Source: a virus
IMG/VR virus record: IMGVR_UViG_3300024182_000006
Coordinates: 1 to 63,710 of that record
DNA length: 63,710 nucleotides
Direction: 5' to 3' (one strand)
Numbering within the stretch: the stretch's first letter is position 1; each line of letters opens with the position of its first letter. Positions 1 to 63,710 of the stretch are shown here, in pieces. Position numbers and translations under genes: made by a program. The notes below the pieces were generated by a model, which searched no databases, was not told the origin of the DNA, and saw only the letters and a list, made by a program, of their open reading frames with translations.

Positions 1-21
1 GGGGGCCGCGAACAGGGGGGG
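1..21. other. G-rich contig tip that does not match the other end
   Basis: These 21 bases lie outside the terminal repeat and are almost all G and C, with an eight-G run joining the repeat. At the other contig end the aligned base of position 21 is T, and the match breaks there. This looks like a low-quality assembly tip (poly-G reads) rather than biology. Confidence 0.6.
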
Positions 22-147
22 GGGAGGCGGGCAACAGGATGGGGACGCGAGAAGGACAGCAGATACGACTGTGGGAATGAGTACGTCAAGTTTCATATGA
101 ATAACTCCTCCTTGTGGTGTTGCACGAATAGTATAGCACGTGGATGC
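22..147. repeat. Left copy of 126-bp terminal repeat
   Basis: Identical to 63585-63710. It contains the start codon (minus strand, ATG at 96), ribosome site and -10 region of the gene annotated at 63330-63659, so the left contig end carries a truncated second copy of that gene's 5' part. A repeat of about 126 bp is what a de Bruijn assembler leaves on a circular or circularly permuted genome; it need not be a physical terminal repeat. Confidence 0.95.
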
Positions 148-148
148 T
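130..148 (-). promoter_or_regulatory. Extended -10 promoter of the late arm with a box shared with 58092-58111
   Basis: Read on the minus strand: TGC-TATACT, an extended -10, preceded by GCATCCACG. The 15-mer TAGCACGTGGATGCT (plus 134-148) recurs in inverted orientation at 58097-58111, again directly against TATACT. The first gene downstream (ATG at 96, complete copy at 63659) has a leader of about 30 nt with a strong AAGGAGGAG site. No good -35 is visible, so an activator or the extended -10 must compensate. Confidence 0.6.
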
Positions 149-260
149 CACATTGGAATGGGTATTTTTTCTTTTTGCGGCGGCTGAACGTGCAGATTCA
201 CGGTCACCGATCCCACCCCCAGGATAATTAAAGAGATCCCGCAAATAACACTCGGCACCG

Positions 261-276
261 ACAGTTATTAGTACAA
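261..276 (-). repeat. ACAGTTATTnGTACAA element, copy 1
   Basis: This 16-bp motif recurs once at 912-927 with a single difference. On the minus strand it reads TTGTAC-n-AATAACTGT, resembling the TTGACAATAACTG start of the capsid promoter at 50526-50554. It may be a binding site or part of a minus-strand promoter. Confidence 0.5.
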
Positions 277-343
277 GCAGCGCCGGGGCGGTGGGTGGGG
301 GCGGGGGGCTGGTGTAACGGGGCTGGTGACGGGGTGGGGGGAG

Positions 344-364
344 TGTTCCACGGATGTTCCACGG
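344..364. repeat. Tandem TGTTCCACGG pair, 11-bp period
   Basis: TGTTCCACGG at 344-353 and 355-364, one helical turn apart, upstream of the 417-445 promoter. The spacing suggests a regulator binding side by side on one DNA face. Confidence 0.55.
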
Positions 365-384
365 GGGTCGAGGCACGGGGGAGT

Positions 385-402
385 TGTTACAAACCTGTTA
401 CA
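385..402. repeat. Tandem TGTTACA pair, 11-bp period
   Basis: TGTTACA at 385-391 and 396-402, again exactly 11 bp apart and ending about 15 bp before the TTGACA of the promoter at 417. This is a good position for an activator or operator. Confidence 0.55.
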
Positions 403-416
403 GTTAGCGTTGCGAC

Positions 417-445
417 TTGACAACGATCGAGTCGCGGCCGATCAT
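417..445 (+). promoter_or_regulatory. Early promoter P1
   Basis: TTGACA (417-422), 17-bp spacer, GATCAT (440-445). It is followed by TAGCAGAAAGTACA (456-469), a 14-mer shared with the second early promoter, and by an AAGGAG site for the first gene. Confidence 0.6.
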
Positions 446-455
446 GGGTCACGAG

Positions 456-469
456 TAGCAGAAAGTACA
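456..469 (+). repeat. TAGCAGAAAGTACA element, copy 1
   Basis: The exact 14-mer recurs at 998-1011. Here it lies just downstream of the P1 -10; at the second site it overlaps the spacer and -10. It is a candidate operator coupling the two early promoters. Confidence 0.6.
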
Positions 470-496
470 CACTACTCACCCCGTAAGGAGCCCAAC

Positions 497-679
497 ATGA
501 CCACTGAGTACACCGCACTCGCAGCCACCCTCATCCAGCTCGACCAGCCCGTGCTCATCGGAGCCGTACCGGAGGGGGGTTACTGGTACGCCCGAGCTAC
601 CGACCTGGCCACCGTGGCTGAGCTGCGGAAAGAGCTAGCGAGGGAATGGCGGGAGTACAGACAGCGACGCCGCCAGTAG
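497..679 (+). CDS. Small early protein, unknown function
   Basis: A 60-residue protein and the first gene of the plus arm. The ATG is placed by AAGGAG six bases upstream; longer in-frame starts have no such site and would lie upstream of P1. The C-terminal third is very basic (ELRKELAREWREYRQRRRQ), which suits a nucleic-acid-binding or host-takeover peptide. No family is recognised. Confidence 0.7.
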   Translation: MTTEYTALAATLIQLDQPVLIGAVPEGGYWYARATDLATVAELRKELAREWREYRQRRRQ

Positions 680-737
680 CCAGCACCCTGCTAGGGCTCC
701 CGACCCGGTGGGATCGGGGGTCTTGTGGAGGGTGACT

Positions 738-977
738 ATGGCCACTAACACGGCGGATACGGCGGATACGGTAGCTTTACAGGCAGAGGCTAGGAGACTA
801 GGAGCACTCGCCATCCGTCACCATTTACGTGGTAGTGAGGACGTAAGTGCTCATTACGCTAGACTTGCAGCTAGGGTCGCGGAATTCTCATTCCCAGACT
901 TTCCCACGCAAACAGTTATTTGTACAAACGAGCGGGAAACGCGTGGAACCGTGTACGAAATCGCTGACGTTCCATAG
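738..977 (+). CDS. Small early protein, unknown function
   Basis: A 79-residue protein with a strong GGAGGG site before the ATG. The N-terminus has a short ADTADT repeat from a tandem GCGGATACG duplication, followed by an amphipathic helical stretch rich in Ala, Arg and His. The ACAGTTATTnGTACAA element is embedded in its last codons, so this end doubles as upstream control DNA for P2. Confidence 0.65.
   Translation: MATNTADTADTVALQAEARRLGALAIRHHLRGSEDVSAHYARLAARVAEFSFPDFPTQTVICTNERETRGTVYEIADVP
912..927 (-). repeat. ACAGTTATTnGTACAA element, copy 2
   Basis: Second copy of the 261-276 motif, here containing the palindrome TTGTACAA. It lies inside the 3' end of the preceding gene and about 60 bp upstream of the P2 -35. 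Confidence 0.5.
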
Positions 978-984
978 TTGCCTA

Positions 985-1013
985 TTGACAACGCCTCTAG
1001 CAGAAAGTACATT
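985..1013 (+). promoter_or_regulatory. Early promoter P2
   Basis: TTGACA (985-990), 17-bp spacer, TACATT (1008-1013): a near-consensus sigma-70 promoter. The 14-mer TAGCAGAAAGTACA (998-1011) covers the spacer end and most of the -10, so a protein bound there would block it. The transcript would start near 1020, before the gene at 1056. Confidence 0.75.
998..1011 (+). repeat. TAGCAGAAAGTACA element, copy 2
   Basis: Exact copy of 456-469, overlapping the P2 -10 hexamer. The placement suggests an operator. Confidence 0.6.
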
Positions 1014-1055
1014 GATACCACAACCGCAACGCGAGACAACAAAGGAGCAGCCGCA

Positions 1056-1463
1056 ATGAACATCATCCAAGATCACCTCTACATCTGCCGGCGCGCCGGA
1101 GCGAGCTACCTTACCCCCGGCCGCGTCTACCGAGCCGCCCACGTGGGCAAACGCGAGGTCTACCTGTGCAACACAACCGATGGCGCTGGGACGTCCGTGA
1201 GCTGGTGGGAGCTCGATCCCAGCGCACTCCGCGCGCGGGTCGAACTGGCCGAACTGGACGAGAACTTCACGCCCGTTCACCGCTGGGTTGACGCCGAGAG
1301 CGGCGATCCCTTCCAGCGCTGCGCGAATGAATGCGGCTGGTGGCGCGAAGGAGCACGAATGTGGCACATGGACGCAACCGGCAAGATGACGCCCGTCCCG
1401 CCGAGCTATCTCCCTGGCAATATCCCGCCATGCGTGCCGCCGAATGGGGAGGTGCGCTCATGA
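1056..1463 (+). CDS. Hypothetical early protein
   Basis: A 135-residue protein starting at an ATG with AAAGGAG about nine bases upstream, which rules out the longer in-frame start at 978. No family is recognised. It is the first gene behind P2 and overlaps the next gene by four bases, so the two are probably translationally coupled. It is rich in Cys and Trp (CANECGWW), possibly a metal site. Confidence 0.7.
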   Translation: MNIIQDHLYICRRAGASYLTPGRVYRAAHVGKREVYLCNTTDGAGTSVSWWELDPSALRARVELAELDENFTPVHRWVDAESGDPFQRCANECGWWREGARMWHMDATGKMTPVPPSYLPGNIPPCVPPNGEVRS

Positions 1464-1864
1464 AAGCAACCTACGGCGGTCACGAACTCCCCACATGGGA
1501 CGAGGGCAGCGGCCCGGTTTGGGTCTACATGGAATCGCTCGGCCCCGTCGGCGTGGTGCGCGCCGAGACATGGGAAGAGGCTTGGGAGTGCGTGGTCGAC
1601 GAGATCATGGGTGACGCTGACGTCGACGATCCCGATACGTGGCAGAGCGGCCGGCCGGACATCCCACGCGAGCTCGCTGAAGGATGCTACTGGCGCGGCT
1701 GCGGCGTACCAAGCAACCCCCACCGCACGTCACCAATCGCCGCTGAGGATCTGAATGGGTCGTTTCTCATTCGCTTGGAGGCATTGGACGACGAATGGCG
1801 CGAGAAGCTGACGGTCACACTCGACGACGATGATGACAACAACGGAGGGGAAACGCAATGCTAA
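1460..1864 (+). CDS. Hypothetical acidic early protein
   Basis: A 134-residue protein starting at an ATG that overlaps the previous stop (ATGA), with GGGGAGG upstream. It is acidic and ends in a run of Asp (LDDDDDNNGG). One-gene-after-another coupling continues into the next ORF. The function is unknown; DNA-mimic or host-interaction proteins are often this acidic, but nothing here proves that. Confidence 0.7.
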   Translation: MKATYGGHELPTWDEGSGPVWVYMESLGPVGVVRAETWEEAWECVVDEIMGDADVDDPDTWQSGRPDIPRELAEGCYWRGCGVPSNPHRTSPIAAEDLNGSFLIRLEALDDEWREKLTVTLDDDDDNNGGETQC

Positions 1865-2109
1865 CTGAGATCGAAACGACTGAAGAGGAGTGCAATCACA
1901 ACCTGCTGATCTGCCAGATTGTCGACCGGCGCCACGTGGGAGACTCGCCTCTATCCATCGTGCGCTACGTGCTCTCCCGCATGAAGAAAGGTGCTTGGAA
2001 GAAAACGCCCAAGCCCGATCGCCGCGAGATCATCCGGCACTCGATCGAGCACCACATTCGCTGCAATCGCGGTCTGTACAACTTCGTGGTGATGGGAGGC
2101 GTTCGATGA
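1858..2109 (+). CDS. Hypothetical protein
   Basis: An 83-residue protein with an ATG behind GGAGGGG. The middle is basic (RMKKGAWKKTPKPDRREI) and it has several Cys and His residues. It overlaps both neighbours by a few bases in the early operon. No family is recognised. Confidence 0.65.
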   Translation: MLTEIETTEEECNHNLLICQIVDRRHVGDSPLSIVRYVLSRMKKGAWKKTPKPDRREIIRHSIEHHIRCNRGLYNFVVMGGVR

Positions 2110-2609
2110 GCACAGCGCGGCCAAGCGAGTACGACAAACACGCGGACGAGTTTCTCGCCAGCCACGGCATCACATTCACCGCAAAGCTATCGCGCCGCGG
2201 TCCGATGCCATTCGATCAGCCAGACACACACCGAGATATCTACGAGTGCACGTTCACGCGCGAGGGAGACAAGCCGCTCGTCGTTGTCTTCGGCCAATCC
2301 CTCGCACGCTCGAAAGACTTCATCCAACAAGAGAGGAAGGCGTTAGAGACCCGGGGCTTCAGGCCCTCAGAGATCGATGCCCGACTGACAGCGAGAGGTT
2401 ACGTCGTCCAACCGCCAACAGCATACGACGTTCTCGCCTGCCTGACGAAGAGCAATCCCGGCTCGTTCGAGCAGTGGTGTGATGAATACGGCTACAACAC
2501 GGATTCGCGGCGCGCCCACGCCATATGGACGAACTGTCACGACGAATATGCACGCGTCACGCGATTCTTCACGTCGGAAGAGATGAGCATCATCGAGGAG
2601 ATCAGCTAA
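2106..2609 (+). CDS. Conserved-type phage hypothetical protein
   Basis: A 167-residue protein with its ATG overlapping the previous stop. It resembles, from memory, a widespread phage and prophage hypothetical family: an N-terminal beta-rich part (YECTFTREGDKP) and a C-terminal helical part with YDVLACLTKSNPGSFEQWC and a Tyr-Asn-Thr-Asp-Ser stretch. No catalytic motif is visible and the family's role is unknown to me. Confidence 0.7.
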   Translation: MSTARPSEYDKHADEFLASHGITFTAKLSRRGPMPFDQPDTHRDIYECTFTREGDKPLVVVFGQSLARSKDFIQQERKALETRGFRPSEIDARLTARGYVVQPPTAYDVLACLTKSNPGSFEQWCDEYGYNTDSRRAHAIWTNCHDEYARVTRFFTSEEMSIIEEIS

Positions 2610-2637
2610 TGTCGACTGATAACGGAGAGGTGATCTC

Positions 2638-3306
2638 ATGAAACGGTGGCGTGTAAGAGACGGATATGAGCAGTGGGACATGTGTGTCTACGCCGCATCA
2701 GCCATCGAAGCGATGGAACATGCACGCGAGTCGGTGACGTGGGAGAGCTACGGAGATAACGCGTCAGAGGAGGGGTCGTTTGCCCTTCGCCTGACTGTGG
2801 TCAGCGAGGATGAGGATGAGGACGGCTGCCCCGTCGAGGAGCTAACGGAGATGATCGTCACCAATCCCCCTGAGCCCAAATGTTGGGAGGGATCGGAGCA
2901 TGATTGGCACGACGCGCCCGATCGATGCCGCGAGAACATCCCTGACCCGATCTCCCTGTCGATCGATGTGTGCCTGCTCTGCGCGTCCCGCCGGGAGGAG
3001 GGAATCAGGACGAGTGATTGGGGAGAGCAGTACACCTGCATCCGTTACCACCAGCCGTCAGATGCCTCACGACGATACGCGGACAACCGGCTGATCGAGA
3101 CAGCCGACGTCGAACTCGATGGGGAGAAGGTAACAGGCGGACGTTATCGCTACTACGACAGCGCGACGGGAAGCTATTGGCTCTGCGACATGGACGATGT
3201 CCTAGAGCTGGGGCGTCGGCTGACACGAGGCACCGAGCCGGGTGACTGCTATTCGCGCTGGTGTCAGGACATTGATGCAGAAAAACAGGAGTTAGGGGAT
3301 AGATAG
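2638..3306 (+). CDS. Hypothetical protein with split Cys/His cluster
   Basis: A 222-residue protein; the ATG follows GGAGAGG. Residues about 80-115 carry C-x7-H plus a later CLLC pair, which could form a zinc site. The rest is mixed acidic sequence with many aromatic residues. It is the last gene before the methyltransferase-like gene, one base apart, in the same operon. Function unknown. Confidence 0.65.
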   Translation: MKRWRVRDGYEQWDMCVYAASAIEAMEHARESVTWESYGDNASEEGSFALRLTVVSEDEDEDGCPVEELTEMIVTNPPEPKCWEGSEHDWHDAPDRCRENIPDPISLSIDVCLLCASRREEGIRTSDWGEQYTCIRYHQPSDASRRYADNRLIETADVELDGEKVTGGRYRYYDSATGSYWLCDMDDVLELGRRLTRGTEPGDCYSRWCQDIDAEKQELGDR

Positions 3307-3307
3307 C

Positions 3308-3943
3308 GTGCGCGTCCTTATTGCCTGCGAATTCTCTGGCGTCGTCCGCGACGCATTTAGGGCACACGGTCATGATGCATGGTCGTGTGATCTACTGCCG
3401 AGCGAGCAGCCAGGCAACCACATCCAAGGAGACGTACGGTTATGGTTGGGGGAGCGATGGGATTTAATGGTCGCGCATCCGCCATGCACGTTTTTGGCGC
3501 AAAGTGGTGCAAGTCGCCTCTATGTCGGCGGCCGTAGAGAGAATGGGCGAGATCTGGAGCGTTGGGCGCAGATGATCGATGCTGCGCGATTTTTCAGCGT
3601 TCTATGGAACGCTCCGATTCCCCGGATAGCGATTGAGAATCCGATCATGCTCGGTTACGCGAAAGCGCTGATAGGCGTCGAGCAGACGCAGATTATACAG
3701 CCATGGCAGTTTGGCCATGGCGAAACTAAGGCGACCTGTCTGTGGCTTCGGGGTTTGCCGCGACTTATCCCAACAAACATAGTGTCAGGTAGGGAACCTC
3801 GCATATATCTCGTGAGTCCCCACCCGGAGCGGTGGAAAGAACGCAGTCGAACGTTGCCAGGCATCTCCGCTGCGATGTCAGAACAGTGGGGGTCTGAGGA
3901 AGCTAAGCACACGGAGCGCCTTTACTCGGAGGAGGAGCCATGA
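3308..3943 (+). CDS. Orphan DNA cytosine methyltransferase-like protein
   Basis: A 211-residue protein starting at GTG. It has the order of C5-cytosine methylase motifs: a motif-I-like VLIACEFSGVVRDAF at residues 2-16, an acidic residue after it (WSCD), motif IV HPPC near residue 59 with the candidate catalytic Cys, and ENP near 110 in place of the usual ENV. WQFGHGETKATCLW follows. It is much shorter than typical C5 methylases, so the target-recognition region is minimal. Phage proteins of this look are annotated as cytosine methylases, but activity is inferred. No restriction enzyme is nearby, so self-protection or base modification is the likely role. Confidence 0.7.
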   Translation: MRVLIACEFSGVVRDAFRAHGHDAWSCDLLPSEQPGNHIQGDVRLWLGERWDLMVAHPPCTFLAQSGASRLYVGGRRENGRDLERWAQMIDAARFFSVLWNAPIPRIAIENPIMLGYAKALIGVEQTQIIQPWQFGHGETKATCLWLRGLPRLIPTNIVSGREPRIYLVSPHPERWKERSRTLPGISAAMSEQWGSEEAKHTERLYSEEEP

Positions 3944-4071
3944 CACCAAGCGATAAAAAGGATACGACGAGGAAAATGAAGAATGAGCCCACGGCGGAGA
4001 GTGAGCAGACGCGCAGGGGAGAAGCTCTACAAAGATATCGCTCGCGCCCTTGCACGAGCGGCGGCCGGTAG
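3940..4071 (+). CDS. Possible small basic protein overlapping the next gene
   Basis: A 43-codon frame with an excellent GGAGGAG site six bases before its ATG, overlapping the methylase stop. It shares 89 bases in another frame with the following ORF. It is very hydrophilic and charged. Either it is a real short protein or the ribosome site serves a leader frame that couples to the ORF at 3983. Confidence 0.4.
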   Translation: MTPSDKKDTTRKMKNEPTAESEQTRRGEALQRYRSRPCTSGGR

Positions 4072-4186
4072 CAAATGGCCGTGTGGCCACGATTGCAAGT
4101 GCCAGCGTGGGGAATGTCCCTGCTCCTCCGCCGAGTGCCGGCCAGCATGGATAGAGGAAACCCGCATAGGAGGAAGGCATGAATGA
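3983..4186 (+). CDS. Small Cys-rich protein
   Basis: A 67-residue protein. The C-terminal half has a dense cysteine array (CGHDCKCQRGECPC) with two more Cys after it, suggesting a zinc knuckle or disulphide cluster. Its end overlaps the next ATG by eight bases, which supports it over the alternative frame. The start has only a weak purine stretch, so translation may depend on the overlapping 3940 frame. Confidence 0.55.
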   Translation: MSPRRRVSRRAGEKLYKDIARALARAAAGSKWPCGHDCKCQRGECPCSSAECRPAWIEETRIGGRHE

Positions 4187-4370
4187 GTACGAATGGGAAG
4201 TGCAGGCCGATTACGGATATGGCGATGGATTCGAGTGCGTCGCTACCGCCACCACCCGTGCCGAGGCGGTGGGGTATCTGAGAGATTACAAGACAAATGA
4301 GCCAAGCACCCCTCTACGGCTGCGCTGGCTTCGGACAAAAGCAACAGATACGAAGGAAGAGATAAAATGA
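4179..4370 (+). CDS. Small hypothetical protein
   Basis: A 63-residue protein with GGAGGAAGG upstream of ATG. Composition is mixed, with an aromatic-rich acidic N-terminus and basic C-terminus. It overlaps the next ORF by four bases. No family is recognised. Confidence 0.65.
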   Translation: MNEYEWEVQADYGYGDGFECVATATTRAEAVGYLRDYKTNEPSTPLRLRWLRTKATDTKEEIK

Positions 4371-4876
4371 AGAAAACAAAGAAGATCAAGATCAAATCAA
4401 GCTGGCTACAGCCTCTATGCACATCGCCGAATTGGGTGAGTAATGGCCACTGGATGATCTGGCGTAATCGCGTCACACTCCCGAGCTCTCTGCCGATCGA
4501 CCACCCCGTGGCCGACGACGTATTCGAGAAGCTAATCGGCAGTGGGATTGCCGATCCGTCTCTCATCCAGTTCCGACGCACCGATTGGACGTACCGTTCC
4601 TCCTTCCGGCTCTTCACGCCCATAGACACTGTAGATGTCGATGTTCCAGCCTCTCTCTGGCTAGGCGACGATTACGTGTCGAGCTTCGAGATCGAGTCTA
4701 TCTGGGCTCCCCAGGACACACGTCAAGGGGTCATGTGCCTCGATGCGACACAGCCGGGCGACGTTCGATTCGCTCTCATGTCGTGCGTCGTCGGCGAGAT
4801 CGACTTGGCACCGATCCATCGTCTCGTCTCCACAACCAACCGCCATACAGCCAAGAAAGGAACCCCCTACCAATGA
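4367..4876 (+). CDS. Hypothetical protein
   Basis: A 169-residue protein starting MKKTKKIKIKSSW, so the N-terminus is strongly basic, followed by a beta-rich aromatic core. The stop overlaps the next start. No motif is recognised and no membrane segment is visible. Confidence 0.65.
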   Translation: MKKTKKIKIKSSWLQPLCTSPNWVSNGHWMIWRNRVTLPSSLPIDHPVADDVFEKLIGSGIADPSLIQFRRTDWTYRSSFRLFTPIDTVDVDVPASLWLGDDYVSSFEIESIWAPQDTRQGVMCLDATQPGDVRFALMSCVVGEIDLAPIHRLVSTTNRHTAKKGTPYQ

Positions 4877-5061
4877 TCCCTTCCAACACTCCCACGCCTC
4901 TCATCATCGTGCACGAATACCCCCGTCCCATCCATCACTACTGCCTTACCTGCCGCTCGACTCTGAGCAACAGACAACTCGTCAACCACCTCCGCCTCGG
5001 CCATCGCATCGACGCCGATACCACCGATTTTGACCACCTGGGGAATGAAACCCCCGATTAA
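4873..5061 (+). CDS. Small protein with C2H2-type zinc finger pattern
   Basis: A 62-residue protein; ATG overlaps the previous stop. It contains C-x2-C-x11-H-x4-H (CLTC ... NHLRLGH), close to the C2H2 zinc finger spacing seen in archaeal-virus and Ros-like bacterial DNA-binding proteins. It is the last gene of the first early operon and sits directly against the non-coding block at 5062-5418, which it could bind; that link is a guess. Confidence 0.6.
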   Translation: MIPSNTPTPLIIVHEYPRPIHHYCLTCRSTLSNRQLVNHLRLGHRIDADTTDFDHLGNETPD

Positions 5062-5068
5062 CCATGTT

Positions 5069-5102
5069 GCTTAACGCGTCCCGGACAGGGAACGCGTTAA
5101 GC
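5069..5102 (+). terminator. Strong hairpin after the first early operon
   Basis: Arms GCTTAACGCGTCCC (5069-5082) and GGGAACGCGTTAAGC (5088-5102) pair over 14 bp with one bulged base and a five-base loop. It follows the stop of the previous gene by only seven bases. There is no T run after it, so termination by this hairpin alone is uncertain. Confidence 0.5.
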
Positions 5103-5234
5103 TACATCATCGCCTCAAAGCATCAAATAACTATCGATACAGCAGAGGTCGTCAAATTTGAGAGCAAAAAATTGCACGATAACAACACTGAAAAGTGCAA
5201 AAGGTACAGGAATAAGTCTCGAAATCCCGATGTT

Positions 5235-5272
5235 GGTAGAGTCGCTCTCCCACCCGGGAGAGCTACTCTACC
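5235..5272. other. 38-nt hairpin, possible structured RNA
   Basis: GGTAGAGT and ACTCTACC (8 bp), a single mismatch, then GCTCTCCC and GGGAGAGC (8 bp) closing a four-base ACCC loop. It lies alone in the non-coding block, away from any stop codon, so it is more likely a regulatory or replication structure than a terminator. Confidence 0.5.
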
Positions 5273-5418
5273 TATGAAATTCACCCGTATAGCAGATAGT
5301 ACCGATCGTACTTTATGCTACAGAGGCTGCGCCTTTATCGGACCGAGCGCAATAAAGAGTATATGAATCTTAAACCTTACCGAGATCGCCAGAGACCGCC
5401 GAAAATACAAGGAAAATT

Positions 5419-5793
5419 ATGTGCCCACGTCATTCCGACCCGTTAGTGCGCCTCCGCCGAGTCGATCCGGCCTACGACCGGGAGGTCACCAGCGCCATTG
5501 CCGAACGCCGCTTGGATCAGTGCAGTTGTGGCGATCCTGTATGCGCGGCGCGGCAAGCCAAAGCCGCCCAAGGGTACCGCTACCGCAAGGGGAGTTGGGA
5601 GACTGCCGACCACCGCTTCCAACTTACCTGGCACTCGACCCGTGGCTGCCCCTCCCCATCATGGCCGGAGGGGGAGCTTGAGCTCATCGACACGAACCCC
5701 CCACCGGGAAGGGAGGCGGTACGGTGGTGCTCGACGCTGAAAGAGGCGCGGGCGGCGATCCGCTCCCGCATCCTCGGGGGCGGGTGGTGGTAG
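5419..5793 (+). CDS. Hypothetical Cys-rich protein
   Basis: A 124-residue protein; the ATG lies behind an AAGGAAAA stretch. The first half has CSCGDPVC, a compact metal-site pattern, and many Arg residues. The C-terminal half is Trp-rich. It is the first gene of the second early segment. No family is recognised. Confidence 0.6.
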   Translation: MCPRHSDPLVRLRRVDPAYDREVTSAIAERRLDQCSCGDPVCAARQAKAAQGYRYRKGSWETADHRFQLTWHSTRGCPSPSWPEGELELIDTNPPPGREAVRWCSTLKEARAAIRSRILGGGWW

Positions 5794-5926
5794 CCGCAAA
5801 CGCTACAGGGTCGCCGTGGCGAGATCGGAGGGTGGGAGGTAGGGTGGGATGGGTTGTGGGTAGATCGAGCCGTGACGACGGCAAAGAATCGAAATCTGAA
5901 AGAAGACTCGCGATGAGTGGGGCAGA

Positions 5927-6079
5927 TCAAAGCCAGGGGCGGCGGTTGACCAGCTCCACGATAACGACGATCACCACGATGATGAGGAGTAGGTGGATCA
6001 GGGAACCGCCAACATGGAAGCCGACGCCACCAACCCAGAAGAGCAACAGGAGTATGACGACGATCCATAGTGGACTCAT
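5927..6079 (-). CDS. 50-residue protein with two membrane segments
   Basis: The minus-strand ATG at 6079 gives MSPLWIVVILLLLFWV, a glycine-rich turn (GGVGFHVGG), then a second hydrophobic run of Leu, Ile and Val before a short basic tail. Two membrane helices in 50 residues is the build of small phage membrane proteins such as holins or exclusion proteins. There is no clear ribosome site. It lies 43 bases behind the zinc-ribbon gene on the same strand, so they probably share a transcript running against the surrounding plus-strand genes. Confidence 0.6.
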   Translation of the reverse strand: MSPLWIVVILLLLFWVGGVGFHVGGSLIHLLLIIVVIVVIVELVNRRPWL

Positions 6080-6122
6080 GACAGGGAACAGGTGCGAGAG
6101 CAATGCCAATAGGGAAAAGGGA

Positions 6123-6521
6123 TTACTCGTCGGAGGAGGCGTCAGAGGAGGCGTCGGAGAAGGGGGTGATCTGGCGGACGTGGATCGGGGTGCCATTGTC
6201 CCAGGGGACCAGAGCGATGCGAGGGAGGGGGTCAACCGGCTCCTCGGGGGGAAGGGGCTCAGTCTCCTCGGGTTTGGTGGGAGGGAGAATCGAGTCAGGG
6301 GGTCGGCGGGAGCGAATGGGGCCGCGGCCAGTGGCTTCGCGGATCACCAGACCTACCATCCACACGCGACGGCAGCCCGGGCAGCGGTGACGATACCCTC
6401 CACGAAAGCGGAACGAGAGGAGCTTCTGGCAGTTGGGGCAGGTGAACACGCCGCTCTCAGCGCGTCCGCGAATGATGACAACGGCGTTGGGGGTACGGGG
6501 CAAGCTGGACTTACGAGGCAT
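6123..6521 (-). CDS. Zinc-ribbon protein in a minus-strand island
   Basis: A 132-residue protein. CPNC and CPGC pairs about 20 residues apart (residues about 28-50), separated by RFRGGYRHR, form a zinc ribbon. The tail is Pro- and Glu-rich and ends SDASSDASSDE. It lies opposite to its neighbours. It has no Shine-Dalgarno site, but the extended -10 ends 11 bases before the ATG, so a leaderless message is predicted. The role is unknown; the composition fits a nucleic-acid-binding regulator. Confidence 0.6.
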   Translation of the reverse strand: MPRKSSLPRTPNAVVIIRGRAESGVFTCPNCQKLLSFRFRGGYRHRCPGCRRVWMVGLVIREATGRGPIRSRRPPDSILPPTKPEETEPLPPEEPVDPLPRIALVPWDNGTPIHVRQITPFSDASSDASSDE

Positions 6522-6532
6522 ACGGGATTAGG

Positions 6533-6548
6533 ATATTAGCACACACGT
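6533..6548 (-). promoter_or_regulatory. Leaderless-type promoter of the zinc-ribbon island
   Basis: Minus strand: ACGTGT-G-TGC-TAATAT, then 11 bases to ATG at 6521. The same architecture (ACGTGT-A-TGT-TAATCT, 11 bases, ATG) precedes the minus-strand regulator at 9337, and ACGTGG-A-TGC-TATACT lies six bases before the ATG at 58085. Confidence 0.65.
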
Positions 6549-6663
6549 GACGAAGAGGAGTTGGCTGGGGTGGGATGTGTGGAGCGAAGAGGCTGGAAAC
6601 AGGGGAGTTATCCCAAGTACGGGATCAGCTTACCAAAAAAACGCGGGATAGAGGGCAGGAATT

Positions 6664-7155
6664 ATGGCTGTGGAGCAGGGGGAAGGGTATGTGTACCTGC
6701 TTCACTCATCGGCTCCCTGGCGAGGCAAGCGGCATTGGATCGAATGGGCTCCGAGTCCCGCAGCTGTCAGAGCGAGAGTGAGAGCAATCCGTCTGGGGAG
6801 AGTGCCTGAGCGTCGGATCAAGGCGATGCGCACGCGGGGGATCAAGATCAGGGTGGGCCGGCTCTGGCCAGGGACGAGGGGTGATGCTGAATGGAGGAGG
6901 GAATCCGGCAATATGGCGCGCTCGTGTCGGATCTGTCAGCGCAATAGACTGGCCAAATCATCCGGCAAGAGAAAGCTGCGAGGGCCGCAGGAGCCACGGG
7001 GATTTGCGAGATTGTCGGAGGAGCGGCGCCGGGAGATCGCAAGCAAAGGCGGCCGTACAACACGAGATAGGGGCTCAGCGCGCCGTTGGACGACCGAGAC
7101 GGCGAGGATCGCGGGATCGATCGGTGGGAAGAGAAAGAAAGGCGGGCGACGATGA
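6664..7155 (+). CDS. KGG-repeat (stress-protein-like) basic protein
   Basis: A 163-residue, very basic protein. The C-terminal third has GFARLSEERRREIASKGGR and later ARIAGSIGGKR, matching the KGG motif of general stress proteins (GFASM-x-REIASKGG) from spore- and desiccation-related bacterial families. A CRIC pair sits near residue 86. The N-terminal half (HWIEWAPSPAAVRARVRAIR) is unrecognised. A further in-frame ATG at 6914 could give the KGG part alone. It overlaps the next start by four bases. Confidence 0.6.
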   Translation: MAVEQGEGYVYLLHSSAPWRGKRHWIEWAPSPAAVRARVRAIRLGRVPERRIKAMRTRGIKIRVGRLWPGTRGDAEWRRESGNMARSCRICQRNRLAKSSGKRKLRGPQEPRGFARLSEERRREIASKGGRTTRDRGSARRWTTETARIAGSIGGKRKKGGRR

Positions 7156-7424
7156 ACAGAGGCCAGCGTAGACATGTTCCTTGGAGTGCTCTGATCCAAC
7201 CCCACCAACATCGGAGGGTCGATCGGTGCGGGTGGTGTGAGCGCGAGATGGTAGTGGGGGAGCGGGCTGGGTGGCTGCTCACCCGCGCTGGGGAGTATAA
7301 GCCGGCGTGCTCGGTCGCCTGCACGGAGGCGAGTGCGATGAGACAAGCGTGGCGAGCGGTAGGTCACCTCCTCCTCGCCTCTCTCTGCTTTGCCCTGGTC
7401 CTGTTCCTGGTGATCGTGCAATGA
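7152..7424 (+). CDS. Small zinc-ribbon protein with C-terminal membrane anchor
   Basis: A 90-residue protein starting at an ATG that overlaps the previous stop. CGWC near residue 26 and a later Cys pair (PACSVAC) suggest a zinc ribbon. The last 22 residues (HLLLASLCFALVLFLVIVQ) form one hydrophobic helix, so it is probably a tail-anchored membrane protein. Unknown family. Confidence 0.6.
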   Translation: MNRGQRRHVPWSALIQPHQHRRVDRCGWCEREMVVGERAGWLLTRAGEYKPACSVACTEASAMRQAWRAVGHLLLASLCFALVLFLVIVQ

Positions 7425-7666
7425 GCTCGTCGCCGAGTACGCCGCCGACCACGTCCGGCCAGTGCCCCCACGACCGTCTGGTGTACGAGTGGACGTATCT
7501 GCTCGGCCAGGGGCGGGCAAGGGTGAGTTGGGATTGTGGAGGATGCGGGAGGCGAGGGACGGTGACCATTCCGATGGTAGAGCTGGGATTGCCGGCGATC
7601 CATCGGGCGATCGACACGGCCGAGAGAACTGCGGTGGAAGGAGGAGATGGGAGTGGAAGTGAATGA
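7421..7666 (+). CDS. Small zinc-binding-type hypothetical protein
   Basis: An 81-residue protein with its ATG overlapping the previous stop. It has Cys residues at CPHD and CGGCGRRG, a half zinc-ribbon pattern. The N-terminus is Ser/Thr/Pro-rich. It is cotranscribed with its neighbours and is one of many zinc-knuckle-like small proteins in this phage. Confidence 0.6.
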   Translation: MSSSPSTPPTTSGQCPHDRLVYEWTYLLGQGRARVSWDCGGCGRRGTVTIPMVELGLPAIHRAIDTAERTAVEGGDGSGSE

Positions 7667-7907
7667 TGAGGAGTGCGTGCGGCATCGGCGGCATCGGGAG
7701 GAATGGTGTGAGGATCATGGGGAGGACGAGTCGCACGATCTGGTGTGCGTTCATTGTCTGGAGACAGTGGGGCGGTGTGTGAGCTCGTATGGAGGCTCCC
7801 GAGTATGCGCAGTCCTGGAACTGGTGGGTGACGTATTCACAGGAGATGACGTATCCACAGGAAAGGCGGTGGTCAGTGCGCTACAGACGAAGCGATCCGA
7901 TCCCTGA
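7647..7907 (+). CDS. Small Cys/His-rich protein
   Basis: An 86-residue protein with AAGGAGG immediately before its ATG. The N-terminal half is full of His, Glu and Asp and has CVHCLETVGRC, a likely metal site. The second half overlaps the next ORF in another frame by up to 119 bases, which is long, so one of the two boundaries may be different. Confidence 0.5.
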   Translation: MGVEVNDEECVRHRRHREEWCEDHGEDESHDLVCVHCLETVGRCVSSYGGSRVCAVLELVGDVFTGDDVSTGKAVVSALQTKRSDP

Positions 7908-8187
7908 TCCGCGTCAACCGTTCCGAGCAGAGGACTCGGTTCTGCTTCAGGTGAGATTGCCCGCGTCCCTGGGGGAGTTGGTACGGAGAGATGCGGCGGA
8001 GAGGGATGCGGTGATCCGCGATGGCATTCAGCGGCTACGGAGATCGAAGGGCAAACGTACCGAGGAGTATCAGGAGCTGGTGACGCTGCGGCGAGGGGTG
8101 AGCGGATGGCTCACCGATCTGCTCATCGAGTTCTACACGACAGGGCAGGTGACGACGGGAATGGTGAGAGGAGATGAGGGGAAATGA
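7789..8187 (+). CDS. Possible ribbon-helix-helix protein
   Basis: Up to 132 residues. Residues about 47-75 (DSVLLQVRLPASLGELVRRD) look like a short strand followed by a helix, as in ribbon-helix-helix DNA-binding proteins. The start is uncertain: ATG 7789 lacks a ribosome site and overlaps the previous gene, while GTG 7876 with AAAGG upstream would give 103 residues and a cleaner fit. The end overlaps the HTH gene (ATGA). Confidence 0.5.
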   Translation: MEAPEYAQSWNWWVTYSQEMTYPQERRWSVRYRRSDPIPDPRQPFRAEDSVLLQVRLPASLGELVRRDAAERDAVIRDGIQRLRRSKGKRTEEYQELVTLRRGVSGWLTDLLIEFYTTGQVTTGMVRGDEGK

Positions 8188-8522
8188 GACGACTATCAGA
8201 ACAGAGATCACGAGTACTGGGGAGTGTGGCGCGAGGGGTGCGCACTCACCGCCTACGCGCGGGACTCTCCCAACAAGCCCTAGCCGATCGGGTGGGAGTG
8301 AGCCAGCAGGCGATCTCCAGCATCGAGGCGGGTACCCATTCGATCTCGGTGTGGGGGCTGTGGCGGCTGTGTGCGGCTCTTCGTTGCACTCTCGAGGAGA
8401 TCCTCCTCTGGGCGGATCAGCCACTGCTCGGCCGGGATGGATCGATTCAGTGGATGAGGGGGCGGCCGCTAAAAGAAAAGCCCCTGGTGAGGGGACCAGG
8501 GGCCGGGGACCGCAACAGCTAG
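8184..8522 (+). CDS. XRE-family helix-turn-helix regulator
   Basis: A 112-residue protein. Residues about 15-70 form a Cro/CI-type domain: LSQQALADRV, then GVSQQAISSIE as the recognition helix, then a SVWGLWRLCAAL segment and a CTLEEILL end, all in standard positions. It is coupled to the preceding gene. It faces the two-HTH regulator on the other strand, and that gene's terminator hairpin lies inside this ORF's last codons. A repressor or switch role is likely. Confidence 0.8.
   Translation: MRRLSEQRSRVLGSVARGVRTHRLRAGLSQQALADRVGVSQQAISSIEAGTHSISVWGLWRLCAALRCTLEEILLWADQPLLGRDGSIQWMRGRPLKEKPLVRGPGAGDRNS
8471..8503 (-). terminator. Minus-strand rho-independent terminator inside the HTH gene
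   Basis: GCCCCTGGT (8480-8488), six-base loop, ACCAGGGGC (8495-8503): a nine-pair perfect stem. Read on the minus strand it is followed by TTTTCTTTT, giving a textbook terminator about 85 bases after the stop of the gene at 8588. It is encoded within the 3' end of the plus-strand HTH gene. Confidence 0.8.
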
Positions 8523-8587
8523 CAAGTAGCAATCAGCGCATTGGGAGGCGCGTCGTGATGATGAGAATCCTAACATACCTGACCTGC

Positions 8588-9337
8588 CTACTTCTTATTT
8601 GGCTTGCCATGCCTTCGTCTGGGTTGGGGAGCCGTGAGTCGCATGGGGGGCTCCTCCTCCGGCCAGAGCGCATAGTACAGGTCCTCGCAACTCACCCACA
8701 TCGCCTCGGCGATCGCGACGAGCTTGCGCAGATGGGGACGATGACGGTTGGGGCCGAGGAACCGGCACACATCGCTCACCGTGTACCCAGTCGCTTTGGC
8801 GATCTCCGTGCGGCTGACCTCGTCCAGATCCACCGGTCGACGCTGACTGGGCACCAGAGGGGGGCGAGTGGCGATACCCAGCTCCCAGGCCAGCTCGTCG
8901 AGGCTCATCCCACGACCCCGCGCAATCAGCATCGCTTTCTCCGCACTCGGCTCAAACAACCCCTGCAATACGCGGGGGGCGTACGTGGGAGACAGCCCCG
9001 TGGAGCGGGCGAACGCCATCCAGGTGAGGGGGCGGCCGACCGGGCTCGCGGGCACGTTGGTGGTGTAGCCAGTACGGGAGAGGCGTCGGGTCACGATGCG
9101 CCGAGCAGAGGTGCGAGCACGACGGAGCAGGATCTTGCGAGCCGGGGTGAGGGGACCAGCAGCCATCCGCCGCCCGCGTGGTGGACGAGGGGAGTCGTCG
9201 GCGTCGGCGTCGGCGTCAGCAGCATCGGTGATGTCGATGTCGTCAGTGTCCGACTCGTCGGCGGACTCGGCTAACTCGACTGGCTCGGCTAACTCGACGT
9301 CGGACTCGGCGATAAAGGTGTCTGTGGTTGTGGTCAT
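8588..9337 (-). CDS. Minus-strand regulator with two HTH-like segments
   Basis: A 249-residue protein from ATG 9337, chosen because the extended -10 (9349-9357) would be disrupted by a start at 9358. The first 50 residues are acidic and repetitive (AEPVELAES); a basic Arg-rich region follows. Two helix-turn-helix-like segments are visible near residues 100-125 (MAFARSTGLSPTYAPRVLQG) and 172-195 (TEIAKATGYTVSDVCRFLG). It is an isolated gene transcribed against its neighbours, with its own leaderless promoter and terminator, like a maintenance repressor. No integrase is present, so classical lysogeny is unproven. Confidence 0.65.
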   Translation of the reverse strand: MTTTTDTFIAESDVELAEPVELAESADESDTDDIDITDAADADADADDSPRPPRGRRMAAGPLTPARKILLRRARTSARRIVTRRLSRTGYTTNVPASPVGRPLTWMAFARSTGLSPTYAPRVLQGLFEPSAEKAMLIARGRGMSLDELAWELGIATRPPLVPSQRRPVDLDEVSRTEIAKATGYTVSDVCRFLGPNRHRPHLRKLVAIAEAMWVSCEDLYYALWPEEEPPMRLTAPQPRRRHGKPNKK

Positions 9338-9348
9338 AGTCGTCGTAA

Positions 9349-9364
9349 AGATTAACATACACGT
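9349..9364 (-). promoter_or_regulatory. Leaderless-type promoter of the minus-strand regulator
   Basis: Minus strand: ACGTGT-A-TGT-TAATCT, then exactly 11 bases to the ATG at 9337. There is no Shine-Dalgarno sequence. The predicted transcript leader is only a few bases. Confidence 0.65.
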
Positions 9365-9388
9365 TGTCCCGAGAGCTCTGGGAGGAGC

Positions 9389-9643
9389 ATGATGGAACTG
9401 ATCAAGAGCGATGTGAGCCCCGTCTCGTCCGTCTCGTCCGTCTCGTCTGCCTCGAAGCACTGCGAGTGCTTGTGTGACTGTCGGGCCCCGTTGCGCATGC
9501 CAGAGGAGACGAGCCGGAAGCTCTGCACCGAATGCCTCTGCGGCTATCACAAGTGCTTGCCAGGATGCGGCTCATCCAAGCACGACTCGATCTGCTGGAA
9601 CGGACCGGGCCACTTCGTCCTGGGGAAGAGGAAGACGGCATGA
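9389..9643 (+). CDS. Cys-rich small protein
   Basis: An 84-residue protein with GGGAGGAG before ATG. After a Ser/Val repeat from a tandem nine-base duplication, it has CECLCDC near residue 26, then CTECLCGYHKCLPGC and another Cys, ten or more cysteines in total. This suggests one or two zinc clusters. It is divergent from the minus-strand regulator and may be controlled by it. It overlaps the next start. Confidence 0.6.
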   Translation: MMELIKSDVSPVSSVSSVSSASKHCECLCDCRAPLRMPEETSRKLCTECLCGYHKCLPGCGSSKHDSICWNGPGHFVLGKRKTA

Positions 9644-9879
9644 TTGATAGCCCGGCAGTGACTGAGAGAAGAAACGTCATCTGCTCTTTCGGAGTGCGGT
9701 GGCGCTGCAAGTGCGGTACTGACAACGACATACCACCTGGAGAAATCCAGGAGATCGTTCATGTAGAGCTTCCAACGTTCTCGTGGAGCTATATCGAGGC
9801 GCAGTGCTCTGAGTGCTCACAGAGGGTCAGGGTGCGAATCAAGGTTAAGCCGTGGGGGGATGGGGAGAAGACAAAATAA
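9640..9879 (+). CDS. Small zinc-ribbon protein
   Basis: A 79-residue protein with its ATG overlapping the previous stop. CKC near residue 24 and CSEC near residue 63 are the two halves of a zinc ribbon, separated by a beta-rich stretch. No further domain. It is probably a nucleic-acid or protein adaptor; function unknown. Confidence 0.65.
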   Translation: MIDSPAVTERRNVICSFGVRWRCKCGTDNDIPPGEIQEIVHVELPTFSWSYIEAQCSECSQRVRVRIKVKPWGDGEKTK

Positions 9880-9973
9880 GCAGAGTCGATCCCACGGGGT
9901 GTGCGCAATGCGGGCTCGAGTTCAACACAAATGGCACCCGACATGGGCCACTGAGAACGAGGAAAGAGGCACT

Positions 9974-10240
9974 GTGAAAGAAAACACGACGAAGATTCGC
10001 GTATCCATGCGCATTGAGGGAGTAATCGAAATCCCCACGATCCTGTTCGAGAAAGCCTTTCGTCTGGGCGATCGAGTTCTCGGCGATTCGGACGTACACC
10101 GCTACGTCGGCACCATACTCGAGAGAGATTTCATCAGAGAGGGAGCGGCGGCATACGACGTCGACCAGATCCAGGTGCAATCGCTCACAGTCCGATCGAT
10201 CGAGTCAGAGGAGGAGAGCGATGTACCACGAGCCGAATAA
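9974..10240 (+). CDS. Hypothetical protein
   Basis: An 88-residue protein from GTG 9974 behind a GAAAGAGG stretch; longer in-frame starts at 9860 and 9908 exist but lack ribosome sites. It begins with a beta strand motif (TKIRVSMRIEGVIEIP) and ends acidic. It overlaps the next gene. No family is recognised. Confidence 0.55.
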   Translation: MKENTTKIRVSMRIEGVIEIPTILFEKAFRLGDRVLGDSDVHRYVGTILERDFIREGAAAYDVDQIQVQSLTVRSIESEEESDVPRAE

Positions 10241-10523
10241 GTGTATGAAAAACTCACCTACCTGCACGGACGAGGTGATCGAGATCGGTGGCGTGATGGT
10301 GTGCCGGCAATGCGTGGCCTCGATGTTCTCGGCGTTTGGGCGCGAGGAGGACAAGGTCGAGATCAGCATTCATATTCAGGTGGTCAAGACTACGGCGGAT
10401 AAGATCACCAATTACAACTACACCCTTAGCGATGCTTCCGATCCTTTCTATAGCCGAGTCCTGAGGGAATTGAACCGTGGCTATTCGCCGCGGGTAGCAG
10501 TGGTAGATCGCCGGGAGAAATGA
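10221..10523 (+). CDS. Small protein with N-terminal Cys pairs
   Basis: A 100-residue protein with GAGGAGGAGAG before ATG. Cys residues at 8, 15 and in CRQC could form a zinc ribbon; the rest (VEISIHIQVV) is beta-rich, like its upstream neighbour. Function unknown. Confidence 0.6.
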   Translation: MYHEPNKCMKNSPTCTDEVIEIGGVMVCRQCVASMFSAFGREEDKVEISIHIQVVKTTADKITNYNYTLSDASDPFYSRVLRELNRGYSPRVAVVDRREK

Positions 10524-10533
10524 GGAATCACGA

Positions 10534-11214
10534 ATGACTACTCGTCGTAAACCAAAATCAACGCCATCGTCCGTGGTGCTCAACGAAACAGAATTCCGGA
10601 TCGTCTCCCCCCATGGCGAGGGGGGCAAGACTGCCAGCTACCAATTCACCGCGTCCCCCGCATACCGTCGGGTGATCGAGCTCCTCTACTCCGACCCCCG
10701 TGTCCCCTGGCGTTCGGAGGTGGAGGTGCTCCGTGCGCTGATCGACGAGGGCGTCCAGAAATACGGGGCCGCGCTGCACTCGGACGTGGTCACTGGCATG
10801 CTCCACGAGCTGCGTGCGGTGAACAACATGATCGCCGACGCCCGTGCGGCGAACGACTTCATCGCCTCGGTCGAATCGCTCGCAGTGGAGGTTAAGAAGC
10901 TCCAAGACAATGGGCTCGAGCCAATGGCCGTGGGCCTCGTCCACCAATTCCGCCAACGCATCCTGACTCTCGGCAATGCGATCATCCGCGACCGTATCGT
11001 GGGGGAGATCAACGTCCGCTTTGCTGTGCTGCTCGGGAGGAACGGCATGACACACGAGGCCAAACCGCGTCACGAGAGGCCAACCCTCGCCGAGGCAATC
11101 GAGCCGAAGCGGGCATCGGGGCGGTTCAATGCCACCTCCGACAGCCATGATGACGATGACTATCACGCGGACTATCACGCGGATCTCACCGACGTGTTCA
11201 CTGTGGGGGACTGA
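10534..11214 (+). CDS. Hypothetical protein, possibly with an RHH-like segment
   Basis: A 226-residue protein. Residues about 40-75 (SEVEVLRALIDEGVQKY) resemble the first helix and turn of ribbon-helix-helix proteins; the middle is helical with a coiled-coil-like stretch. It ends with a His/Asp repeat (HADYHADLTD) from a tandem duplication. The stop overlaps the next ATG. I do not recognise the family. Confidence 0.6.
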   Translation: MTTRRKPKSTPSSVVLNETEFRIVSPHGEGGKTASYQFTASPAYRRVIELLYSDPRVPWRSEVEVLRALIDEGVQKYGAALHSDVVTGMLHELRAVNNMIADARAANDFIASVESLAVEVKKLQDNGLEPMAVGLVHQFRQRILTLGNAIIRDRIVGEINVRFAVLLGRNGMTHEAKPRHERPTLAEAIEPKRASGRFNATSDSHDDDDYHADYHADLTDVFTVGD

Positions 11215-11360
11215 TGACCTTGTTTGATCTATTGCTCATCGCGGGCGTATGGTCGGCTTGGCGCGTGTGGGTCTGGCGTGACGAGATCGACGTGTCTGTT
11301 GCCCGCCGTGAAGAGTGGCGTCCTGGTAAATGCTTGCGTTGCGGGGAATGGAGATCCTAA
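11214..11360 (+). CDS. 48-residue membrane-tethered Cys protein
   Basis: MTLFDLLLIAGVWSAWRVWVW, one short hydrophobic segment, then a charged stretch and CLRCGEW near the end. ATG overlaps the previous stop and its own TAA overlaps the next ATG, a tight fit that supports it as real despite its size. Confidence 0.55.
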   Translation: MTLFDLLLIAGVWSAWRVWVWRDEIDVSVARREEWRPGKCLRCGEWRS

Positions 11361-11887
11361 TGCACACCGACACCAACATGCTGCTTTCCATCGCCGTGGT
11401 TGCTCTGATCTTGGCCTTTGTTTTTCTGCCGGGTTGCTACTCATCCCGACCCTCCTCCACCACTGCCACGACTCCATCTCACCCCCCATCCCCAGCCCCC
11501 GCCACGCTCACTCCGCCCGGCCCACCTCTGTCCAACAGACGCAGACGCCCATCTTCCCCACCTCTCCCTCCGCCGATCGACCCGGAGGGCAAACCGCAAA
11601 TAGTGCGCTGGCCCTACGTGCGCGACCCCGAGCACCAACTCCCCTGGCGTATTTTCGTGCATTGGGAGGATCACCCGCTCGATCACGAATCCATCGTTAC
11701 CGAGGAGTCGGGGGCAGGGGCGGAGATCGAGATTCCCGTCACCATTCCCGGTCGAGCGTCTGACGGCACTCCGTACCTACGTGAGGGGATGCCGCGCAGC
11801 TATTCAGCAGTGCTCTATGAGAATGGGAAGGAGATCAAGCGATGGACCGGAAAAGTGATATCCCGACGAGTGAAGGCGGCAATTTGA
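11360..11887 (+). CDS. Putative phage lipoprotein
   Basis: A 175-residue protein. The N-terminus has a hydrophobic run (MLLSIAVVALILAFVFLPGC) ending in LPGC, an acceptable lipobox, so Cys-26 or so would be lipidated after export. A Ser/Thr/Pro-rich linker of about 60 residues follows, then a folded C-terminal domain of about 95 residues. Phage-encoded lipoproteins are known to block superinfecting phage at the cell surface; that role is plausible here but not shown. Confidence 0.6.
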   Translation: MHTDTNMLLSIAVVALILAFVFLPGCYSSRPSSTTATTPSHPPSPAPATLTPPGPPLSNRRRRPSSPPLPPPIDPEGKPQIVRWPYVRDPEHQLPWRIFVHWEDHPLDHESIVTEESGAGAEIEIPVTIPGRASDGTPYLREGMPRSYSAVLYENGKEIKRWTGKVISRRVKAAI

Positions 11888-12192
11888 TCGCCAAAACGAT
11901 CGAGACGATCGAGGTCGAGATTGTGGTGGGAGTGCCAATGGCCGACCCGGATCAACTGCTGGCAGTGGCCCGTATTCTGAGCCCGGAGGGGACCGAGCCA
12001 AGGACCGCGCCGATGTGGATTGCTACAGGTAATAACAAGATCTTCGGCAAGTTTCCGACTCTACGTGCCAAATTCGCGCAGCTTGTGGATGAGGCGGTGC
12101 GTACGGTGATGGAGGCTGAGGGAGTGATCTCTGAAGAGGAGTGTGACGGTTATCTGGCATCGCCATTATCACCGTCGAAGGGGAATGCTTGA
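11842..12192 (+). CDS. Hypothetical protein
   Basis: A 116-residue protein with AAGGAGA upstream of ATG. The N-terminal part has a beta-rich repeat (AKTIETIEVEIVVGVPM); the C-terminal part is helical. It overlaps the lipoprotein end by 46 bases and the next start by one. No family. Confidence 0.6.
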   Translation: MDRKSDIPTSEGGNLIAKTIETIEVEIVVGVPMADPDQLLAVARILSPEGTEPRTAPMWIATGNNKIFGKFPTLRAKFAQLVDEAVRTVMEAEGVISEEECDGYLASPLSPSKGNA

Positions 12193-12401
12193 TGCGGCGC
12201 AAGGTCACAGTACGTCTAACAAAAGCGGAGTGGTTTGCGCTGCTCTTGGCAGCGGATAACGGTGCTGGAGCCGGAGACGGGGAAGTGGAATGCGCGATAT
12301 TCGATACAGGGCAGAAAAGGCGCACCTTCCGTAATGCATTCCAAACAGTCAATGATGCGATTGGCGCCCGGTTCTCGTATCGTCCAGAGGACGCCCCGTA
12401 A
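12192..12401 (+). CDS. Small hypothetical protein
   Basis: A 69-residue protein with its ATG overlapping the previous stop (TGATG). MRRKVTVRLTKAEWFALLLAAD suggests a strand-helix start as in small DNA-binding proteins. No family is recognised. Confidence 0.6.
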   Translation: MRRKVTVRLTKAEWFALLLAADNGAGAGDGEVECAIFDTGQKRRTFRNAFQTVNDAIGARFSYRPEDAP

Positions 12402-12437
12402 CGAACCTAGCTGCTAGAGGATAAGGAGAGCAAGACA

Positions 12438-12734
12438 ATGGGAAGTGACATGTATCTCAATCCGCCGAGCCGCAGTGAAGAAGAGTACTGGAAGAAAGAA
12501 GAGGAGATCAACGAGGCCCACGAGAAGGGGTTCGAGCTCGCCTACGCCGTATGGACTGCCAACGACGACGATTCCGATCCAGTGCTGGAATTTGTCACTG
12601 TGGACGAGCAGGACGCAATCGATTACGTCTCGCAGAACAGGGCAGTGAGCCTGCAAACCCGAGGTGTGGGGCGTAAGCAGGTGTGGTACACCTCGACGAT
12701 GCTCAAACCGCAGAAGAGAGAAGGGCAGCCGTGA
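12438..12734 (+). CDS. Hypothetical protein
   Basis: A 98-residue protein; ATG behind AAGGAGAG. The N-terminal third is a charged helix (EEEYWKKEEEINEAHEKG), the rest beta-like. It is the second of three small ORFs leading to the helicase gene. Function unknown. Confidence 0.6.
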   Translation: MGSDMYLNPPSRSEEEYWKKEEEINEAHEKGFELAYAVWTANDDDSDPVLEFVTVDEQDAIDYVSQNRAVSLQTRGVGRKQVWYTSTMLKPQKREGQP

Positions 12735-12931
12735 GGCGATACTGCCGAGCCGTCTATGGGGATGAGAAATTGCCCAGCGGCCCTTATCCGCAATCCTCCG
12801 CGGTTCTCTCTGTACTCAGGCAATTCATCATTAACGTCGATGCCATTTGCAGAGAAACAGGGATAGACGTGCGAGCAGCGATGCAGGAGGAGTATTGGCG
12901 GGCGCTAACTGCGAAGGAGACCCGAGAATGA
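12731..12931 (+). CDS. Small hypothetical protein preceding the helicase
   Basis: A 66-residue protein from GTG 12731, which overlaps the previous stop by four bases. It has a mixed helical sequence with two Cys and ends overlapping the helicase ATG. It could be a helicase partner by position only. Confidence 0.55.
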   Translation: MRRYCRAVYGDEKLPSGPYPQSSAVLSVLRQFIINVDAICRETGIDVRAAMQEEYWRALTAKETRE

Positions 12932-14565
12932 TCCCATCTCCTCAATCACTCGGCTTCCCTGACAAATTCGCCTCCTGGCGTGACGAGCAGTCCCACGCCG
13001 TGCGCGAGATGTCCACGGCCGAGTACCGCTTCACCGGCATCAGCGCATCCACCGGCATCGGCAAATCCGGGATGTACATGGCCTACGCCCGGATCACGGG
13101 GGAGCGTGTCCTCATCCTCACCGCGACCAAAGCTCTCCAGGATCAATTGAACGCCGACTTCGACGCGATGGGTATTGTTGATCTCCGCGGCAAAAACAAT
13201 TACCGCTGCCACCGCGCCGAGGAGGAAGGGGTGGGGTACGTGTCCGTCGACAACGGCCCCTGCACCGCCGGCTCCCATTGCGATCTGAAAGCGAATGGGT
13301 GCGTCTACTTCGACCGAGTCCGCGCGGCCATAAAAGCCAGAATCGTCGTGATGAACTATGCCAAGTGGATCGCGATGCCCGACGACGAGCTCGGGGAGCT
13401 GGGCAAGTTCGACACTCTCATCTGCGACGAGGCGCACGACGCTGAGCGCAAGGTGACCGAGGCATTGGAAATTGTCTTGAGGAAGAAGGCTGTGGTGGAG
13501 GCGTTTCTCCCCGCGGGGCACTGGCCAGGAGCCAAAGCGTCGATCGTCGACTGGCGCGGATGGGCACGAGATCATCGCAAGACAGCGGAGAGAGCTGTGA
13601 AAGACGCTGAGGGGCAGGTGGCTCTTGAATCCCACGAGGGCACATCCTCCGGCCAGGGGGCCAGGCGTCGTGCGCTCGAGCGGTTGAAACTCACCCGCGA
13701 GGCCCACTACGCCATCCGCGACCTCTGCCAGATCCACCCGGAGCAGTGGGCGATCGACCGGAATGAGTCCTCCACCGAGATCACCTTTGATCCTGTCTGG
13801 CCAGCCCGCTACACCGAGCAGTATCTGTTCCGCCGTATTTCTCGCATCTTCCTCTTCTCGGCCACACTCACCAAGAAGGATCTCGACGTGCTCGGCGCGC
13901 CCCGGGACCAGCGCTCGCTCCACGTCTACCGTTCCCCATTCGTTGTTCACCGTCGTCGCATTATCCAAGTCAACGCGATTCGTCTCAACGCCAAAGCCGA
14001 GCAGGACGAGGAGAAGCTCGCCAAGTGGATGGCGACAATCGATCGTCTGCTCGACTCGCGTCAGGACGGGCGCAACATCATCATCCACGCGGTAAGCTAC
14101 CGCCGCGCCTCCTACATCATTCATCACTCCCGCCACAGAGCTCGAATGATGACTCACACCTCCGCTCCTGGGGCCGTCGCCGATGCTGTGGAGCGCTTCA
14201 AGCTCTCCCACGGCGCAATTCTCGTGAGCCCGTCCGTCTCCACCGGCTACGACTTTCCCTTCGCCGCAGCCGAGACATGCATCATCGCCAAGCTCCCCTT
14301 CCCCGACACCCGATCCCCGTTGATGCAAGCCCGTATCAGCCAAGACCGCGAGTACCCCGCCTATCTCACTGCCAAGGAGCTCGTGCAGATGGCGGGGCGT
14401 GTCATGCGAGCCATGAACGATCGAGGCGAGACTCTGATCGTGGATGACTCGATCATCTGGTTCCTCATGAGCCACCGGCATCTCTTCCCACGCTCGTGGC
14501 TCGAGGCCTACAGTCGCAACCCTAACCCCGCACCACCGCCACGCCTGGATCTCGTACGAACTTGA
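12928..14565 (+). CDS. XPD/DinG-type superfamily 2 helicase with iron-sulphur cysteines
   Basis: A 545-residue protein. Motif I is STGIGKS (about residues 40-47), motif II DEAH (about 167-170) and motif VI QMAGRVMRAM near 487. Four cysteines at about 94, 112, 118 and 125 lie between motif I and II, exactly where XPD, DinG and Rad3 helicases hold a 4Fe-4S cluster. These are 5'-3' DNA helicases that open forks, R-loops or damaged DNA. It heads the replication/recombination block, and no other replicative helicase or primase was recognised, so it may be the phage's main unwinding enzyme. Confidence 0.85.
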   Translation: MIPSPQSLGFPDKFASWRDEQSHAVREMSTAEYRFTGISASTGIGKSGMYMAYARITGERVLILTATKALQDQLNADFDAMGIVDLRGKNNYRCHRAEEEGVGYVSVDNGPCTAGSHCDLKANGCVYFDRVRAAIKARIVVMNYAKWIAMPDDELGELGKFDTLICDEAHDAERKVTEALEIVLRKKAVVEAFLPAGHWPGAKASIVDWRGWARDHRKTAERAVKDAEGQVALESHEGTSSGQGARRRALERLKLTREAHYAIRDLCQIHPEQWAIDRNESSTEITFDPVWPARYTEQYLFRRISRIFLFSATLTKKDLDVLGAPRDQRSLHVYRSPFVVHRRRIIQVNAIRLNAKAEQDEEKLAKWMATIDRLLDSRQDGRNIIIHAVSYRRASYIIHHSRHRARMMTHTSAPGAVADAVERFKLSHGAILVSPSVSTGYDFPFAAAETCIIAKLPFPDTRSPLMQARISQDREYPAYLTAKELVQMAGRVMRAMNDRGETLIVDDSIIWFLMSHRHLFPRSWLEAYSRNPNPAPPPRLDLVRT

Positions 14566-14593
14566 TTCAATAGGAGGTGATTTCTTCCCATAG

Positions 14594-14622
14594 TTGACAC
14601 AGCCGTGCTTTTCTCTTAACAT
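14594..14622 (+). promoter_or_regulatory. Promoter of the replication block
   Basis: TTGACA (14594-14599), 17-bp spacer, TAACAT (14617-14622), in an A/T-rich gap of 115 bp between the helicase stop and the gene at 14681. This allows strong separate expression of the next protein. Confidence 0.75.
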
Positions 14623-14680
14623 TGACGTTCTCATTCAAATCAACCTTTACCCCTAACGCACAATTTCAGAAAGGCAATAC

Positions 14681-15541
14681 ATGCGCGAATCAGTAGCAGG
14701 AGCAGTGATCGATTTCCTGAACCCGGACACCGCAGTGTCGGGAGGTCTGGCAAATCGTTTCGAGGGAGATGTGCTCTCGGTGCGGTACGAGTCGTGGGAC
14801 TTCAACGGGAAGGCGCGGGCGACCAACGGCAAGAGTGGAGTGAAGATGGCACTCCGCGTCGTCATCGGCAACCACAACGCTGATGGGGTCAAGGACTCTG
14901 AGATCGACAACTGGTTGCCGCTCGGAGCGATCGAGGACTTCGTCCCGAGTGACGATGGCCTCTCCTTCACCCCAGTGAGCGGCAAGACGGGGTTCGACAA
15001 GGACGGGGAGGGGATGCAATACATCGAAGCGCTCCTCCAGCTCGGCGCGGTGAGCAAGACGGATCTCCGCATCGATCCGCGGGTTCTCGGCGAAGGGGAC
15101 CGGTTCTTCTGGGAGCGTATCCCACCGAAATACGCAGCGCGTATCCAGGATCCGGAGAAGGCAAAGAAGGCGTCGGTGCTCATGCCGGTCAAGCTCACGA
15201 AGAAGGGGGCTGCCGGCTCTGCCCCCAGTAAAAGTAGGGGTGGCCCGGCCCCTACACCAGCATCTGCCGCAGCTCCCGTTGCTGATGGGGTGGAGCTGGA
15301 CGAAGCTGCGGTGAACGTGGGCACTGAGGCGATCACCGCCGCGGGCAAGCCGCTCACACGGAACGAATTCTCCTCGGAAGTGTTCCGTCTCATGTCTACG
15401 GCGTACAAGGCGGATTACAGCCCCTCGCAGCGTAAGAAGATCATCGCCAAGTTCGACGATGAGGCGTGGGTTGAAGAGAACGCCGGTCGGGGCACGTGGC
15501 TCTATGATGCAGATAAGGGCTCTGTGAGCCCCTCGGAGTAA
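14681..15541 (+). CDS. Possible single-strand-binding-like or replication accessory protein
   Basis: A 286-residue protein under its own promoter and followed by a terminator-like hairpin, which fits a protein needed in bulk. The N-terminal 150 residues are beta-rich (GDVLSVRYESWDFNGK, LRVVIGNHN), as in OB-type folds; residues about 175-205 are a Lys/Ala/Pro-rich linker; the C-terminal domain is helical and ends acidic. Position next to helicase and nuclease suggests ssDNA binding, but I do not recognise the sequence. Confidence 0.45.
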   Translation: MRESVAGAVIDFLNPDTAVSGGLANRFEGDVLSVRYESWDFNGKARATNGKSGVKMALRVVIGNHNADGVKDSEIDNWLPLGAIEDFVPSDDGLSFTPVSGKTGFDKDGEGMQYIEALLQLGAVSKTDLRIDPRVLGEGDRFFWERIPPKYAARIQDPEKAKKASVLMPVKLTKKGAAGSAPSKSRGGPAPTPASAAAPVADGVELDEAAVNVGTEAITAAGKPLTRNEFSSEVFRLMSTAYKADYSPSQRKKIIAKFDDEAWVEENAGRGTWLYDADKGSVSPSE

Positions 15542-15557
15542 GATCGTTGATGGGGAT

Positions 15558-15589
15558 GGATGGGAGGGTACTGCCTACCCTTCCCATCC
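15558..15589 (+). terminator. Hairpin after the 14681 gene
   Basis: GGATGGGAGGGTA (15558-15570) pairs with TACCCTTCCCATCC (15576-15589), one bulge and a five-base loop. The following TTCCTCTGTTG is only moderately T-rich. It probably terminates or attenuates the message begun at 14622. Confidence 0.6.
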
Positions 15590-15600
15590 TTCCTCTGTTG

Positions 15601-15693
15601 AAAGAGAGCGGGCATTGGGTGTCGGCCTGGGCGCAATGTCGGCCGCAGGTGGTGCAATGTCGGCCATGAGTGACATACCACCCCGCTCTCTTT
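15601..15693 (+). promoter_or_regulatory. 93-nt inverted-repeat-bounded leader with three internal repeats
   Basis: AAAGAGAGCGGG (15601-15612) and CCCGCTCTCTTT (15682-15693) are perfect 12-base inverted copies. Between them TGTCGGCC occurs three times (15620, 15637, 15658), the last two inside GCAATGTCGGCC copies exactly 21 bases apart. The right arm lies just before the GAGGAG ribosome site of the TTG-started gene at 15712, so the structure could control its translation or be a protein-binding operator. Confidence 0.55.
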
Positions 15694-15711
15694 GAGCAGA
15701 GGAGATCTTGA

Positions 15712-16278
15712 TTGAATAACAACCCAACAGCCGACGCCGTAGCGCAGATCCGATGCTGCGGAGTCTCCGTAGATCTCATCACCGAAGGTAAGGAGATCAT
15801 CGTCGATCTCGGTGGCGCGAGCCTGGCCAACGCCTTCTGCTCGAAGTGTGGGACCGAGTACAAGCTCGGGGTGATGGTCACCACGCGCGAGGCCGCGGCA
15901 TCCGTAGCCAAAGCCGGTAAGGCTGTGCGCGAGTCCAACGTGGCTGCGATCAAAGAGATCGCGGGCGACGACACCGACGAGATCATGCGTGAGATGGAAG
16001 AGGATCAGCTCAGCGGTGATGATGGATTGGATATTCACACCGCTGGCGGCTCCGACAGTATGGACATCCTCATGTGCGCTCTGTGCGACCGCGACGTGCG
16101 CCCCAACGCATTGTGCAGAGGCTGTAAAGAGTACATCTGCCAGAACTGTAGGAAGTATCCGATCACCCGCTCCCCGCATCCTACCTCGATGCACGACACC
16201 AAGCCCCAACCTCGTGTAACCAGTGCCGCTGTAATAGCCGACGAGGACGACTTCTCCGCTGAGGATGATCTCTTATGA
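15712..16278 (+). CDS. Protein with N-terminal Cys motif and C-terminal zinc cluster
   Basis: A 188-residue protein starting at TTG with GAGGAG seven bases upstream. Cys pairs at residues about 14-15 and CSKC near 44; the C-terminal part has CALC, CRGC and CQNC in series (residues about 122-148), a RING-like or double zinc-ribbon spacing. The middle is helical and acidic. It sits behind the 93-nt structured leader, suggesting tight regulation. No family is recognised. Confidence 0.6.
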   Translation: MNNNPTADAVAQIRCCGVSVDLITEGKEIIVDLGGASLANAFCSKCGTEYKLGVMVTTREAAASVAKAGKAVRESNVAAIKEIAGDDTDEIMREMEEDQLSGDDGLDIHTAGGSDSMDILMCALCDRDVRPNALCRGCKEYICQNCRKYPITRSPHPTSMHDTKPQPRVTSAAVIADEDDFSAEDDLL

Positions 16279-16418
16279 ACTTCTGGACATTGATTGATCA
16301 CCACTACTGGTCCATCTTTACTCTAGCCATTCTCTGGCTCATCGTCATCGTCGCGATGTTCGAGGAGTGGATGACGTTCCACTACGGCTCGCGCGGTAGT
16401 CGTAGGGGTCAGCGCTAA
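16275..16418 (+). CDS. 47-residue single-pass membrane protein
   Basis: Reads MNFWTLIDHHYW, then a hydrophobic helix (SIFTLAILWLIVIVAMF), then a basic tail. ATG overlaps the previous stop and the TAA overlaps the next ATG. The orientation is probably N-out, C-in by charge. Function unknown. Confidence 0.6.
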   Translation: MNFWTLIDHHYWSIFTLAILWLIVIVAMFEEWMTFHYGSRGSRRGQR

Positions 16419-17125
16419 TGCCGCTGTTCAAAGAGATTCCTACCGAGGTGACGAGTGCCTATTTCGCGCTCGACTTCGGTGCTGTGCGCTCGCCTGGGGC
16501 GCATTGCAAACACATCATCAACGACTACATCAAAACGCACGGGCTTGGGCGCGCAAAAGATAATCCGGACTTCGCTGCATCTCTCGACTTATTCGCTCTG
16601 TTGGGGTTTGCGTGGGAGCGGGTCGGCCAACTCATCCAAGAGGACAGCCCTGAGCTGCAATCCGTCCTCTCAGGCCTCGGGCTCCCGTCAGCAGGCGACG
16701 CGGCCAGTGTGCTTGTGTGGGAGGAGGCATTCTCCTGGTCTATGAACAGAGCGCACCGTGAGCGTAACCCAGATGTGTTCCAGCCAGGCGAGATTATCGT
16801 AGACGGGATTGCGTGTACCCCTGACGGCGCGAACAAGCGGCTACGCTGCGGCGAGGAGTACAAGGCCACATGGGTGAGCTCCAATGCGTCGCTCGAAGAG
16901 GCGCGCCCCGATTGGCTGATGCAACTCCCCGCGTACGCCTACGCGTACGGGTGGGACGAGTACCTGCTCCACGTGTTCTATGTGAATGGTGGGTATGAAT
17001 ACACGCGGATGGGCAAGCCAGTGATGAAGAGCTTCCGGTTCCGGTGGAGCGATGAGGAGAAAGAAGAGAATTGGCGGGAGATTCAGCTACACCGGCGAGT
17101 GATGGAGCGGGAGGGACGGCTGTAA
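16418..17125 (+). CDS. PD-(D/E)XK-type nuclease (Cas4/RecB-like)
   Basis: A 235-residue protein. VDGIACTPD near residue 128 supplies the first acidic residue and EEYKATW near 146 supplies the E-x-K pair of the PD-(D/E)XK fold. The later QLPAYAYAYG resembles the QxxxY motif of RecB-like nucleases. No iron-sulphur cysteines as in classical Cas4. Likely an exonuclease for recombination with the ATPase at 18126. Its ATG overlaps the preceding stop. Confidence 0.75.
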   Translation: MPLFKEIPTEVTSAYFALDFGAVRSPGAHCKHIINDYIKTHGLGRAKDNPDFAASLDLFALLGFAWERVGQLIQEDSPELQSVLSGLGLPSAGDAASVLVWEEAFSWSMNRAHRERNPDVFQPGEIIVDGIACTPDGANKRLRCGEEYKATWVSSNASLEEARPDWLMQLPAYAYAYGWDEYLLHVFYVNGGYEYTRMGKPVMKSFRFRWSDEEKEENWREIQLHRRVMEREGRL

Positions 17126-17412
17126 TGGAAGAAGAGAAGAAGTTTCAGTTCGGATGGACCAAGCCGAAGCTCAAGCCATTCTGCGAGATCATGCGCATGC
17201 TGCGTGACAAACGCGATTGGAGCCTGCGCGACTTACGCAAGCGAGTGCCTATCGATCTAGGCCGCCTTTCTGATCTCGATCTTGGCAAAGCGGAGCCCAC
17301 TCGTGATGAGGTGTTCTCTCTTGCCGAGATCCTTTGCAGCACGGCGAATGAAGCAGCCAATCTCATTGCGATGTGGGACGAGGAGCACGGATATGGCGAG
17401 GGGGCTCAGTGA
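17125..17412 (+). CDS. Small helix-turn-helix-like protein
   Basis: A 95-residue protein; ATG overlaps the nuclease stop. Residues about 22-70 (LRDKRDWSLRDLRKRVPIDL, then LSDLDLGKAEPTRDEVFSLAEIL) follow the XRE helix pattern, with the glutamine of helix 2 not conserved. Probably DNA-binding, regulatory or structural within the block. Confidence 0.6.
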   Translation: MEEEKKFQFGWTKPKLKPFCEIMRMLRDKRDWSLRDLRKRVPIDLGRLSDLDLGKAEPTRDEVFSLAEILCSTANEAANLIAMWDEEHGYGEGAQ

Positions 17413-17897
17413 AGCCAGAATGGATTGAGGAGTACAAGAGGATCGCTGAGGCGGCAGGCAATGCGCGGCGCGGAAAAACTCGCGTACATGATGAGTTGGT
17501 CAAGCAAGCGAGCGAGCAGCAGGCCACGTTCCCCACAATGGAGCGTTACATCGGCTACGAATCTCTCATCCAGACGGGACGCGCTGTAAAGCTCCGTCGC
17601 GAGCGCCAGCACTGTAAGCGCGGGCAGTGCCCATGCTCCAAAGAGCAGCACTACTGGGTCGACGTCCACTTCGCCGGGGACCAGGAGCCCGACGGCTCCT
17701 CGCGCAAGTCATCGGTCGGCTTCGACAATCGTCGTTCAGCCGAGCGCGCCTCGGCCAATCTCCTTCTCGTATTGCGCCAGCTCGAGCACGAAGGGAAGCT
17801 CAACACCGATGCTGGCTACAACAGGGTTTTGGAGAACTGGATCGAAGTGGCCAAAGGGAAGATGCTTGCCGAGTTCCGCGAGAAGGAGAGCAAGTGA
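17409..17897 (+). CDS. Hypothetical protein with Cys motif
   Basis: A 162-residue protein from GTG 17409, overlapping the previous stop. Near residue 72 it has CKRGQCPC, the same C-x4-C-x-C pattern as the small protein at 3983, then a WVDVHF strand and a long helical C-terminus. Unknown family. Confidence 0.6.
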   Translation: MKPEWIEEYKRIAEAAGNARRGKTRVHDELVKQASEQQATFPTMERYIGYESLIQTGRAVKLRRERQHCKRGQCPCSKEQHYWVDVHFAGDQEPDGSSRKSSVGFDNRRSAERASANLLLVLRQLEHEGKLNTDAGYNRVLENWIEVAKGKMLAEFREKESK

Positions 17898-18106
17898 GCC
17901 CACAAATGGAGATGGAGCGCTGTTATCTATGCGGTAATCCATTTCCTTGGCGGGCCGATATCCCTTCATGCTTAGAGTGCGGCCGCCCGATGATCACACC
18001 GAGCAATCTATGCGCCTGCCCTAAATGTGATCCGAATCTATCTGGTTTGTACGTCTGCGGCTGTTGTCAACAACATATCTGCTCCTTATGTGAGCACCTT
18101 TGTTAA
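17894..18106 (+). CDS. Small multi-zinc-knuckle protein
   Basis: A 70-residue protein starting at GTG. CYLC, CLEC, CACPKC, CGCC and CSLC give up to eleven Cys in under 60 residues, enough for two zinc ions. It lies directly before the ATPase. Possibly a nucleic-acid-binding accessory; unknown. Confidence 0.6.
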   Translation: MSPQMEMERCYLCGNPFPWRADIPSCLECGRPMITPSNLCACPKCDPNLSGLYVCGCCQQHICSLCEHLC

Positions 18107-18125
18107 GAGAAGAAGGAGAGACTGA

Positions 18126-18932
18126 ATGACACCAAACCCACCCAGTAACGGTAACGGTAACGGTAACTCCCCTCTGGCAACGATCCAGGGGCTCACCCGT
18201 GCTGCAAAGAACCGTCGCCCACGAGTCGTCTGGTCGATCGAAGCATTCGGCAAGTGTGGCAAGACGCATCTCGCGTTCTCCGCCCCCGAGCCGATCGTCT
18301 ACTGGAACATCGATCGTGGGGAGGAAGGGACGATCGAGAAGTTCCTCGATCAGGGCAAGGAGATCTATCAGTACGACATCCCTATGACGCGGGACATGCT
18401 CGCGGGTACACCGGAGCAGGTGATGAGGAAATGCGAGCCCGAGCTGCGCAAGTTCCTCGCTTCGTTTGACGCGGTGACCAAGACGATCGGCCACCCCCGC
18501 GGCCCCAAGACACTCATCATCGACACATTCGGTGATCTCTTCACGCTCGGCTGTCTTGCTCTTATCGGCAAGAACGAGAAGATCATGCCGATGGAGCGCA
18601 CCCGTGTAAACAGCTTATTCGCCGGACTGGTACGCGAGGCGTTCTACTACGACGCGAACCTGCTCCTCTTACACAAGTTGACGGAGTGGGATGGGAAGGT
18701 CAAACCGTCAGGCTTCAACCAGGTCGAGTTTCTGGTGCAGGCGATCGTGCGCTGTGAGAAGAAGGTGAAGAAGACAGTGGGCGGGGGGAGTGAGCACTCG
18801 TTCGTGTACACGATCCAGAACTGCCGGCACAACACCGAGCTCGAAGGGGAGAGCTACGACAGTAAGCGGTATGGGTTCGCGGAATTGGCGAGCGAGATCA
18901 TTGACGGGACGAGTCCCGACGACTGGAGATAA
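18126..18932 (+). CDS. RecA-like P-loop ATPase (Sak4-type recombinase candidate)
   Basis: A 268-residue protein. An Asn-Gly repeat tail (from a tandem GGTAAC) precedes a Walker A GKCGKTHLAF near residue 42 and a Walker B TLIIDTFGD near 129; DANLLLLHKL follows. Size and layout match phage AAA_24/Sak4 ATPases, RecA-core proteins that promote strand annealing with a partner ssDNA-binding protein. Its neighbours (nuclease, ERCC4 nuclease, polymerase) support a recombination or replication role. Confidence 0.75.
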   Translation: MTPNPPSNGNGNGNSPLATIQGLTRAAKNRRPRVVWSIEAFGKCGKTHLAFSAPEPIVYWNIDRGEEGTIEKFLDQGKEIYQYDIPMTRDMLAGTPEQVMRKCEPELRKFLASFDAVTKTIGHPRGPKTLIIDTFGDLFTLGCLALIGKNEKIMPMERTRVNSLFAGLVREAFYYDANLLLLHKLTEWDGKVKPSGFNQVEFLVQAIVRCEKKVKKTVGGGSEHSFVYTIQNCRHNTELEGESYDSKRYGFAELASEIIDGTSPDDWR

Positions 18933-19016
18933 GAGATGGCGCGCTTCGAAAGCTCGCTGCCCGCATCGAGCGTCTTGAATACGACAAGCGTCAACGATCG
19001 ACGGTGGTGAGACCAG

Positions 19017-19319
19017 ATGCCACATGATCACGCCACAGAGGACTGGGCTATTTGGGAGTGTGGCAACGAACACTGCTACGAGTACCACTGTGCCCGTTGC
19101 GGATGCCACAGTGGAAGTCAAGGCCACTTGACTTACTTACGGCTTTCTTTTCCGCTATTTGATTGTGTGATGACGTGTGATGAGCAAGCAGTATTCAGTG
19201 CTTTGAAGGAGTTGCGTGGCGCTGAAATCGCGGATATTCAGATACAGATGATAAGAGAGCGCGGCGAGTTCAAACCGGACCGCCGATTAAAGAAAGGAGA
19301 TGATGACCATGCCGGGTAA
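19017..19319 (+). CDS. Small Cys/His-rich protein
   Basis: A 100-residue protein. The first 40 residues have CGNEHCYEYHCARCGCH, a dense zinc-type cluster; the C-terminal half is helical and charged. No strong ribosome site is visible, so expression may depend on coupling. Function unknown. Confidence 0.55.
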   Translation: MPHDHATEDWAIWECGNEHCYEYHCARCGCHSGSQGHLTYLRLSFPLFDCVMTCDEQAVFSALKELRGAEIADIQIQMIRERGEFKPDRRLKKGDDDHAG

Positions 19320-19467
19320 AGGATCGAAGTTCACGCCAAAGGAAGACCGTCAAGCCAAGCACGTAATGGAGTCGGAAGAGAAAGAGGGAAAGTCAGCCGA
19401 GAAAGCCGAAGAGATCGGCTACGCGACTGTCAACAAGCAGAAGCCCCCCTCGCCTAAGAAGAAGTAA
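19309..19467 (+). CDS. 52-residue Lys/Glu-rich protein resembling a widespread bacterial family
   Basis: The start ATG 19309 (or 19303) is behind AAAGGAG. Residues include KFTPKEDRQAKHVMESEEKE and end with EIGYATVNKQK. From memory, this pattern (KEDR-x-AKHI ... A-x-IAYATVNK) is a common small hypothetical protein in many bacterial genomes; its function is unknown to me. It probably came from a host. Confidence 0.6.
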   Translation: MPGKGSKFTPKEDRQAKHVMESEEKEGKSAEKAEEIGYATVNKQKPPSPKKK

Positions 19468-19644
19468 ATCTGAACTGAGTCTGGCTCTCGCCTCTATCCG
19501 CTCAATCTCTTGCGAAGGTTAACGGATAGGTCTGAGACGGATCGGCGCGTGGCCGATCTGGGTGGGATAGGGGCGGAGCCAGTTGTGCTGCGTAATGCCT
19601 CGTTGGTCTGTGCCCGCGGGGTATTATGGAGGACAACCCCCCTC

Positions 19645-20451
19645 ATGATACTTGTCGACTCACGTGCCGGCTCGAACGAGCTGGCCCGTTACATCGTCCC
19701 ACGCCATCTCGTCCGTATCTCCCAACGACTCTCCACCGACGTGCTCTTCATGGGATGGGGGCCAGGTGGCACCCGTCTGGAGATCGGCATGGAGCACAAA
19801 ACCCTCCCCGACCTGCTCAAATGCATCGGAGATGGGCGGTTCTCAGGCACTCAGCTCGAGCCCCTGCTCAAATACGACTACCACCATCTCATCGTGCAGG
19901 GCATCTGGCGTGAGGGGAGTGACGAGACGGGCAACCAGCTTGAGGTGCGGGGAGCGCCGATAGGTCGGGGGGCTGGGTGGTACAACACCGCCGAGATGGG
20001 CTGGGGCTCGCGCGTGTGGCGCTACGCCGAGGTCGAGCACTGGCTCTTCACGATGCAGATCATGGCGGGGTTGCGTATTGAGCGCCCGTCGAATTACATC
20101 CAGGCAGGGAGGCTGATCGGCTCGTGGTGGCGCTGGTGGAATGACAAAGCGTTTGAAGAGCACCGCTCGCACCTGGCTCAGGACAAGAGTCACAGAGCAT
20201 CGCTTCGGGGGGAGCTGCCGTTTCTCGTGCGGATGGCTGCCGAGCTCCCCGGTGTGGGACCCGAGGCAATAGCGGCGATCGAGCGCCACTTCCCCTCGGC
20301 CAGAGCTGCGGCCATCGCCACTCCAGAACAATGGGCGGAGATCGTTGTGGGAGGGGGGAGAGGAGCGGATGGGAAGGTGAAGAAGCCAAGACGTCTAGGG
20401 AAGAAGACGGCACAACGGATAGACGATGCCTGGGAGGGCAGAGATGAGTAG
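19645..20451 (+). CDS. ERCC4-domain nuclease with helix-hairpin-helix tail
   Basis: A 268-residue protein from ATG 19645 behind GGAGG. ILVDSR opens the domain and MEHKTLPDLL near residue 50 matches the ERKxxxD active-site element of XPF/MUS81-type nucleases, with H in place of R. The C-terminal end has LPGVGPEAIAAIERHFPS near 200 and a second GKKTAQRID hairpin, i.e. a (HhH)2 DNA-binding unit. Such enzymes cut branched DNA. It is followed by a small RHH protein and the polymerase. Confidence 0.8.
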   Translation: MILVDSRAGSNELARYIVPRHLVRISQRLSTDVLFMGWGPGGTRLEIGMEHKTLPDLLKCIGDGRFSGTQLEPLLKYDYHHLIVQGIWREGSDETGNQLEVRGAPIGRGAGWYNTAEMGWGSRVWRYAEVEHWLFTMQIMAGLRIERPSNYIQAGRLIGSWWRWWNDKAFEEHRSHLAQDKSHRASLRGELPFLVRMAAELPGVGPEAIAAIERHFPSARAAAIATPEQWAEIVVGGGRGADGKVKKPRRLGKKTAQRIDDAWEGRDE

Positions 20452-20638
20452 AGGACAGCGAATCACCATCACCCTGTACGACGAAGAGCTGTCTGCGCTC
20501 GACGCCTTCTGCGGGCGTCTAGGCGAGCCCCTCATGAGCCGGCAGGAAGCGATCCGCTTTCTCATCCGGCAGTACGAGCGCCATCGGATTGGAGCAATCG
20601 TGCGGGCGGCGAAGGCGAGGGCTCGAGCTCGTGGCTAA
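20444..20638 (+). CDS. Ribbon-helix-helix regulator
   Basis: A 64-residue protein. RITITLYDEELSALDAFC as the strand and first helix, then SRQEAIRFLIRQYERHR as the second helix, is the CopG/MetJ/Arc layout. ATG overlaps the ERCC4 stop and its own stop lies inside the polymerase start region. It could control the polymerase operon. Confidence 0.7.
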   Translation: MSRGQRITITLYDEELSALDAFCGRLGEPLMSRQEAIRFLIRQYERHRIGAIVRAAKARARARG

Positions 20639-23510
20639 TTTCGTCCCCGGCAAAGGCCCACGCCCCGCGCGCCTCATGTTCGTGGGCGAGGCCCCTGGTG
20701 AGAAGGAGGACCGCGCGCGCGAGCCGTTCGTCGGCATGTCGGGCAACGAGGTCGATCGCTATTGCCGATCGATCCTCCTCGCGCGCGAGGACTGCTTCAT
20801 CGCGAACCTGCTCCGCTATCGCCCCGATAACAACGCCGATCCCACCGAGGCCGAGATCCTGCGTGATGAGCAGTGGCTCATGGCCGATCTGATCGATGTC
20901 CAGCCACAGATCGTCGTCACCCTCGGCCGCTTCAGCACGCGCTGGTTCCTGGGGCGCAAGGTGTCGATGGATCGGGAGTGGGGATTGGCTCACTCCGTCG
21001 ACATCTGCCAGCTGCACGGGTGTCCTGTTACCCACCCTCGCTGCCTTGGCTGCTCCCAGCCCATGGGACGGTTGCGTGTGAGTGTCGTCCCCATCCACCA
21101 CCCCGCCCTGGGTCTGTACTCCCCCGACAAGCAATCGATCATCCAGGCTGGGTTCGACGCTGTGGGTCGGCTGCTTCGTGGAGAGATGCCGGAGCGTGAG
21201 GACGCGTACCCCAACCCCGTCTATGCCGAATTGCGCGACGGGGATGACTGGGGCTTGGACGTCACCCACGGCCTCCTGGGAATGGATACCGAGGGCTCGG
21301 TCACTGCCCCCTGGTGCTTGTCTCTATCCGGGCATCGCGGTACCGGGTACATCGTCCGGCGCGAGTCCACCGAGGTGATCGAGGCAGTTTGCAGGAGCAT
21401 CGAGGCGTACCACGTCCCCGTCGTGTGGCACTTCGCCATGCACGATCTGGAGGTGATCGAGGCGATGGGGATCGACCCCACCGCGATCGACCGGCTCTGG
21501 AAGAAGCGCCAGGCCGACGAGGACGACATCTCCTTCCAGCGCCGCCCCTGGTGGCTCCAGATGCCATGGCACGACACGATGGTGATGGCCTTCAACCTTG
21601 GGCCGATGTACCCCCAGGCGCTGAAGGTTCTCTCGTACCGTCTCCACGCCATGGAGATGGACGACTACGAGAGCTTGACCGCCCCCGCCGAGCAGCGGAT
21701 GGCGATCGACTACATGCGTGCGGCTCTGGCTCATCGCCAATGCCCCGACTGCCGCGGTCAGGGGAAGATGGTGAATGTACGCCAGTACAAGAACGGGAAG
21801 GTTGCCCGCTCGCTCAAGAAGTGCTCCACGTGCGACGGGGATGGCACCTCGTGGCCACGTCCCGAGCCTGTACTCCTCTGGGACAGCCCCACGGGCAAGG
21901 CGAAGATCTACCAGCCGCAATCGATCGGCCGGCGCCTGAGGAGCATGCTGTCCAAAGCCATCGCTCCGGAGATGCTGGATGTCGACGAGGACGATACGCT
22001 CTACGACGCATGGCGCAAGGTCGATCCGGAAGAGGTGCGGGAGATCGTTGAGACCGAGCTCGGCCCCATGCCCACTCCCACGATGGACGGTGTCCCCCTT
22101 GACGTGGCTATCCACTACGCCTCACGTGACGCCGATGCCACACTCCGCGCCGCTCTGACGATGATTCCTCTCATGGAGGAGGCGGGGGTTGTTGAGGCGT
22201 ACCGGACGGATATGTCGATCATCCCGATCGTTCTGCGCATGCAACAGAACGGGATGCTCATCGACTGCGACTATTTCCACGGACTCGTTGCCCAGTGGCG
22301 CGCCGAGATGGATGGGATCGTTCATCAGCTCAAGCGCATCGCTGGCTACTACGTCAATCCGGGATCGTCCAAGCAGATGGCCAACTTCCTCTTCGACCGA
22401 CTGGGGCTGCCGACGGTGAAGAAAACCAAGTCGAAGGAGAACGAGTCGACCGACGACAAGGTGCTCGAGCAGTTGAAGATTCTCACGAGCCACCCGTCTG
22501 TCGATCTGATCATGAGATATAGGGAGCTGTCCAAGCTCGTGGGTACATACGCCCTCCCCCTCGCTCAGCTCCGTAGCACCGATGGTAGGGTGCGTACGCA
22601 GATCAACATCACTCGCACAGCCACGGGGCGTCTATCCTCCTCCAAGCGCAAGAGAGCGAAGGACTCGATCCAACTCCAGAACATCCCCACCCGATCAGAA
22701 GAGGGGAGGAAGATCCGCGGGGGCTTTGTCGCACGACCGGGGTATCTGCTCGGTTCGTGGGATCTGGATCAGGTGGAGATGCGCGTCATGGCGCACTGCA
22801 CCCAGGACGAGAATCTCTTGCGTCTGTTCAACGAGGGGGCCACGTGCCCCGTGAAGCTGGCGGAGGGGGAGTGCCGATGCCACGACATCCATCGCCTCAC
22901 CGCGTCGCTGATCTGGAAGGTGCCCATTGCCGAGGTCACCTCGACCCAACGATCGTCAGCGAAGAACGTGGGGTTCGGGATGATCTACGGCATCACAGCG
23001 CAGGGATTGCGGACCCAGTTTGCCCTGCGTGGAATCGAGATCACCGAGGCTGAGGCTCAAGCTCTGATCGATAGTTATTTGAAGGTAGCGTATCCGGGGA
23101 TCATGCGTTTCTGGGAGAGGAAGTTCACCGAGGCACGTCGCTACGGCTACGTCCGATCACAATCAGGCAGGATCAGGCACGTGGCCGCGGTGCAGTCAGC
23201 AGCATCCTGGGTACGGGAAGAAGCCCAGAGGCAGGCGGGCAATTACGAGGTGCAGGAGTTCGCCGGGCATATTCTGAAGAAAGCGATGGGGCACATCTGG
23301 GATTACGTTCTTCCGCCACTATGGGAGAGGGGGTGGGACGTACAGCCCTTGATGCAGATCCATGACGAGTTATTGTTCGAGTTCCCCGAGGGGTTGGAAG
23401 ATTTGATCGATCCAATGATTCGGCGGGCGATGACAGAGACGGTGCGGATATCCGTGCCATTGGGGTGCAAGGGCAAATGGGGGAAACGATGGAGCGAGTT
23501 GAAGGACTGA
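20631..23510 (+). CDS. Uracil-DNA glycosylase / family A DNA polymerase fusion
   Basis: A 959-residue protein from GTG 20631 (a TTG at 20589 would overlap the RHH gene). Residues 12-180 are a family-4/5-type UDG: GEAPG near 18, PFVGMSG, IANLLRYRP, VVTLG and HHPAL near 156, with an inserted CQLHGCPVTHPRCLGC near 125-140. A 3'-5' exonuclease domain follows (DTEGS near 218, HFAMHDLEV, YASRDADA). Residues about 371-406 carry two CxxCxGxG knuckles (CPDCRGQG, CSTCDGDG) as in DnaJ. Polymerase motifs: DLDQVEMRVMAH near 710, RSSAKNVGFGMIYG near 775 and MQIHDELLFEFP near 908. This is the phage replicase; the UDG part implies uracil sensing or removal at the fork. Confidence 0.9.
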   Translation: MANFVPGKGPRPARLMFVGEAPGEKEDRAREPFVGMSGNEVDRYCRSILLAREDCFIANLLRYRPDNNADPTEAEILRDEQWLMADLIDVQPQIVVTLGRFSTRWFLGRKVSMDREWGLAHSVDICQLHGCPVTHPRCLGCSQPMGRLRVSVVPIHHPALGLYSPDKQSIIQAGFDAVGRLLRGEMPEREDAYPNPVYAELRDGDDWGLDVTHGLLGMDTEGSVTAPWCLSLSGHRGTGYIVRRESTEVIEAVCRSIEAYHVPVVWHFAMHDLEVIEAMGIDPTAIDRLWKKRQADEDDISFQRRPWWLQMPWHDTMVMAFNLGPMYPQALKVLSYRLHAMEMDDYESLTAPAEQRMAIDYMRAALAHRQCPDCRGQGKMVNVRQYKNGKVARSLKKCSTCDGDGTSWPRPEPVLLWDSPTGKAKIYQPQSIGRRLRSMLSKAIAPEMLDVDEDDTLYDAWRKVDPEEVREIVETELGPMPTPTMDGVPLDVAIHYASRDADATLRAALTMIPLMEEAGVVEAYRTDMSIIPIVLRMQQNGMLIDCDYFHGLVAQWRAEMDGIVHQLKRIAGYYVNPGSSKQMANFLFDRLGLPTVKKTKSKENESTDDKVLEQLKILTSHPSVDLIMRYRELSKLVGTYALPLAQLRSTDGRVRTQINITRTATGRLSSSKRKRAKDSIQLQNIPTRSEEGRKIRGGFVARPGYLLGSWDLDQVEMRVMAHCTQDENLLRLFNEGATCPVKLAEGECRCHDIHRLTASLIWKVPIAEVTSTQRSSAKNVGFGMIYGITAQGLRTQFALRGIEITEAEAQALIDSYLKVAYPGIMRFWERKFTEARRYGYVRSQSGRIRHVAAVQSAASWVREEAQRQAGNYEVQEFAGHILKKAMGHIWDYVLPPLWERGWDVQPLMQIHDELLFEFPEGLEDLIDPMIRRAMTETVRISVPLGCKGKWGKRWSELKD

Positions 23511-23866
23511 CGGAACCGGCTCATTGGTGGCGGGGACCGGAGTGGGCGCGGATGCGCGACGCACTCGACGTGTACACGCAGAGATTCATGTTCGATCGGT
23601 TCAGCGGCGAAGGCGATCCGATCGTTAAATGCTATGGATTTCTACGGACACAAGATCACAAATACGTGATCGGTGGATTTGCGTGGCGCACAGCTATCGA
23701 GTATGTATCCACAGGCCGCCAATCGACCGTGTTCTATTATGCCGCCTGTGTCATCTCGGTCGATGATCTCGATCGAATCAAACACGATCGTCTTTACTTC
23801 GATCATCTGCTGATGAAGACAGCAAACGACATCGACAAGTGGGATAGGTTGTTGCGATCGGGCTAG
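23489..23866 (+). CDS. Hypothetical protein
   Basis: A 125-residue protein; the ATG at 23489 overlaps the polymerase end. It is aromatic-rich with no Cys cluster, mixed alpha/beta by eye. It is the last gene of the polymerase operon. No family is recognised. Confidence 0.6.
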   Translation: MERVEGLTEPAHWWRGPEWARMRDALDVYTQRFMFDRFSGEGDPIVKCYGFLRTQDHKYVIGGFAWRTAIEYVSTGRQSTVFYYAACVISVDDLDRIKHDRLYFDHLLMKTANDIDKWDRLLRSG

Positions 23867-23981
23867 CACATTCGCAAAGTCCGTCGTGGGGGTAGGAGAA
23901 AGAGAGCGCGCCGAGTGCAATTTCTCGGGCCGGTAAGCAGAACGCGGCTGTATGGGAAATCAGATCTGGTGGGGGAGAGCA

Positions 23982-24590
23982 ATGGAACCGAGTAACCCGT
24001 TGAATGATGCGTTGTGGGAAGAGGTAATCACCGTAGCCCGATCCGCCTCGGATCATTACTCGATGACCGAGGAGCAGCAGCGCGTTCTCTTCGACATCTA
24101 CCCCGGTGGGACAATCGTCGAGCTCGGGGTGTGCAACGGCAAGACGGCCTTGGTGCTCGCGGCTGCTGCGTGGTCGTGCGGCTTTGGCTATCTCAAACGT
24201 TGCCCCGGTCGCTACATTGGCATCGACAACTGGGGCCTCGAGAACACATACGAAGGGGTGAAGGCTCTTATGGAGGCGGCCCGTCTGTGGGGCGGGAACT
24301 CCTACCTCATTAACGGATCGACACACACTCCACACCTACCAGACTCGCTGCGTCCGATTGATCTGCTCGTGATCGATGCCGGTCACGACGAGGCCAACGT
24401 CTCGATCGATTGTGAGCGATGGACGCCGATGGTACGCCCTGGCGGGTATGTCGCCTTCCACGATTACGACGAGCCAGCCGATCCCGACTCTCCTCACTGG
24501 GCGGTGCGCCATTACGCCGACAAGTACACCGGCTCCTGGAAGCATGTGGGGTATTGGGACGGGCTGCTCATCCGACAGAGGCCAGTCTGA
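23982..24590 (+). CDS. Class I SAM-dependent methyltransferase
   Basis: A 202-residue protein from ATG 23982 behind GGGGGAG. Motif I is IVELGVCNGKTALVL near residue 45, an acidic residue follows the next strand (IGIDNWG), and DLLVIDAGHDEANVSID sits near 126. FHDYDEP near the C-terminus is typical of the Methyltransf_24/cephalosporin-hydroxylase-like group, often found in sugar-modification clusters. It opens the modification cassette; the substrate is probably a glycan or small molecule rather than DNA. Confidence 0.75.
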   Translation: MEPSNPLNDALWEEVITVARSASDHYSMTEEQQRVLFDIYPGGTIVELGVCNGKTALVLAAAAWSCGFGYLKRCPGRYIGIDNWGLENTYEGVKALMEAARLWGGNSYLINGSTHTPHLPDSLRPIDLLVIDAGHDEANVSIDCERWTPMVRPGGYVAFHDYDEPADPDSPHWAVRHYADKYTGSWKHVGYWDGLLIRQRPV

Positions 24591-24624
24591 CAGAAGCCAG
24601 GATGAGCACCTACATGCTGTTCGC

Positions 24625-24654
24625 TTGACATCGCCGTATCAAACCTGGTACAGT
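24625..24654 (+). promoter_or_regulatory. Promoter of the modification cassette
   Basis: TTGACA (24625-24630), 18-bp spacer, TACAGT (24649-24654) preceded by TGG, i.e. an extended -10. It lies 30 bases before a strong AAAGGAGGAG ribosome site of the gene at 24684. Confidence 0.8.
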
Positions 24655-24683
24655 ATCTCTCTCGCAAAGGAGGAGTGTGCTCA

Positions 24684-25160
24684 ATGACACGTGCCGCCAA
24701 ACCTGTAGTAGTGGCAGTAGACGAGGACGAGGAGATCGAGTCCACCGAACCCGGTCCCCGGTTCCCCAACGCTCCCGACTGGACCGAGTTCCCCAAGCTC
24801 AAACGGCTCCAAGCCGACCGGATCATGGACAAGGCCATCCAATTGAAGAAGGAGATCGCCACCCGCGAGGAGGAGCTCCGGGGGCTATACCCCATCCTCC
24901 ATTCGAAGATCGATCTGGGCCTGGGCGACGTCGACGTCAACACGGTGAACTACCGCGGCGTCGGCTTCCAACGGGTCAAGGGGGGTGAGCGGAAAGGCTC
25001 TCTCAATCGTAAGTGGGTGAAGATAACTCTTCTGCGCAAGGGGATCACTGAAGAGGAGATGGACAACCATCGAGGCAAGTCGACAGTGATTCAGCCGAGC
25101 GTGAAGATCTTCATGCCTGGGGAGGCGAAGAAGCCGTGGGAGAGTGATGATGACGAATAA
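24684..25160 (+). CDS. Abundant-type hypothetical protein with acidic N-terminus
   Basis: A 158-residue protein; best promoter and ribosome site of the arm, so it is probably made in quantity. Residues 10-25 are acidic, 45-70 a coiled-coil-like helix (DKAIQLKKEIATREEEL), then a beta-rich basic part, ending KKPWESDDDE. Such acid-tailed abundant proteins can be ssDNA-binding, but no family is recognised. Confidence 0.55.
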   Translation: MTRAAKPVVVAVDEDEEIESTEPGPRFPNAPDWTEFPKLKRLQADRIMDKAIQLKKEIATREEELRGLYPILHSKIDLGLGDVDVNTVNYRGVGFQRVKGGERKGSLNRKWVKITLLRKGITEEEMDNHRGKSTVIQPSVKIFMPGEAKKPWESDDDE

Positions 25161-25443
25161 GCCACCAGAAGGTATCTATAGTGCTCGAGTTGCGCTGTAT
25201 CAGCGCAACTACTTGGGGGTGTGGGAGCCGACGCCGCCCGTGATAGAGGCAGTTTTCTGCGAGCCAGGCAAGCGCAGTGTGTACATGGGTTGCCTTCCAG
25301 AGGCACTCGCCATTCATGATCCAGTGATGTTCTCTGCTTGGAAGGAGTCTCTGCGGGTAGGTGCTGAGCGGGCTCTCTGGAAGACGCACCCAGGAATGCC
25401 AGTGCAGATCGATGACGACAGTTTAAGGCTGCCATCTCTATGA
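25150..25443 (+). CDS. Hypothetical protein before the glycosyltransferase
   Basis: A 97-residue protein with ATG at 25150 (or 25147) overlapping the previous stop, and its own stop overlapping the glycosyltransferase ATG. Small, mixed composition, two Cys. Unknown. Confidence 0.6.
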   Translation: MTNKPPEGIYSARVALYQRNYLGVWEPTPPVIEAVFCEPGKRSVYMGCLPEALAIHDPVMFSAWKESLRVGAERALWKTHPGMPVQIDDDSLRLPSL

Positions 25444-26678
25444 CAACTCCTCTCGCATTCCGCTGGCAGCGTCGCCCTATCCCCCTCCTGTTCCTAGGGG
25501 ACGCCCCCACTCTTCCCACAGGTCTGGCCCGGATCGGCCGTGACCTCGCCGTTCAAACCTCCCGCCTCCCCCACTTCCGCGTGGGCTTTCTGGGCCGGGG
25601 AGGGACGTACGATCGTTCCCTCCCCTTCGCCCAGTACAACTACCAGCCCACCGCCGAGAGCCAATGGGGGGACAACATCCTCCGCGCGGTGTGGCAGAAC
25701 TTCGCGGGGGACGAGCCGGGCATCATCATGACGCTCTGGGACCCCTCGCGCCTCTCCCCTTGGTTCGGCCACGAGTTCATGGCCGGCCATCCCGTATCCA
25801 TCTGGGGCTACTTCGCCGTGGATGGGGAGGGGCCGGGGGTGGATGGGGCACTCACAGGTACGATTCGCCACACCCTTCTCCAATATGACCGAGTCCTCGC
25901 CTATAGTCGGTTTGGCGAGCGCGTGCTCCGCGCCACAGTCCCCGATCACCCCGACGTGGATTGGATTCCTCACGGCATCAACACGACCACGTTTACCCCG
26001 CGCGATCGGGATGTGTCCCGGTCGATGCTCGCCGGCGGATTCGCAGGAGGGCTGACCGACAAACACACTCTCATCGGTTGCGTGATGTCAAACCAGCCCA
26101 GGAAGAACTGGGGACTGTGGGCCGACATGATGCGTCGAGTGCGCAAGGAACTGGAGTACCCCTCGGTCCTGCGCCTGTGGTGTCACACCGACGACGTCGA
26201 TCGGTACTGGGACATGGCCGCGCTTATCACCGATTTCGGCCTGGCCGATATCACCTGCGTTACCGTTGACGTGCCATCTGATCTGGTGATGTCGCACCGG
26301 TACTCGGCGTGCAATCTCACCGTGCTCCCGAGCGACGGGGAGGGGTTCGGGTACCCGATCGTGGAGAGCTTGGCGTGCGGAGTGCCAGTAATGCACGGTC
26401 CCGCTGGGGCGGGTAGCGAGTGGATTCCTTTTGAAGAGCTTGTGGTACCGGCTGGTCTCATCAACAGCCGATGGGACACGCGCTGGAACGTGTCGCGCCC
26501 CCAGTGGGACGCTGCCGACTGGGCAGAGATGACTCTTGACATGATCCGATCTCCCTACGCTGAGGGCGATGACAGAGCTGGTGGTGAGCGATACCGTAAG
26601 GCGATTGAGCATCTCGACTGGAAGAAGCTGTGGCCGTCGGTGTGGCAGAAGTGGATGTTGCGGGGGATTGGAGCATGA
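25440..26678 (+). CDS. GT-B glycosyltransferase (group 1 / GT4-like)
   Basis: A 412-residue protein. It starts with a strand and Gly-rich loop (LLFLGDAPTLPTGLARIG) and has VLPSDGEGFGYPIVESLACG near residues 296-315, the E-x7-E region that binds the nucleotide sugar in GT4 enzymes. It transfers a sugar from an activated donor. Followed at once by a second glycosyltransferase; acceptor unknown (virion protein, DNA or cell-surface glycan). Confidence 0.8.
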   Translation: MTTPLAFRWQRRPIPLLFLGDAPTLPTGLARIGRDLAVQTSRLPHFRVGFLGRGGTYDRSLPFAQYNYQPTAESQWGDNILRAVWQNFAGDEPGIIMTLWDPSRLSPWFGHEFMAGHPVSIWGYFAVDGEGPGVDGALTGTIRHTLLQYDRVLAYSRFGERVLRATVPDHPDVDWIPHGINTTTFTPRDRDVSRSMLAGGFAGGLTDKHTLIGCVMSNQPRKNWGLWADMMRRVRKELEYPSVLRLWCHTDDVDRYWDMAALITDFGLADITCVTVDVPSDLVMSHRYSACNLTVLPSDGEGFGYPIVESLACGVPVMHGPAGAGSEWIPFEELVVPAGLINSRWDTRWNVSRPQWDAADWAEMTLDMIRSPYAEGDDRAGGERYRKAIEHLDWKKLWPSVWQKWMLRGIGA

Positions 26679-27553
26679 GCACAAACACGGTGCACATGGA
26701 GGTCATCATCCCCTCGTGGGGCGCCGAACGCGTGGCAAACGCCCTGGAGTCGATGCAAGAGGGAGCAGAGGTGGGGGCAGTAATGCAGAATGCCACTGGC
26801 CAGCCACTATGTGTGAGTTACACCATCGTGTGCCCCGACGTGACCGAAAGTGCTCTGTTAGATGAGGGCAGTCCCATACGGGGGCGCTCTCACCTGCGGT
26901 TCACCATGGAGTCCACCGAAGGCCCGGTGCTCCCTGTAACCGCCATGCACTGCGGCTCAACAGGGGTCAATGGGGGTCTGCCTGATCTTCTCGCCTTTCT
27001 CCACGACGATGTGACGATCGAGCAGACCTTCTGGGCTGGAGATGTCTTCCGCCACTTCGATACCAACTCGCGCTGTGGTCTCGCCGGTTTCGGTGGGGGT
27101 CTGGGCTTCGCCGATCGCGACATCTACAAGACGCCCTATCGCCTCCAGCAGCTCCCGCGTCACGACTTCATCTCGAACATGCGTGAGGCCGAGTCGCACG
27201 GTCGTCGTGTCACAGTGCCCACGCGCGTAGCCGCCCTCGACGGGTTCTCTCTCATCATCCGACGCGAGCTCTACGAGCAGTGCGGCGGCTGGGAACAATG
27301 TTTGAAGGACGGTATCCCTTTCCATATGTATGACGCTTGGATCTCGTGCATGGCGGCGAGGTACGATTGGGAGACGTGGATGCTGCCCATCGCCTGCCAC
27401 CATGCCGGGGGCTCAACATCGGTGCTCATGGCCGAGCAATACGAGCGCTGCGTAAAGGAACTGGGGTATCGCGACGGGCAGGAGTTGTACGATGATGCTC
27501 ATCGGCGGATTTATGATCTCTTTCGGGATGTGCTGCCAATTCTGTCTTCGTAA
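26675..27553 (+). CDS. Glycosyltransferase-like protein (GT-A fold)
   Basis: A 292-residue protein with its ATG overlapping the GT4 stop. MEVIIPSWGAERVANALESM at the start, FLHDDVT near 109 as the metal/nucleotide-binding acidic motif, and LDGFSLIIRRELYEQCGGW near 190 follow the GT2/GT-A order. The residues after MQNATGQP look like an expanded loop. It probably acts with its neighbour on the same acceptor. Confidence 0.7.
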   Translation: MSTNTVHMEVIIPSWGAERVANALESMQEGAEVGAVMQNATGQPLCVSYTIVCPDVTESALLDEGSPIRGRSHLRFTMESTEGPVLPVTAMHCGSTGVNGGLPDLLAFLHDDVTIEQTFWAGDVFRHFDTNSRCGLAGFGGGLGFADRDIYKTPYRLQQLPRHDFISNMREAESHGRRVTVPTRVAALDGFSLIIRRELYEQCGGWEQCLKDGIPFHMYDAWISCMAARYDWETWMLPIACHHAGGSTSVLMAEQYERCVKELGYRDGQELYDDAHRRIYDLFRDVLPILSS

Positions 27554-27567
27554 AAGAGGAGGATCTA

Positions 27568-27777
27568 ATGTGGCAGTGTGATGGAGAGCAGAGAGATGGC
27601 GAGGGCAGAAGAAAGCTGTGCCCGGAACCAGCCAGGTACAGGACTATCCAGGCGCGCCTACTTGGCGCGGATGGAGGGCGGCCTTGGAGATATTGCAGCC
27701 GTTGCCTTCTCTACGCTATCGATGAAAACGAGAAGATCAGGCCGAATTCCTGGCTCGTAGAACCCATAGCAATGTGA
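27568..27777 (+). CDS. Small Cys-rich protein
   Basis: A 69-residue protein with GAGGAGG before ATG. MWQCDGEQ, CPEPARYRT and YCSRCLLY give a zinc-ribbon pattern. It is related in style to the next ORF (both carry a Cys-Asp/Glu-Gly, Arg-rich, CxxC order). Function unknown. Confidence 0.6.
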   Translation: MWQCDGEQRDGEGRRKLCPEPARYRTIQARLLGADGGRPWRYCSRCLLYAIDENEKIRPNSWLVEPIAM

Positions 27778-27788
27778 AAGGACGCACG

Positions 27789-28031
27789 ATGAAATGCTCT
27801 GGCTTGATTTCCCAAATGAATGCCGACGGGGTCGACGTGCAAAGAGAGTGCGATGGCGTCCCAGAATTCCGGGTCGAATACAGCTCGGAGCTGGGCAAGC
27901 CGTGGAAGCCATGGATCGAGGTCTGCCGCCAGTGCCTGCCTCGTGCGTGCAACATACGCGAATCGTATCAGGATAAGACGTGCCTGGTGACTCCACTCGC
28001 CCCCATCATTCTGCCGGCAGCAAAGGGGTAA
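27789..28031 (+). CDS. Small Cys-rich protein, similar in layout to its neighbour
   Basis: An 80-residue protein. MKCSG, RECDGVPEFRVEY and CRQCLPRAC repeat the pattern of the upstream ORF (Cys, C-D/E-G, aromatic strand, CxxC), so the two may be diverged duplicates. Unknown role. Confidence 0.6.
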   Translation: MKCSGLISQMNADGVDVQRECDGVPEFRVEYSSELGKPWKPWIEVCRQCLPRACNIRESYQDKTCLVTPLAPIILPAAKG

Positions 28032-28035
28032 TACC

Positions 28036-28383
28036 ATGTGGTATATCGTGTTGCTCATTGTCGTATCGAATTACATCTCACAATTGCGTATCAATGCTGT
28101 ATCACAAAAGCTAGACGAAAAGGAGAAGCGAATTATGGCCACTATCGACGAAGTCAAGCAGCATGTGAAAGCTCTCGGAGACGCGATCGACGATCTCAAG
28201 GCACGTGTCACAACGGACGTCGCCACTCTTAAAGCGAAGATCGATGAGCTCCAGAAGCAGATCGACAATGGGGGTGTTGTCACCTCCGAGCAGCTCGACG
28301 CTCTCGACACGCAGGTCGACGGGCTCAAGGCGGGAGTCGACGCGATCGACGCACCTCCAGCCCCCCCGTCGCTGGGACAGTAA
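28036..28383 (+). CDS. Membrane-anchored coiled-coil protein with an internal start
   Basis: A 115-residue protein: one hydrophobic helix (MWYIVLLIVVSNYI), then long heptad-rich coiled coil (DEVKQHVKALGDAIDDLKAR, DELQKQIDNG) and a Pro tail. An in-frame ATG at 28135 has its own AAGGAG nine bases upstream and would give a soluble 82-residue coiled coil lacking the membrane helix. A spanin-like, antiholin-like or structural role is possible. It is followed by a strong terminator. Confidence 0.6.
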   Translation: MWYIVLLIVVSNYISQLRINAVSQKLDEKEKRIMATIDEVKQHVKALGDAIDDLKARVTTDVATLKAKIDELQKQIDNGGVVTSEQLDALDTQVDGLKAGVDAIDAPPAPPSLGQ

Positions 28384-28400
28384 TAGCTGCGCATAGTGCC

Positions 28401-28436
28401 AAGGCCTCGGGACTCGTGTCGGTCTCGGGGCCTTTT
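28401..28436 (+). terminator. Rho-independent terminator
   Basis: AAGGCCTCGGGAC (28401-28413), eight-base loop, GTCTCGGGGCCTT (28422-28434), then TT. A strong GC stem with A tract before and T tract after, 18 bases behind the previous stop. Confidence 0.85.
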
Positions 28437-28455
28437 CCATAAGAGAGGGGAGCGA

Positions 28456-28644
28456 TTGGGAGGGCTTTATCAGAGAGTGACATGCCGCGTGTGCAGGGCT
28501 GCCTACTACATATCTTCTGCTGTTGTGGAAGATCCGATGTGGAACTTCCTAGGCGGAACGGGTTGGGCGCTCCGGTTGAAGTGTGAGAATTGTAAAAAGA
28601 GGGAGGAAGCAAGTGGCAAAGCAGAAGTCGAGGAAAAGCGATGA
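28456..28644 (+). CDS. Small zinc-ribbon protein (start uncertain)
   Basis: A 62-residue frame from TTG 28456 behind GAGGGGAG. CRVC and CENC pairs about 36 residues apart form a zinc ribbon with WNFLGGTGW between them; the tail is Lys/Glu-rich. The start lies downstream of the terminator, so a new promoter or read-through is needed; none obvious was seen. Confidence 0.5.
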   Translation: MGGLYQRVTCRVCRAAYYISSAVVEDPMWNFLGGTGWALRLKCENCKKREEASGKAEVEEKR

Positions 28645-28939
28645 GTTGATCAAGTTCGCAGTGCAGTATCTGAGCTCCAAGGTGGAACTAGACCCACGCT
28701 CGCCACAAGCGGGGAGAGCGCAAGAAGGGATGGTTATCGTATTCGTCTTCGCGAAGAGCGCAGAGGACGCCATTCTGCAAGTGCGGGATGTGATCGATGA
28801 GAACAGCGAGTTCCCGATCATCCGAATCGTGGCAGTGCAACCGACGCAGGAGTACTTCGGGCAGTACATATTACCGGAGTGCGAGAAGTGTGGCAGCGGA
28901 GAAGTACCCGACAATGTAACGAGTCTTCTGGAGCACTGA
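28613..28939 (+). CDS. Hypothetical protein
   Basis: A 108-residue protein from GTG 28613 with GGGAGG upstream; overlaps the zinc-ribbon gene by 32 bases. Basic N-terminus, then a beta-alpha pattern (GMVIVFVFAKSAEDAILQVR), then CEKCGSG near the C-terminus as a half zinc site. Unknown. Confidence 0.6.
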   Translation: MAKQKSRKSDELIKFAVQYLSSKVELDPRSPQAGRAQEGMVIVFVFAKSAEDAILQVRDVIDENSEFPIIRIVAVQPTQEYFGQYILPECEKCGSGEVPDNVTSLLEH

Positions 28940-29010
28940 TCATGCTCGTTGCCCAATTCACTAGTCGTTTCAAACCGCTGTTCAAACCAACCATAATAGG
29001 AGTCACTCCG

Positions 29011-29604
29011 ATGCCCGACAACGCGCCAACGCCCACAGCCACTTCCAACACCAATATCCTCTCAGGCTTTCTCACCTCATTCGGTACATTCAACGACTTC
29101 GCCCGGTACCTGATCCGCGTAGCCGAGAACACCCTCGGCAAAGGGAACGGGTCGCAGAAGCAGCAACTAGTCAAGCAGGGCCTCGTCCTCGCGCTGCAAT
29201 TCGCCGAGGTCTCGACAAAGAACCCTCTGCTCGACATCCTCATCGAGTCGCTCATCAACGCTCTGGTCGACTCGATGAAGCAGACAGGCGAGCTCCCCGG
29301 ATTACCAACCACCGCCGCTGGTGCCTCCTCTCCATCTCCATCCCCATCTCCAATGAGAGGCGCCTCTCCGATGAAAGACGCCGAGGCGGCCTTCAACGAC
29401 TCTCCTCGGGAGTCAGTCCCAGCTGTCTATGCGGCCTCACGCGCTCTTCCCTTTCCCCCAGACGATTCTCTTCGTAGCGCGGGATTCAAGGAGGGAGATG
29501 TGGTCATGCGCAGCGTGAGCGGCACTTCATGGCTCGTCATGCCCTCGGAGACCTCCCGCTCGGACTACCCGTCTCTCTACACCGTCGACCATGTCATCAC
29601 GTAG
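29011..29604 (+). CDS. Hypothetical two-domain protein
   Basis: A 197-residue protein from ATG 29011 behind AGGAG (an ATG at 28942 lacks a site). Residues 10-90 are helical and moderately hydrophobic (LDILIESLINALVDSM), then a Ser/Pro repeat (SPSPSPSP) and a beta-like C-terminal domain (GDVVMRSVSGTSWLVMP). No catalytic motif. Possibly a structural or surface protein. Confidence 0.55.
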   Translation: MPDNAPTPTATSNTNILSGFLTSFGTFNDFARYLIRVAENTLGKGNGSQKQQLVKQGLVLALQFAEVSTKNPLLDILIESLINALVDSMKQTGELPGLPTTAAGASSPSPSPSPMRGASPMKDAEAAFNDSPRESVPAVYAASRALPFPPDDSLRSAGFKEGDVVMRSVSGTSWLVMPSETSRSDYPSLYTVDHVIT

Positions 29605-29698
29605 ATCAGGCATTGTGATCCAGGTGGCGGTGATGCTCGCGATCTACGTCATCACCGTCATCGCGATCAGCTGGAGGTGCGACGAATGCCCGAGATGA
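29591..29698 (+). CDS. 35-residue membrane peptide
   Basis: MSSRRSGIVIQVAVMLAIYVITVI: basic start, one membrane helix, then CDECPR. ATG lies inside the previous stop region and the TGA overlaps the next start. Size and build match small phage membrane peptides; role unknown, lysis or regulation possible. Confidence 0.5.
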   Translation: MSSRRSGIVIQVAVMLAIYVITVIAISWRCDECPR

Positions 29699-30012
29699 CC
29701 GAAGCCGATGACCGCGAGAAGTCGTTCACGGATCTGGTGCAACACGTAACCGAACGCTCCCCCGAGTCTGCTGAGGGCGTGGATCTGGGACGGGATCTGC
29801 TCATCATCTGCCCCGATTGCGACCGACAGGTGGCGTTCCGAGGCAAGTGCCCCAAGTGCGGTGGGGCGAGCTGGATCGAGGCGGGGCATTGGGCCACACT
29901 CGAGGCGGTGGGTAGAGCCGCGAGGGTACAGAGGGAGCGGCGCCGTGCCGCAACCCGAAGGCTCGAACAACTGCGCATTGTCGCGCACTGGGAGAGAGGA
30001 ACAATCAAATGA
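29686..30012 (+). CDS. Zinc-ribbon protein
   Basis: A 108-residue protein from ATG 29686 behind GGAGG. CPDC and CPKC pairs about 14 residues apart (near residues 42-60) form a compact zinc ribbon; an Arg-rich helix follows (ARVQRERRRAATRRLEQLR). Probably binds nucleic acid. It overlaps the glycosyltransferase ATG. Confidence 0.65.
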   Translation: MPEMTEADDREKSFTDLVQHVTERSPESAEGVDLGRDLLIICPDCDRQVAFRGKCPKCGGASWIEAGHWATLEAVGRAARVQRERRRAATRRLEQLRIVAHWERGTIK

Positions 30013-30755
30013 CAAATTGGATCATGACTGTGGCGCACAACAATCAACCGCTGCTTGCGCAAGCGGTGGACTCGTTCCTCTATCAGGACGTGCCCAGTGT
30101 ACGCGTGCTCATCATCAACAACGGGTCGACAGATGGAACGGTGGACTGGATTCACTCGATCAATAAGCTCACCGATGGGCAAGTCACCTCGATGGATTTC
30201 TACCCGCAGAAGGGGGTGGCCCACGCGTGGAACGCTGGCTTGCGCTGGCTTCGCTATCTCGATGCTCGGCAAGTGCTCGTCTGCAACCAAGACGTGTGGC
30301 TTCGCCCCGACACCTACCGCCTTCTCAAAGAGCGCGATGGGTATTTCGTCACCGCGATTGGCAAGGACTCGTATGAGGACGTGGTGAACGCGACGCCCCA
30401 CCCGGAGAACACCCGACCGCATCCGGACTTCTCCTGCTTCATGATCTCCCGTAGCTGCTTCGACGAGGTCGGCCCATTCGATGAGAAGTTTCTCGGAGCC
30501 TATGCCGAAGATAGCGATTATCACTGCCGAATGCATAAGGCGGGGGTGGAGGCGGTGGCGATTGACCTCCCCTTCTACCACGTGGGTGGGGGAGCACAGA
30601 CGATCAAGTACGCGTTGCCAGAGGCAGCTGAGCAGATCGGCAAGCAGGCAAACGAGAACCGCCAACGTTTCCTCGAGAAGTGGGGGTTCGAGGTAGGGAG
30701 CCCCGAGTACTACGCGTTCTTCAAACAGCCAGTGCTGGCGGGGTTTGTTGAATGA
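30009..30755 (+). CDS. Glycosyltransferase family 2
   Basis: A 248-residue protein. NNGSTDGT near residue 37 and NQDVWL near 94 are the nucleotide-sugar and metal-binding parts, and AEDSDYHCR near 164 is the ED-type catalytic motif. A single GT-A domain without membrane segments, so it is cytosolic. It works near the GNAT enzyme that overlaps its end. Confidence 0.85.
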   Translation: MTNWIMTVAHNNQPLLAQAVDSFLYQDVPSVRVLIINNGSTDGTVDWIHSINKLTDGQVTSMDFYPQKGVAHAWNAGLRWLRYLDARQVLVCNQDVWLRPDTYRLLKERDGYFVTAIGKDSYEDVVNATPHPENTRPHPDFSCFMISRSCFDEVGPFDEKFLGAYAEDSDYHCRMHKAGVEAVAIDLPFYHVGGGAQTIKYALPEAAEQIGKQANENRQRFLEKWGFEVGSPEYYAFFKQPVLAGFVE

Positions 30756-31267
30756 ATCCAGATCGCTACATCATCCGCCCCGCCCAATTCGAGGATTACC
30801 GCGGCATCGCCTCGCTAGAGAAGGAATGCATCCCCGCTCCGTTCAACATGGATCTGCACCAGATCGGCTACGAGATCGCGCTACCCAACCGCTTCGCTCT
30901 GGTAGCCGTCCCCGAGACACGTGTCAATGGGCAGGTTGTCGGTTACCTCTTCTCAGCTCTCCCCTCGCCACGTGCCCCCTGGATCGGCTTGCGTGTTTAT
31001 CGTCTGGGAGTCACAGAGCTGTGGAGACGCCGAGGGATCGGCCGCGACCTGCTCCACCATGCCTACCGCGCGGCGATCGACGTGGGAGGGGACACGATCC
31101 ATCTGGAAGAGGTAAGGGAGATCAACGCAGCAGCTCTGGCGCTCTACCGATCAGAGGGGTTCGAGACAGTGCTCGAGCGCGATCGGGATCGCAACGGGAC
31201 ACTGGGGAAGGTCTACGCGATGGAGAAGAAGCTCATCGTAGACCCGGGCCATAAAGGATGGCCATAG
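30752..31267 (+). CDS. GNAT-family N-acetyltransferase (RimI-like)
   Basis: A 171-residue protein. RRRGIGRDLLHHAYRA near residue 92 is the acetyl-CoA pyrophosphate-binding loop and helix; NAAALALYRSEGFE near 127 is the next standard element. It could acetylate a sugar, an aminosugar or a protein. It is the last gene of the plus arm. Confidence 0.8.
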   Translation: MNPDRYIIRPAQFEDYRGIASLEKECIPAPFNMDLHQIGYEIALPNRFALVAVPETRVNGQVVGYLFSALPSPRAPWIGLRVYRLGVTELWRRRGIGRDLLHHAYRAAIDVGGDTIHLEEVREINAAALALYRSEGFETVLERDRDRNGTLGKVYAMEKKLIVDPGHKGWP

Positions 31268-31395
31268 CTCTAAGAAGGGCGGGAAGAGTAAGGAGAAACG
31301 GGAACGTAGGGCACGCCCACACTCACCCTCTACCCCACCCGCCGCCCCACCCTGACGTGCCCATGGGCAGCGTACCATGGGCATCGTCTCGGCCG
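31268..31395. other. Convergence zone of the two arms
   Basis: A 128-bp stretch between the last plus gene and the last minus gene. It contains the palindrome TGCCCATGGGCA (31358-31369) with CCATGGGCA repeated at 31375-31383, and GGGCACG/CGTGCCC inverted copies (31308 and 31356). No T-run terminator was seen, so the actual stop signals are unclear. Confidence 0.5.
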
Positions 31396-31797
31396 TTAGG
31401 ATTTCCGGATGGGGATCTGATCCATGGGCTTGTTCTCGTAGCTACCGCTGAGCATTCGCTGCACGCCTGCGTGCATGAAGATCCCCTGGAGCGACTCCAC
31501 GTTCTTCTGGAGAGTCTCCACGCCCTTACGTAAGGCTGCCACCGTCTCGTTGTCCGGGAGCTCCTCGAACACAACTGCTCGCGCCACGCCGTCCATCTTG
31601 GCCTCGATTCTGTCGTGGGAGATTACGATCTCCACGACCCGGTCTCGGAACTTGTCGCTCTCGGTGACCGTCGAGACCAATCGGAGCTCATTCCGATCTG
31701 ACCGATCATTCCAACTTCGCCAGATCGAGAACGCCGTTCCGATTGCCGCCAGGACCGAAAAAGCGAATCCGAATATAGACATGAGTTGTCCAGACAT
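31396..31797 (-). CDS. Membrane-anchored coiled-coil protein (possible lysis or virion protein)
   Basis: A 133-residue protein (GTG 31806 is an alternative start). An N-terminal hydrophobic helix (SIFGFAFSVLAAIGTAFSIW) is followed by a charged helix and heptad-like stretch (ALRKGVETLQKNVESLQ). The layout resembles an i-spanin or holin partner, but its place at the end of the internal-virion-protein genes would also fit a virion protein. Confidence 0.55.
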   Translation of the reverse strand: MSGQLMSIFGFAFSVLAAIGTAFSIWRSWNDRSDRNELRLVSTVTESDKFRDRVVEIVISHDRIEAKMDGVARAVVFEELPDNETVAALRKGVETLQKNVESLQGIFMHAGVQRMLSGSYENKPMDQIPIRKS

Positions 31798-31979
31798 GGC
31801 GCCCACCGCCCTTCCGTGAGATCAACCTCTCTGGAGTTCATCATGTCAAATCCCCACACGACTCTGCAATACATCCGGACACAATCGCCCGGATTATTTG
31901 CAACTCACCCTTGATTGTGCCTGATTCGTGCCCACCGATCTTGCTACGATGGGCGATTGCAGGTGACGAGCCAATTGCT

Positions 31980-34253
31980 CTATGGTGTGGTAGGAGGCCC
32001 TGACGTTTCGCCGCGCACAGCCGCACTGGACGAGCCAGTAGCGCTGGGGGCGCCAGAGGGACTGGTGGGTTTCTGCTTCGCTGTCCGTGCATTCTCGCCC
32101 GCATTCGCCTTCAACAGGCGACTCATTTCAGCGGTCGCCTGCATCACGTTACCACCGTACTTCGCGAGAATGTTCCGGAAGGCCATAACCCCTTCCGGGG
32201 AAGTGAGGATCTTGGCGAGAAGCATCGTTCCAGCAGCCCCTCCGGCAGTAGCCAGAGCTGTGGGCAACGAGTGGAGGAATGTTGCACTCATCAGGCTGGT
32301 AGTGGCCCCGAAGTTGAGGGGGCTGAGCACACTTGTCTTGAGCCCACCAGGAGCTTTGATCGATCGTGCTTCATCGCGCAAGTTGTAGAGCTCTTTCACC
32401 GTCGGTTCGGAGAGGATCTCCGAGAGACGCCCATCCCGCGAGAGCTTGTCCAGACTCACGCTGAACCGCTTGGCGTCGAACGTCCCATCCTTGGCGGTTG
32501 CGTCATCCACCAGGTTCTGGACCACCTTCCCTGCCATCGCATCGAAGGTGTCTTGCCCCACGTGCTGCTTGATCATGCGAATGTCGTCCAGATCTGTCCC
32601 GCTCGCCGTGAGCACCTTGTACGCTTTCTCAGGGCTCGCGTCCTCGAGCGCCCCAACCACGCTCTCGTTGAACGTTTGCTTGTTCTCGCGGGTGAGCTGG
32701 TTCGCATCGCGCCACTTTTGCAATAGATCTGTGCGCCCCTTACTCGCGAGCGCATCTTCCATCGACTGATCCACAGCACTCGCTAGCTTGCCGTTCACCC
32801 CCGCGCGCATGCCTGGGATGGGCTCGTCGAACTTGCGCGCCGCTTTGAGCAGGAACGACCGGCTCTGCTTGGCACTGTTCCATGGCACTTTGTCATCGAG
32901 CGAGAGAACTTTGTCGAGCTGACCGCGCACAGCGGAGAGATCCGAATCCCCCACAGCGAGATTGGGGTCGTCGTAGCGCTGCTTCAGATCGGCCGCGAGC
33001 TTCTTCCACTCGGTCGTGTCCACCCACACCCCTGAATTGGGATCGGGGACCAGGGCCGTTTTGGATTCGGCCACCTGGCGCATGATCGGTGTCCCGTCCG
33101 ATTGCACAAGGCCAGTCGGCTCGCTACGGTAGCTTGGCACCGTAACTTGCCTCAGCGTAGGGGACGCTTCCTGATCCACGGCGCTGTGCATCTGGTTCGC
33201 TTCCTGATTGAGCTTGACCTTCGCCTCGCCAATCTTCTGGCTGATATGCTCCCCCAGCTGCTCCGGCGTCCCGTTGAAGCCGGAGATCTTCTGCGCGGTG
33301 TCATGAGCCAGATTGAGTACATCCTGCTGCGCCCCTTTGCGGAAGGCGTTGTACACGACCGAGCCAGGGAGGGAGTTCTCCACCACCTTCTCGGCTACAG
33401 CCAGAGGCTTGCTCCCCGTGACCTCTGCCAACGTCTTCCGTACGGGGGATTTTGGGATCACGGTGGGAGCTGTGTCGGGGGTGATCCGATCGAGCAGCGG
33501 TCCTGCTGCGAATGGGGCGAGTAGGCCCGTAGCACGTCCCGCGGCACGGGGCGTGTCTGTCCCCGCGAGCTCCCCAGCATCGGCCGCTGCGGGGCCCACA
33601 ACTGGTACGATCGAGGCAAGCGAGTGCCCGGTAGCTCGAGAGAATGCGCCGGGAGGAAGGGGCTCGCCACGTGGCCCCACGACCTCGGTCGTGCCATCGG
33701 GGTTCTGCCGGACATAACTCCCGCCGGGGAGAGCCTCCCGCGCCTGGTCTGCTTGATCGATCATCTGCTCCGGCGCGTGCTGGAGAAGGGGAACGATCAT
33801 CCCACCAGCAGGCCCGAGTGCCGCTTGTGCTCCCCGAGCGAACGCCTCGGCCCCATGCCCTTCCTTTGCGGCCTGCCACGCACGCTGGGCCTGCTCCACC
33901 GGGTCGAATTGCTTGGCAGTCTCCTGAGCCTGCGCATTGGAGCCCACTCCAAGTGACTCCCCCACACCCCGGGCGAAACGCGAAGCACTATCCGTCCAGC
34001 TCGTGGAGGGAGGCTCGTTTGCAACATCCACAGGGGGGCGACTTACCATCCCCGTCTGGGGATCGCGTCGGATCACCACTCCCCGCTGTTTGAGACGCGA
34101 GGCAGCTTGCTCCGCAATGGAGAGGGGAGCCGCTGCTTTTGGGGGGCCATTAGCAGCGTCATGGGCGTTGACGATCTGGTCCATCTCCGCCTGGGTCGCA
34201 TCGTCAGGGAAGGAGAGGACCGTGCCGTCTGGCAATCGTGCGTGTTTGGCCAT
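31980..34253 (-). CDS. Large internal virion protein
   Basis: A 757-residue protein. The first 40 residues (LPDGTVLSFPDDATQAEMD) match a short N-terminal module common to phage internal and tail proteins. A Pro/Ala-rich part follows, then long helical regions, and near the C-terminus a Gly/Ala-rich hydrophobic stretch (LATAGGAAGTMLLAKILTS) that could insert in a membrane. Position and size match the DNA-ejection proteins of short-tailed phages. No lytic-transglycosylase motif was recognised. Confidence 0.65.
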   Translation of the reverse strand: MAKHARLPDGTVLSFPDDATQAEMDQIVNAHDAANGPPKAAAPLSIAEQAASRLKQRGVVIRRDPQTGMVSRPPVDVANEPPSTSWTDSASRFARGVGESLGVGSNAQAQETAKQFDPVEQAQRAWQAAKEGHGAEAFARGAQAALGPAGGMIVPLLQHAPEQMIDQADQAREALPGGSYVRQNPDGTTEVVGPRGEPLPPGAFSRATGHSLASIVPVVGPAAADAGELAGTDTPRAAGRATGLLAPFAAGPLLDRITPDTAPTVIPKSPVRKTLAEVTGSKPLAVAEKVVENSLPGSVVYNAFRKGAQQDVLNLAHDTAQKISGFNGTPEQLGEHISQKIGEAKVKLNQEANQMHSAVDQEASPTLRQVTVPSYRSEPTGLVQSDGTPIMRQVAESKTALVPDPNSGVWVDTTEWKKLAADLKQRYDDPNLAVGDSDLSAVRGQLDKVLSLDDKVPWNSAKQSRSFLLKAARKFDEPIPGMRAGVNGKLASAVDQSMEDALASKGRTDLLQKWRDANQLTRENKQTFNESVVGALEDASPEKAYKVLTASGTDLDDIRMIKQHVGQDTFDAMAGKVVQNLVDDATAKDGTFDAKRFSVSLDKLSRDGRLSEILSEPTVKELYNLRDEARSIKAPGGLKTSVLSPLNFGATTSLMSATFLHSLPTALATAGGAAGTMLLAKILTSPEGVMAFRNILAKYGGNVMQATAEMSRLLKANAGENARTAKQKPTSPSGAPSATGSSSAAVRGETSGPPTTP

Positions 34254-34275
34254 ATTGCCCTTCTACAGTTACCAG

Positions 34276-36129
34276 TTACGGCTGGGTCTGGGCCACGAGC
34301 TTCCCGTTGGCCCCCCGAACATAAACGACTTCCTTGCCGCCCCCACCACCCCCACCAGATCGACCCTGACTCTGCGAGCCCGGTCGGGTTGTGCGCGAGG
34401 AGATCGGTGTCTGCGGCGGTCCTCCCGACGAGGGCGGAAGCTGATTCGTATTGGATGACGGGGGAGTACCCTCCTCCCATCCGGTGGGGGTCATGTGGCC
34501 CGACACCGCCCCCGTCTTGTTGCCGAACTGTACCGCCCCTCGTTCCGCTTGGACGAGCTGATCGCGGATGTTGACGAGTTTTTGATGGATCAGCATCGGG
34601 CTGTCTGTCTTGGTCTTGGCTGCGTGAATCAGCCCCTCTTCGAACACGCGGATGTTGCGGCTCATCCCCTTGGTGACTGAGGCAACGGATTGGAGCTTGG
34701 CCAGTTCCAGAGCCGAGATCTCCTTGCCGATATCGTCCGACGAGCCGAAACCAATGTCGTACTTCATCCGCTCGGCGAGGAGGTAGTAGGGTTGGTTGAT
34801 GTTCTTGTAAGGCTCGAACGAGTCGATGAGCTGGTTGATGCGCTTCAGACGCGGGTCGAGCTCGGCCATGGACTTCTGCGCGGGGCCGCTGAGTAGATGA
34901 CCGTCCCCGTTGAGGAGGTTGTCGGGGTACTTCTTGAGACTCACAATCTCATCGTTCATCACCTTGCGCGCGTAGGTGTTGGCGTTCTGCTGGGCAATAC
35001 CGACCCGTGCCCAGGCGTCAGGGGTGCCGTGCGCGTAGGCCTCAGCTTTGAGCCGCGCGATATCGTTCTTGTTCTGCGCGATCTGCACCCGCGCCGCGTT
35101 GAGATTGTGTTGCTCTTGCAGCTTGGGGGGCAACTCCTCAAATCGCATGTTTCGGTAGCCGAACGGATCTGCGTCGGGAGCGCCCGGATCGTACTGCTTG
35201 CCGAGTCCGGCCATCTTCGCCGGGTCGATGAGGAGCTTCCCGTTCGACCCCATCCCGTACTGGCGCTCGAGAGCGAGCTTGGTGGAGAGACTCCGAGCGT
35301 CCATCTCCTGCTTGAGCTCTGCCTCGGCACGGGCTGCGTGCATATGGCGCGCGGCAGTCTCCTCGGGGGACTCGAATGCGCCGCCAAGATGTGGAGGCAT
35401 AGTCGGTGGTGTGGCTGGAGCCGTGGGAGGAGCGCCCGGCTGTGGCGTCGACGGGGGGAGCGGCGTTGTCGGAGGAGCCGAGGCCAGTAAGGGGGAAGGC
35501 GCTGGGAGGCTCCGATCAGGAGTGGGGAGTGCTCCGGTGGGCGGAGTTCCTCCAGCAGCGGAGATGGGAGCTGTGGCGATGGGGGCCGTGGGGGTAGCAG
35601 GGGGAGCTCCCAGATCGATGTTGGAGACGAGAGGGGAGGGTTGCATATCCCCCGAACTAGCATCCGCTGAAATCGGCGGGGCTGGTGGGGAGTTGGGCGG
35701 CGCGGACGCATCAGCCTGCCCACCGCCACCACTAGCGACGTCACCACTGCCGCCACCAGACAGTGCGTGGTTGAGCAGAGCCGGGAGCACGTGATTCTGC
35801 ACCGCATCTGTCACAGCCCCGCGGACATCTTCATGAGTCGGTGGGGGATTGTCCCCCTGCGAGGGGTGCCGGGTCTCCTCCGGATCGAAGATCCCTGTCT
35901 TTTGTTTGTAGGGCTTACTCGTAGGGGTGGCTGCGAGCTTACCGAGCTCGTCTACGATCTTTTGCTTGACCGAGGCATAGGGAGTGTTCTGGAGGACCAT
36001 CTCCATGTTGGAGGCGATCTGATGTCGGCGGTCCTTCTCGTCCTGGTATTCGCGAAGCTGCTGCTCATGGAGTCTGCTATCGACCCCATGCAGAAAGCCG
36101 GAAACGGAGAATCCTGGTACGCCTGCCAT
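34276..36129 (-). CDS. Large internal or ejection-type virion protein
   Basis: A 617-residue protein. Helical N-terminus (LREYQDEKDRRHQIASNME), a 170-residue Pro/Ala/Gly linker (residues about 105-255), a helical middle and a Gly-rich tail. Low complexity in the linker suggests a flexible, extended protein. It sits between the 273- and 757-residue proteins, giving the three-gene order typical of podovirus ejection proteins. Confidence 0.6.
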   Translation of the reverse strand: MAGVPGFSVSGFLHGVDSRLHEQQLREYQDEKDRRHQIASNMEMVLQNTPYASVKQKIVDELGKLAATPTSKPYKQKTGIFDPEETRHPSQGDNPPPTHEDVRGAVTDAVQNHVLPALLNHALSGGGSGDVASGGGGQADASAPPNSPPAPPISADASSGDMQPSPLVSNIDLGAPPATPTAPIATAPISAAGGTPPTGALPTPDRSLPAPSPLLASAPPTTPLPPSTPQPGAPPTAPATPPTMPPHLGGAFESPEETAARHMHAARAEAELKQEMDARSLSTKLALERQYGMGSNGKLLIDPAKMAGLGKQYDPGAPDADPFGYRNMRFEELPPKLQEQHNLNAARVQIAQNKNDIARLKAEAYAHGTPDAWARVGIAQQNANTYARKVMNDEIVSLKKYPDNLLNGDGHLLSGPAQKSMAELDPRLKRINQLIDSFEPYKNINQPYYLLAERMKYDIGFGSSDDIGKEISALELAKLQSVASVTKGMSRNIRVFEEGLIHAAKTKTDSPMLIHQKLVNIRDQLVQAERGAVQFGNKTGAVSGHMTPTGWEEGTPPSSNTNQLPPSSGGPPQTPISSRTTRPGSQSQGRSGGGGGGGKEVVYVRGANGKLVAQTQP

Positions 36130-36138
36130 TGCACACCC

Positions 36139-36960
36139 CTAGAACAAGCTGTTGTCGATCACATCCGAATTGCCGCCGCTGCTACTACCACCACCGCCAC
36201 CGCCACTACTGTTATTTGTATCTCTGCGCTGCATCAGTTGGGTAATGAGATCGGTTACCGCCCCGCCCATATCCGCGCTGGACTGGTCGTTCTGATTGCG
36301 CAAGTTGAACAGCTGACTCATAAGAGCGTTATTCGAGGCGGCCGCCCCTTGCAACCCTCCAAACGAGGCGCCTAGAGCGCCGAGCCCCATGTTGGAGAGC
36401 TGTCCTCCGAGCCCCGCCAAACCGGACAGGGCGCTGTTACGCGCTCCGATCGTGGCTTTGTTCATTGCATCGGCTCGTGCCGAGAGCATTCCCAAACGCT
36501 GGCCGGAGGTGGCTGCGGTACGCGGAGCGCTCTCTGTCATATATTGCAGAGGTCGGTCGTAGCTGCTGGCGATATCCGAGAGCTGAGGATTGATCGACTC
36601 GAGTAGGGCATTGCGATCACCCCCCACCATGCGGTGGTACTGCTCGATCACCGGGGCCAGAGCAGTCACTCCCTGTTGCAGGGTGCTCATACCGTAGGGC
36701 ATGAGCTGCTTGGCGGCATCTGATTGCAAGCCGACCAGCCCTTCCTGTCCCGCCGCGGCTGCGTTCTGCGCCTTAGCCGCCTTCTTCTGGGCCATGTAGG
36801 CGCCCACGGCACTGATGACAGCGCCGATCACAGCGCCCCATCCGCATGGTTGGAACTGGAACTGCCCCGGATTGATAGGCCTTACTGAAGGGGGATTCCA
36901 GCGATCCGGTTCGTCAGTCGGGAACTGCTGGCGGTGCTGTTTCTCGCTGTTTACCCACAT
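36139..36960 (-). CDS. Virion protein with glycine-rich membrane-like segment
   Basis: A 273-residue protein; GGAGG five bases before ATG 36960. Residues about 40-60 (GAVIGAVISAVGAYMAQKK) form a small-residue hydrophobic helix, followed by an Ala/Gln-rich helical body and a Gly-rich end with GGGGGGSSSGG. The same fold pattern is seen in small ejection or internal core proteins of podoviruses. It overlaps the upstream gene by 47 bases. Confidence 0.6.
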   Translation of the reverse strand: MWVNSEKQHRQQFPTDEPDRWNPPSVRPINPGQFQFQPCGWGAVIGAVISAVGAYMAQKKAAKAQNAAAAGQEGLVGLQSDAAKQLMPYGMSTLQQGVTALAPVIEQYHRMVGGDRNALLESINPQLSDIASSYDRPLQYMTESAPRTAATSGQRLGMLSARADAMNKATIGARNSALSGLAGLGGQLSNMGLGALGASFGGLQGAAASNNALMSQLFNLRNQNDQSSADMGGAVTDLITQLMQRRDTNNSSGGGGGGSSSGGNSDVIDNSLF

Positions 36961-37432
36961 AATGCCTCCACACCCTCACCGGAACCAGCTCGAACCCATC
37001 CAACAGCGCTGTGGGAGGCGTACACCCCTCCTGCAAGTACACATCATAATACTCGTGACCAGGCACGTCGATCGGCTCGGTAGAATGATCCTGCTTCTCG
37101 AGCCATACCTGCTGGAGTGCATCCAGGATCGTGTGGTCGATCGCCCGGAAGATCGGGGCGAGCGTGTCCACTGCTTGCTGGAGGTTCCCGATCGGTTGTC
37201 CATCTGCTCCAGTGCCCGCCCCCGCAACAGCGAATGGACCAAATCGCAGGAGGCGCGATTGCAGGTAGCCGATGGCAGTCACATCTCCTCCAACAAGGAG
37301 CTGGTAGGCGTCCGAGAAGGCGGGGTCGGGAGGAGCGATCTCGGTGAATGATGCAACATCCGCATCAAACCGCTCCCGCTGCTCTTGGCTGACGAGAATC
37401 ACATGGGCATCTGAGTTCTGTTTTTCGGTCAT
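36914..37432 (-). CDS. Hypothetical virion-region protein
   Basis: A 172-residue protein, mixed alpha/beta, acidic. It lies between the tail protein gene and the internal proteins. No family is recognised; a minor tail or assembly protein by position. Confidence 0.6.
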   Translation of the reverse strand: MTEKQNSDAHVILVSQEQRERFDADVASFTEIAPPDPAFSDAYQLLVGGDVTAIGYLQSRLLRFGPFAVAGAGTGADGQPIGNLQQAVDTLAPIFRAIDHTILDALQQVWLEKQDHSTEPIDVPGHEYYDVYLQEGCTPPTALLDGFELVPVRVWRHYVGKQRETAPPAVPD

Positions 37433-37462
37433 ATACGTACCCTACCACAGCTGCCCTATCTC

Positions 37463-37846
37463 TTAGGACACAGCGATCCATGAAGGGGGATTGGTCGTAC
37501 TGTCGAGGCAATAGAGCTTCGGCCCCACACGGATCAGCTCCTGGAGCGGCGCCGATTGGTGGCCCGAGACCGTGGGAAGCGCGGTGTAGGAGTTCACTCC
37601 CGCTTTCTGTGGATTGAGGGCAATGCCCGGCAGAGCCGTGATGTCCAGAGCGAGATCGTTCCCGCTTGTCAGATGGGACCGGATCATCGCAACGTCGCCA
37701 GGGGTGATCTGTGACGCTTCCTTAGCGATCTTGTGCGTCTGGTCCACGTTCTGACGAAGTGCGACAAGCTCGCGTGACATCTCCTGGAGCAGCGTGTAGA
37801 GCTGTGCGGGGTCGTGGACTGTTCCTAGATCGAATGAGCGTGGCAT
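37463..37846 (-). CDS. Hypothetical tail-region protein with N-terminal coiled coil
   Basis: A 127-residue protein. A heptad-like N-terminal helix (LYTLLQEMSRELVALRQNVD) is followed by a beta-rich C-terminal part. It starts at the stop of the 1447-residue tail gene. Possibly a small tail or fibre-base protein that trimerises through its coiled coil. Confidence 0.6.
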   Translation of the reverse strand: MPRSFDLGTVHDPAQLYTLLQEMSRELVALRQNVDQTHKIAKEASQITPGDVAMIRSHLTSGNDLALDITALPGIALNPQKAGVNSYTALPTVSGHQSAPLQELIRVGPKLYCLDSTTNPPSWIAVS

Positions 37847-40800
37847 CAGACTCGGGCTCCTGTAATGCGCGATTCATCTCCGAATGGGTGTGCGCGGACC
37901 CACTCGCCGCTCGTCCAACCGCGTACCCGAATCCACGAGTCACGACGGTAGAGCGAGCATTGGCCGGAGAGCATAGTCAACTCGTAACGTACGGCCTCCG
38001 CTTTGGCACAAGAGATGGGGAAGTATTCCGGCTTGCGTAGCCCCGCGGTAGAGGGGATATCGACCGAGAAGAGCTGGGCATTGGTGGCTGCATCGAGAAT
38101 ACGGAATCGGGCAATACCCGTTGAGCGGAGCATGATCATCCCATCGCGCCACACCTTCCACGCCTCATCAATATCGTGGGTGGTCTGTTGCGTGAGGTAG
38201 TAGTCGGCCAATTCTGGCTCAGGCTCCCAGACCCAACGGGTGGGGGGAACGGGCCACACACGCGCGGGGGAGAGTGGTGTGAGTCGCACGAGATGGGCCA
38301 GAATCGGTGGGTTGAAGTCATACTGCTTCTGCGCCCGCCCGTTGTGATTGACGCCGGCGATTGTATAGGCGGCCGCGTTCTCGTCGGTATCCACGCGGAT
38401 CGAGACGCTCGCCCCTTCCGTATCGGCGTCGATCACCACACCCTGGATGTATTTCAACCCGTCGTAGCCTAGAGCACTCCACGCTTGGCTTTCGGTAGAC
38501 AGATCGGGCGCGGGATCGGCATCCCAGGTCCACGCGAAGCGCATCCACGAGGCGGAGTCTGTGGGGAGGATACGCATCGTGTACGCGTAGAAGGGCGGGT
38601 TGAACGGGAAGAACTGCCGCGAGCGCCCGTTGGAAGTGATCCCTGTAATCGTGTAGGCCGTGGTGGTATTGCCATCCTTCTGGATCACCGCCGATCGACT
38701 CGCGCCGAAGGTATCGTGATCGATCCAGATGCCGCGCACGAACTTGCTTCCCGGCATCCCTCCATCCTCGTAATCGGTTGCCTCGAGGAACGTGTCCACA
38801 GGCCGGTCGAGCCAGGTCGGTTCCCAGGCATAGAGGATGGGACGGTCAGTCGAGGAGGAGCCGGAGTAGTCCACCGCCACGTCGCGTGCGAACTGTCCCG
38901 CCCCCGAATTGATGTCGACCACCACCACCTGCTTGGTACCCGAGCTCCCCGAGATCGTCTTGCTGGGGCCGGAAACCGCGGCGCTGTCGAAGTACAGCTG
39001 GGCGACCACCGAGCCCCCTCCGCTATCCACCTCGACCCACGTATCCCCCACCTGCTTACGGGGGCGGGGGTCGCCCATGTTCTCGGACACGGTGCGCGCC
39101 TTCCAGGAGAACGCCGAGCCGAGATCCCCCTGACCCATCACCGCTTTGTACAGCTTCCCCGTAGACTCGTTCGAGCCTACAAGCAAGGCCTGCTTCCCCT
39201 CTCCACGCTCAAAATGGTGGATCGTCCCCACGCTATAGACCCACGGCCACCAGCCGATACTCCCCGCCTTCTCTCTCCCCGCTAGCACACGAGGATTGCC
39301 GCTAGCGTCAATGTAGTTGAAGATCAACCACTTCTGCCCCCACTCGAGCCGGGTTTTGCCCTGACGGGATAGAGACAGGTCGGGGGGCTGGAAACCGTTG
39401 ACAGCTTGCCCGGCCAACCCCTCGTGAGGGAAAAGCGGGTAGAGATCCCCATCGGTTAGAGAGATGGCCACACCCCCAGCGCTCGCGAGAATGCCGCTCT
39501 TGGCGAGCCAATAGAGACGGTCACCGACGACGAACGCCCATTTCAGAGCGAGGCCCTCCGCCCCAGGGATACGATCGAATCGCACGAGCAGATCGCCCGC
39601 CGGATCAACCCCCAGAAACTCCATACGGTAGAGATTTTCGAGAGTGAACACGTAAACCGACCCGTTCCAGTACCCCAACCCCTGGATGGGGTCTGAGGGG
39701 TTGCCGATCGGAAAGTGGAGTGTCTCGATCGTCGAGTCAAACTCATCGGTACGGGAGATATAGACGACATCGGGGTTGCGGTAATCCCCCGCAGCCACGA
39801 GACGATTGGCCGAGATTGCGTGGGTAAAGAATGGGAGAGGCTGCGCGAGGAGAACGGGAGAGTTGATCTCCCAGGAGATGTGGGTTCCATCTCCCGCGTT
39901 CTCGTACAGGTCGACAAGACTCGTAGAGATGACACGGCGAAGCGTCGCCTGCACCCCGTTCGCCGTGATCTCAGTGCCTGGGGCGAGGGAGAGAGAGAAG
40001 GGGGCGGAAGAGTCGTATAGGAGCGTCCCCGCAAGAGTGGTCGTGGTCGTGCCCGGTGGACTGGAAATCGGCTTGATCTGGACTGGCCAGAGTTGACGGT
40101 GATCGGCCGTGCCCATCTCCAACCCAGACAGCACTGTCTGATTGCTGACCTTGTCGAGGAGGATGACATCCCCTGTACGGCTGACAGGATTGTCGATCGT
40201 CATGAGAGGGCGCCAGCCAGGGATCGGGCCGCCAAACCGCTCAAAGTCGAGCTTATCCGCCTCGGGGGAGGGGTGGGCAGGGGCGGTGACGTAAACGAAC
40301 TGGCGGCTGGGACGTGGGGTGTGCCTCGAGGGAGGGGATGGGTCCGACACCACTCCCGTGGAGCTGTCGCGGGCACGGTAGCGGTAGGAATAGCCGGCAT
40401 CCGCAACGGAAATATCTGGATCGAATCCGCCGTGGATGCACCACCCCGCCACATCGAGGAGCACATTCGCCGAGCACATCAACGTGATCCGGATCGCTTT
40501 GATGTTGGCTAGGCCCCGGGTCGTATCCTCCCCCACCCGCTGCATCTCGGAGAGACGGAAAGTGATCGAAGCGAACTGATCGACTCCTGTCCCCCCCTGT
40601 GAGCGGGAGGACTGAGTGCGTTCGGAATTGGTGAGTACGGTGGGGTCGACGATGTTCGCATTGGCCAGGTTGGGGTCGTCTGGAGTATCGGGGAGGATCG
40701 TCCCCCCTTTCGTCTTGAGGGGGGGATTGGGGACGTACGAGTCGTAATTCCCATACCCGTCGTAAGGGGTCGCGATCGTCGGATAGTCGACAAATCGATT

Positions 40801-42189
40801 GGCGAGCTGTTGACGACGATTCTCCAGAGCGGCCTGCGTATCCACAAGAACGGGGAGCAGATCGTTGGGATCGATCGTACGGAAGAAGTAGTTGCGTGTG
40901 AAGTTATTGGTAGCCGAGTCCACATCCAGGAAGAGCTTGATCTCACTGACGGCTGAGGGAACGTCTACGCGCATGCGGATCGTCATCCAATCGTTGCTTG
41001 TAGATGCGATCGGATTACCCCCGAGAATGGTGTTGTCGGTGATGCCCGTCAGATCGAGATTGATCGTCTTGGACATCGTCGAGGGGGTGTTGGCCGGAGT
41101 CGTGGTGACGGAGAATCGCAATCCGTCGGAGAAGATCGCCCCCGTAATTGCTGGGGGGGCGTTCATGATGCAAACGAACGAGGGCACTGTCTGGATCGCA
41201 TCCCCTGAGACGCGTGTCGCCACCGTCTTGACGATGAGCACCAAGTCCCCATTCACCCCTGGAACCACCTGGCGGATGCGCACGTACTCCGAGGTGGAAG
41301 CTCCCGTGATCTTGAGTAGAGCGTTCTGTTCGAACTCGCGAACCGAGGAGCTCACGGTGATCGCGCACAGACCTGAGGAGCCAGACTCGTAGAGGATCAG
41401 GCTGATAGTGAAACTCGTCGAGCCCCGGTGCGTCTCGAGTACCAGTACGTTCTCATTGGCGGGGGGAAAGTCCGTGTCGAGAATCTTGAGGATCGAGTTC
41501 ACTCCGATATTCGAGGGATCAGCCGGCTGGATGCAGCAGAAAAATCCACCTCCCCCAAGAATCTCGTTGGGGCTCGCCGCAACGGTTGTCGTATTGACAG
41601 GGGCGCCCACTGACGCGGAGAGCAGGAGAGGGCCAGTTGCCGTGAGTGCCGCAGTCCACCCGGTGGTAGCCCACATGAGATCGACGACGCGGTAATAGGC
41701 CGAGCTGACCAGGCAATCGGGCGCGTTGCCTGGTGGGGGCAGCCCGATCTGCTTGATCGCGCCGGTCACATCCACCTTGCGCATGCGGAGCGAATCTCCG
41801 ACGTAGATCCACGGCTGGGGGCTGTCGGGAGGGTGGAGTTGGGTCAGGCTGAGGGGGTTACCGCTGTAGGGTCCGTCGAGATCGGTGATGGTACCCACAG
41901 CAGTGGATTTTTCGATACAGAGACGGTCGCCAACGCCACTGACCCGTGCCCAGAGAAGGGTGCCCGAGGAGCTGTCATTGAGCTCGTTGATCGAGTGCCA
42001 GGGGGATTTGCCCGAGGGGCCGGTAGCGATTGCCGATCCCAGACCTGCGCGGGGGGTAACGGTCCCGTCGATCACCGAGATCATATTCTCGAGGATCGGC
42101 ATCTTGCGCGGCGGGGTGCGATCGACGGGGCGGGCCAGATCGATCCCGTCGCACTCGAGAAGCTTCTGTCCGCGACCGTACTCGCTCAT
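37846..42189 (-). CDS. Giant tail protein, 1447 residues
   Basis: Mainly beta-sheet by eye. The N-terminal region (GIDLARPVDRTPPRKMPILENM) and the central LHFPIGNPSDPIQGLGYWNG-type stretch resemble the propeller-like tail-hub proteins of podoviruses (tubular protein B group). Residues about 1128-1228 and 1229-1326 are a tandem duplication of about 100 residues: each has YTI-x-G-x-NGR, a FNPP motif, LTP/LPT and a Trp-rich WxWxxDP/EP end. It probably forms the tail knob and binds fibres or spikes. Confidence 0.65.
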   Translation of the reverse strand: MSEYGRGQKLLECDGIDLARPVDRTPPRKMPILENMISVIDGTVTPRAGLGSAIATGPSGKSPWHSINELNDSSSGTLLWARVSGVGDRLCIEKSTAVGTITDLDGPYSGNPLSLTQLHPPDSPQPWIYVGDSLRMRKVDVTGAIKQIGLPPPGNAPDCLVSSAYYRVVDLMWATTGWTAALTATGPLLLSASVGAPVNTTTVAASPNEILGGGGFFCCIQPADPSNIGVNSILKILDTDFPPANENVLVLETHRGSTSFTISLILYESGSSGLCAITVSSSVREFEQNALLKITGASTSEYVRIRQVVPGVNGDLVLIVKTVATRVSGDAIQTVPSFVCIMNAPPAITGAIFSDGLRFSVTTTPANTPSTMSKTINLDLTGITDNTILGGNPIASTSNDWMTIRMRVDVPSAVSEIKLFLDVDSATNNFTRNYFFRTIDPNDLLPVLVDTQAALENRRQQLANRFVDYPTIATPYDGYGNYDSYVPNPPLKTKGGTILPDTPDDPNLANANIVDPTVLTNSERTQSSRSQGGTGVDQFASITFRLSEMQRVGEDTTRGLANIKAIRITLMCSANVLLDVAGWCIHGGFDPDISVADAGYSYRYRARDSSTGVVSDPSPPSRHTPRPSRQFVYVTAPAHPSPEADKLDFERFGGPIPGWRPLMTIDNPVSRTGDVILLDKVSNQTVLSGLEMGTADHRQLWPVQIKPISSPPGTTTTTLAGTLLYDSSAPFSLSLAPGTEITANGVQATLRRVISTSLVDLYENAGDGTHISWEINSPVLLAQPLPFFTHAISANRLVAAGDYRNPDVVYISRTDEFDSTIETLHFPIGNPSDPIQGLGYWNGSVYVFTLENLYRMEFLGVDPAGDLLVRFDRIPGAEGLALKWAFVVGDRLYWLAKSGILASAGGVAISLTDGDLYPLFPHEGLAGQAVNGFQPPDLSLSRQGKTRLEWGQKWLIFNYIDASGNPRVLAGREKAGSIGWWPWVYSVGTIHHFERGEGKQALLVGSNESTGKLYKAVMGQGDLGSAFSWKARTVSENMGDPRPRKQVGDTWVEVDSGGGSVVAQLYFDSAAVSGPSKTISGSSGTKQVVVVDINSGAGQFARDVAVDYSGSSSTDRPILYAWEPTWLDRPVDTFLEATDYEDGGMPGSKFVRGIWIDHDTFGASRSAVIQKDGNTTTAYTITGITSNGRSRQFFPFNPPFYAYTMRILPTDSASWMRFAWTWDADPAPDLSTESQAWSALGYDGLKYIQGVVIDADTEGASVSIRVDTDENAAAYTIAGVNHNGRAQKQYDFNPPILAHLVRLTPLSPARVWPVPPTRWVWEPEPELADYYLTQQTTHDIDEAWKVWRDGMIMLRSTGIARFRILDAATNAQLFSVDIPSTAGLRKPEYFPISCAKAEAVRYELTMLSGQCSLYRRDSWIRVRGWTSGEWVRAHPFGDESRITGARV

Positions 42190-43547
42190 CGCTGCTTCTC
42201 CGGAGGCGAGAGCAGCGTACCCACCCCCCGTCCAGGTTGGCGCTCTGGGCGGTAGTTCTCATCCTGGCGGGAGAGCTGCTGGCTCGGCTCGGCCTTGTTC
42301 CACACCGACATCTTCGTATTGTATCGAGAGCACCCTGCAATGAAACTCTGAAACAGACGAGCCGCGTCGTCCATCATCGCTGCGCCGAGCTTGAGCATGG
42401 CAGTGGATTCGGCGCCATCGAGTAGAGCCGCGAGATCCTCCCGCCCGAGTTGAATCGGATCAGCGAGAGTTGGGGGGATCGGGGCTTTGGCCACGACGCT
42501 GAAGGTGATCTGGTAAGCCCGATCGGGGACGGGTTGGATACCCACCATGTTGCCGCCAATCAGCCCCGCGTTCTTCGGAGCACCACGGCGCGCGCTCTGC
42601 CAATGGGGAGCGGCGTACAGGTAATCGAGACCAGCCAGGGGGGAGGGGATGATCGGTACGCCCTCAGCCTCGATGAACAGAACCTGGGCCATCTGATTGG
42701 TAAGGGCCATTCCCATCTGGTAGCGCTGACGGTAAACCTGCGCGCGCGCGGGATCTGCTGCCTCCCCATCCTTCTCGAGGAGTAGAGCCATCGCGAGCGA
42801 GCGCACGATCCAGGTGGTGTCATCAGGCACCCCGAGCACGATGCCGGCGGTGGGATCGAGATCGGTTCCCGTGAGCACAGTGAGCAGCTCGACTGTACCC
42901 GTGTCGTCGTTGGTGGGGATGAGCTGCATCGCGAGTGGCGGGGACGAGAGGATCGAGTACGTGCGCGGGGTGCCTGGTTGGAGCGGGTAGAGCTGGTTGT
43001 ACGAGGCTGCCGAGAGCTGGTCGCTCCAATGAAGATTCGAGTACTGACCATTTTGAGCGCGCCACATGGCACGGCGGATCGCTGTGGTCGTGTCGCCCAG
43101 GTCCACCTGCCCTGTGCCAGGAGGGGCGAGATAGGATTGTTGCGAGAGCGTCGTCATCGTCGAGTCAAGGAACTCGTTGCGCGCACGCTGCAATTCGGCG
43201 ACGAGCTCGGCGAGGGAGAACTGGGAGGAGCCATTCCACGTGGTGGTGGACGCAGGCTCGCAGAGTTGGAAGCACATCAAAGGCAACAGATCCACGTCGC
43301 GTACGGTGTAGTCGAGGATGCCTGCCGGCTGGAGTAGAGAATTCAGATCGTAGAGGGCGATGCCGGCTGTGGTGGTGAGGGTGCCGGTGTTGCGCCAGAA
43401 GCCGGTAGCCAAACCCCACATGCGGAGTGTTTCGGTGATGATGGCGATGAGTTCGGCCTGAGTCCACTGCACCATGGACGGATCATCGAGGCGCGCAGCC
43501 AAAGTCGAAACAGCCCCGCCGAGAGTGGTGTGCGTGTATGTGGTCAC
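42186..43547 (-). CDS. Tail or connector protein (453 residues)
   Basis: GTG start at 43547. The N-terminal 60 residues (ARLDDPSMVQWTQAELIAII ... ETLRMW) match the layout of the head-completion/adaptor family next to portal rings: helices followed by a beta sandwich. It shares that layout with the 412-residue protein at 45778-47016, so the two may be related. Ends inside the giant tail gene start. Confidence 0.6.
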   Translation of the reverse strand: MTTYTHTTLGGAVSTLAARLDDPSMVQWTQAELIAIITETLRMWGLATGFWRNTGTLTTTAGIALYDLNSLLQPAGILDYTVRDVDLLPLMCFQLCEPASTTTWNGSSQFSLAELVAELQRARNEFLDSTMTTLSQQSYLAPPGTGQVDLGDTTTAIRRAMWRAQNGQYSNLHWSDQLSAASYNQLYPLQPGTPRTYSILSSPPLAMQLIPTNDDTGTVELLTVLTGTDLDPTAGIVLGVPDDTTWIVRSLAMALLLEKDGEAADPARAQVYRQRYQMGMALTNQMAQVLFIEAEGVPIIPSPLAGLDYLYAAPHWQSARRGAPKNAGLIGGNMVGIQPVPDRAYQITFSVVAKAPIPPTLADPIQLGREDLAALLDGAESTAMLKLGAAMMDDAARLFQSFIAGCSRYNTKMSVWNKAEPSQQLSRQDENYRPERQPGRGVGTLLSPPEKQR

Positions 43548-45310
43548 TTGCGCTCTACCGAGATGTAACCGATCGAGTACGTGCCGCCTGCCGTGAGATT
43601 CGTTCCATTATTATCGAATTGGACTGTGAAGTCATTCGCTGTGCGCGCGGTGATCTGGACAGAAGCCCCCGCCGCCCAGGCAGTTCCCCCGAAGATGAGG
43701 GAAGGGACGATGACCGGGAGAGCCACCCCCACCGATGGATATTCGTAGGTGACCTTAACCGTTCCCGAGGAGGCAGGCGTGGTGACGGTGGGAAAGAGGA
43801 GCACGATGCCCGTGTGATCGGTAGAGGCGGCGTCGGTGGTCACAGTGCCCGAGGGGCCAGTGAGCGTGCTCGCAGTGGGGCCAGACCCGTCGTTGTACGA
43901 GGCGACCTTGCCCATCGAGACGTTGGGCGTGTTGCCTGTGCCGTAGGTGGAGAAGCGTTGGGTGCCCGTAGCCCCGTCATAGAAAGTCCCGAGGATACGC
44001 GTGGAGAAGAACCGATTGAAGTTTCCCTGGCCCCCTAACGGGCTGATAGACACGTTGTTGAGTAGGCCGCCAAAGATGGCGTTTTCTCCTCCAGCGGCAA
44101 GAGAGGTGCTGTTGAGGACGAAGGTACCGTTGCTCGTGACGTTGATGAATGTGTTGTACGGCTCGTCGACGATGAAATCATACCCACCCGAGTTGGCCTC
44201 GCAGAAGAAGTTGATGACCGTATTCTTGATATTCGTGTTCGAGTGGACGGCGGGCAGACTCATCCCGATGATGTTGTCCTCCGACGTGCCACCGAGAAAC
44301 GTATTCCCCTCGCAGTCATTGCAGAGGATGCCGATGCCCGCTCCTGTGATCACCCCTTCGACAGTGAGATTCGTGAACACGTTGTCGATCGTGTTCTCCA
44401 CTGGGTCGCGTCTGCCCAGCTTGAGCCCATATGTGGGGCGGAAGGTGAATGTGAGACATCGCGGGGAGATGCAGACGTTGTCGAAATGCGAGAGGATCGC
44501 GTAGGAGGTCTCGATCCCAGTGACGACATCTGCGAGCGAGACATCAGCAAAGCGCCCTCCAGCAAGCGCACGGAGGTATAAGCCGACAGTCGCGGAGGTA
44601 TTGCCCACGACCGACATCTTTTCCATATAGACGTCGCTCACGATCGCGATTGTCACCCCTGCGTCGAAGTCGATCGCATGCCCCGAGCCCGTGAAATGCA
44701 GGACGGAGATCCCCGCCCCGTCGCCTAGGAGATGGATGCCGTTGAGGCCGAGATGGAGTGTGGAGGCGTAACTGTACTGGCCGGAAGGGAAGTAATACGC
44801 CGTGCGCGCGGTCCAGGTGATCGCCGAGTCCCACCCAGTCCAGGGATCGAGCGTGGTACCCGTGCCCCCCGTGGCGTATTGAGCCACATTCGTGACGAGG
44901 GAACCAGAAGCGTTCCCGATGATCTGATTGGGGAGAGTGAAAGGGGAGGAGATCCCCGTACCGGAGAAACGAATGTCGTAGGCTCCGTTGGCGGCGTAAA
45001 ACGCCCAGAAGCCGTAGGCGTCAGCGGTGAACGGATTGGTCTTGAGGCCCCCCGTTGCCGTGGAGTAGATCGTGGCTGGGGTAATTGTCCCCGCGATGTA
45101 TACCGTGACCAGAGCGTACGGGTAGGATGCCTGGACGTGAGTCGTGCATGGCTGGATTGGTAGAGGCAGGCATGGGGGAGTCGTCACCGCGGTCTGGCCG
45201 CCACGTTCGGCGTATCCAGAAAGGGACCCGAGAGCATAGAGGCTTGGGGCGGCGAGGACGAGAGCCGAGAACAGAACGGCCATTATGAGCGTACGGTGCG
45301 GTGCGGACAT
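43544..45310 (-). CDS. Tailspike-like beta-helix protein with Sec signal peptide
   Basis: A 588-residue protein. Residues 9-27 (IMAVLFSALVLAAPSLYA) are a classical signal sequence after a basic start. A short head domain with two Cys follows, then a pectate-lyase-type right-handed beta-helix from residue about 160 (LGLNGIHLLGDGAGISVLHF; runs of N-x-F-x-N and V/I ladder turns), and a C-terminal beta-sandwich (residues about 520-588, VTYEYPSVGV ... YISVERK). Such spikes bind or cleave cell-surface glycans. A cleavable signal on a spike is unexpected. Confidence 0.75.
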   Translation of the reverse strand: MSAPHRTLIMAVLFSALVLAAPSLYALGSLSGYAERGGQTAVTTPPCLPLPIQPCTTHVQASYPYALVTVYIAGTITPATIYSTATGGLKTNPFTADAYGFWAFYAANGAYDIRFSGTGISSPFTLPNQIIGNASGSLVTNVAQYATGGTGTTLDPWTGWDSAITWTARTAYYFPSGQYSYASTLHLGLNGIHLLGDGAGISVLHFTGSGHAIDFDAGVTIAIVSDVYMEKMSVVGNTSATVGLYLRALAGGRFADVSLADVVTGIETSYAILSHFDNVCISPRCLTFTFRPTYGLKLGRRDPVENTIDNVFTNLTVEGVITGAGIGILCNDCEGNTFLGGTSEDNIIGMSLPAVHSNTNIKNTVINFFCEANSGGYDFIVDEPYNTFINVTSNGTFVLNSTSLAAGGENAIFGGLLNNVSISPLGGQGNFNRFFSTRILGTFYDGATGTQRFSTYGTGNTPNVSMGKVASYNDGSGPTASTLTGPSGTVTTDAASTDHTGIVLLFPTVTTPASSGTVKVTYEYPSVGVALPVIVPSLIFGGTAWAAGASVQITARTANDFTVQFDNNGTNLTAGGTYSIGYISVERK

Positions 45311-45356
45311 AATTCCTTCTTTCCCTTGACCTTCTCGTTGCCGTAATCCAAATGAT

Positions 45357-45381
45357 CAAAAGGCCGCGTAACTCGCGGCCT
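45357..45381 (-). terminator. Rho-independent terminator of the capsid operon
   Basis: On the minus strand AGGCCGCG, five-base loop, CGCGGCCT then TTT and an A/T-rich tail. It lies between the small gene at 45408 and the tailspike, so capsid transcription ends here and the spike either has its own promoter or depends on read-through. Confidence 0.85.
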
Positions 45382-45407
45382 ATGAAAACACGCGGGGTGG
45401 TTGCGGG

Positions 45408-45728
45408 TTAGGCGCCTCTGACCCCAGGTCCGCGTCGCTCGAGATTCCCCTGCTCTGATGGGTCCGGGGGATAGGAGTAGTCAACATCTGACTCCATGAT
45501 GAATGTGGGGCAGCCGCCGTCGCCCGAGCTCTCTGCTGTGTCCCCCTCGAAGCTGGGAGCTAACGCCCCGCCCGATCCCTCGGACGGTGTGGATGGGCGA
45601 TAGCCAGCATCGAGGACCGCATCCGCGCCCTGGCCGCCATACGTGACCACGGGAGCCGACGAGGGGCCAGTGCCGCCACGTTTGTTGAGAGAGGACTTGG
45701 ACATATCGAGGACATCGTCGTTGGCCAT
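45408..45728 (-). CDS. Small acidic hypothetical protein at the end of the capsid operon
   Basis: A 106-residue protein with AAGGAG before ATG. Low complexity, rich in Gly, Ser, Pro and Asp. Probably disordered; possibly a minor capsid or head-completion peptide. Confidence 0.6.
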   Translation of the reverse strand: MANDDVLDMSKSSLNKRGGTGPSSAPVVTYGGQGADAVLDAGYRPSTPSEGSGGALAPSFEGDTAESSGDGGCPTFIMESDVDYSYPPDPSEQGNLERRGPGVRGA

Positions 45729-45753
45729 CGTTGGCTCCTTGTCATACTGATCT

Positions 45754-45786
45754 GGTCAGGCGTTGGTCAGGCGTTGGTCAGGAGTG
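45754..45786. repeat. Three-copy 11-bp tandem repeat
   Basis: GGTCAGGCGTT at 45754-45764 and 45765-45775, then GGTCAGGAGTG at 45776-45786, at the very end of the gene ending at 45778. It may have arisen by slippage, with each unit carrying a stop on the minus strand (TGA). Confidence 0.7.
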
Positions 45787-47016
45787 CCGTTGTTCCCACG
45801 AGGCGTCCCATGGGGGGCCGTCGAGCCCGGCAATCGGCGTCTCTTTGAAGTATGTCACGTCTTTGGGGTAGATGTCATCGTCACGCAGGGCGAGGATATC
45901 GATCTCTTTCATCCACGCACTGCGACGGAGCACTGCCATCTTCGGGTCGTAGTAAGGGTTCGGATTGGCCGGGTCGGTGCCTGGCCAGTCGGCAGCCTGG
46001 ACCATCGCCCCTTGGAGTAGGACGTCGGTGCGCGCGGCAATCGATGAAGGGAGCGTTGCGCCAGGGGCGGTCAAGTCGGGGATCTGGGTGATGTAGTAGA
46101 ACGGGTATTGGCTTTGGGTGAGCTGGTTGGGCCAGAGCTCGAATCGGGGGACACCGCTCGAAGCGATGGCCGAGGCGCGAGTGACGAACACGTCGCCCAC
46201 GGTGTACGTGATCCCTGCGTCATCAGGCCACCAGACATAGACCCCGTCGATGAGACCGATGGCATTGGGGCTGGTTGGGACGCCGGTGACGTAGGTGCCA
46301 TCCCCTTGTTTCCATTTGAAGATGGCCGTGCCGGAGGCCCCGCCCGTGGTCACCTCGACCACGTACAGCGTGTCGGCGTAGCCAGTGTAGGTGCCGGCGA
46401 ATACGGGAGCGTGTCCGGTGCCCCGTGCGTGGGTGGGAGTGGCGTCGACCGAGCCCAGGGGGATTGTCGAGTAGCCAGCTTCCGCGAGAACGTAGGGGGT
46501 ACCTGTGGTGACACGCCGCGCGTCTCGCCGGTCGATCTCACGCCGCTCGACGCCAGTACACAGACGCCAGTTGCGTGTGGTATCGATCACCGAGATAAAC
46601 GAGTGGAAATCGGTCGGGGCGGTGAGGAATTGCTGGAGGATGATGTAGCCGAGTCCGGAGATGTCGGGGTCGCCCCAGGGAAGGTTGATCCGGAGGTGTG
46701 TTCCGTCTATCACGGCCACGATGTCGTAGCCGAACGCGAATCCGACTTTTAACTGGCGCCCCACCATATCAGGAGTCCAAGACGTCCCTGTCCCTGTGAC
46801 AAGAGTGGGATCGGAATTGGAAATCGCGATAGTGCCGGTGCTGTAGGCGCTGGGGACGTTGAACACGCCATAGCGTAGACGCCAGGACCAGTCACGCTGA
46901 TCTGCGAACTGGTTCCAGGCGTTGAGCGCCCAGAGAGTGCACAGAGGGATGCCGGCACCAGGACATAGGAGCATGGCCTGGTGCGCGACTTGATCGATTG
47001 TAGAGATCTGCGCCAT
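45778..47016 (-). CDS. Head-tail connector / adaptor-type protein (412 residues)
   Basis: N-terminal helical 50 residues (IDQVAHQAMLLCPGAGIPLC ... WALNAWNQF) then beta-rich repeats (GTGTSWTPDMVGRQLKVG; a motif also common in tail-completion proteins), and an acidic-aromatic C-terminal region. Just after the capsid and decoration genes, as for adaptor rings below the portal. No firm family. Confidence 0.55.
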   Translation of the reverse strand: MAQISTIDQVAHQAMLLCPGAGIPLCTLWALNAWNQFADQRDWSWRLRYGVFNVPSAYSTGTIAISNSDPTLVTGTGTSWTPDMVGRQLKVGFAFGYDIVAVIDGTHLRINLPWGDPDISGLGYIILQQFLTAPTDFHSFISVIDTTRNWRLCTGVERREIDRRDARRVTTGTPYVLAEAGYSTIPLGSVDATPTHARGTGHAPVFAGTYTGYADTLYVVEVTTGGASGTAIFKWKQGDGTYVTGVPTSPNAIGLIDGVYVWWPDDAGITYTVGDVFVTRASAIASSGVPRFELWPNQLTQSQYPFYYITQIPDLTAPGATLPSSIAARTDVLLQGAMVQAADWPGTDPANPNPYYDPKMAVLRRSAWMKEIDILALRDDDIYPKDVTYFKETPIAGLDGPPWDASWEQRHS

Positions 47017-47028
47017 CGGGGAGGGGGA

Positions 47029-47277
47029 TCAGGGGTAACCGACTACTTTGACGAGAGCATTGGTGACCGCTCCGGTGGTCGTGAACACCACATGGGGCGG
47101 GGAGCTCGTGTCGGGAGCGGCTTTGGTGATCGCGCCATCGTTGAAGGTGACGCCGACGATTGCACGCAGGCCGGGAATCCAGTAATCCCCGGTGTTTGCG
47201 ATCGTGATCGTGGAGTACACCTCCAGCAGGGTGCCGTTGACATTGTCGATTCGATTTGTGGCTGTAACGACTGCCAT
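47029..47277 (-). CDS. Small virion-type beta protein
   Basis: An 82-residue protein, all-beta by pattern (VYSTITIANTGDYWIPGLRA). GGAG before ATG. Typical of small capsid-decoration or tail-attachment proteins; family not recognised. Confidence 0.55.
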   Translation of the reverse strand: MAVVTATNRIDNVNGTLLEVYSTITIANTGDYWIPGLRAIVGVTFNDGAITKAAPDTSSPPHVVFTTTGAVTNALVKVVGYP

Positions 47278-47336
47278 GTGCGTGTTCTCCTATACGCTGG
47301 GACGACGGAGCAACGGAACAACGGGGCTCGGGGGAA

Positions 47337-47873
47337 TCAGTCGTAATCGGGGAGCTCGAGATCGACTGGGACCACGCCAGCGACAGCTGGACCTGTGGCG
47401 TAGCCGATGAGGAGCGAGGTGGGGGCGGTGCCAGCAGCGACACGTGCTCCCTTGGCTGTGTTATTCGCGAGCGTGTCCGAGACCACCTGATCGGTCGCGA
47501 CCCAAGACGTGCCGACACCAAGAACCGAGACATTGCGGGTGCGGCCGTTCTTGATGAAGGTTTGGTTGCCGGGGGTGACCGCGCAGGTGAAGACCCCAGC
47601 GACTCCCTGGATGTTTTGCGGGGCGAAGCGCTGGTCCGTTGTGACGATGCCTGCGACGCGATCCTTCCAGTAGGCGAGCATGCCCGCTGCCTGAGCGCCG
47701 ACAGGGGTCGCGGAAGTGGCGCCCGTGTCGAGCTGCACCTTCTGACGCTGCACTCCATCGATGATCGATTTGGTGCCCAGATCCGAGGGGCGGTACGGCG
47801 GTACGGCCTCGTTCACGTTGTCCGGATCGCTGTTGCGAACGTAGGGAATGCGGTTCTCTTTGCCGGTAGGCAT
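47337..47873 (-). CDS. Head decoration-type protein
   Basis: A 178-residue protein with AAAGGAG before ATG, immediately after the capsid gene. Beta-rich with Gly/Thr/Val repeats and no catalytic motif. Position and composition suggest a capsid-stabilising protein. Confidence 0.55.
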   Translation of the reverse strand: MPTGKENRIPYVRNSDPDNVNEAVPPYRPSDLGTKSIIDGVQRQKVQLDTGATSATPVGAQAAGMLAYWKDRVAGIVTTDQRFAPQNIQGVAGVFTCAVTPGNQTFIKNGRTRNVSVLGVGTSWVATDQVVSDTLANNTAKGARVAAGTAPTSLLIGYATGPAVAGVVPVDLELPDYD

Positions 47874-47902
47874 GGTAATTGGCTCCTTTCAGCGAATCCG
47901 AT

Positions 47903-48997
47903 TTACTGCGTGAACCCGAACACCTGCGCGTGATTGCGCGGAGACCGGAAGAATAGAGCGATCGAGGCGAGGATCTGGCCCGCGATCTTGTTGTTGCCCT
48001 GCGCCGCTTTGTACCCGGTAAAGCCAAAGCCGAACTTCTTGCTCTTGGAGATCATGAAACGAACGTATTGGCGGCGAGCGTTGATCCAGAAGAGCGTCTC
48101 GCTCGTGATCGTGGGGTAGGCCGCGAGCACGCCCTTGGACGACTTCTGGAGGAAAGGATTGGCTACGCGGGTCACGCCGTTGGTGTTGGTGCCAGAAATT
48201 ACAGTGCCGGGTGCGTAGCGCGAACGCATGATGTTGCAGTTGTTGTATTTGAGGGCGTTGAATCCGAGTTTGGGGTCCTGGGTGTCGTTGAAGCGCTGCT
48301 GGTTCTGGAAGCGGCTCTTGATCGCAGTGAACCCCTTGTACGTGGTGATACCGATGTTCGGCTCTTCCTCTCCCTCGCCGATGGTGGCTTGGCTGTAGGA
48401 GTTCTCCAGATCGAACTGCATGAGGGTGGTCGAGGCCGTCTGATACGGGACGGAGTTCAGAGCATCGCCGATCGTGCCGTTGCGCGTGGTGTCGCCCAGT
48501 TTCGTGTAGATCGAGCCGTCCCACGAGGCGTTGGTGCCGTCGTTGAGCTGCTCGGCCATACCGGTGATCAGGCGCGTGTAACCGGCGCGAGAACCGTTGA
48601 GATAGAGCGACATGGCCACCTGGGCGCCGATGGTCTTGAGTGCTCGGCTCATGCGCGTGTTGATGAAACGGTACACCGCACGCGGACCAATGTTGAATAC
48701 TTCCAGGTCTTCGAGCAAGGCGGAGACGTTGCAGTAATAGAACTGCATTGGCAGCGCAAAGGCTTGCTCGGCCTGGATCTCGGTGAGATCGAACTCATCG
48801 CCTGGATCGTACGCACCACCGATCTCCGGGGCGTATTCGAAATCGGATTCGACGAGGCGCCGGCCACCAGTGAACTGCTCTTCAGCAACGTCGCGCAGAT
48901 AACCGAGAAGTGGATCGCGGTGGAAGATGTTGTCGAGAATGCGGGGTGTGTCGAGAATGAAACGCTCTGTTGCCAAATCAATCTGGTTGTAATCCAT
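47903..48997 (-). CDS. Major capsid protein (HK97-fold candidate)
   Basis: A 364-residue protein placed after a scaffold-like gene, with a strong GGAGGAG site. N-terminal arm (DYNQIDLATERFILDTPRIL), then the long helix and beta patterns expected of HK97-type coats (LEDLEVFNIGPRAVYRFINT, SRALKTIGAQVAMSLYLNGS), conserved gene order and the expected length. The fold is inferred from context; I cannot verify it by alignment. Confidence 0.8.
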   Translation of the reverse strand: MDYNQIDLATERFILDTPRILDNIFHRDPLLGYLRDVAEEQFTGGRRLVESDFEYAPEIGGAYDPGDEFDLTEIQAEQAFALPMQFYYCNVSALLEDLEVFNIGPRAVYRFINTRMSRALKTIGAQVAMSLYLNGSRAGYTRLITGMAEQLNDGTNASWDGSIYTKLGDTTRNGTIGDALNSVPYQTASTTLMQFDLENSYSQATIGEGEEEPNIGITTYKGFTAIKSRFQNQQRFNDTQDPKLGFNALKYNNCNIMRSRYAPGTVISGTNTNGVTRVANPFLQKSSKGVLAAYPTITSETLFWINARRQYVRFMISKSKKFGFGFTGYKAAQGNNKIAGQILASIALFFRSPRNHAQVFGFTQ

Positions 48998-49059
48998 GAT
49001 GCTTTTGTCTCCTCCCCATCACACCCGCCCGGCACCATGCCAGAGAGTCAGAGGGTTTT

Positions 49060-49911
49060 TCAGTGGGTTTTGTCCGACCGGGTGAACCCGTTGGTCTGTT
49101 GCCACGAACGCACGAAAGCGTCCTCCCCTTCGAGAGGCTTACCGTCCGAGCTCGTGATTGTTTGCGTCTTGGCACGTCCGAACATCACAGCGCGCAGAGC
49201 GCCTTCTCCGGCGTGATCCCCAGAGCCGGCCGAGGGCTCGTCGCGTTGGCTCAGAGCTTCGAGCCGACCTTGCTCGCGCGCCTCATCGATCTTTTTCTGA
49301 GTCTCGGCTGCGCGCTTTTCATCTTCGAGTGGCTTGCAGAAACGGTCGTAAGCGAGATGAACGGGGAGCTTGTGCTCGCCCGCGTACTTGATCAGCTCTG
49401 CTTGATTGAGCGACTTGCCGTAGCTCTCCCGGTAGTGGTTGCTCAGGTCGAACATCATCGTCATCGCGGTGAGGGAGTCCTGATCGACTTTACTCACCTC
49501 GCTCAAGATGCGCTCCGCTACTTTGGACAGGTCTTCTTTGGTGACGAACTGATTCGTATCGAATGGCTGGGTCACAGGGCGGGACTCCTCTTCGTTGGTG
49601 CGCGGGAAGTGAGAGGTCTGTGCCTGGCGGAGTCGCTCGTTGTACTCCTGTTCCTTCTCGTCTCGCCACTTCACGTTGTTGTCGTAGATGCCGTTGGCGC
49701 GATTCGTAGCCTCGCGAGCACGGTCGAGGGCAGACTGCGCCTTCTGACGCGAGGCGACCGAGTTGTGCAGACGGCCGACAACCTTCGGATTGCGCAGTGC
49801 TTCCTGCGCTGCCCGCGCCACCTCCTCCGACAAACCAGCATCGGTGAACAGATCGTTGATGTACTCGTCCGCGTCGAAGAGCTCAGCACTAGGAGCTTCA
49901 ATTACCGCCAT
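49060..49911 (-). CDS. Scaffolding protein
   Basis: A 283-residue helical, charged protein from ATG 49911 (49923 is an alternative). It contains long Glu/Lys/Arg/Gln helices (ARAAQEALRNP; EDEKRAAETQKKIDEAREQG) typical of capsid scaffolds, upstream of the capsid gene. C-terminal Ser/Thr-rich stretch ends RSDKTH. Confidence 0.75.
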   Translation of the reverse strand: MAVIEAPSAELFDADEYINDLFTDAGLSEEVARAAQEALRNPKVVGRLHNSVASRQKAQSALDRAREATNRANGIYDNNVKWRDEKEQEYNERLRQAQTSHFPRTNEEESRPVTQPFDTNQFVTKEDLSKVAERILSEVSKVDQDSLTAMTMMFDLSNHYRESYGKSLNQAELIKYAGEHKLPVHLAYDRFCKPLEDEKRAAETQKKIDEAREQGRLEALSQRDEPSAGSGDHAGEGALRAVMFGRAKTQTITSSDGKPLEGEDAFVRSWQQTNGFTRSDKTH

Positions 49912-50037
49912 AGAATTACCCACCCTTTCGCTGTCATGCCTGCCCCATTGAACCGTGTGTACGATAACCGCGTGTACGATCTAGGGGATCAGTTGACGTC
50001 TTGGTACTGCTCGTTCACTGTTGACTGTTGGGAGCTG

Positions 50038-50493
50038 CTACTGCATCGGAGGCGCTGCGGAAGGCGGCATCCCACCCCCACCTGTACCGACCAGCTGTCC
50101 CATTCCGCCCGCAGGGGCGGGGGGAGCTGCTGGAGGAGGTAGAGGCGAGCCGGGAGCCACTCCCATAGGAGCACCCGATAAAAGCGCATTGATTTGTTGG
50201 GGGACAGATTGGCGGAGCACGGTGATCGCGTCTTGGGTAATGGCGATCGTGGCAGGGAAGACGGAGCCTAGGACACGAGCGTGGTGCTCGAGGCCTTGGA
50301 GTGAGCGAAGAGCTATGGCGACGATCGTGCCGCCAGCCCCACCATCGTCGTTCTCTTCGTCTTGTGGGTCGATCTCGCCATCGGGGGTAGAGATCAGGTC
50401 ACGCGAGCCTCGAGGAGCCGAACGGCCCAGACCCCCTGGGGGGTCTTTGTCCAGCGTTTGGCGCTCGTCACTCGACGGCAGAGAACTTGGCAT
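50038..50493 (-). CDS. Head-assembly region protein with Pro/Gly tail
   Basis: A 151-residue protein. Acidic N-terminus, helical middle (IALRSLQGLEHHARVLGSVF), then a Pro/Ala/Gly-rich tail. It is the first gene after the capsid promoter. Possibly a scaffold partner or minor capsid protein. Confidence 0.55.
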   Translation of the reverse strand: MPSSLPSSDERQTLDKDPPGGLGRSAPRGSRDLISTPDGEIDPQDEENDDGGAGGTIVAIALRSLQGLEHHARVLGSVFPATIAITQDAITVLRQSVPQQINALLSGAPMGVAPGSPLPPPAAPPAPAGGMGQLVGTGGGGMPPSAAPPMQ

Positions 50494-50525
50494 CCATCCA
50501 CCCCATCACACCCATCACGTTGAAA

Positions 50526-50554
50526 ACGGTAATCCCCACGGCAGTTATTGTCAA
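50526..50554 (-). promoter_or_regulatory. Capsid operon promoter
   Basis: Minus strand: TTGACA (50554-50549), 17-bp spacer, TACCGT (50531-50526). About 30 bases before the gene at 50493. The spacer starts AATAACTG, matching part of the repeated elements at 261 and 912. Confidence 0.75.
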
Positions 50555-50623
50555 GAGTGCTTTATTGCCATACATCGACGCCAGCTCTCTCGACGCGCTT
50601 CGGTCATCTCAGTCGTCTTGGTG

Positions 50624-52912
50624 CTAGGGGGCCGTGCCCCACTCGTAGCGACTGACCTCGGCCACGACGTCGTCGCTGTTGGTAGCCTTGCCGGTGATCT
50701 TGAACTGAAGAGAGGAGGTCAAGGTGAGGCCAGTCACGGCGGAGTAGGTCGTGGTGGCAGGGAGCACCGTGGACGAGGTGATGAGAGTCGTCCAGCACTT
50801 GATCGTGCTGTTGCCGGCAGTCGCGTCGGTGGTCTGACAGTTCGCCTCAACCGCCCAAGAGGAGGCAGTGGTGATCGCCAGAGAGCCTGTGTCGAAGATG
50901 TGGTTGCTGCCGAGATAGATCTGGATCTGTTTGTCGGTCGAGCCAGTGGCTGCGAAAGTGCCCCCGACCTTCATCGTCACGATGTCGCCGATGGCGTTCA
51001 TCATGCCCGCGTCGAGTGTGACAACGCGTAGATCGGTCTCTGTGGCCGCTGTGTTGCCGGTGGTCTGACCTTGATCGTTAATACCGCCCCCTACGCGTGC
51101 GCGCGTGCTGGCAGCAGCATCCGGCTGGATTTGGAGCACGCCATTGCCAGAGGCAGTGACCCCAATGCCCGTCTTGCCAGAGACTCCTCCGCCAGCTGCG
51201 TCGCCGTTGAGTGTGATGGTGTTGGCGCTGGAGACGGTGAGAGGGGTATTGGCTCCATTGGTGAGCGTGAACGTGGTCGAGCCGGGCATGCCCAATCCCC
51301 AGTCCTGAGAGCTGGTCTCGCTGCTGACGAAATGGATCTGGGAGTTGCGGCCGGAGGAGGTTCCATTACCCGTGAGCAGCCGGAGCTGGACCAGGCGAGT
51401 CGCGCTGGTGTTGCTGATCTGGGCGGTCATGCCAGGAGCGCTGTTGGCGCTACCCGTAGCCTCGAAGATGTAGCCGCTCGACGAGGCCCCTGTACCAGTA
51501 CCAGCGGCCCCGATCTCGAGCTCAGCGAATCCATCGGAGGCGTTGGTGAAACGGACCTGGTTGGCAGCCGTGCGTTTGAAGACGGAGTCGGCTGTCCCTT
51601 CGGCGTCGGTGGTCGAGGACCAGGAGAGAGTCCCGTCCGAGGGGAAGGTGCAGCCCCCAGCACACAGGACTTTGCTGACGCCGCCAATTGCGAAGCCGAA
51701 GGCAGCGGAGGTGAAATAGAAGCCCGTGGTGGAGGCGGCTGAGCGGACGAGGGTGGGGGCGGCTTTGGAGCCATCGGCGACGAGGGCGTTTCGGGAGAGG
51801 TAGGCGTCGCGCCAGCGCTTGGATGAGGAGCCGAGATCGATCGAGGCGTCGGCGCCGGGGAGCAGAGATGTGTTCACAGCGACCGAGGCGAGATTCGAGA
51901 GGGCTGTGTTGGCTCCAGCAGCGGGGGCGGCGGCCAGAGCTACCCATACAGCGTTTTGGCAAGTGTATTGGGAAGTGTCGGTGGTGCCGTCGGTGCGGAG
52001 GTAGATAGATCCAGTGATACAAGCGCCAACAGGGGCCCCGATACCGTAGGTGATGGCGGCTCCAGTGGAGGAGTCGTGGAAGGCCAGCTTCTCGGAAGTC
52101 ACAACACCTATGTTGTCTACACGGAAGGGCGTCGTGCCGAGGCCGTCGTTCTGGATCTGGATGGCAACAGCTCCGTTGGCGCGGCCATTGAGGTCGTCCA
52201 CGAGCAGAATGGGGATGGCAGGGTCGGTTGCGCGGCTCACGATCGAGGCCCCGACACCCTCGAGCGAGTCTGCTTGCAGACCGAAGCCGTTGGCCGAGCC
52301 GGATTTGTCGAGAAACACCCCCGCTGTGCCACCGTTGATCGCAGCGGAGGCAACGACACCCAGGACCGAGTAGCCCCCATCCCCTCCAGCGTAGATCGAG
52401 TAGATCCCCGCGTCGCTGCCGGGGTTGTAGAGGGAGTTAGGGGTGGTGGTCGGGTCGATCGTCGAGCTATGGGAGAATTTCGCCACCCAGAGGGCGAATC
52501 CATTGTTCTCTCGCCCGAAAACGGCCATCCCTGACTTGTTCCCAGTCGTGCTCGAGTCGTCCTGGACAAACAGAACGCTCGTATTGCCGGCTGAGGAGGG
52601 AGTGGTCGCGGTGATCGTTTTCTTGGCGGTGATGGCCTGGTCGGTGTTGGTGGTGACGCACGTCGAGCAAGGACCGCTCGACCCCCCCGTGGACACGGCG
52701 GTCCAGGTGTTGGTGGCCGTGCAGAGATAGAGAACACCGGGGGTGCCGGTGGAGAAGACGTCCATGGCAGAGAGGCTGTAGGTGCAGGTGGCAGGGAGAC
52801 CCGAGCCGGCGCGAATGCGGTTTGCCGGGTTGTTGAATAGCTGCGCCCCGGCTGTGGGGGCGAGAGCCAGAAGAGCCGATACCAGCAGAAGAGAACGCGA
52901 GCACCTAATCAA
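50624..52912 (-). CDS. Exported fibre-like protein A (762 residues)
   Basis: TTG start coupled to the preceding gene. Residues 2-23 form a signal peptide (SLLLVSALLALAPTAGA) with an A-G-A cleavage motif, then QLFNNP...RIRAG, LPATC and LYLCTATNTWT. A second pair of the same type is inside (GACITG, YTCQNAVWV near residue 320). Beta-rich repeats with Gly/Ala/Thr and a C-terminal sandwich (ETDLRVVTLDAGMM, SSLQFKITGKATN) follow, as in tail fibres. The Cys pairs suggest disulphides, consistent with export. Confidence 0.7.
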   Translation of the reverse strand: MIRCSRSLLLVSALLALAPTAGAQLFNNPANRIRAGSGLPATCTYSLSAMDVFSTGTPGVLYLCTATNTWTAVSTGGSSGPCSTCVTTNTDQAITAKKTITATTPSSAGNTSVLFVQDDSSTTGNKSGMAVFGRENNGFALWVAKFSHSSTIDPTTTPNSLYNPGSDAGIYSIYAGGDGGYSVLGVVASAAINGGTAGVFLDKSGSANGFGLQADSLEGVGASIVSRATDPAIPILLVDDLNGRANGAVAIQIQNDGLGTTPFRVDNIGVVTSEKLAFHDSSTGAAITYGIGAPVGACITGSIYLRTDGTTDTSQYTCQNAVWVALAAAPAAGANTALSNLASVAVNTSLLPGADASIDLGSSSKRWRDAYLSRNALVADGSKAAPTLVRSAASTTGFYFTSAAFGFAIGGVSKVLCAGGCTFPSDGTLSWSSTTDAEGTADSVFKRTAANQVRFTNASDGFAELEIGAAGTGTGASSSGYIFEATGSANSAPGMTAQISNTSATRLVQLRLLTGNGTSSGRNSQIHFVSSETSSQDWGLGMPGSTTFTLTNGANTPLTVSSANTITLNGDAAGGGVSGKTGIGVTASGNGVLQIQPDAAASTRARVGGGINDQGQTTGNTAATETDLRVVTLDAGMMNAIGDIVTMKVGGTFAATGSTDKQIQIYLGSNHIFDTGSLAITTASSWAVEANCQTTDATAGNSTIKCWTTLITSSTVLPATTTYSAVTGLTLTSSLQFKITGKATNSDDVVAEVSRYEWGTAP

Positions 52913-53306
52913 CAGTAACCCCCGTGATCTTGCCGTTGGCTACGAGCCAAGTGGCAATACGCATCCGAAGCTTATTCGCCACGGTCTTGCCCGTTTCCCC
53001 CGCGACAGCTGTGTTCATTTGGGTGACCAGAGACAGGAGCTCGGTAGGCGAGGTGATGAGAACGTCGGTGGTCAGAGCCGCCATGTCATTGCCGCCATTG
53101 GCCACCGCTCCCGAGGCGCGGACATAGTCGATGTGGATGTGGGCCGAGCCGTTGCCGGTGACGGGGATCGCAAAGCCCCAGTAGACGATCTCGAACCGGG
53201 TGATTTGATCGGTTGCAGGAGGAGCATTGAGTGATCCGCCTCCGAGGAGGGCGTAGGGGAAGGCGAGACAGAGGATGATGGCGAGAAGACAGGTGATCTT
53301 GCGCAT
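52905..53306 (-). CDS. Exported small protein
   Basis: A 133-residue protein with AGGAG nine bases before ATG. N-terminal hydrophobic signal (ITCLLAIILCLAFPYALLG), then a beta-rich body (FEIVYWGFAIPVTGNGSAH) and a helical end. It lies between the two fibre-like genes with which it overlaps or nearly touches, so a common role is likely. Confidence 0.65.
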   Translation of the reverse strand: MRKITCLLAIILCLAFPYALLGGGSLNAPPATDQITRFEIVYWGFAIPVTGNGSAHIHIDYVRASGAVANGGNDMAALTTDVLITSPTELLSLVTQMNTAVAGETGKTVANKLRMRIATWLVANGKITGVTVD

Positions 53307-53318
53307 AACGAAGCTCTC

Positions 53319-54473
53319 CTAGAAGCCGACGCAGATGTAGTTGATCTTCTCTCCCGCGGTAAGAGTTACGGAGGAGATGATGGCGGTGGTGGTCGTTGTG
53401 GCCACGTTGAGAGAAGTGGTAGTGGTCTGAGCATTAGCCGTGCAGGCGGGGGCGTTGGCAAATGCCACGTTGAACGTGACTGTGCAGGAAGTGGGGGAGC
53501 CTGTTCCCGCGGTGATCGTTCCAGCGGCGTCGGTGCCAGCGATTGATGGGGAGGAGCCGCAGCTGCCCCCGATTGTAGGGCCGGTGAGTGCTTGCATGAC
53601 GAAGTGGCGCGCGCCGAAGTCGCGGTAATCGTTGCCGGTGTTGCCGACGACGAGCAAGCCCGTAGGCGTGGGAGGGGTCTGAGGGTTGACCTGGTGAAGG
53701 CTCACGCTCGTCCACCAGATCTCGCCGCCCGAGGAGAGCATGTTGACCCCACCTTGGCCGGAGCCCGCTGAGGACTGGATCAAGTTACTTTTCAACGTGC
53801 TCACAGCCTCGAGATTGTTGAAGATCTTGTACGAGGATGTGGTCGTTTTGCAGATGCCGCCATTCCCAGCATTGGGGAAGTTGCCCGTGATGGAGGTGGC
53901 CGAGTCCCAACCGACGCACATATCGGACGAGAGCATGATGTTGCCCAGATTGTCCACCGTCATCTTGAGCGTGCCATCGGAGCGGCGAGCGCGGAAGATG
54001 TCTCCCGTCTGCGAGGCTTTGGCTTCCAGGACCAAGGGGGACTGGGCGATTGCGGAGGCGGCGAAAAGAGAGTCGGCGGTGGCGTCGGCGGTGCCTGCGG
54101 TGCCCAGACCCAGGCCAGAGGGGCGGCCGAGTAGGGTGAGAGTAGTGCCAGTGGCGATGCCCGAGGCGTCGACGCGGAAGAGTTTCGTCGCATCGGAGGC
54201 GTTCTTCACGATGGCGGTGGCGTCAGAGAAAGGATTCGAGCCAGCGGTGCCGGTAGCGATGACCGTCCAAGTGTTGGTAGCGGTGCAGATATAGAGGGCT
54301 ACAGTAGCCGTGGTGGCCTGGTAGAACACATCGATCGAGTGCGTGGTGCTGACGCAGGTAGCGGGGAGTGTGGGTCCGGCTCGGAGGCGGCCGGTGGGAT
54401 TGTTGAATAGCTGCGCGGTCGCCTCGGATGAGAGACAGAGACAGAGAGTCAAAGCGATGAGAAAGCGGGACAT
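53319..54473 (-). CDS. Exported fibre-like protein B (384 residues)
   Basis: ATG 54473 overlaps the previous stop (TAATG); an upstream start at 54494 is less likely. Signal peptide FLIALTLCLCLSSEATA with an A-T-A site, then QLFNNP, RLRAG, LPATC, LYICTATNTWT: clearly paralogous to protein A. The last 90 residues hold three or four Cys in a Thr-rich domain (PTSCTVTFNVAF ... YICVGF). Likely secreted and disulphide-bonded fibre or adhesin. Confidence 0.7.
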   Translation of the reverse strand: MSRFLIALTLCLCLSSEATAQLFNNPTGRLRAGPTLPATCVSTTHSIDVFYQATTATVALYICTATNTWTVIATGTAGSNPFSDATAIVKNASDATKLFRVDASGIATGTTLTLLGRPSGLGLGTAGTADATADSLFAASAIAQSPLVLEAKASQTGDIFRARRSDGTLKMTVDNLGNIMLSSDMCVGWDSATSITGNFPNAGNGGICKTTTSSYKIFNNLEAVSTLKSNLIQSSAGSGQGGVNMLSSGGEIWWTSVSLHQVNPQTPPTPTGLLVVGNTGNDYRDFGARHFVMQALTGPTIGGSCGSSPSIAGTDAAGTITAGTGSPTSCTVTFNVAFANAPACTANAQTTTTSLNVATTTTTAIISSVTLTAGEKINYICVGF

Positions 54474-54925
54474 TACTGGATCTCCGCAATCCACATGACA
54501 ACCTCCCCGTTCACATCAGCATTGATGTCGAAGTCGCCGAGGTCCAGATCAGGAACGTGACCCAGACCGAGCGGGGGGAACCAGGTGTCGGGGATGAGGG
54601 GGACGCTGTTTGTGGAAAGTGTTCCCGGTCCGCCGAAATAGACGAGACCCGTGTTCCCGTGGGCTCCGCCGAACTGGACGCGGGAGACCGGATAACGGAC
54701 ACGAGGGATCTGGGTTGTGGCCGCGTGGTTGATCGCCGAGATCCGGGTACCGGTGTGCGGGGTATCGGTGACGATCGTGAGCCCCCCAACCCCTGCCACG
54801 GGGAGTTGGCCCGGGGCGCTGGTGAGTGAGGGGACGAGAATCACGCAGATGGTGTTGGCCCCGTCTCCGAGAAGGGGACCGGGTACGCCCAGGGCGACTA
54901 CAGCGGTGCGTCCGATGATGACCAT
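54473..54925 (-). CDS. Hypothetical virion-region protein
   Basis: A 150-residue, hydrophobic-to-beta protein without a signal peptide. AGGA before ATG; the stop overlaps the protein B start. Gly/Pro/Val-rich; probably a minor head or tail protein. No family. Confidence 0.55.
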   Translation of the reverse strand: MVIIGRTAVVALGVPGPLLGDGANTICVILVPSLTSAPGQLPVAGVGGLTIVTDTPHTGTRISAINHAATTQIPRVRYPVSRVQFGGAHGNTGLVYFGGPGTLSTNSVPLIPDTWFPPLGLGHVPDLDLGDFDINADVNGEVVMWIAEIQ

Positions 54926-54946
54926 AATTCCGTTCCTCTCTTCTCG

Positions 54947-56911
54947 CTACGTTGATTCTGACACAGCGCCGCTGGATTTGAGCTGCGGCGGGTTCTGGCC
55001 GGAGGATTTGCGACCGGCCGCGGACACCTGCCCCATGAGATTGAGTTTTGAAGCGACGATGAGACGCTCCATGATCGTCTGGGGAGTTTTACCTGTGGCC
55101 GGATCGGGTGGATAGTCTCCGAGATTGGGCACGTCCATGTGCTCCATGGCGGTCATCGGATCGACGAAGCCGCCACGGGCGAGCTGGAGATACTTCATCT
55201 GCTCCTGGAAGCGCGCTGAGTTGAGCATCGAGTTGGGCGCGATGTCGAAGCTGATGAAGTTGAGCATGTCGCGGGCACGGTCGCGCGCAGGACGGGGTTG
55301 GGCATGACGTTCCGGTTTGAGGGCGCCATGCTTGTCGAAGTCGTCGCCGATGTGGACGGGGATCAGATTCGGGCCAGTCGGGTCGAAATCCTCCACGGTC
55401 AAGCCCTTCGGCCCCATGATGCGCAGACGCTTTTTCTGCGTCCAGTATTGGCAGATGTTGAAAGCCATCTGCATGGCGAACTCGCGAATGAAGGCCTCGA
55501 GGGTGCGCGAGCGCATCCGAGTGGCGCCGGTCATCATCTCGGTGATGGCCTCGGTGGACTCGGCCGCGGGGAGCTGGCCCTTGTTGAGGACATTCGCCAT
55601 ATCGAACGAGCCGGCGAGCGAGCGCATACGCCCGATGATGAACGCGGGCCGCTGAGAGATCTCCGGAGGCATCGGGGGCGGGTACTCGAGCTCAAATCCT
55701 TTGCCAGGGCCGGGGCGACGGTAGAACTTGCCCCCGGCTTTGCGCGTACGCATCTTCTCGGCGGATGAGCGCGAGAGACCTGCATTCTGGTCGACGATCA
55801 GGTCAGGCTCGACGAACTTCTGGACGTAGTCGGCGATCGCCCGTTGGGTCTTGTTCAGCTCACGCTGCCAGTCGATCAGATCCCACATCGGGGCCTTGCC
55901 GAAGTAGCAGCGGGCGAACGGCCACTGGTCCAGAGTCAGTTTGCTCACGGGGAATTGGCCGTGCCAGTAGTTATTTGGACCGTCGTAGAAGCGGCAGGAG
56001 TTGGTCATGACGACGACACGGCCGTAGGGATAGAGACGCTCGCCAGGCTCGACGCGATAGGACCAGTTACGACGGGGCTTGCGACCGTCACCACTCCACG
56101 GTCCCATCAGACGCGCTGAGGAGGACTCGTTGATTCGATCGTCGTGGACGTAGGCGGTGTACAGATCGGCTACGGGGTAGGCACCGGCTGACATGTTGGC
56201 TTTAGGCTTCGAGATGAAGTCCTTGTACATCGAGAAAGGGGACTTGTTCGCGAATGCGATCACGCGCTGGGTGTAGGTCTCCTGCTCGTCGGAGGGGACG
56301 GGGCTCCCGTCACGATCAGCGACGATACGGGAAGCGAAGTCGGGGAAGCGCTGGCGGAGACTGTTGAGAGTCATCTCCTCCCGCATGATGAGCATCTTGC
56401 AATCTTGATAGGAGTGCGGGGAGGTGGGACGAACGACCAAGGCGTCGCGGCAATCGACATAGCGGGAGCGAAACTCGCGAATGGAAGGGTCCCAGGTGGT
56501 CCAGAGAGCGGCCGAGCCGTTGGTCAGACATCCGGAGATCGCGTCGGCGAAACGCATATCGATCCGCTGCTCGAGCCACCAGTGTTTGACGGCGTTGTTG
56601 AGCATGATGCCTTGCTGATCGTAGTCGTGGTTTTGTGTGGAGTAGGAGAGAAAGGGGCGGGTGTCGGTGAGCTGGGCCTTGAGATTGCCCCCGATCGAGC
56701 CGTATTCGTTGTCGGTGATGTTGGACAGGTCCGCCGAGCGGATGTCATCGTACTCGCCCATAACCATCTTCTGGGCGATGTCCATCTTGCCGTAACCGTA
56801 CTGCTGGCGGTAGAAGCCCTCGGCCTCCTGCACACCCTCGCGGATGTAACCCCGGACATGCTCCTCGTCCTCGGAGAATGGGACGATCTCGCCGCTGTCG
56901 TCGATACTCAC
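54947..56911 (-). CDS. Portal protein
   Basis: A 654-residue protein with a GTG start behind GAGGGGAGGG. It follows the terminase genes, and the helical core with LIDWQRELNKTQRAIADYVQ plus the TE/AIT region of the middle match podovirus portals. The C-terminal 100 residues are basic-charged, then Gln/Ser-rich. It forms the DNA-entry ring for the motor. Confidence 0.8.
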   Translation of the reverse strand: MSIDDSGEIVPFSEDEEHVRGYIREGVQEAEGFYRQQYGYGKMDIAQKMVMGEYDDIRSADLSNITDNEYGSIGGNLKAQLTDTRPFLSYSTQNHDYDQQGIMLNNAVKHWWLEQRIDMRFADAISGCLTNGSAALWTTWDPSIREFRSRYVDCRDALVVRPTSPHSYQDCKMLIMREEMTLNSLRQRFPDFASRIVADRDGSPVPSDEQETYTQRVIAFANKSPFSMYKDFISKPKANMSAGAYPVADLYTAYVHDDRINESSSARLMGPWSGDGRKPRRNWSYRVEPGERLYPYGRVVVMTNSCRFYDGPNNYWHGQFPVSKLTLDQWPFARCYFGKAPMWDLIDWQRELNKTQRAIADYVQKFVEPDLIVDQNAGLSRSSAEKMRTRKAGGKFYRRPGPGKGFELEYPPPMPPEISQRPAFIIGRMRSLAGSFDMANVLNKGQLPAAESTEAITEMMTGATRMRSRTLEAFIREFAMQMAFNICQYWTQKKRLRIMGPKGLTVEDFDPTGPNLIPVHIGDDFDKHGALKPERHAQPRPARDRARDMLNFISFDIAPNSMLNSARFQEQMKYLQLARGGFVDPMTAMEHMDVPNLGDYPPDPATGKTPQTIMERLIVASKLNLMGQVSAAGRKSSGQNPPQLKSSGAVSEST

Positions 56912-56934
56912 CCGTCACGCCCTCCCCTCTTACC

Positions 56935-57630
56935 TCACTCGGTAGCTGATCCGCTTTTCTCCACCGAGACGCTCTCAGTTACCGGATTGACGGAGAACTG
57001 GTAGGCGGCCGGCTCGGAAGGTGCGTCCATCGTACCCCAATCATCGTTATCTTGAGCGGCGATCTCTGCCAGCTCCGCTTCCCCCTCCGGATCGGAGTCC
57101 GAGAGAGCGGTGTCGGGGTTGGAGTAGTCGAAGATGTCGTTCAAAGGCTCGGTCCAATCGCGGTAGTTGGGGTGCTGCTCTTTGCAGAAGCGCTCGGCCT
57201 CGCGGAGAGTGGAGAACTCGACGCGCTCCTCGCCCGGACGGGGAATGGTGCCGTTGTAGCGCCAATCAGACATCTTCGTGGCGATCTCGGCGGGGGATTC
57301 GCCCAGGAGGTGGCGGTCTTGGGCGTAGGCCTCGACGGTGGTGGCCGAGGGGTAACGGTAGTGCTCGCGACCGTGATCATCGTGCCAGCGGAAGACAACG
57401 GGACGGTGATCGGGACGGAGAGCCTGAACGTAGGTGCGGCGATACGAGGCCTCGGACTCGCGCTCGAGCTGCCAGCCGTTGCACTCGGGGCAGCGAACAT
57501 CGCCCAGAGTCGAGAATTGGCCCTCGATGATGTCCATTGTCTTGCGCGACCAGAAGCCGGCGCGGAACTGAGCCCGGCAAGTGGGCGTTTGGCAGTGGAA
57601 AAGGCGCGTGCGGTAGGTGTTGCGAGCCAT
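56935..57630 (-). CDS. Zinc-ribbon protein between terminase and portal
   Basis: A 231-residue protein. CQTPTC and CPEC pairs near residues 13-50 form a zinc ribbon; the rest is alpha/beta and the tail acidic (SDSDPEGEAEL). Some phages carry small zinc proteins beside the packaging genes. Function unknown. Confidence 0.6.
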   Translation of the reverse strand: MARNTYRTRLFHCQTPTCRAQFRAGFWSRKTMDIIEGQFSTLGDVRCPECNGWQLERESEASYRRTYVQALRPDHRPVVFRWHDDHGREHYRYPSATTVEAYAQDRHLLGESPAEIATKMSDWRYNGTIPRPGEERVEFSTLREAERFCKEQHPNYRDWTEPLNDIFDYSNPDTALSDSDPEGEAELAEIAAQDNDDWGTMDAPSEPAAYQFSVNPVTESVSVEKSGSATE

Positions 57631-57632
57631 CG

Positions 57633-58085
57633 TCAGATCTTCCCGTTGACCCAGGCGTCGAACATCTCATCGAACACGACCTTGGCCCATTCGCGCGCGG
57701 GGAGGCCTGTGGCGTTACGGCCGTTGAGCACGTCCAATTGCCATTGGGTCAGCTTGATGCGAACGCCGCCAATCGAGATGGAGACGAGTTTCTCGATCTC
57801 GGCCACGAGCTCGTCGCCAGATTGCGGGGATTTGGATAGGCACTCACAGATCTGGCCGAATTGCTCGCGGGTGAGAGTGATTGTTCCACGTGGATCAACC
57901 GGAGCGTTGGCGTAGGCCAAAAAGACGCGGGTGATCACATCGGACAAGGGGAGGGAATGACGCGCCCCCAGTTGGGCAGCAAGGTCGGCGGGCACCTCCA
58001 CAGCAACCCGGACCGAAGGCACGTCAGATGAGGTAGTGACAGAAGACGGGGTTTCCGTTGCAGATGTCGGTATGACCTTGCTCAT
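57633..58085 (-). CDS. Possible DNA-binding protein, leaderless
   Basis: A 150-residue protein. Residues 22-55 (SVRVAVEVPADLAAQLGARH, LPLSDVITRV) look like a ribbon-helix-helix strand and helices. ATG 58085 lies only six bases after TATACT, so the message should start at or next to the start codon. It overlaps the terminase transcription unit and may be separately controlled. Confidence 0.55.
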   Translation of the reverse strand: MSKVIPTSATETPSSVTTSSDVPSVRVAVEVPADLAAQLGARHSLPLSDVITRVFLAYANAPVDPRGTITLTREQFGQICECLSKSPQSGDELVAEIEKLVSISIGGVRIKLTQWQLDVLNGRNATGLPAREWAKVVFDEMFDAWVNGKI

Positions 58086-58091
58086 GCGGGG

Positions 58092-58111
58092 AGTATAGCA
58101 TCCACGTGCTA
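58092..58111 (-). promoter_or_regulatory. Late/regulatory leaderless promoter
   Basis: Minus strand: ACGTGG-A-TGC-TATACT then CCCCGC-ATG. The 15-mer TAGCACGTGGATGCT (58111 to 58097) is the inverted copy of the site at 134-148. The -10 end to ATG distance (6) fits a true leaderless message. Confidence 0.7.
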
Positions 58112-58131
58112 ATTCGAATCAGTGGGCGCGT

Positions 58132-60255
58132 TCAATGAACGTTGTGATTGTAGCTGTCGGGGTCGAGCTTGGCGTTGATCGACTCGATCATCTCCTCGCG
58201 AGTCAGATCCGAGGCCTGGTAGTCGGGAATGACCCCATTGGGCGGAGCGTCGGTGATCGTGTCGGGCACCTCGCCGTAGGACTCCCAATCGTGCGCGGCG
58301 TAGAGAGCGCATTGCGTCGCGCGGAGGGCGTCGTCGTGGAAGCCGTAGTCGGCTTTGGCCGTCATCATGTTCGGGTCTTCCTCGCAGTTGCGCATCTCCA
58401 CGTCGACTAGATACGCGGAACGAGCGATGAAGCGGACGCGGGAGAGCTCCTTGCCCTGGTATTTGATGATCTTGCAGTAGGAGATGTGGGGCTTGGTGCG
58501 GTGCCACAGATCGCGAACGGCGCGGGGAGTGGCTTCCCAGCCAAACGAGCGCACGTGGGTGTAGGTGGCCATGTTGGCCTTGCGATAGAGACGGTAGTAG
58601 CCGAACTCGTTCCACAACTTCTCCTGGAGCGGCTCTCCGGGGGAGGGGTACGTTTCCACGATCGCCTCGCACATCTCCTCCTCGCGCCCGTGGTAGAGAC
58701 GGCCGAGATAGTTGGCGATGGGGGCAGCCGCGTCGTAGGTGATCGGGGCGAGAAACTCGCACACCTGGACGTCTGGCTCGCCATGCTCCCCAACGCGAAT
58801 GATCTCGATCGCGCAGTTGTCCGTTTTCGTGTCCCCCTCCTGGGGGGATCGGCGTGACCAGTTGGGGAGGCCGCGGGAGGCGTCGACGCCCATGATGTAA
58901 CGCGCGTGGGCATTGGGGCGCTCCCACATCCGAATCAGACCACGGAGGTCGTTAGGGTTGACGGACAGATCGGCGCGGCGCATGCCACGATCGAGCCATT
59001 CGAACACGTGCGCGGGGGGCTGGGTGTCGTTGAGCAGGCGATCGAGGACGGTTGGGGAGAAGGGAGATTGGGTGCGGGATTGGAATCCCTCTTCCGGGGT
59101 GGCTGGGTAGTTCTGGAGGTGCTGGGCGAGCATCCCACGCTGCTCGGCAGTCGCGCGCGCGTCCTCATAAAAGTACAACTGGGCGCGATCGAGAGTGACG
59201 CGCTCGCCTTGCCACTCACCGTTCTCGTCCCACCGGCCTACCCACTGCTCGGAGGTGGAGTAGACACGGTAGGCGTACTTCATCGTGGCCTCGGAGGGGG
59301 TCCAGTCGTCCGGGGGCTCGAGGCGGTATTTGCCCGGCTCGGAGTACCAGGGGACGAAGATGCCGTGCCAGCGACCGGCGTTACCGGAAAGAGAGGAGCG
59401 GACGAGCTGGTGCCAGTAGTTGCCTTGGCCCTGGGCGAGGGACTCGAGGATGACGATCGTGACAAGGGAGTAGGGGACTGATTTGAAGAAGTGATTCTCG
59501 AGCTGGTCGGTGATGTTGCGCGGCCAGGAGGCGAGCTCGGTGAGATGGCCCCCGTGGGTCGTGCCGCCCATGGCGATGCCTGATTCCTGCTTAGCGTCTT
59601 GGAGCAGGACCGTTGTGTCGAGGGACTCGCACTGCATACCGGCGATCTTCGTTTTGCTGGTGATGTCGGGCTTCATCCACCAGGGGAGGTAGCGGAACAT
59701 CAGCTGCATCTTGTCGAACACCTCGCCCGTCTTGGTGTTGTCGGCTGAGGCCACGACGAGGCGGATGTGCTGAGAAAAGCAGAAGCGGTGGAGGAGGATC
59801 GCTTGGGAGACGATCGTCGCGCCCATCTGGCGCGCCTTGTGGACCACGACGCAGATCCCCTTGACGCGGATCATCGAGTCGGAGAGGCCACGGGCGACTT
59901 GGCGATCGTAATCGGCCCACATCTCCTCCTCGACATGGGCAATGTGCTCGAGAATGATCCGCTGGCTGCCCCAGGGGGAGAGCAGACCCAGGCCACCGGT
60001 GGCCGAGTCGAGCTGGACGAACACGTTGCGCTCGGCCCAATAGCGGAAGTCGAGTGTACAGAGGAGGGTCTGATCTTCGATGAATTGGGATTCGGCCTCG
60101 GTGAGGGGACGCGTCTGGTTGCCATCACCATCGACTGCCTCAGCGAGAGAGGCTACCGCATCGCGGTAGTCGTCGACGGAGTAGCGGCGGAGGGTGCGGC
60201 CGAGGATGCCCTCGACCGCGGCGATGTGCTCGCGGGTGATCCGCTCGGAGTACAT
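58132..60255 (-). CDS. Large terminase subunit
   Basis: A 707-residue protein. A P-loop-like stretch HKARQMGATIVSQAI near residues 130-145 (variant Walker A), VTIVILESL near 260, and IMGVDASRG near 458 as the first acidic residue of the RNase-H-like nuclease domain, with later YHGREEEMCEAIVE. It packages DNA into the procapsid using ATP. It is long for a terminase, but domain order is normal. It ends next to the 58085 promoter. Confidence 0.85.
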   Translation of the reverse strand: MYSERITREHIAAVEGILGRTLRRYSVDDYRDAVASLAEAVDGDGNQTRPLTEAESQFIEDQTLLCTLDFRYWAERNVFVQLDSATGGLGLLSPWGSQRIILEHIAHVEEEMWADYDRQVARGLSDSMIRVKGICVVVHKARQMGATIVSQAILLHRFCFSQHIRLVVASADNTKTGEVFDKMQLMFRYLPWWMKPDITSKTKIAGMQCESLDTTVLLQDAKQESGIAMGGTTHGGHLTELASWPRNITDQLENHFFKSVPYSLVTIVILESLAQGQGNYWHQLVRSSLSGNAGRWHGIFVPWYSEPGKYRLEPPDDWTPSEATMKYAYRVYSTSEQWVGRWDENGEWQGERVTLDRAQLYFYEDARATAEQRGMLAQHLQNYPATPEEGFQSRTQSPFSPTVLDRLLNDTQPPAHVFEWLDRGMRRADLSVNPNDLRGLIRMWERPNAHARYIMGVDASRGLPNWSRRSPQEGDTKTDNCAIEIIRVGEHGEPDVQVCEFLAPITYDAAAPIANYLGRLYHGREEEMCEAIVETYPSPGEPLQEKLWNEFGYYRLYRKANMATYTHVRSFGWEATPRAVRDLWHRTKPHISYCKIIKYQGKELSRVRFIARSAYLVDVEMRNCEEDPNMMTAKADYGFHDDALRATQCALYAAHDWESYGEVPDTITDAPPNGVIPDYQASDLTREEMIESINAKLDPDSYNHNVH

Positions 60256-60262
60256 GAGTCGA

Positions 60263-60532
60263 TTATGGCGCCGGTGGGGGGGTCAGAGTCCAGCTGCCCC
60301 CGGTGAGGGTGTAATTGGTCTCGGTGCCATCGACAGGTGAGATGAAGCGGAGGGTGATGCCGGTCTCATTGTTCCTGATGAGAGTCGCAAAGCTCAGGAG
60401 CATGCCGGCATTGTCGGTGATGTTGGGCAAGGCGTAGAAGAATACAGCCTCGGCGTCCCCGGTGTAGGTACGCGCGGTGATCTGACCCCCGATGTTGGCG
60501 GTGTTGGCAGATACGTTCTCTACATGGCTCAT
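60263..60532 (-). CDS. Small beta-rich hypothetical protein
   Basis: An 89-residue protein; AGGAGA before ATG; no Cys. Beta-pattern (GGQITARTYTGDAEAVFFYA), Thr-rich, Pro end. Between terminase and another small gene; maybe a structural peptide. No family. Confidence 0.55.
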   Translation of the reverse strand: MSHVENVSANTANIGGQITARTYTGDAEAVFFYALPNITDNAGMLLSFATLIRNNETGITLRFISPVDGTETNYTLTGGSWTLTPPPAP

Positions 60533-60569
60533 CTGATCAAGATCTCCTGTGGGTTGGTAGGTTGATGAG

Positions 60570-61106
60570 TTAGGGGCGAAGCGGCTCTACAGGGGTGACG
60601 ATCGACACACGAACCGCTTCTTTGAACACGTCGAGGAGGAAATAGACGCGGTGCTTGTTGCTCTTGGCCTCGGCTCCGGAGATCCCGTACTGGTAGGAGC
60701 GGTCGCGATCGATGGTGATGAACGCCATCCCTCGAATGTCTCCCGCCTCGGCCTCGGAGAGTAGGCGTCGGAGCTCGGTGACGAGATCCTCATCGGGGAG
60801 GAAGGCGGCCGGACGGATGGGGGATACGGGGATGGGCTCGCCCTCTATGGGGAGTGTCTCGCGGTGAGCAGGCCCACCCGGCGTGGTGTCCGGATCGCGT
60901 TCACCGAGAGGAGGAATCGCTGCTTTGGGCGCCTCCAAGAGCACGAATTCGGTGCGGTCTTCTGTCACGATCGAATCCTCCACTGGCTGGGGTGTTGGCT
61001 GGCCGACCCACGGAGCCTCCGTCAGAAAGTCGCCAATTGAAACGGTCATAGGCTCCTCCCTCAGTTCCCGCATCAAACGTAATTTCTCGTTGAGAGTCAG
61101 GTTCAC
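60570..61106 (-). CDS. Hypothetical protein upstream of terminase
   Basis: A 178-residue protein from GTG 61106 behind GAGGAGG. A helical N-terminus, a Pro/Glu-rich linker and a C-terminal alpha/beta domain (RGMAFITIDRDRSYQYGISG). Unknown family; it overlaps the next upstream gene end. Confidence 0.55.
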   Translation of the reverse strand: MNLTLNEKLRLMRELREEPMTVSIGDFLTEAPWVGQPTPQPVEDSIVTEDRTEFVLLEAPKAAIPPLGERDPDTTPGGPAHRETLPIEGEPIPVSPIRPAAFLPDEDLVTELRRLLSEAEAGDIRGMAFITIDRDRSYQYGISGAEAKSNKHRVYFLLDVFKEAVRVSIVTPVEPLRP

Positions 61107-61489
61107 GGTTCCTCCTCGTCTTCGTGCAGCGCGTGTAGGAACTGCTTTTCTTGCTCGGAGAGCTCGCTCTCGGACTTCCCGTACGCGGATTCGGCGCGCA
61201 TCTCCCTCTCGATCCGCCCCATCGCCTCCACATGGTCGCGAGCGGCCTCGGTGATCTCGTCCGGGTACATCGGATCGAACAGATTCACGTTCAGATCGGC
61301 GCGGGTGGGTGGGGGAGCCGCTACATCCACCCCGTACTCGCGCAAAACGACGATGCGGAGGGCCTCGGCGATCGATTCGAGCGCATTTGCGGCCCTGGCG
61401 ATCGAAACCAGGTCCGTACGGCGCCTCTCGACGATCTTCCCTCCCGATTGGAGGCGTTTTAGGCGCCCGAACAGGTCAAATGGCAGCAT
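61103..61489 (-). CDS. Helical hypothetical protein
   Basis: A 128-residue protein; AGGAGGG before ATG. Charged helices (EAARDHVEAMGRIEREMRAE), ending in Glu. Overlaps the next gene's start. Possibly packaging-associated by position. Confidence 0.55.
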   Translation of the reverse strand: MLPFDLFGRLKRLQSGGKIVERRRTDLVSIARAANALESIAEALRIVVLREYGVDVAAPPPTRADLNVNLFDPMYPDEITEAARDHVEAMGRIEREMRAESAYGKSESELSEQEKQFLHALHEDEEEP

Positions 61490-61525
61490 TTTCCCCTCCT
61501 ACAACGATTTTGCACGGGTAAGTGG

Positions 61526-61759
61526 TCACTTTTTCCCTCGTTTTGCCCGTTTTTTCCGTGTATATGCCCCTGTTTGCTTGGGGCGATGGCCGATATGCCA
61601 CGTCTCACACCAGGAACAGCGGAATGGGGTGTTCAACCCTCTGTAATGGGCCTTGTTCCGCCTCTTGTCGCGCTTGCGCAGGTCGAATTTGCCCGCTGCT
61701 TTGACTGCATCCCCAATGCACTCGTAGCAAATCTTGGATGTCATCACACAAATCATCAT
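61526..61759 (-). CDS. Small zinc-type protein
   Basis: A 77-residue protein overlapping the upstream stop. CYEC and CSWC pairs with HxxH nearby (WHIGH), then a Lys/Arg-rich tail. Zinc-ribbon-like DNA-binding protein, perhaps HNH-related, but no HNH residues are in place. Function unknown. Confidence 0.55.
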   Translation of the reverse strand: MMICVMTSKICYECIGDAVKAAGKFDLRKRDKRRNKAHYRGLNTPFRCSWCETWHIGHRPKQTGAYTRKKRAKRGKK

Positions 61760-62426
61760 TCCCCGGAGCCCTCGTCGTCGGGAACTCGGCGGACGGAGGT
61801 AACGCGAGCACTCTCGATGATGCGCTGGCCACGGGATACCCGGTCCGAGTGGCCGTTACCGTTGATCTGAATGTTGTTCTGGACGATCGGACCCGAGCGC
61901 TCCTCTACGGCTCCGAGGACCTGGGCGAAGAGCTTGCGAGAGGCGGCGTCACCGGGGCGGCGAACAGTACCCGTGCCGGCGCACTGGGGGCAGGCTACCT
62001 CCAAGCTGATCGACGGGTCCGAACGGGAAGGGACTACGATGCGGCACTCTCCCCAGCAGAACTGGCATACAGCGACGAGGGAACGGGAGTCCTCGCCCAG
62101 ATCGTCGACGAAGCGCCCCACATGTCGGGACGCGGCCTGGATGACCGCCTCCCCAACCTTGTGCTGGCGGTAGAGATCGACCAGATCATTGTAGGTGACT
62201 CCGGCCTCGCGGCAGAGGGACTCGGGAGAGTGCTTGGAGTAGGCCGGGTCCCCCATGAGCGCGGCAAGTTTGCCGGCAGGAGAGGAGAGCGGGTGTGTGG
62301 TGAGGACGCGGAGCCATTCGTCTCGTGGGGCCGAGTCGAAGAGGGAGCGGACCAAGGCTCGGGTGCGGCTGGAGGTCGGCTCGATCTGGGTGCCGCGTTC
62401 CCCGCGCTTACGCTTTGGTTTGGTCA
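61756..62426 (-). CDS. Candidate small terminase subunit with zinc motif
   Basis: A 223-residue protein from ATG 62426 (62435 possible), with GGGAGAGGG upstream. Residues about 60-120 are helical (CREAGVTYNDLVDLYRQHKV) as in small-terminase HTH parts; CQFC and CPQCAGTG near 140-160 form a DnaJ-type zinc site. It is two genes or so upstream of the large terminase, with an acidic end. Role inferred from position and helical/zinc layout. Confidence 0.55.
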
Positions 62427-63058
62427 TCGCTATCATTCCCTCTCCCAGCGCAGTGGACCATACATTGGTTGCAGAGAAGCCATACATCCCCCTCCCTGTC
62501 GAACCAAACCCGCTCCGCCCGGGCGTTGTCGTGCTCCTCGGCGGTCAGGTGGAGCGCGTTCCCGCAACCGCACGGGGGATTGCAACCGATGATGGCGTCG
62601 GTTAGTTCTTGGGCTCGATGGCTCTCATCACGTAGACGCCGCTTGAGATAATCGGTCTTGGCCTGATCGGCGACGATACGGTTGGCGAGTTGAGCCGCCG
62701 TCTCCTGCGAGAGCTCGTAGGTCTTCCAACCGATAGGCAACCCACCACAACGAGCCTTGAGATACAGGTATTGGCGGCAATTCATGCTGATGGCCGCGAG
62801 AAGAGCCGCGACATCCTCATCAGTGGCGATGCCGTAAGGCGCAGCTACTTCTTCCGACGCGATCATTGCGGCTTCGGCGTTGATCCCGCGCCTCTCCCGG
62901 AGTTTCCCCAGCTCGGCGCCATCGGCCTCGATACGGTTGATGAGCCTCTCGATATCGAACTTGGACACGGTCACATCGGCACTGACGACCTGATTCGTGA
63001 CAGGGCCGATCTCCATCGCCTGCTTCAGACGTGCAATATCCCTATCGGTCGCGATCAT
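62408..63058 (-). CDS. Hypothetical protein with C-terminal zinc cluster
   Basis: A 216-residue protein from ATG 63058 directly behind GGAGGAG; longer in-frame starts up to 63490 lie in other genes. Mostly helical, with CNPPCGCGN and CNQCMVHC in the last 50 residues as a zinc site. Overlaps the HTH gene upstream and the next gene. Function unknown. Confidence 0.6.
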   Translation of the reverse strand: MIATDRDIARLKQAMEIGPVTNQVVSADVTVSKFDIERLINRIEADGAELGKLRERRGINAEAAMIASEEVAAPYGIATDEDVAALLAAISMNCRQYLYLKARCGGLPIGWKTYELSQETAAQLANRIVADQAKTDYLKRRLRDESHRAQELTDAIIGCNPPCGCGNALHLTAEEHDNARAERVWFDREGDVWLLCNQCMVHCAGRGNDSDDQTKA

Positions 63059-63330
63059 CTCTCCTCCAGTTCCGCGTCGATCGTCTCGCCGATCTCCACC
63101 CCGAGCAAAATGGCCGGGTCCATCTGTAACCACTGGCACACCTTGGCAAACGAAGGGAGGTCGGGGAGACAATTCCCCCTGAGCCATCGGGAAAGAGACG
63201 ACGGGTTGACCCCCATCTGGCCGGCGACCTTGCGCAGGCTCAACCCCTCGCGCTCGGACTTGGCCTCCACAGCGAGACGCAAGCGGGTGACGATGCCCAC
63301 GTGAGTGATGGTATTGGCAGGCGTGGTCAT
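63055..63330 (-). CDS. XRE-family helix-turn-helix regulator
   Basis: A 91-residue protein. LSLRKVAGQMGVNPSSLSRW near residue 30 and FAKVCQWLQMDPAILLG near 55 are the Cro/CI-type HTH and following helix. ATG 63330 overlaps the stop of the upstream gene. It is the second gene of the late arm, so it could control late or early transcription. Confidence 0.8.
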   Translation of the reverse strand: MTTPANTITHVGIVTRLRLAVEAKSEREGLSLRKVAGQMGVNPSSLSRWLRGNCLPDLPSFAKVCQWLQMDPAILLGVEIGETIDAELEER

Positions 63331-63659
63331 CACGGGGCTCCAAACAGAGTGTGATTCGCCGACACGTACCAGTCGCACGCCCAGGGGATGGCCGAGGCGG
63401 GCGGGATCGGAGGCGTGGGGTCAGTCCCGCGGACAACGTACCACTGGACCGGTTTGATCTCGCCGGCGGGTGCGGCGTGGACCGAGCCAATGCAGGCGCG
63501 GTCGCCGGGAGAGTAGCGCCGCCAGTCGGGCTCGGTGAGAAGGACGCGGTTGTAGACGGGGGCGGGGGCCTCGATCACGGGGGTGGGAGGCGGGCAACAG
63601 GATGGGGACGCGAGAAGGACAGCAGATACGACTGTGGGAATGAGTACGTCAAGTTTCAT
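63330..63659 (-). CDS. Small exported protein, first gene of the late arm
   Basis: A 109-residue protein behind AAGGAGGAG. N-terminal signal-like helix (VLIPTVVSAVLLASPSCC) followed by Pro-rich sequence, then a mature domain with two Cys and many Trp. The SPSC site is not a good lipobox, so a Sec-type or membrane-tethered protein is likelier. The 5' part is duplicated at 22-96 by the circular closure. Confidence 0.6.
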   Translation of the reverse strand: MKLDVLIPTVVSAVLLASPSCCPPPTPVIEAPAPVYNRVLLTEPDWRRYSPGDRACIGSVHAAPAGEIKPVQWYVVRGTDPTPPIPPASAIPWACDWYVSANHTLFGAP

Positions 63660-63710
63660 ATGAATAACTCCTCCTTGTGGTGTTGCACGAATAGTATAGC
63701 ACGTGGATGC
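63585..63710. repeat. Right copy of 126-bp terminal repeat
   Basis: Identical to 22-147; one mismatch base (T at 63584, G at 21) ends the match. Removing one copy and the odd tip leaves a circle of 63563 bp (148-63710). Confidence 0.95.

Follow-up and report, generated by a model that had tools for sequence, protein, structure and literature searches.

The tailspikes and fibers of an Acidobacteriota podovirus lineage appear to be rerouted via the host Sec pathway and may join the virion only when the cell lyses. On balance, we regard this as the probable reading of the window, by which we mean the whole 63,710-nucleotide stretch of viral DNA analyzed here (IMG/VR record IMGVR_UViG_3300024182_000006). 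In the route that we propose, spikes and fibers would be made late, along with the capsid and tail genes, and be exported, losing their signal peptides to expose mature N-termini such as QLFNNP. They would then fold and form intrachain disulfides in the periplasm while capsids and tails assemble without them in the cytoplasm. Opening of the cell by holin and endolysin would bring virions into contact with ready-made spikes, and docking would constitute the last step of assembly. Tailspikes of the P22 type are the last component to be attached, and spikeless particles can receive them in vitro, which makes docking at lysis plausible.

Three of the signal peptides in the window are found in a close-packed gene cassette lying inside the late structural operon, with the portal gene on one side and the scaffold gene on the other:

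50624..52912, minus strand: 762-aa predicted exported fiber-like protein with signal peptide, QLFNNP mature N-terminus and two-Cys domain (Cys43/Cys64)
52905..53306, minus strand: 133-aa predicted exported small protein with signal peptide and no mature cysteine
53319..54473, minus strand: 384-aa predicted exported fiber-like protein with signal peptide, two-Cys domain (Cys40/Cys63) and 8 mature cysteines
54473..54925, minus strand: 150-aa protein without signal peptide, in translational overlap with the 384-aa gene

The initial annotation had credited the 762- and 384-aa proteins with signal peptides and a paralogous two-Cys domain, and had placed a small exported protein between them. All of this is borne out. 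A crude rule finds both signal peptides, with a signal peptidase I-type site; the small protein is the 133-aa product (N-terminus MRKITCLLAIILCLAFPYALLGGG...); and the motifs said to be common to the pair (QLFNNP, R-x-RAG, LPATC and LY-x-CTATNTWT) are present as described. Paralogy is restricted to the N-terminal 100 residues (E 1.7e-17, with 46% identity across residues 2-101). The genes follow one another in the order 150 aa, 384, 133, 762, joined by a TAATG overlap, an AGGAG ahead of the 133-aa ATG and a TTGATTAG overlap. The 384-aa gene starts with ATG, its N-terminus reading MSRFLIALTLCLCLSSEATA up to the predicted cleavage site before QLFNNP. The 762-aa gene starts with TTG (N-terminus MIRCSRSLLLVSALLALAPTAGA, again followed by QLFNNP), and its signal peptide needs this start since the next in-frame ATG lies at about codon 50, within the shared domain. 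The TTG is preceded by GGGGG and overlaps the stop of the 133-aa gene. The use of TTG might be taken to suggest an artefact, whether host genes, wrong start codons or misassembled contigs; yet the same arrangement recurs across numerous independent contigs as well as in the cultured phages Tunturi_1 and Tunturi_2, which refutes this explanation for the lineage overall and leaves it a negligible probability here. The mature cysteines fall into close pairs in both proteins: 43/64, 82/85, 298/318, 417/421 and 692/706 in the 762-aa protein (10 in all), and 40/63, 186/208, 305/330 and 344/381 in the 384-aa protein. Neither protein has a Pfam or PHROG profile match at E 1 or better, and the Pfam search at E 1 detected no host-type adhesin anchor or secretion domain (autotransporter barrel, sorting motif) in either. 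No close relatives of the two were found among GenBank phages. The 133-aa protein matches PHROG_6102 weakly (E 0.002). AlphaFold2 models the 384-aa protein confidently at residues 31-80 only, as a small beta domain, and a Foldseek structure search returned no significant matches.

A further signal-peptide protein, of 588 aa, lies in the tail cassette of the same operon, flanked by adaptor and stopper genes:

37846..42189, minus strand: tail hub/nozzle-like protein without signal peptide, most of its length common to relatives
42186..43547, minus strand: stopper-like tail protein without signal peptide, named by position
43544..45310, minus strand: 588-aa predicted exported tailspike with signal peptide, N-terminal spike module (residues about 30-125) and PHROG_18522 region
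45778..47016, minus strand: tail adaptor-like protein without signal peptide, named by position
47903..48997, minus strand: major capsid protein of the lineage, with homologs in relatives
49060..49911, minus strand: scaffold-like protein, named by position, with a homolog in contig G020
54947..56911, minus strand: portal protein (PHROG_156, weak P22_portal match), with homologs in relatives
58132..60255, minus strand: terminase large subunit, with homologs in relatives

The 588-aa protein matches the tail-protein family PHROG_18522 with an E value of 2e-17. Its similarity to GenBank phages is limited to the N-terminal module and a stretch of residues 228-376, and a PDB sequence search found nothing. 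It has 7 cysteines, with a pair of its own (C47/C55) instead of the pair typical of its family, which weighs against the reading proposed here. The 1447-aa hub was considered as a variable receptor binder and rejected, as it aligns with relatives over most of its length. No other obvious spike or fiber candidate was seen in the window; with hub, stopper and adaptor all devoid of signal peptides and the hub largely conserved, the signal-peptide proteins are the sole obvious ones.

The N-terminal module of the 588-aa spike offers a view of how export and cysteines go together. It occurs in 13 contigs, the lineage capsid gene being present in 12 of 12 records tested, and a capsid-seeded scan added further members. 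Among 25 members with a signal peptide (that of L148 being weak), 19 have both family cysteines (GxCxxGG and PxCTVTVY), two have one and four, including the window's spike with its C47/C55, have neither. All members without a signal peptide carry neither cysteine, both in the lineage (L149, L152, L192, L185/L189) and in cultured phages (Erwinia phage KEY, GJ44, Hera), so that the family pair is never seen without a signal peptide. Counting the signal-peptide members conservatively as 18 of 25, the association has a Fisher p of 0.014 within the lineage and of 0.001 once the cultured spikes are included. The upstream regions of L149, L152 and L192 showed no frame-shifted signal peptide. Spikes with and without signal peptides occupy the same slot of the tail cassette, among adaptor, stopper and hub, and one contig (G048) combines a 601-aa spike lacking the signal peptide and containing 2 cysteines with an absence of signal-peptide fibers. 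The module is conserved while the C-termini are largely unrelated, as in virion-anchored receptor binders. In KEY (Erwinia, EPS-depolymerase), Hera (Serratia) and GJ44 (Oceanospirillum), the homologous module likewise precedes a spike or fiber body; unlike in the lineage's signal-peptide spikes, it begins at about residue 17-21, with no signal peptide ahead of it and no module cysteines. Virion docking is the simplest interpretation of the N-module spikes, given their orthology and synteny with spikes lacking signal peptides and the attachment of one N-module to changing C-termini. That they would trimerise, be cleaved and dock is what we infer from these sequences; the case for docking is weaker where the 384/762 pair and signal-peptide proteins with enzyme-like domains are concerned. 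Lysis time is short, and the need for exported spikes to meet virions within it counts against the docking route.

If the cysteines pair in intrachain disulfides, their number is expected to be even. This was the case for 28 of 31 signal-peptide fiber-like proteins (p 5e-6), as opposed to 23 of 51 fiber-like proteins without signal peptides, in 13 contigs. Further sets gave 24/28 for signal-peptide proteins, 31/38 versus 31/67, and 20/24 versus 12/21, the last "non-SP" group including some proteins that probably do have signal peptides (831 aa in G047, 647 aa in G049 and Tunturi gp13). Cysteine density was about 1.7-1.9 per 100 aa with a signal peptide and 0.8-1.1 without, roughly a twofold difference in most sets. 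The rule used to call signal peptides, crude as it is, fires on 0.6% of shuffled N-termini and gave zero positives among the structural proteins of P22 and T7. Chance hydrophobicity, chance signal peptides or wrong starts were rejected as an explanation for the lineage, with the TTG of the 762-aa gene duly noted. One could also envision that the hydrophobic N-terminus stays uncleaved, as a segment for assembly or membrane tethering, and that the cysteines are kept reduced or bind metal; disulfides could in principle form after lysis. However, the segments have signal-peptide architecture with AxA-type sites, a predominance of even cysteine numbers is confined to proteins bearing them, and orthologs without them lack both cysteines, all of which renders this explanation highly improbable. 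Parity and the coupling of cysteines to signal peptides strongly suggest that the signal-peptide proteins are exported and disulfide-bonded, and to that extent uphold, by inference, the earlier proposal of disulfides formed in an oxidizing place.

A similar coupling is found in the two-Cys domain of the 384/762 pair. Searches located this domain in numerous viral contigs and a small number of MAG contigs; it is absent from 50,697 GenBank phage records, among which no recognized tailspike shares the N-terminal module of the pair, its sharing being limited to uncultured fibers without signal peptides. Among sequences whose N-termini are readable and complete, about 45 of 46 copies with the first cysteine (that of LPATC), counted by hand, belong to a signal-peptide protein, while 9 of 11 copies without it are in proteins lacking a signal peptide and the remaining two come from Bacteroidota MAG contigs (Fisher 6e-8, a value that overstates independence since the sequences are related). 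In a few members (L047, L050 and L052), a second cysteine pair is carried together.

The podovirus lineage of the window has a cultured relative, Tunturi_1, whose host is Tunturiibacter psychrotolerans X5P2 (Acidobacteriota). Homologs of the window's terminase, portal, capsid, stopper and hub occur in the IMG/VR contigs G001 and G020 and in Tunturi_1 and Tunturi_2 (PP887698, PP885685), whereas the spike C-termini of the two cultured phages are unrelated to the window's. Directly 3' of the tail gene, Tunturi_1 encodes four signal-peptide proteins, all with even cysteine numbers: gp12 (1190 aa, 20 Cys, predicted mature N-terminus QTAAYPNG), gp13 (675 aa, 10 Cys), gp14 (about 913 aa, 20 Cys), annotated as a tail spike, and gp17 (1184 aa, 32 Cys). 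The gp17 of Tunturi_2 is longer, with two additional cysteines, so that the number is still even. Tunturi_3, a podovirus that infects the same host strain as Tunturi_1, has low-cysteine fibers without signal peptides. Besides its signal-peptide proteins, Tunturi_1 has no other obvious spike candidate. We found no virion proteomics for these phages, and the main text of the Tunturi paper (PMC11924767) contains none and does not mention signal peptides.

The same genomes raise the possibility that the proteins are exported and disulfide-bonded but never become part of a virion. Outside it, they might work as free polysaccharide depolymerases, keep progeny from binding to debris again or prevent superinfection by acting as decoys or receptor blockers, or serve as surface adhesins in carrier or lysogenic cells. 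Tunturi gp17, with a beta-helix and CHB_HEX_C_1, and a 667-aa protein of G001, also with CHB_HEX_C_1, resemble ordinary secreted enzymes; several signal-peptide proteins of very different sizes occur per genome; some clusters are found at a distance from the tail genes (G050 37861-48841, G043 35429); and some similar two-Cys signal-peptide proteins in Acidobacteriota chromosomes adjoin glycosyltransferase-like genes. Set against this, spikes of the 588-aa type sit among core tail genes, in a slot that orthologs without signal peptides also occupy, annotated tailspikes have the same module at their N-terminus, and both the window and Tunturi_1 would be left with no other obvious spike candidate. 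We therefore consider a purely non-virion role rather unlikely. A compromise would have the N-module spike on the virion and the extra signal-peptide fibers, the 384/762 pair included, act as secreted accessories. The N-module spike alone recurs syntenically while the other proteins vary in number and place, and G050 combines an N-module spike devoid of signal peptide with four signal-peptide fiber-like proteins elsewhere. Nevertheless, the 384- and 762-aa genes lie within the late structural operon, from portal to scaffold, and multi-spike virions are common among podoviruses; such a division of labor seems improbable to us.

The proposed docking of exported spikes at lysis inspires analogies with filamentous phages, whose coat proteins, such as pIII, have a cleaved signal peptide, form periplasmic disulfides and are assembled after export. 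The spikes would share these properties. However, filamentous phages are extruded without lysis, whereas the window's virion genes are the terminase, portal and capsid genes of a tailed dsDNA phage with cytoplasmic capsids. Lom, Bor and Llp are also phage-encoded proteins with export signals, but they are small outer-membrane proteins or lipoproteins, in contrast to the large spikes encoded within the structural operon. Among open-licence papers, we found no report of signal-peptide-bearing spikes in tailed phages; tailspikes being a known kind of protein, it is the assembly route that is possibly new. If the route exists, completion of tailed-phage virions is not bound to the cytoplasm, lysis doubles as a step of assembly, spikes rely on host export and oxidation to mature, and disulfide-armored spikes become possible in soils. 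Fiber genes with signal peptides in metagenomes, easily mistaken for host contamination or auxiliary genes, could then be virion parts. Tunturi_1 and its host are a cultured pair, making the question directly testable.

The suggestion in the initial annotation that an export-assembly system might be at work gains from its recurrence across the lineage, in Tunturi_1 and, within a Terriglobia MAG, in L035, the contig of a contractile-tailed phage. In the latter, a signal-peptide protein is encoded shortly after the baseplate genes and has tail-fiber family matches that repeats may inflate. It is tempting to speculate that tailed dsDNA phages infecting Acidobacteriota, and probably other phages too, make heads and tails in the cytoplasm and disulfide-bonded spikes and fibers in the periplasm, joining them only at lysis, and that a single spike family has acquired or lost export repeatedly; we would give this generalization about an even chance. 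In a phylum-wide search, the lineage capsid was found in 5 of 396 Acidobacteriota genomes. Two-Cys signal-peptide proteins located away from phage genes are also rare in the chromosomes (3 of 396 sampled genomes), where they mostly adjoin a large Cys-rich protein. Phages may have borrowed exported modules from their hosts, or the reverse.

Counted back from the CT..W cysteine, the two-Cys domains of contigs L047, L050, L052 and L053 have cysteines at distances of 30, 20 and 15 residues; the joint presence of both members of a second cysteine pair suggests that these domains form another disulphide. The CTATNTW domain is also found, in proteins with signal peptides, on MAG contigs L031, L035, L036, L033 and L032, from Bacteroidota, Patescibacteria and Acidobacteriota. 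Four loci on Acidobacteriota chromosomes that encode two-Cys-domain proteins with signal peptides may constitute a host surface system related to the phage proteins:

L031:7869-13825
L267:168-5641
L268:1398-9640
L269:9423-12266

A Cys-rich protein of ~1200-1300 aa adjoins these proteins in three of the four loci, and glycosyltransferase-like genes lie close to some of them.

Three small proteins carry an export signal or a start resembling one. The phage proteins on L084 and L156 look, by sequence, like outer-membrane beta-barrels; the window protein is possibly a lipoprotein or outer spanin.

L084:9042-9521, exported phage protein, 159 aa
L156:8146-8736, exported phage protein, 196 aa
Window 63330-63659, 109 aa, signal peptide-like start and LLASPSCC

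The large terminase, a single ORF in the window and its cultured relative Tunturi_1, is instead split between two ORFs in three relatives:

G001 (L083:17447-19623)
G043 (39557-41616)
G050 (8012-8851 and 34950-36185), halves ~26 kb apart on opposite strands
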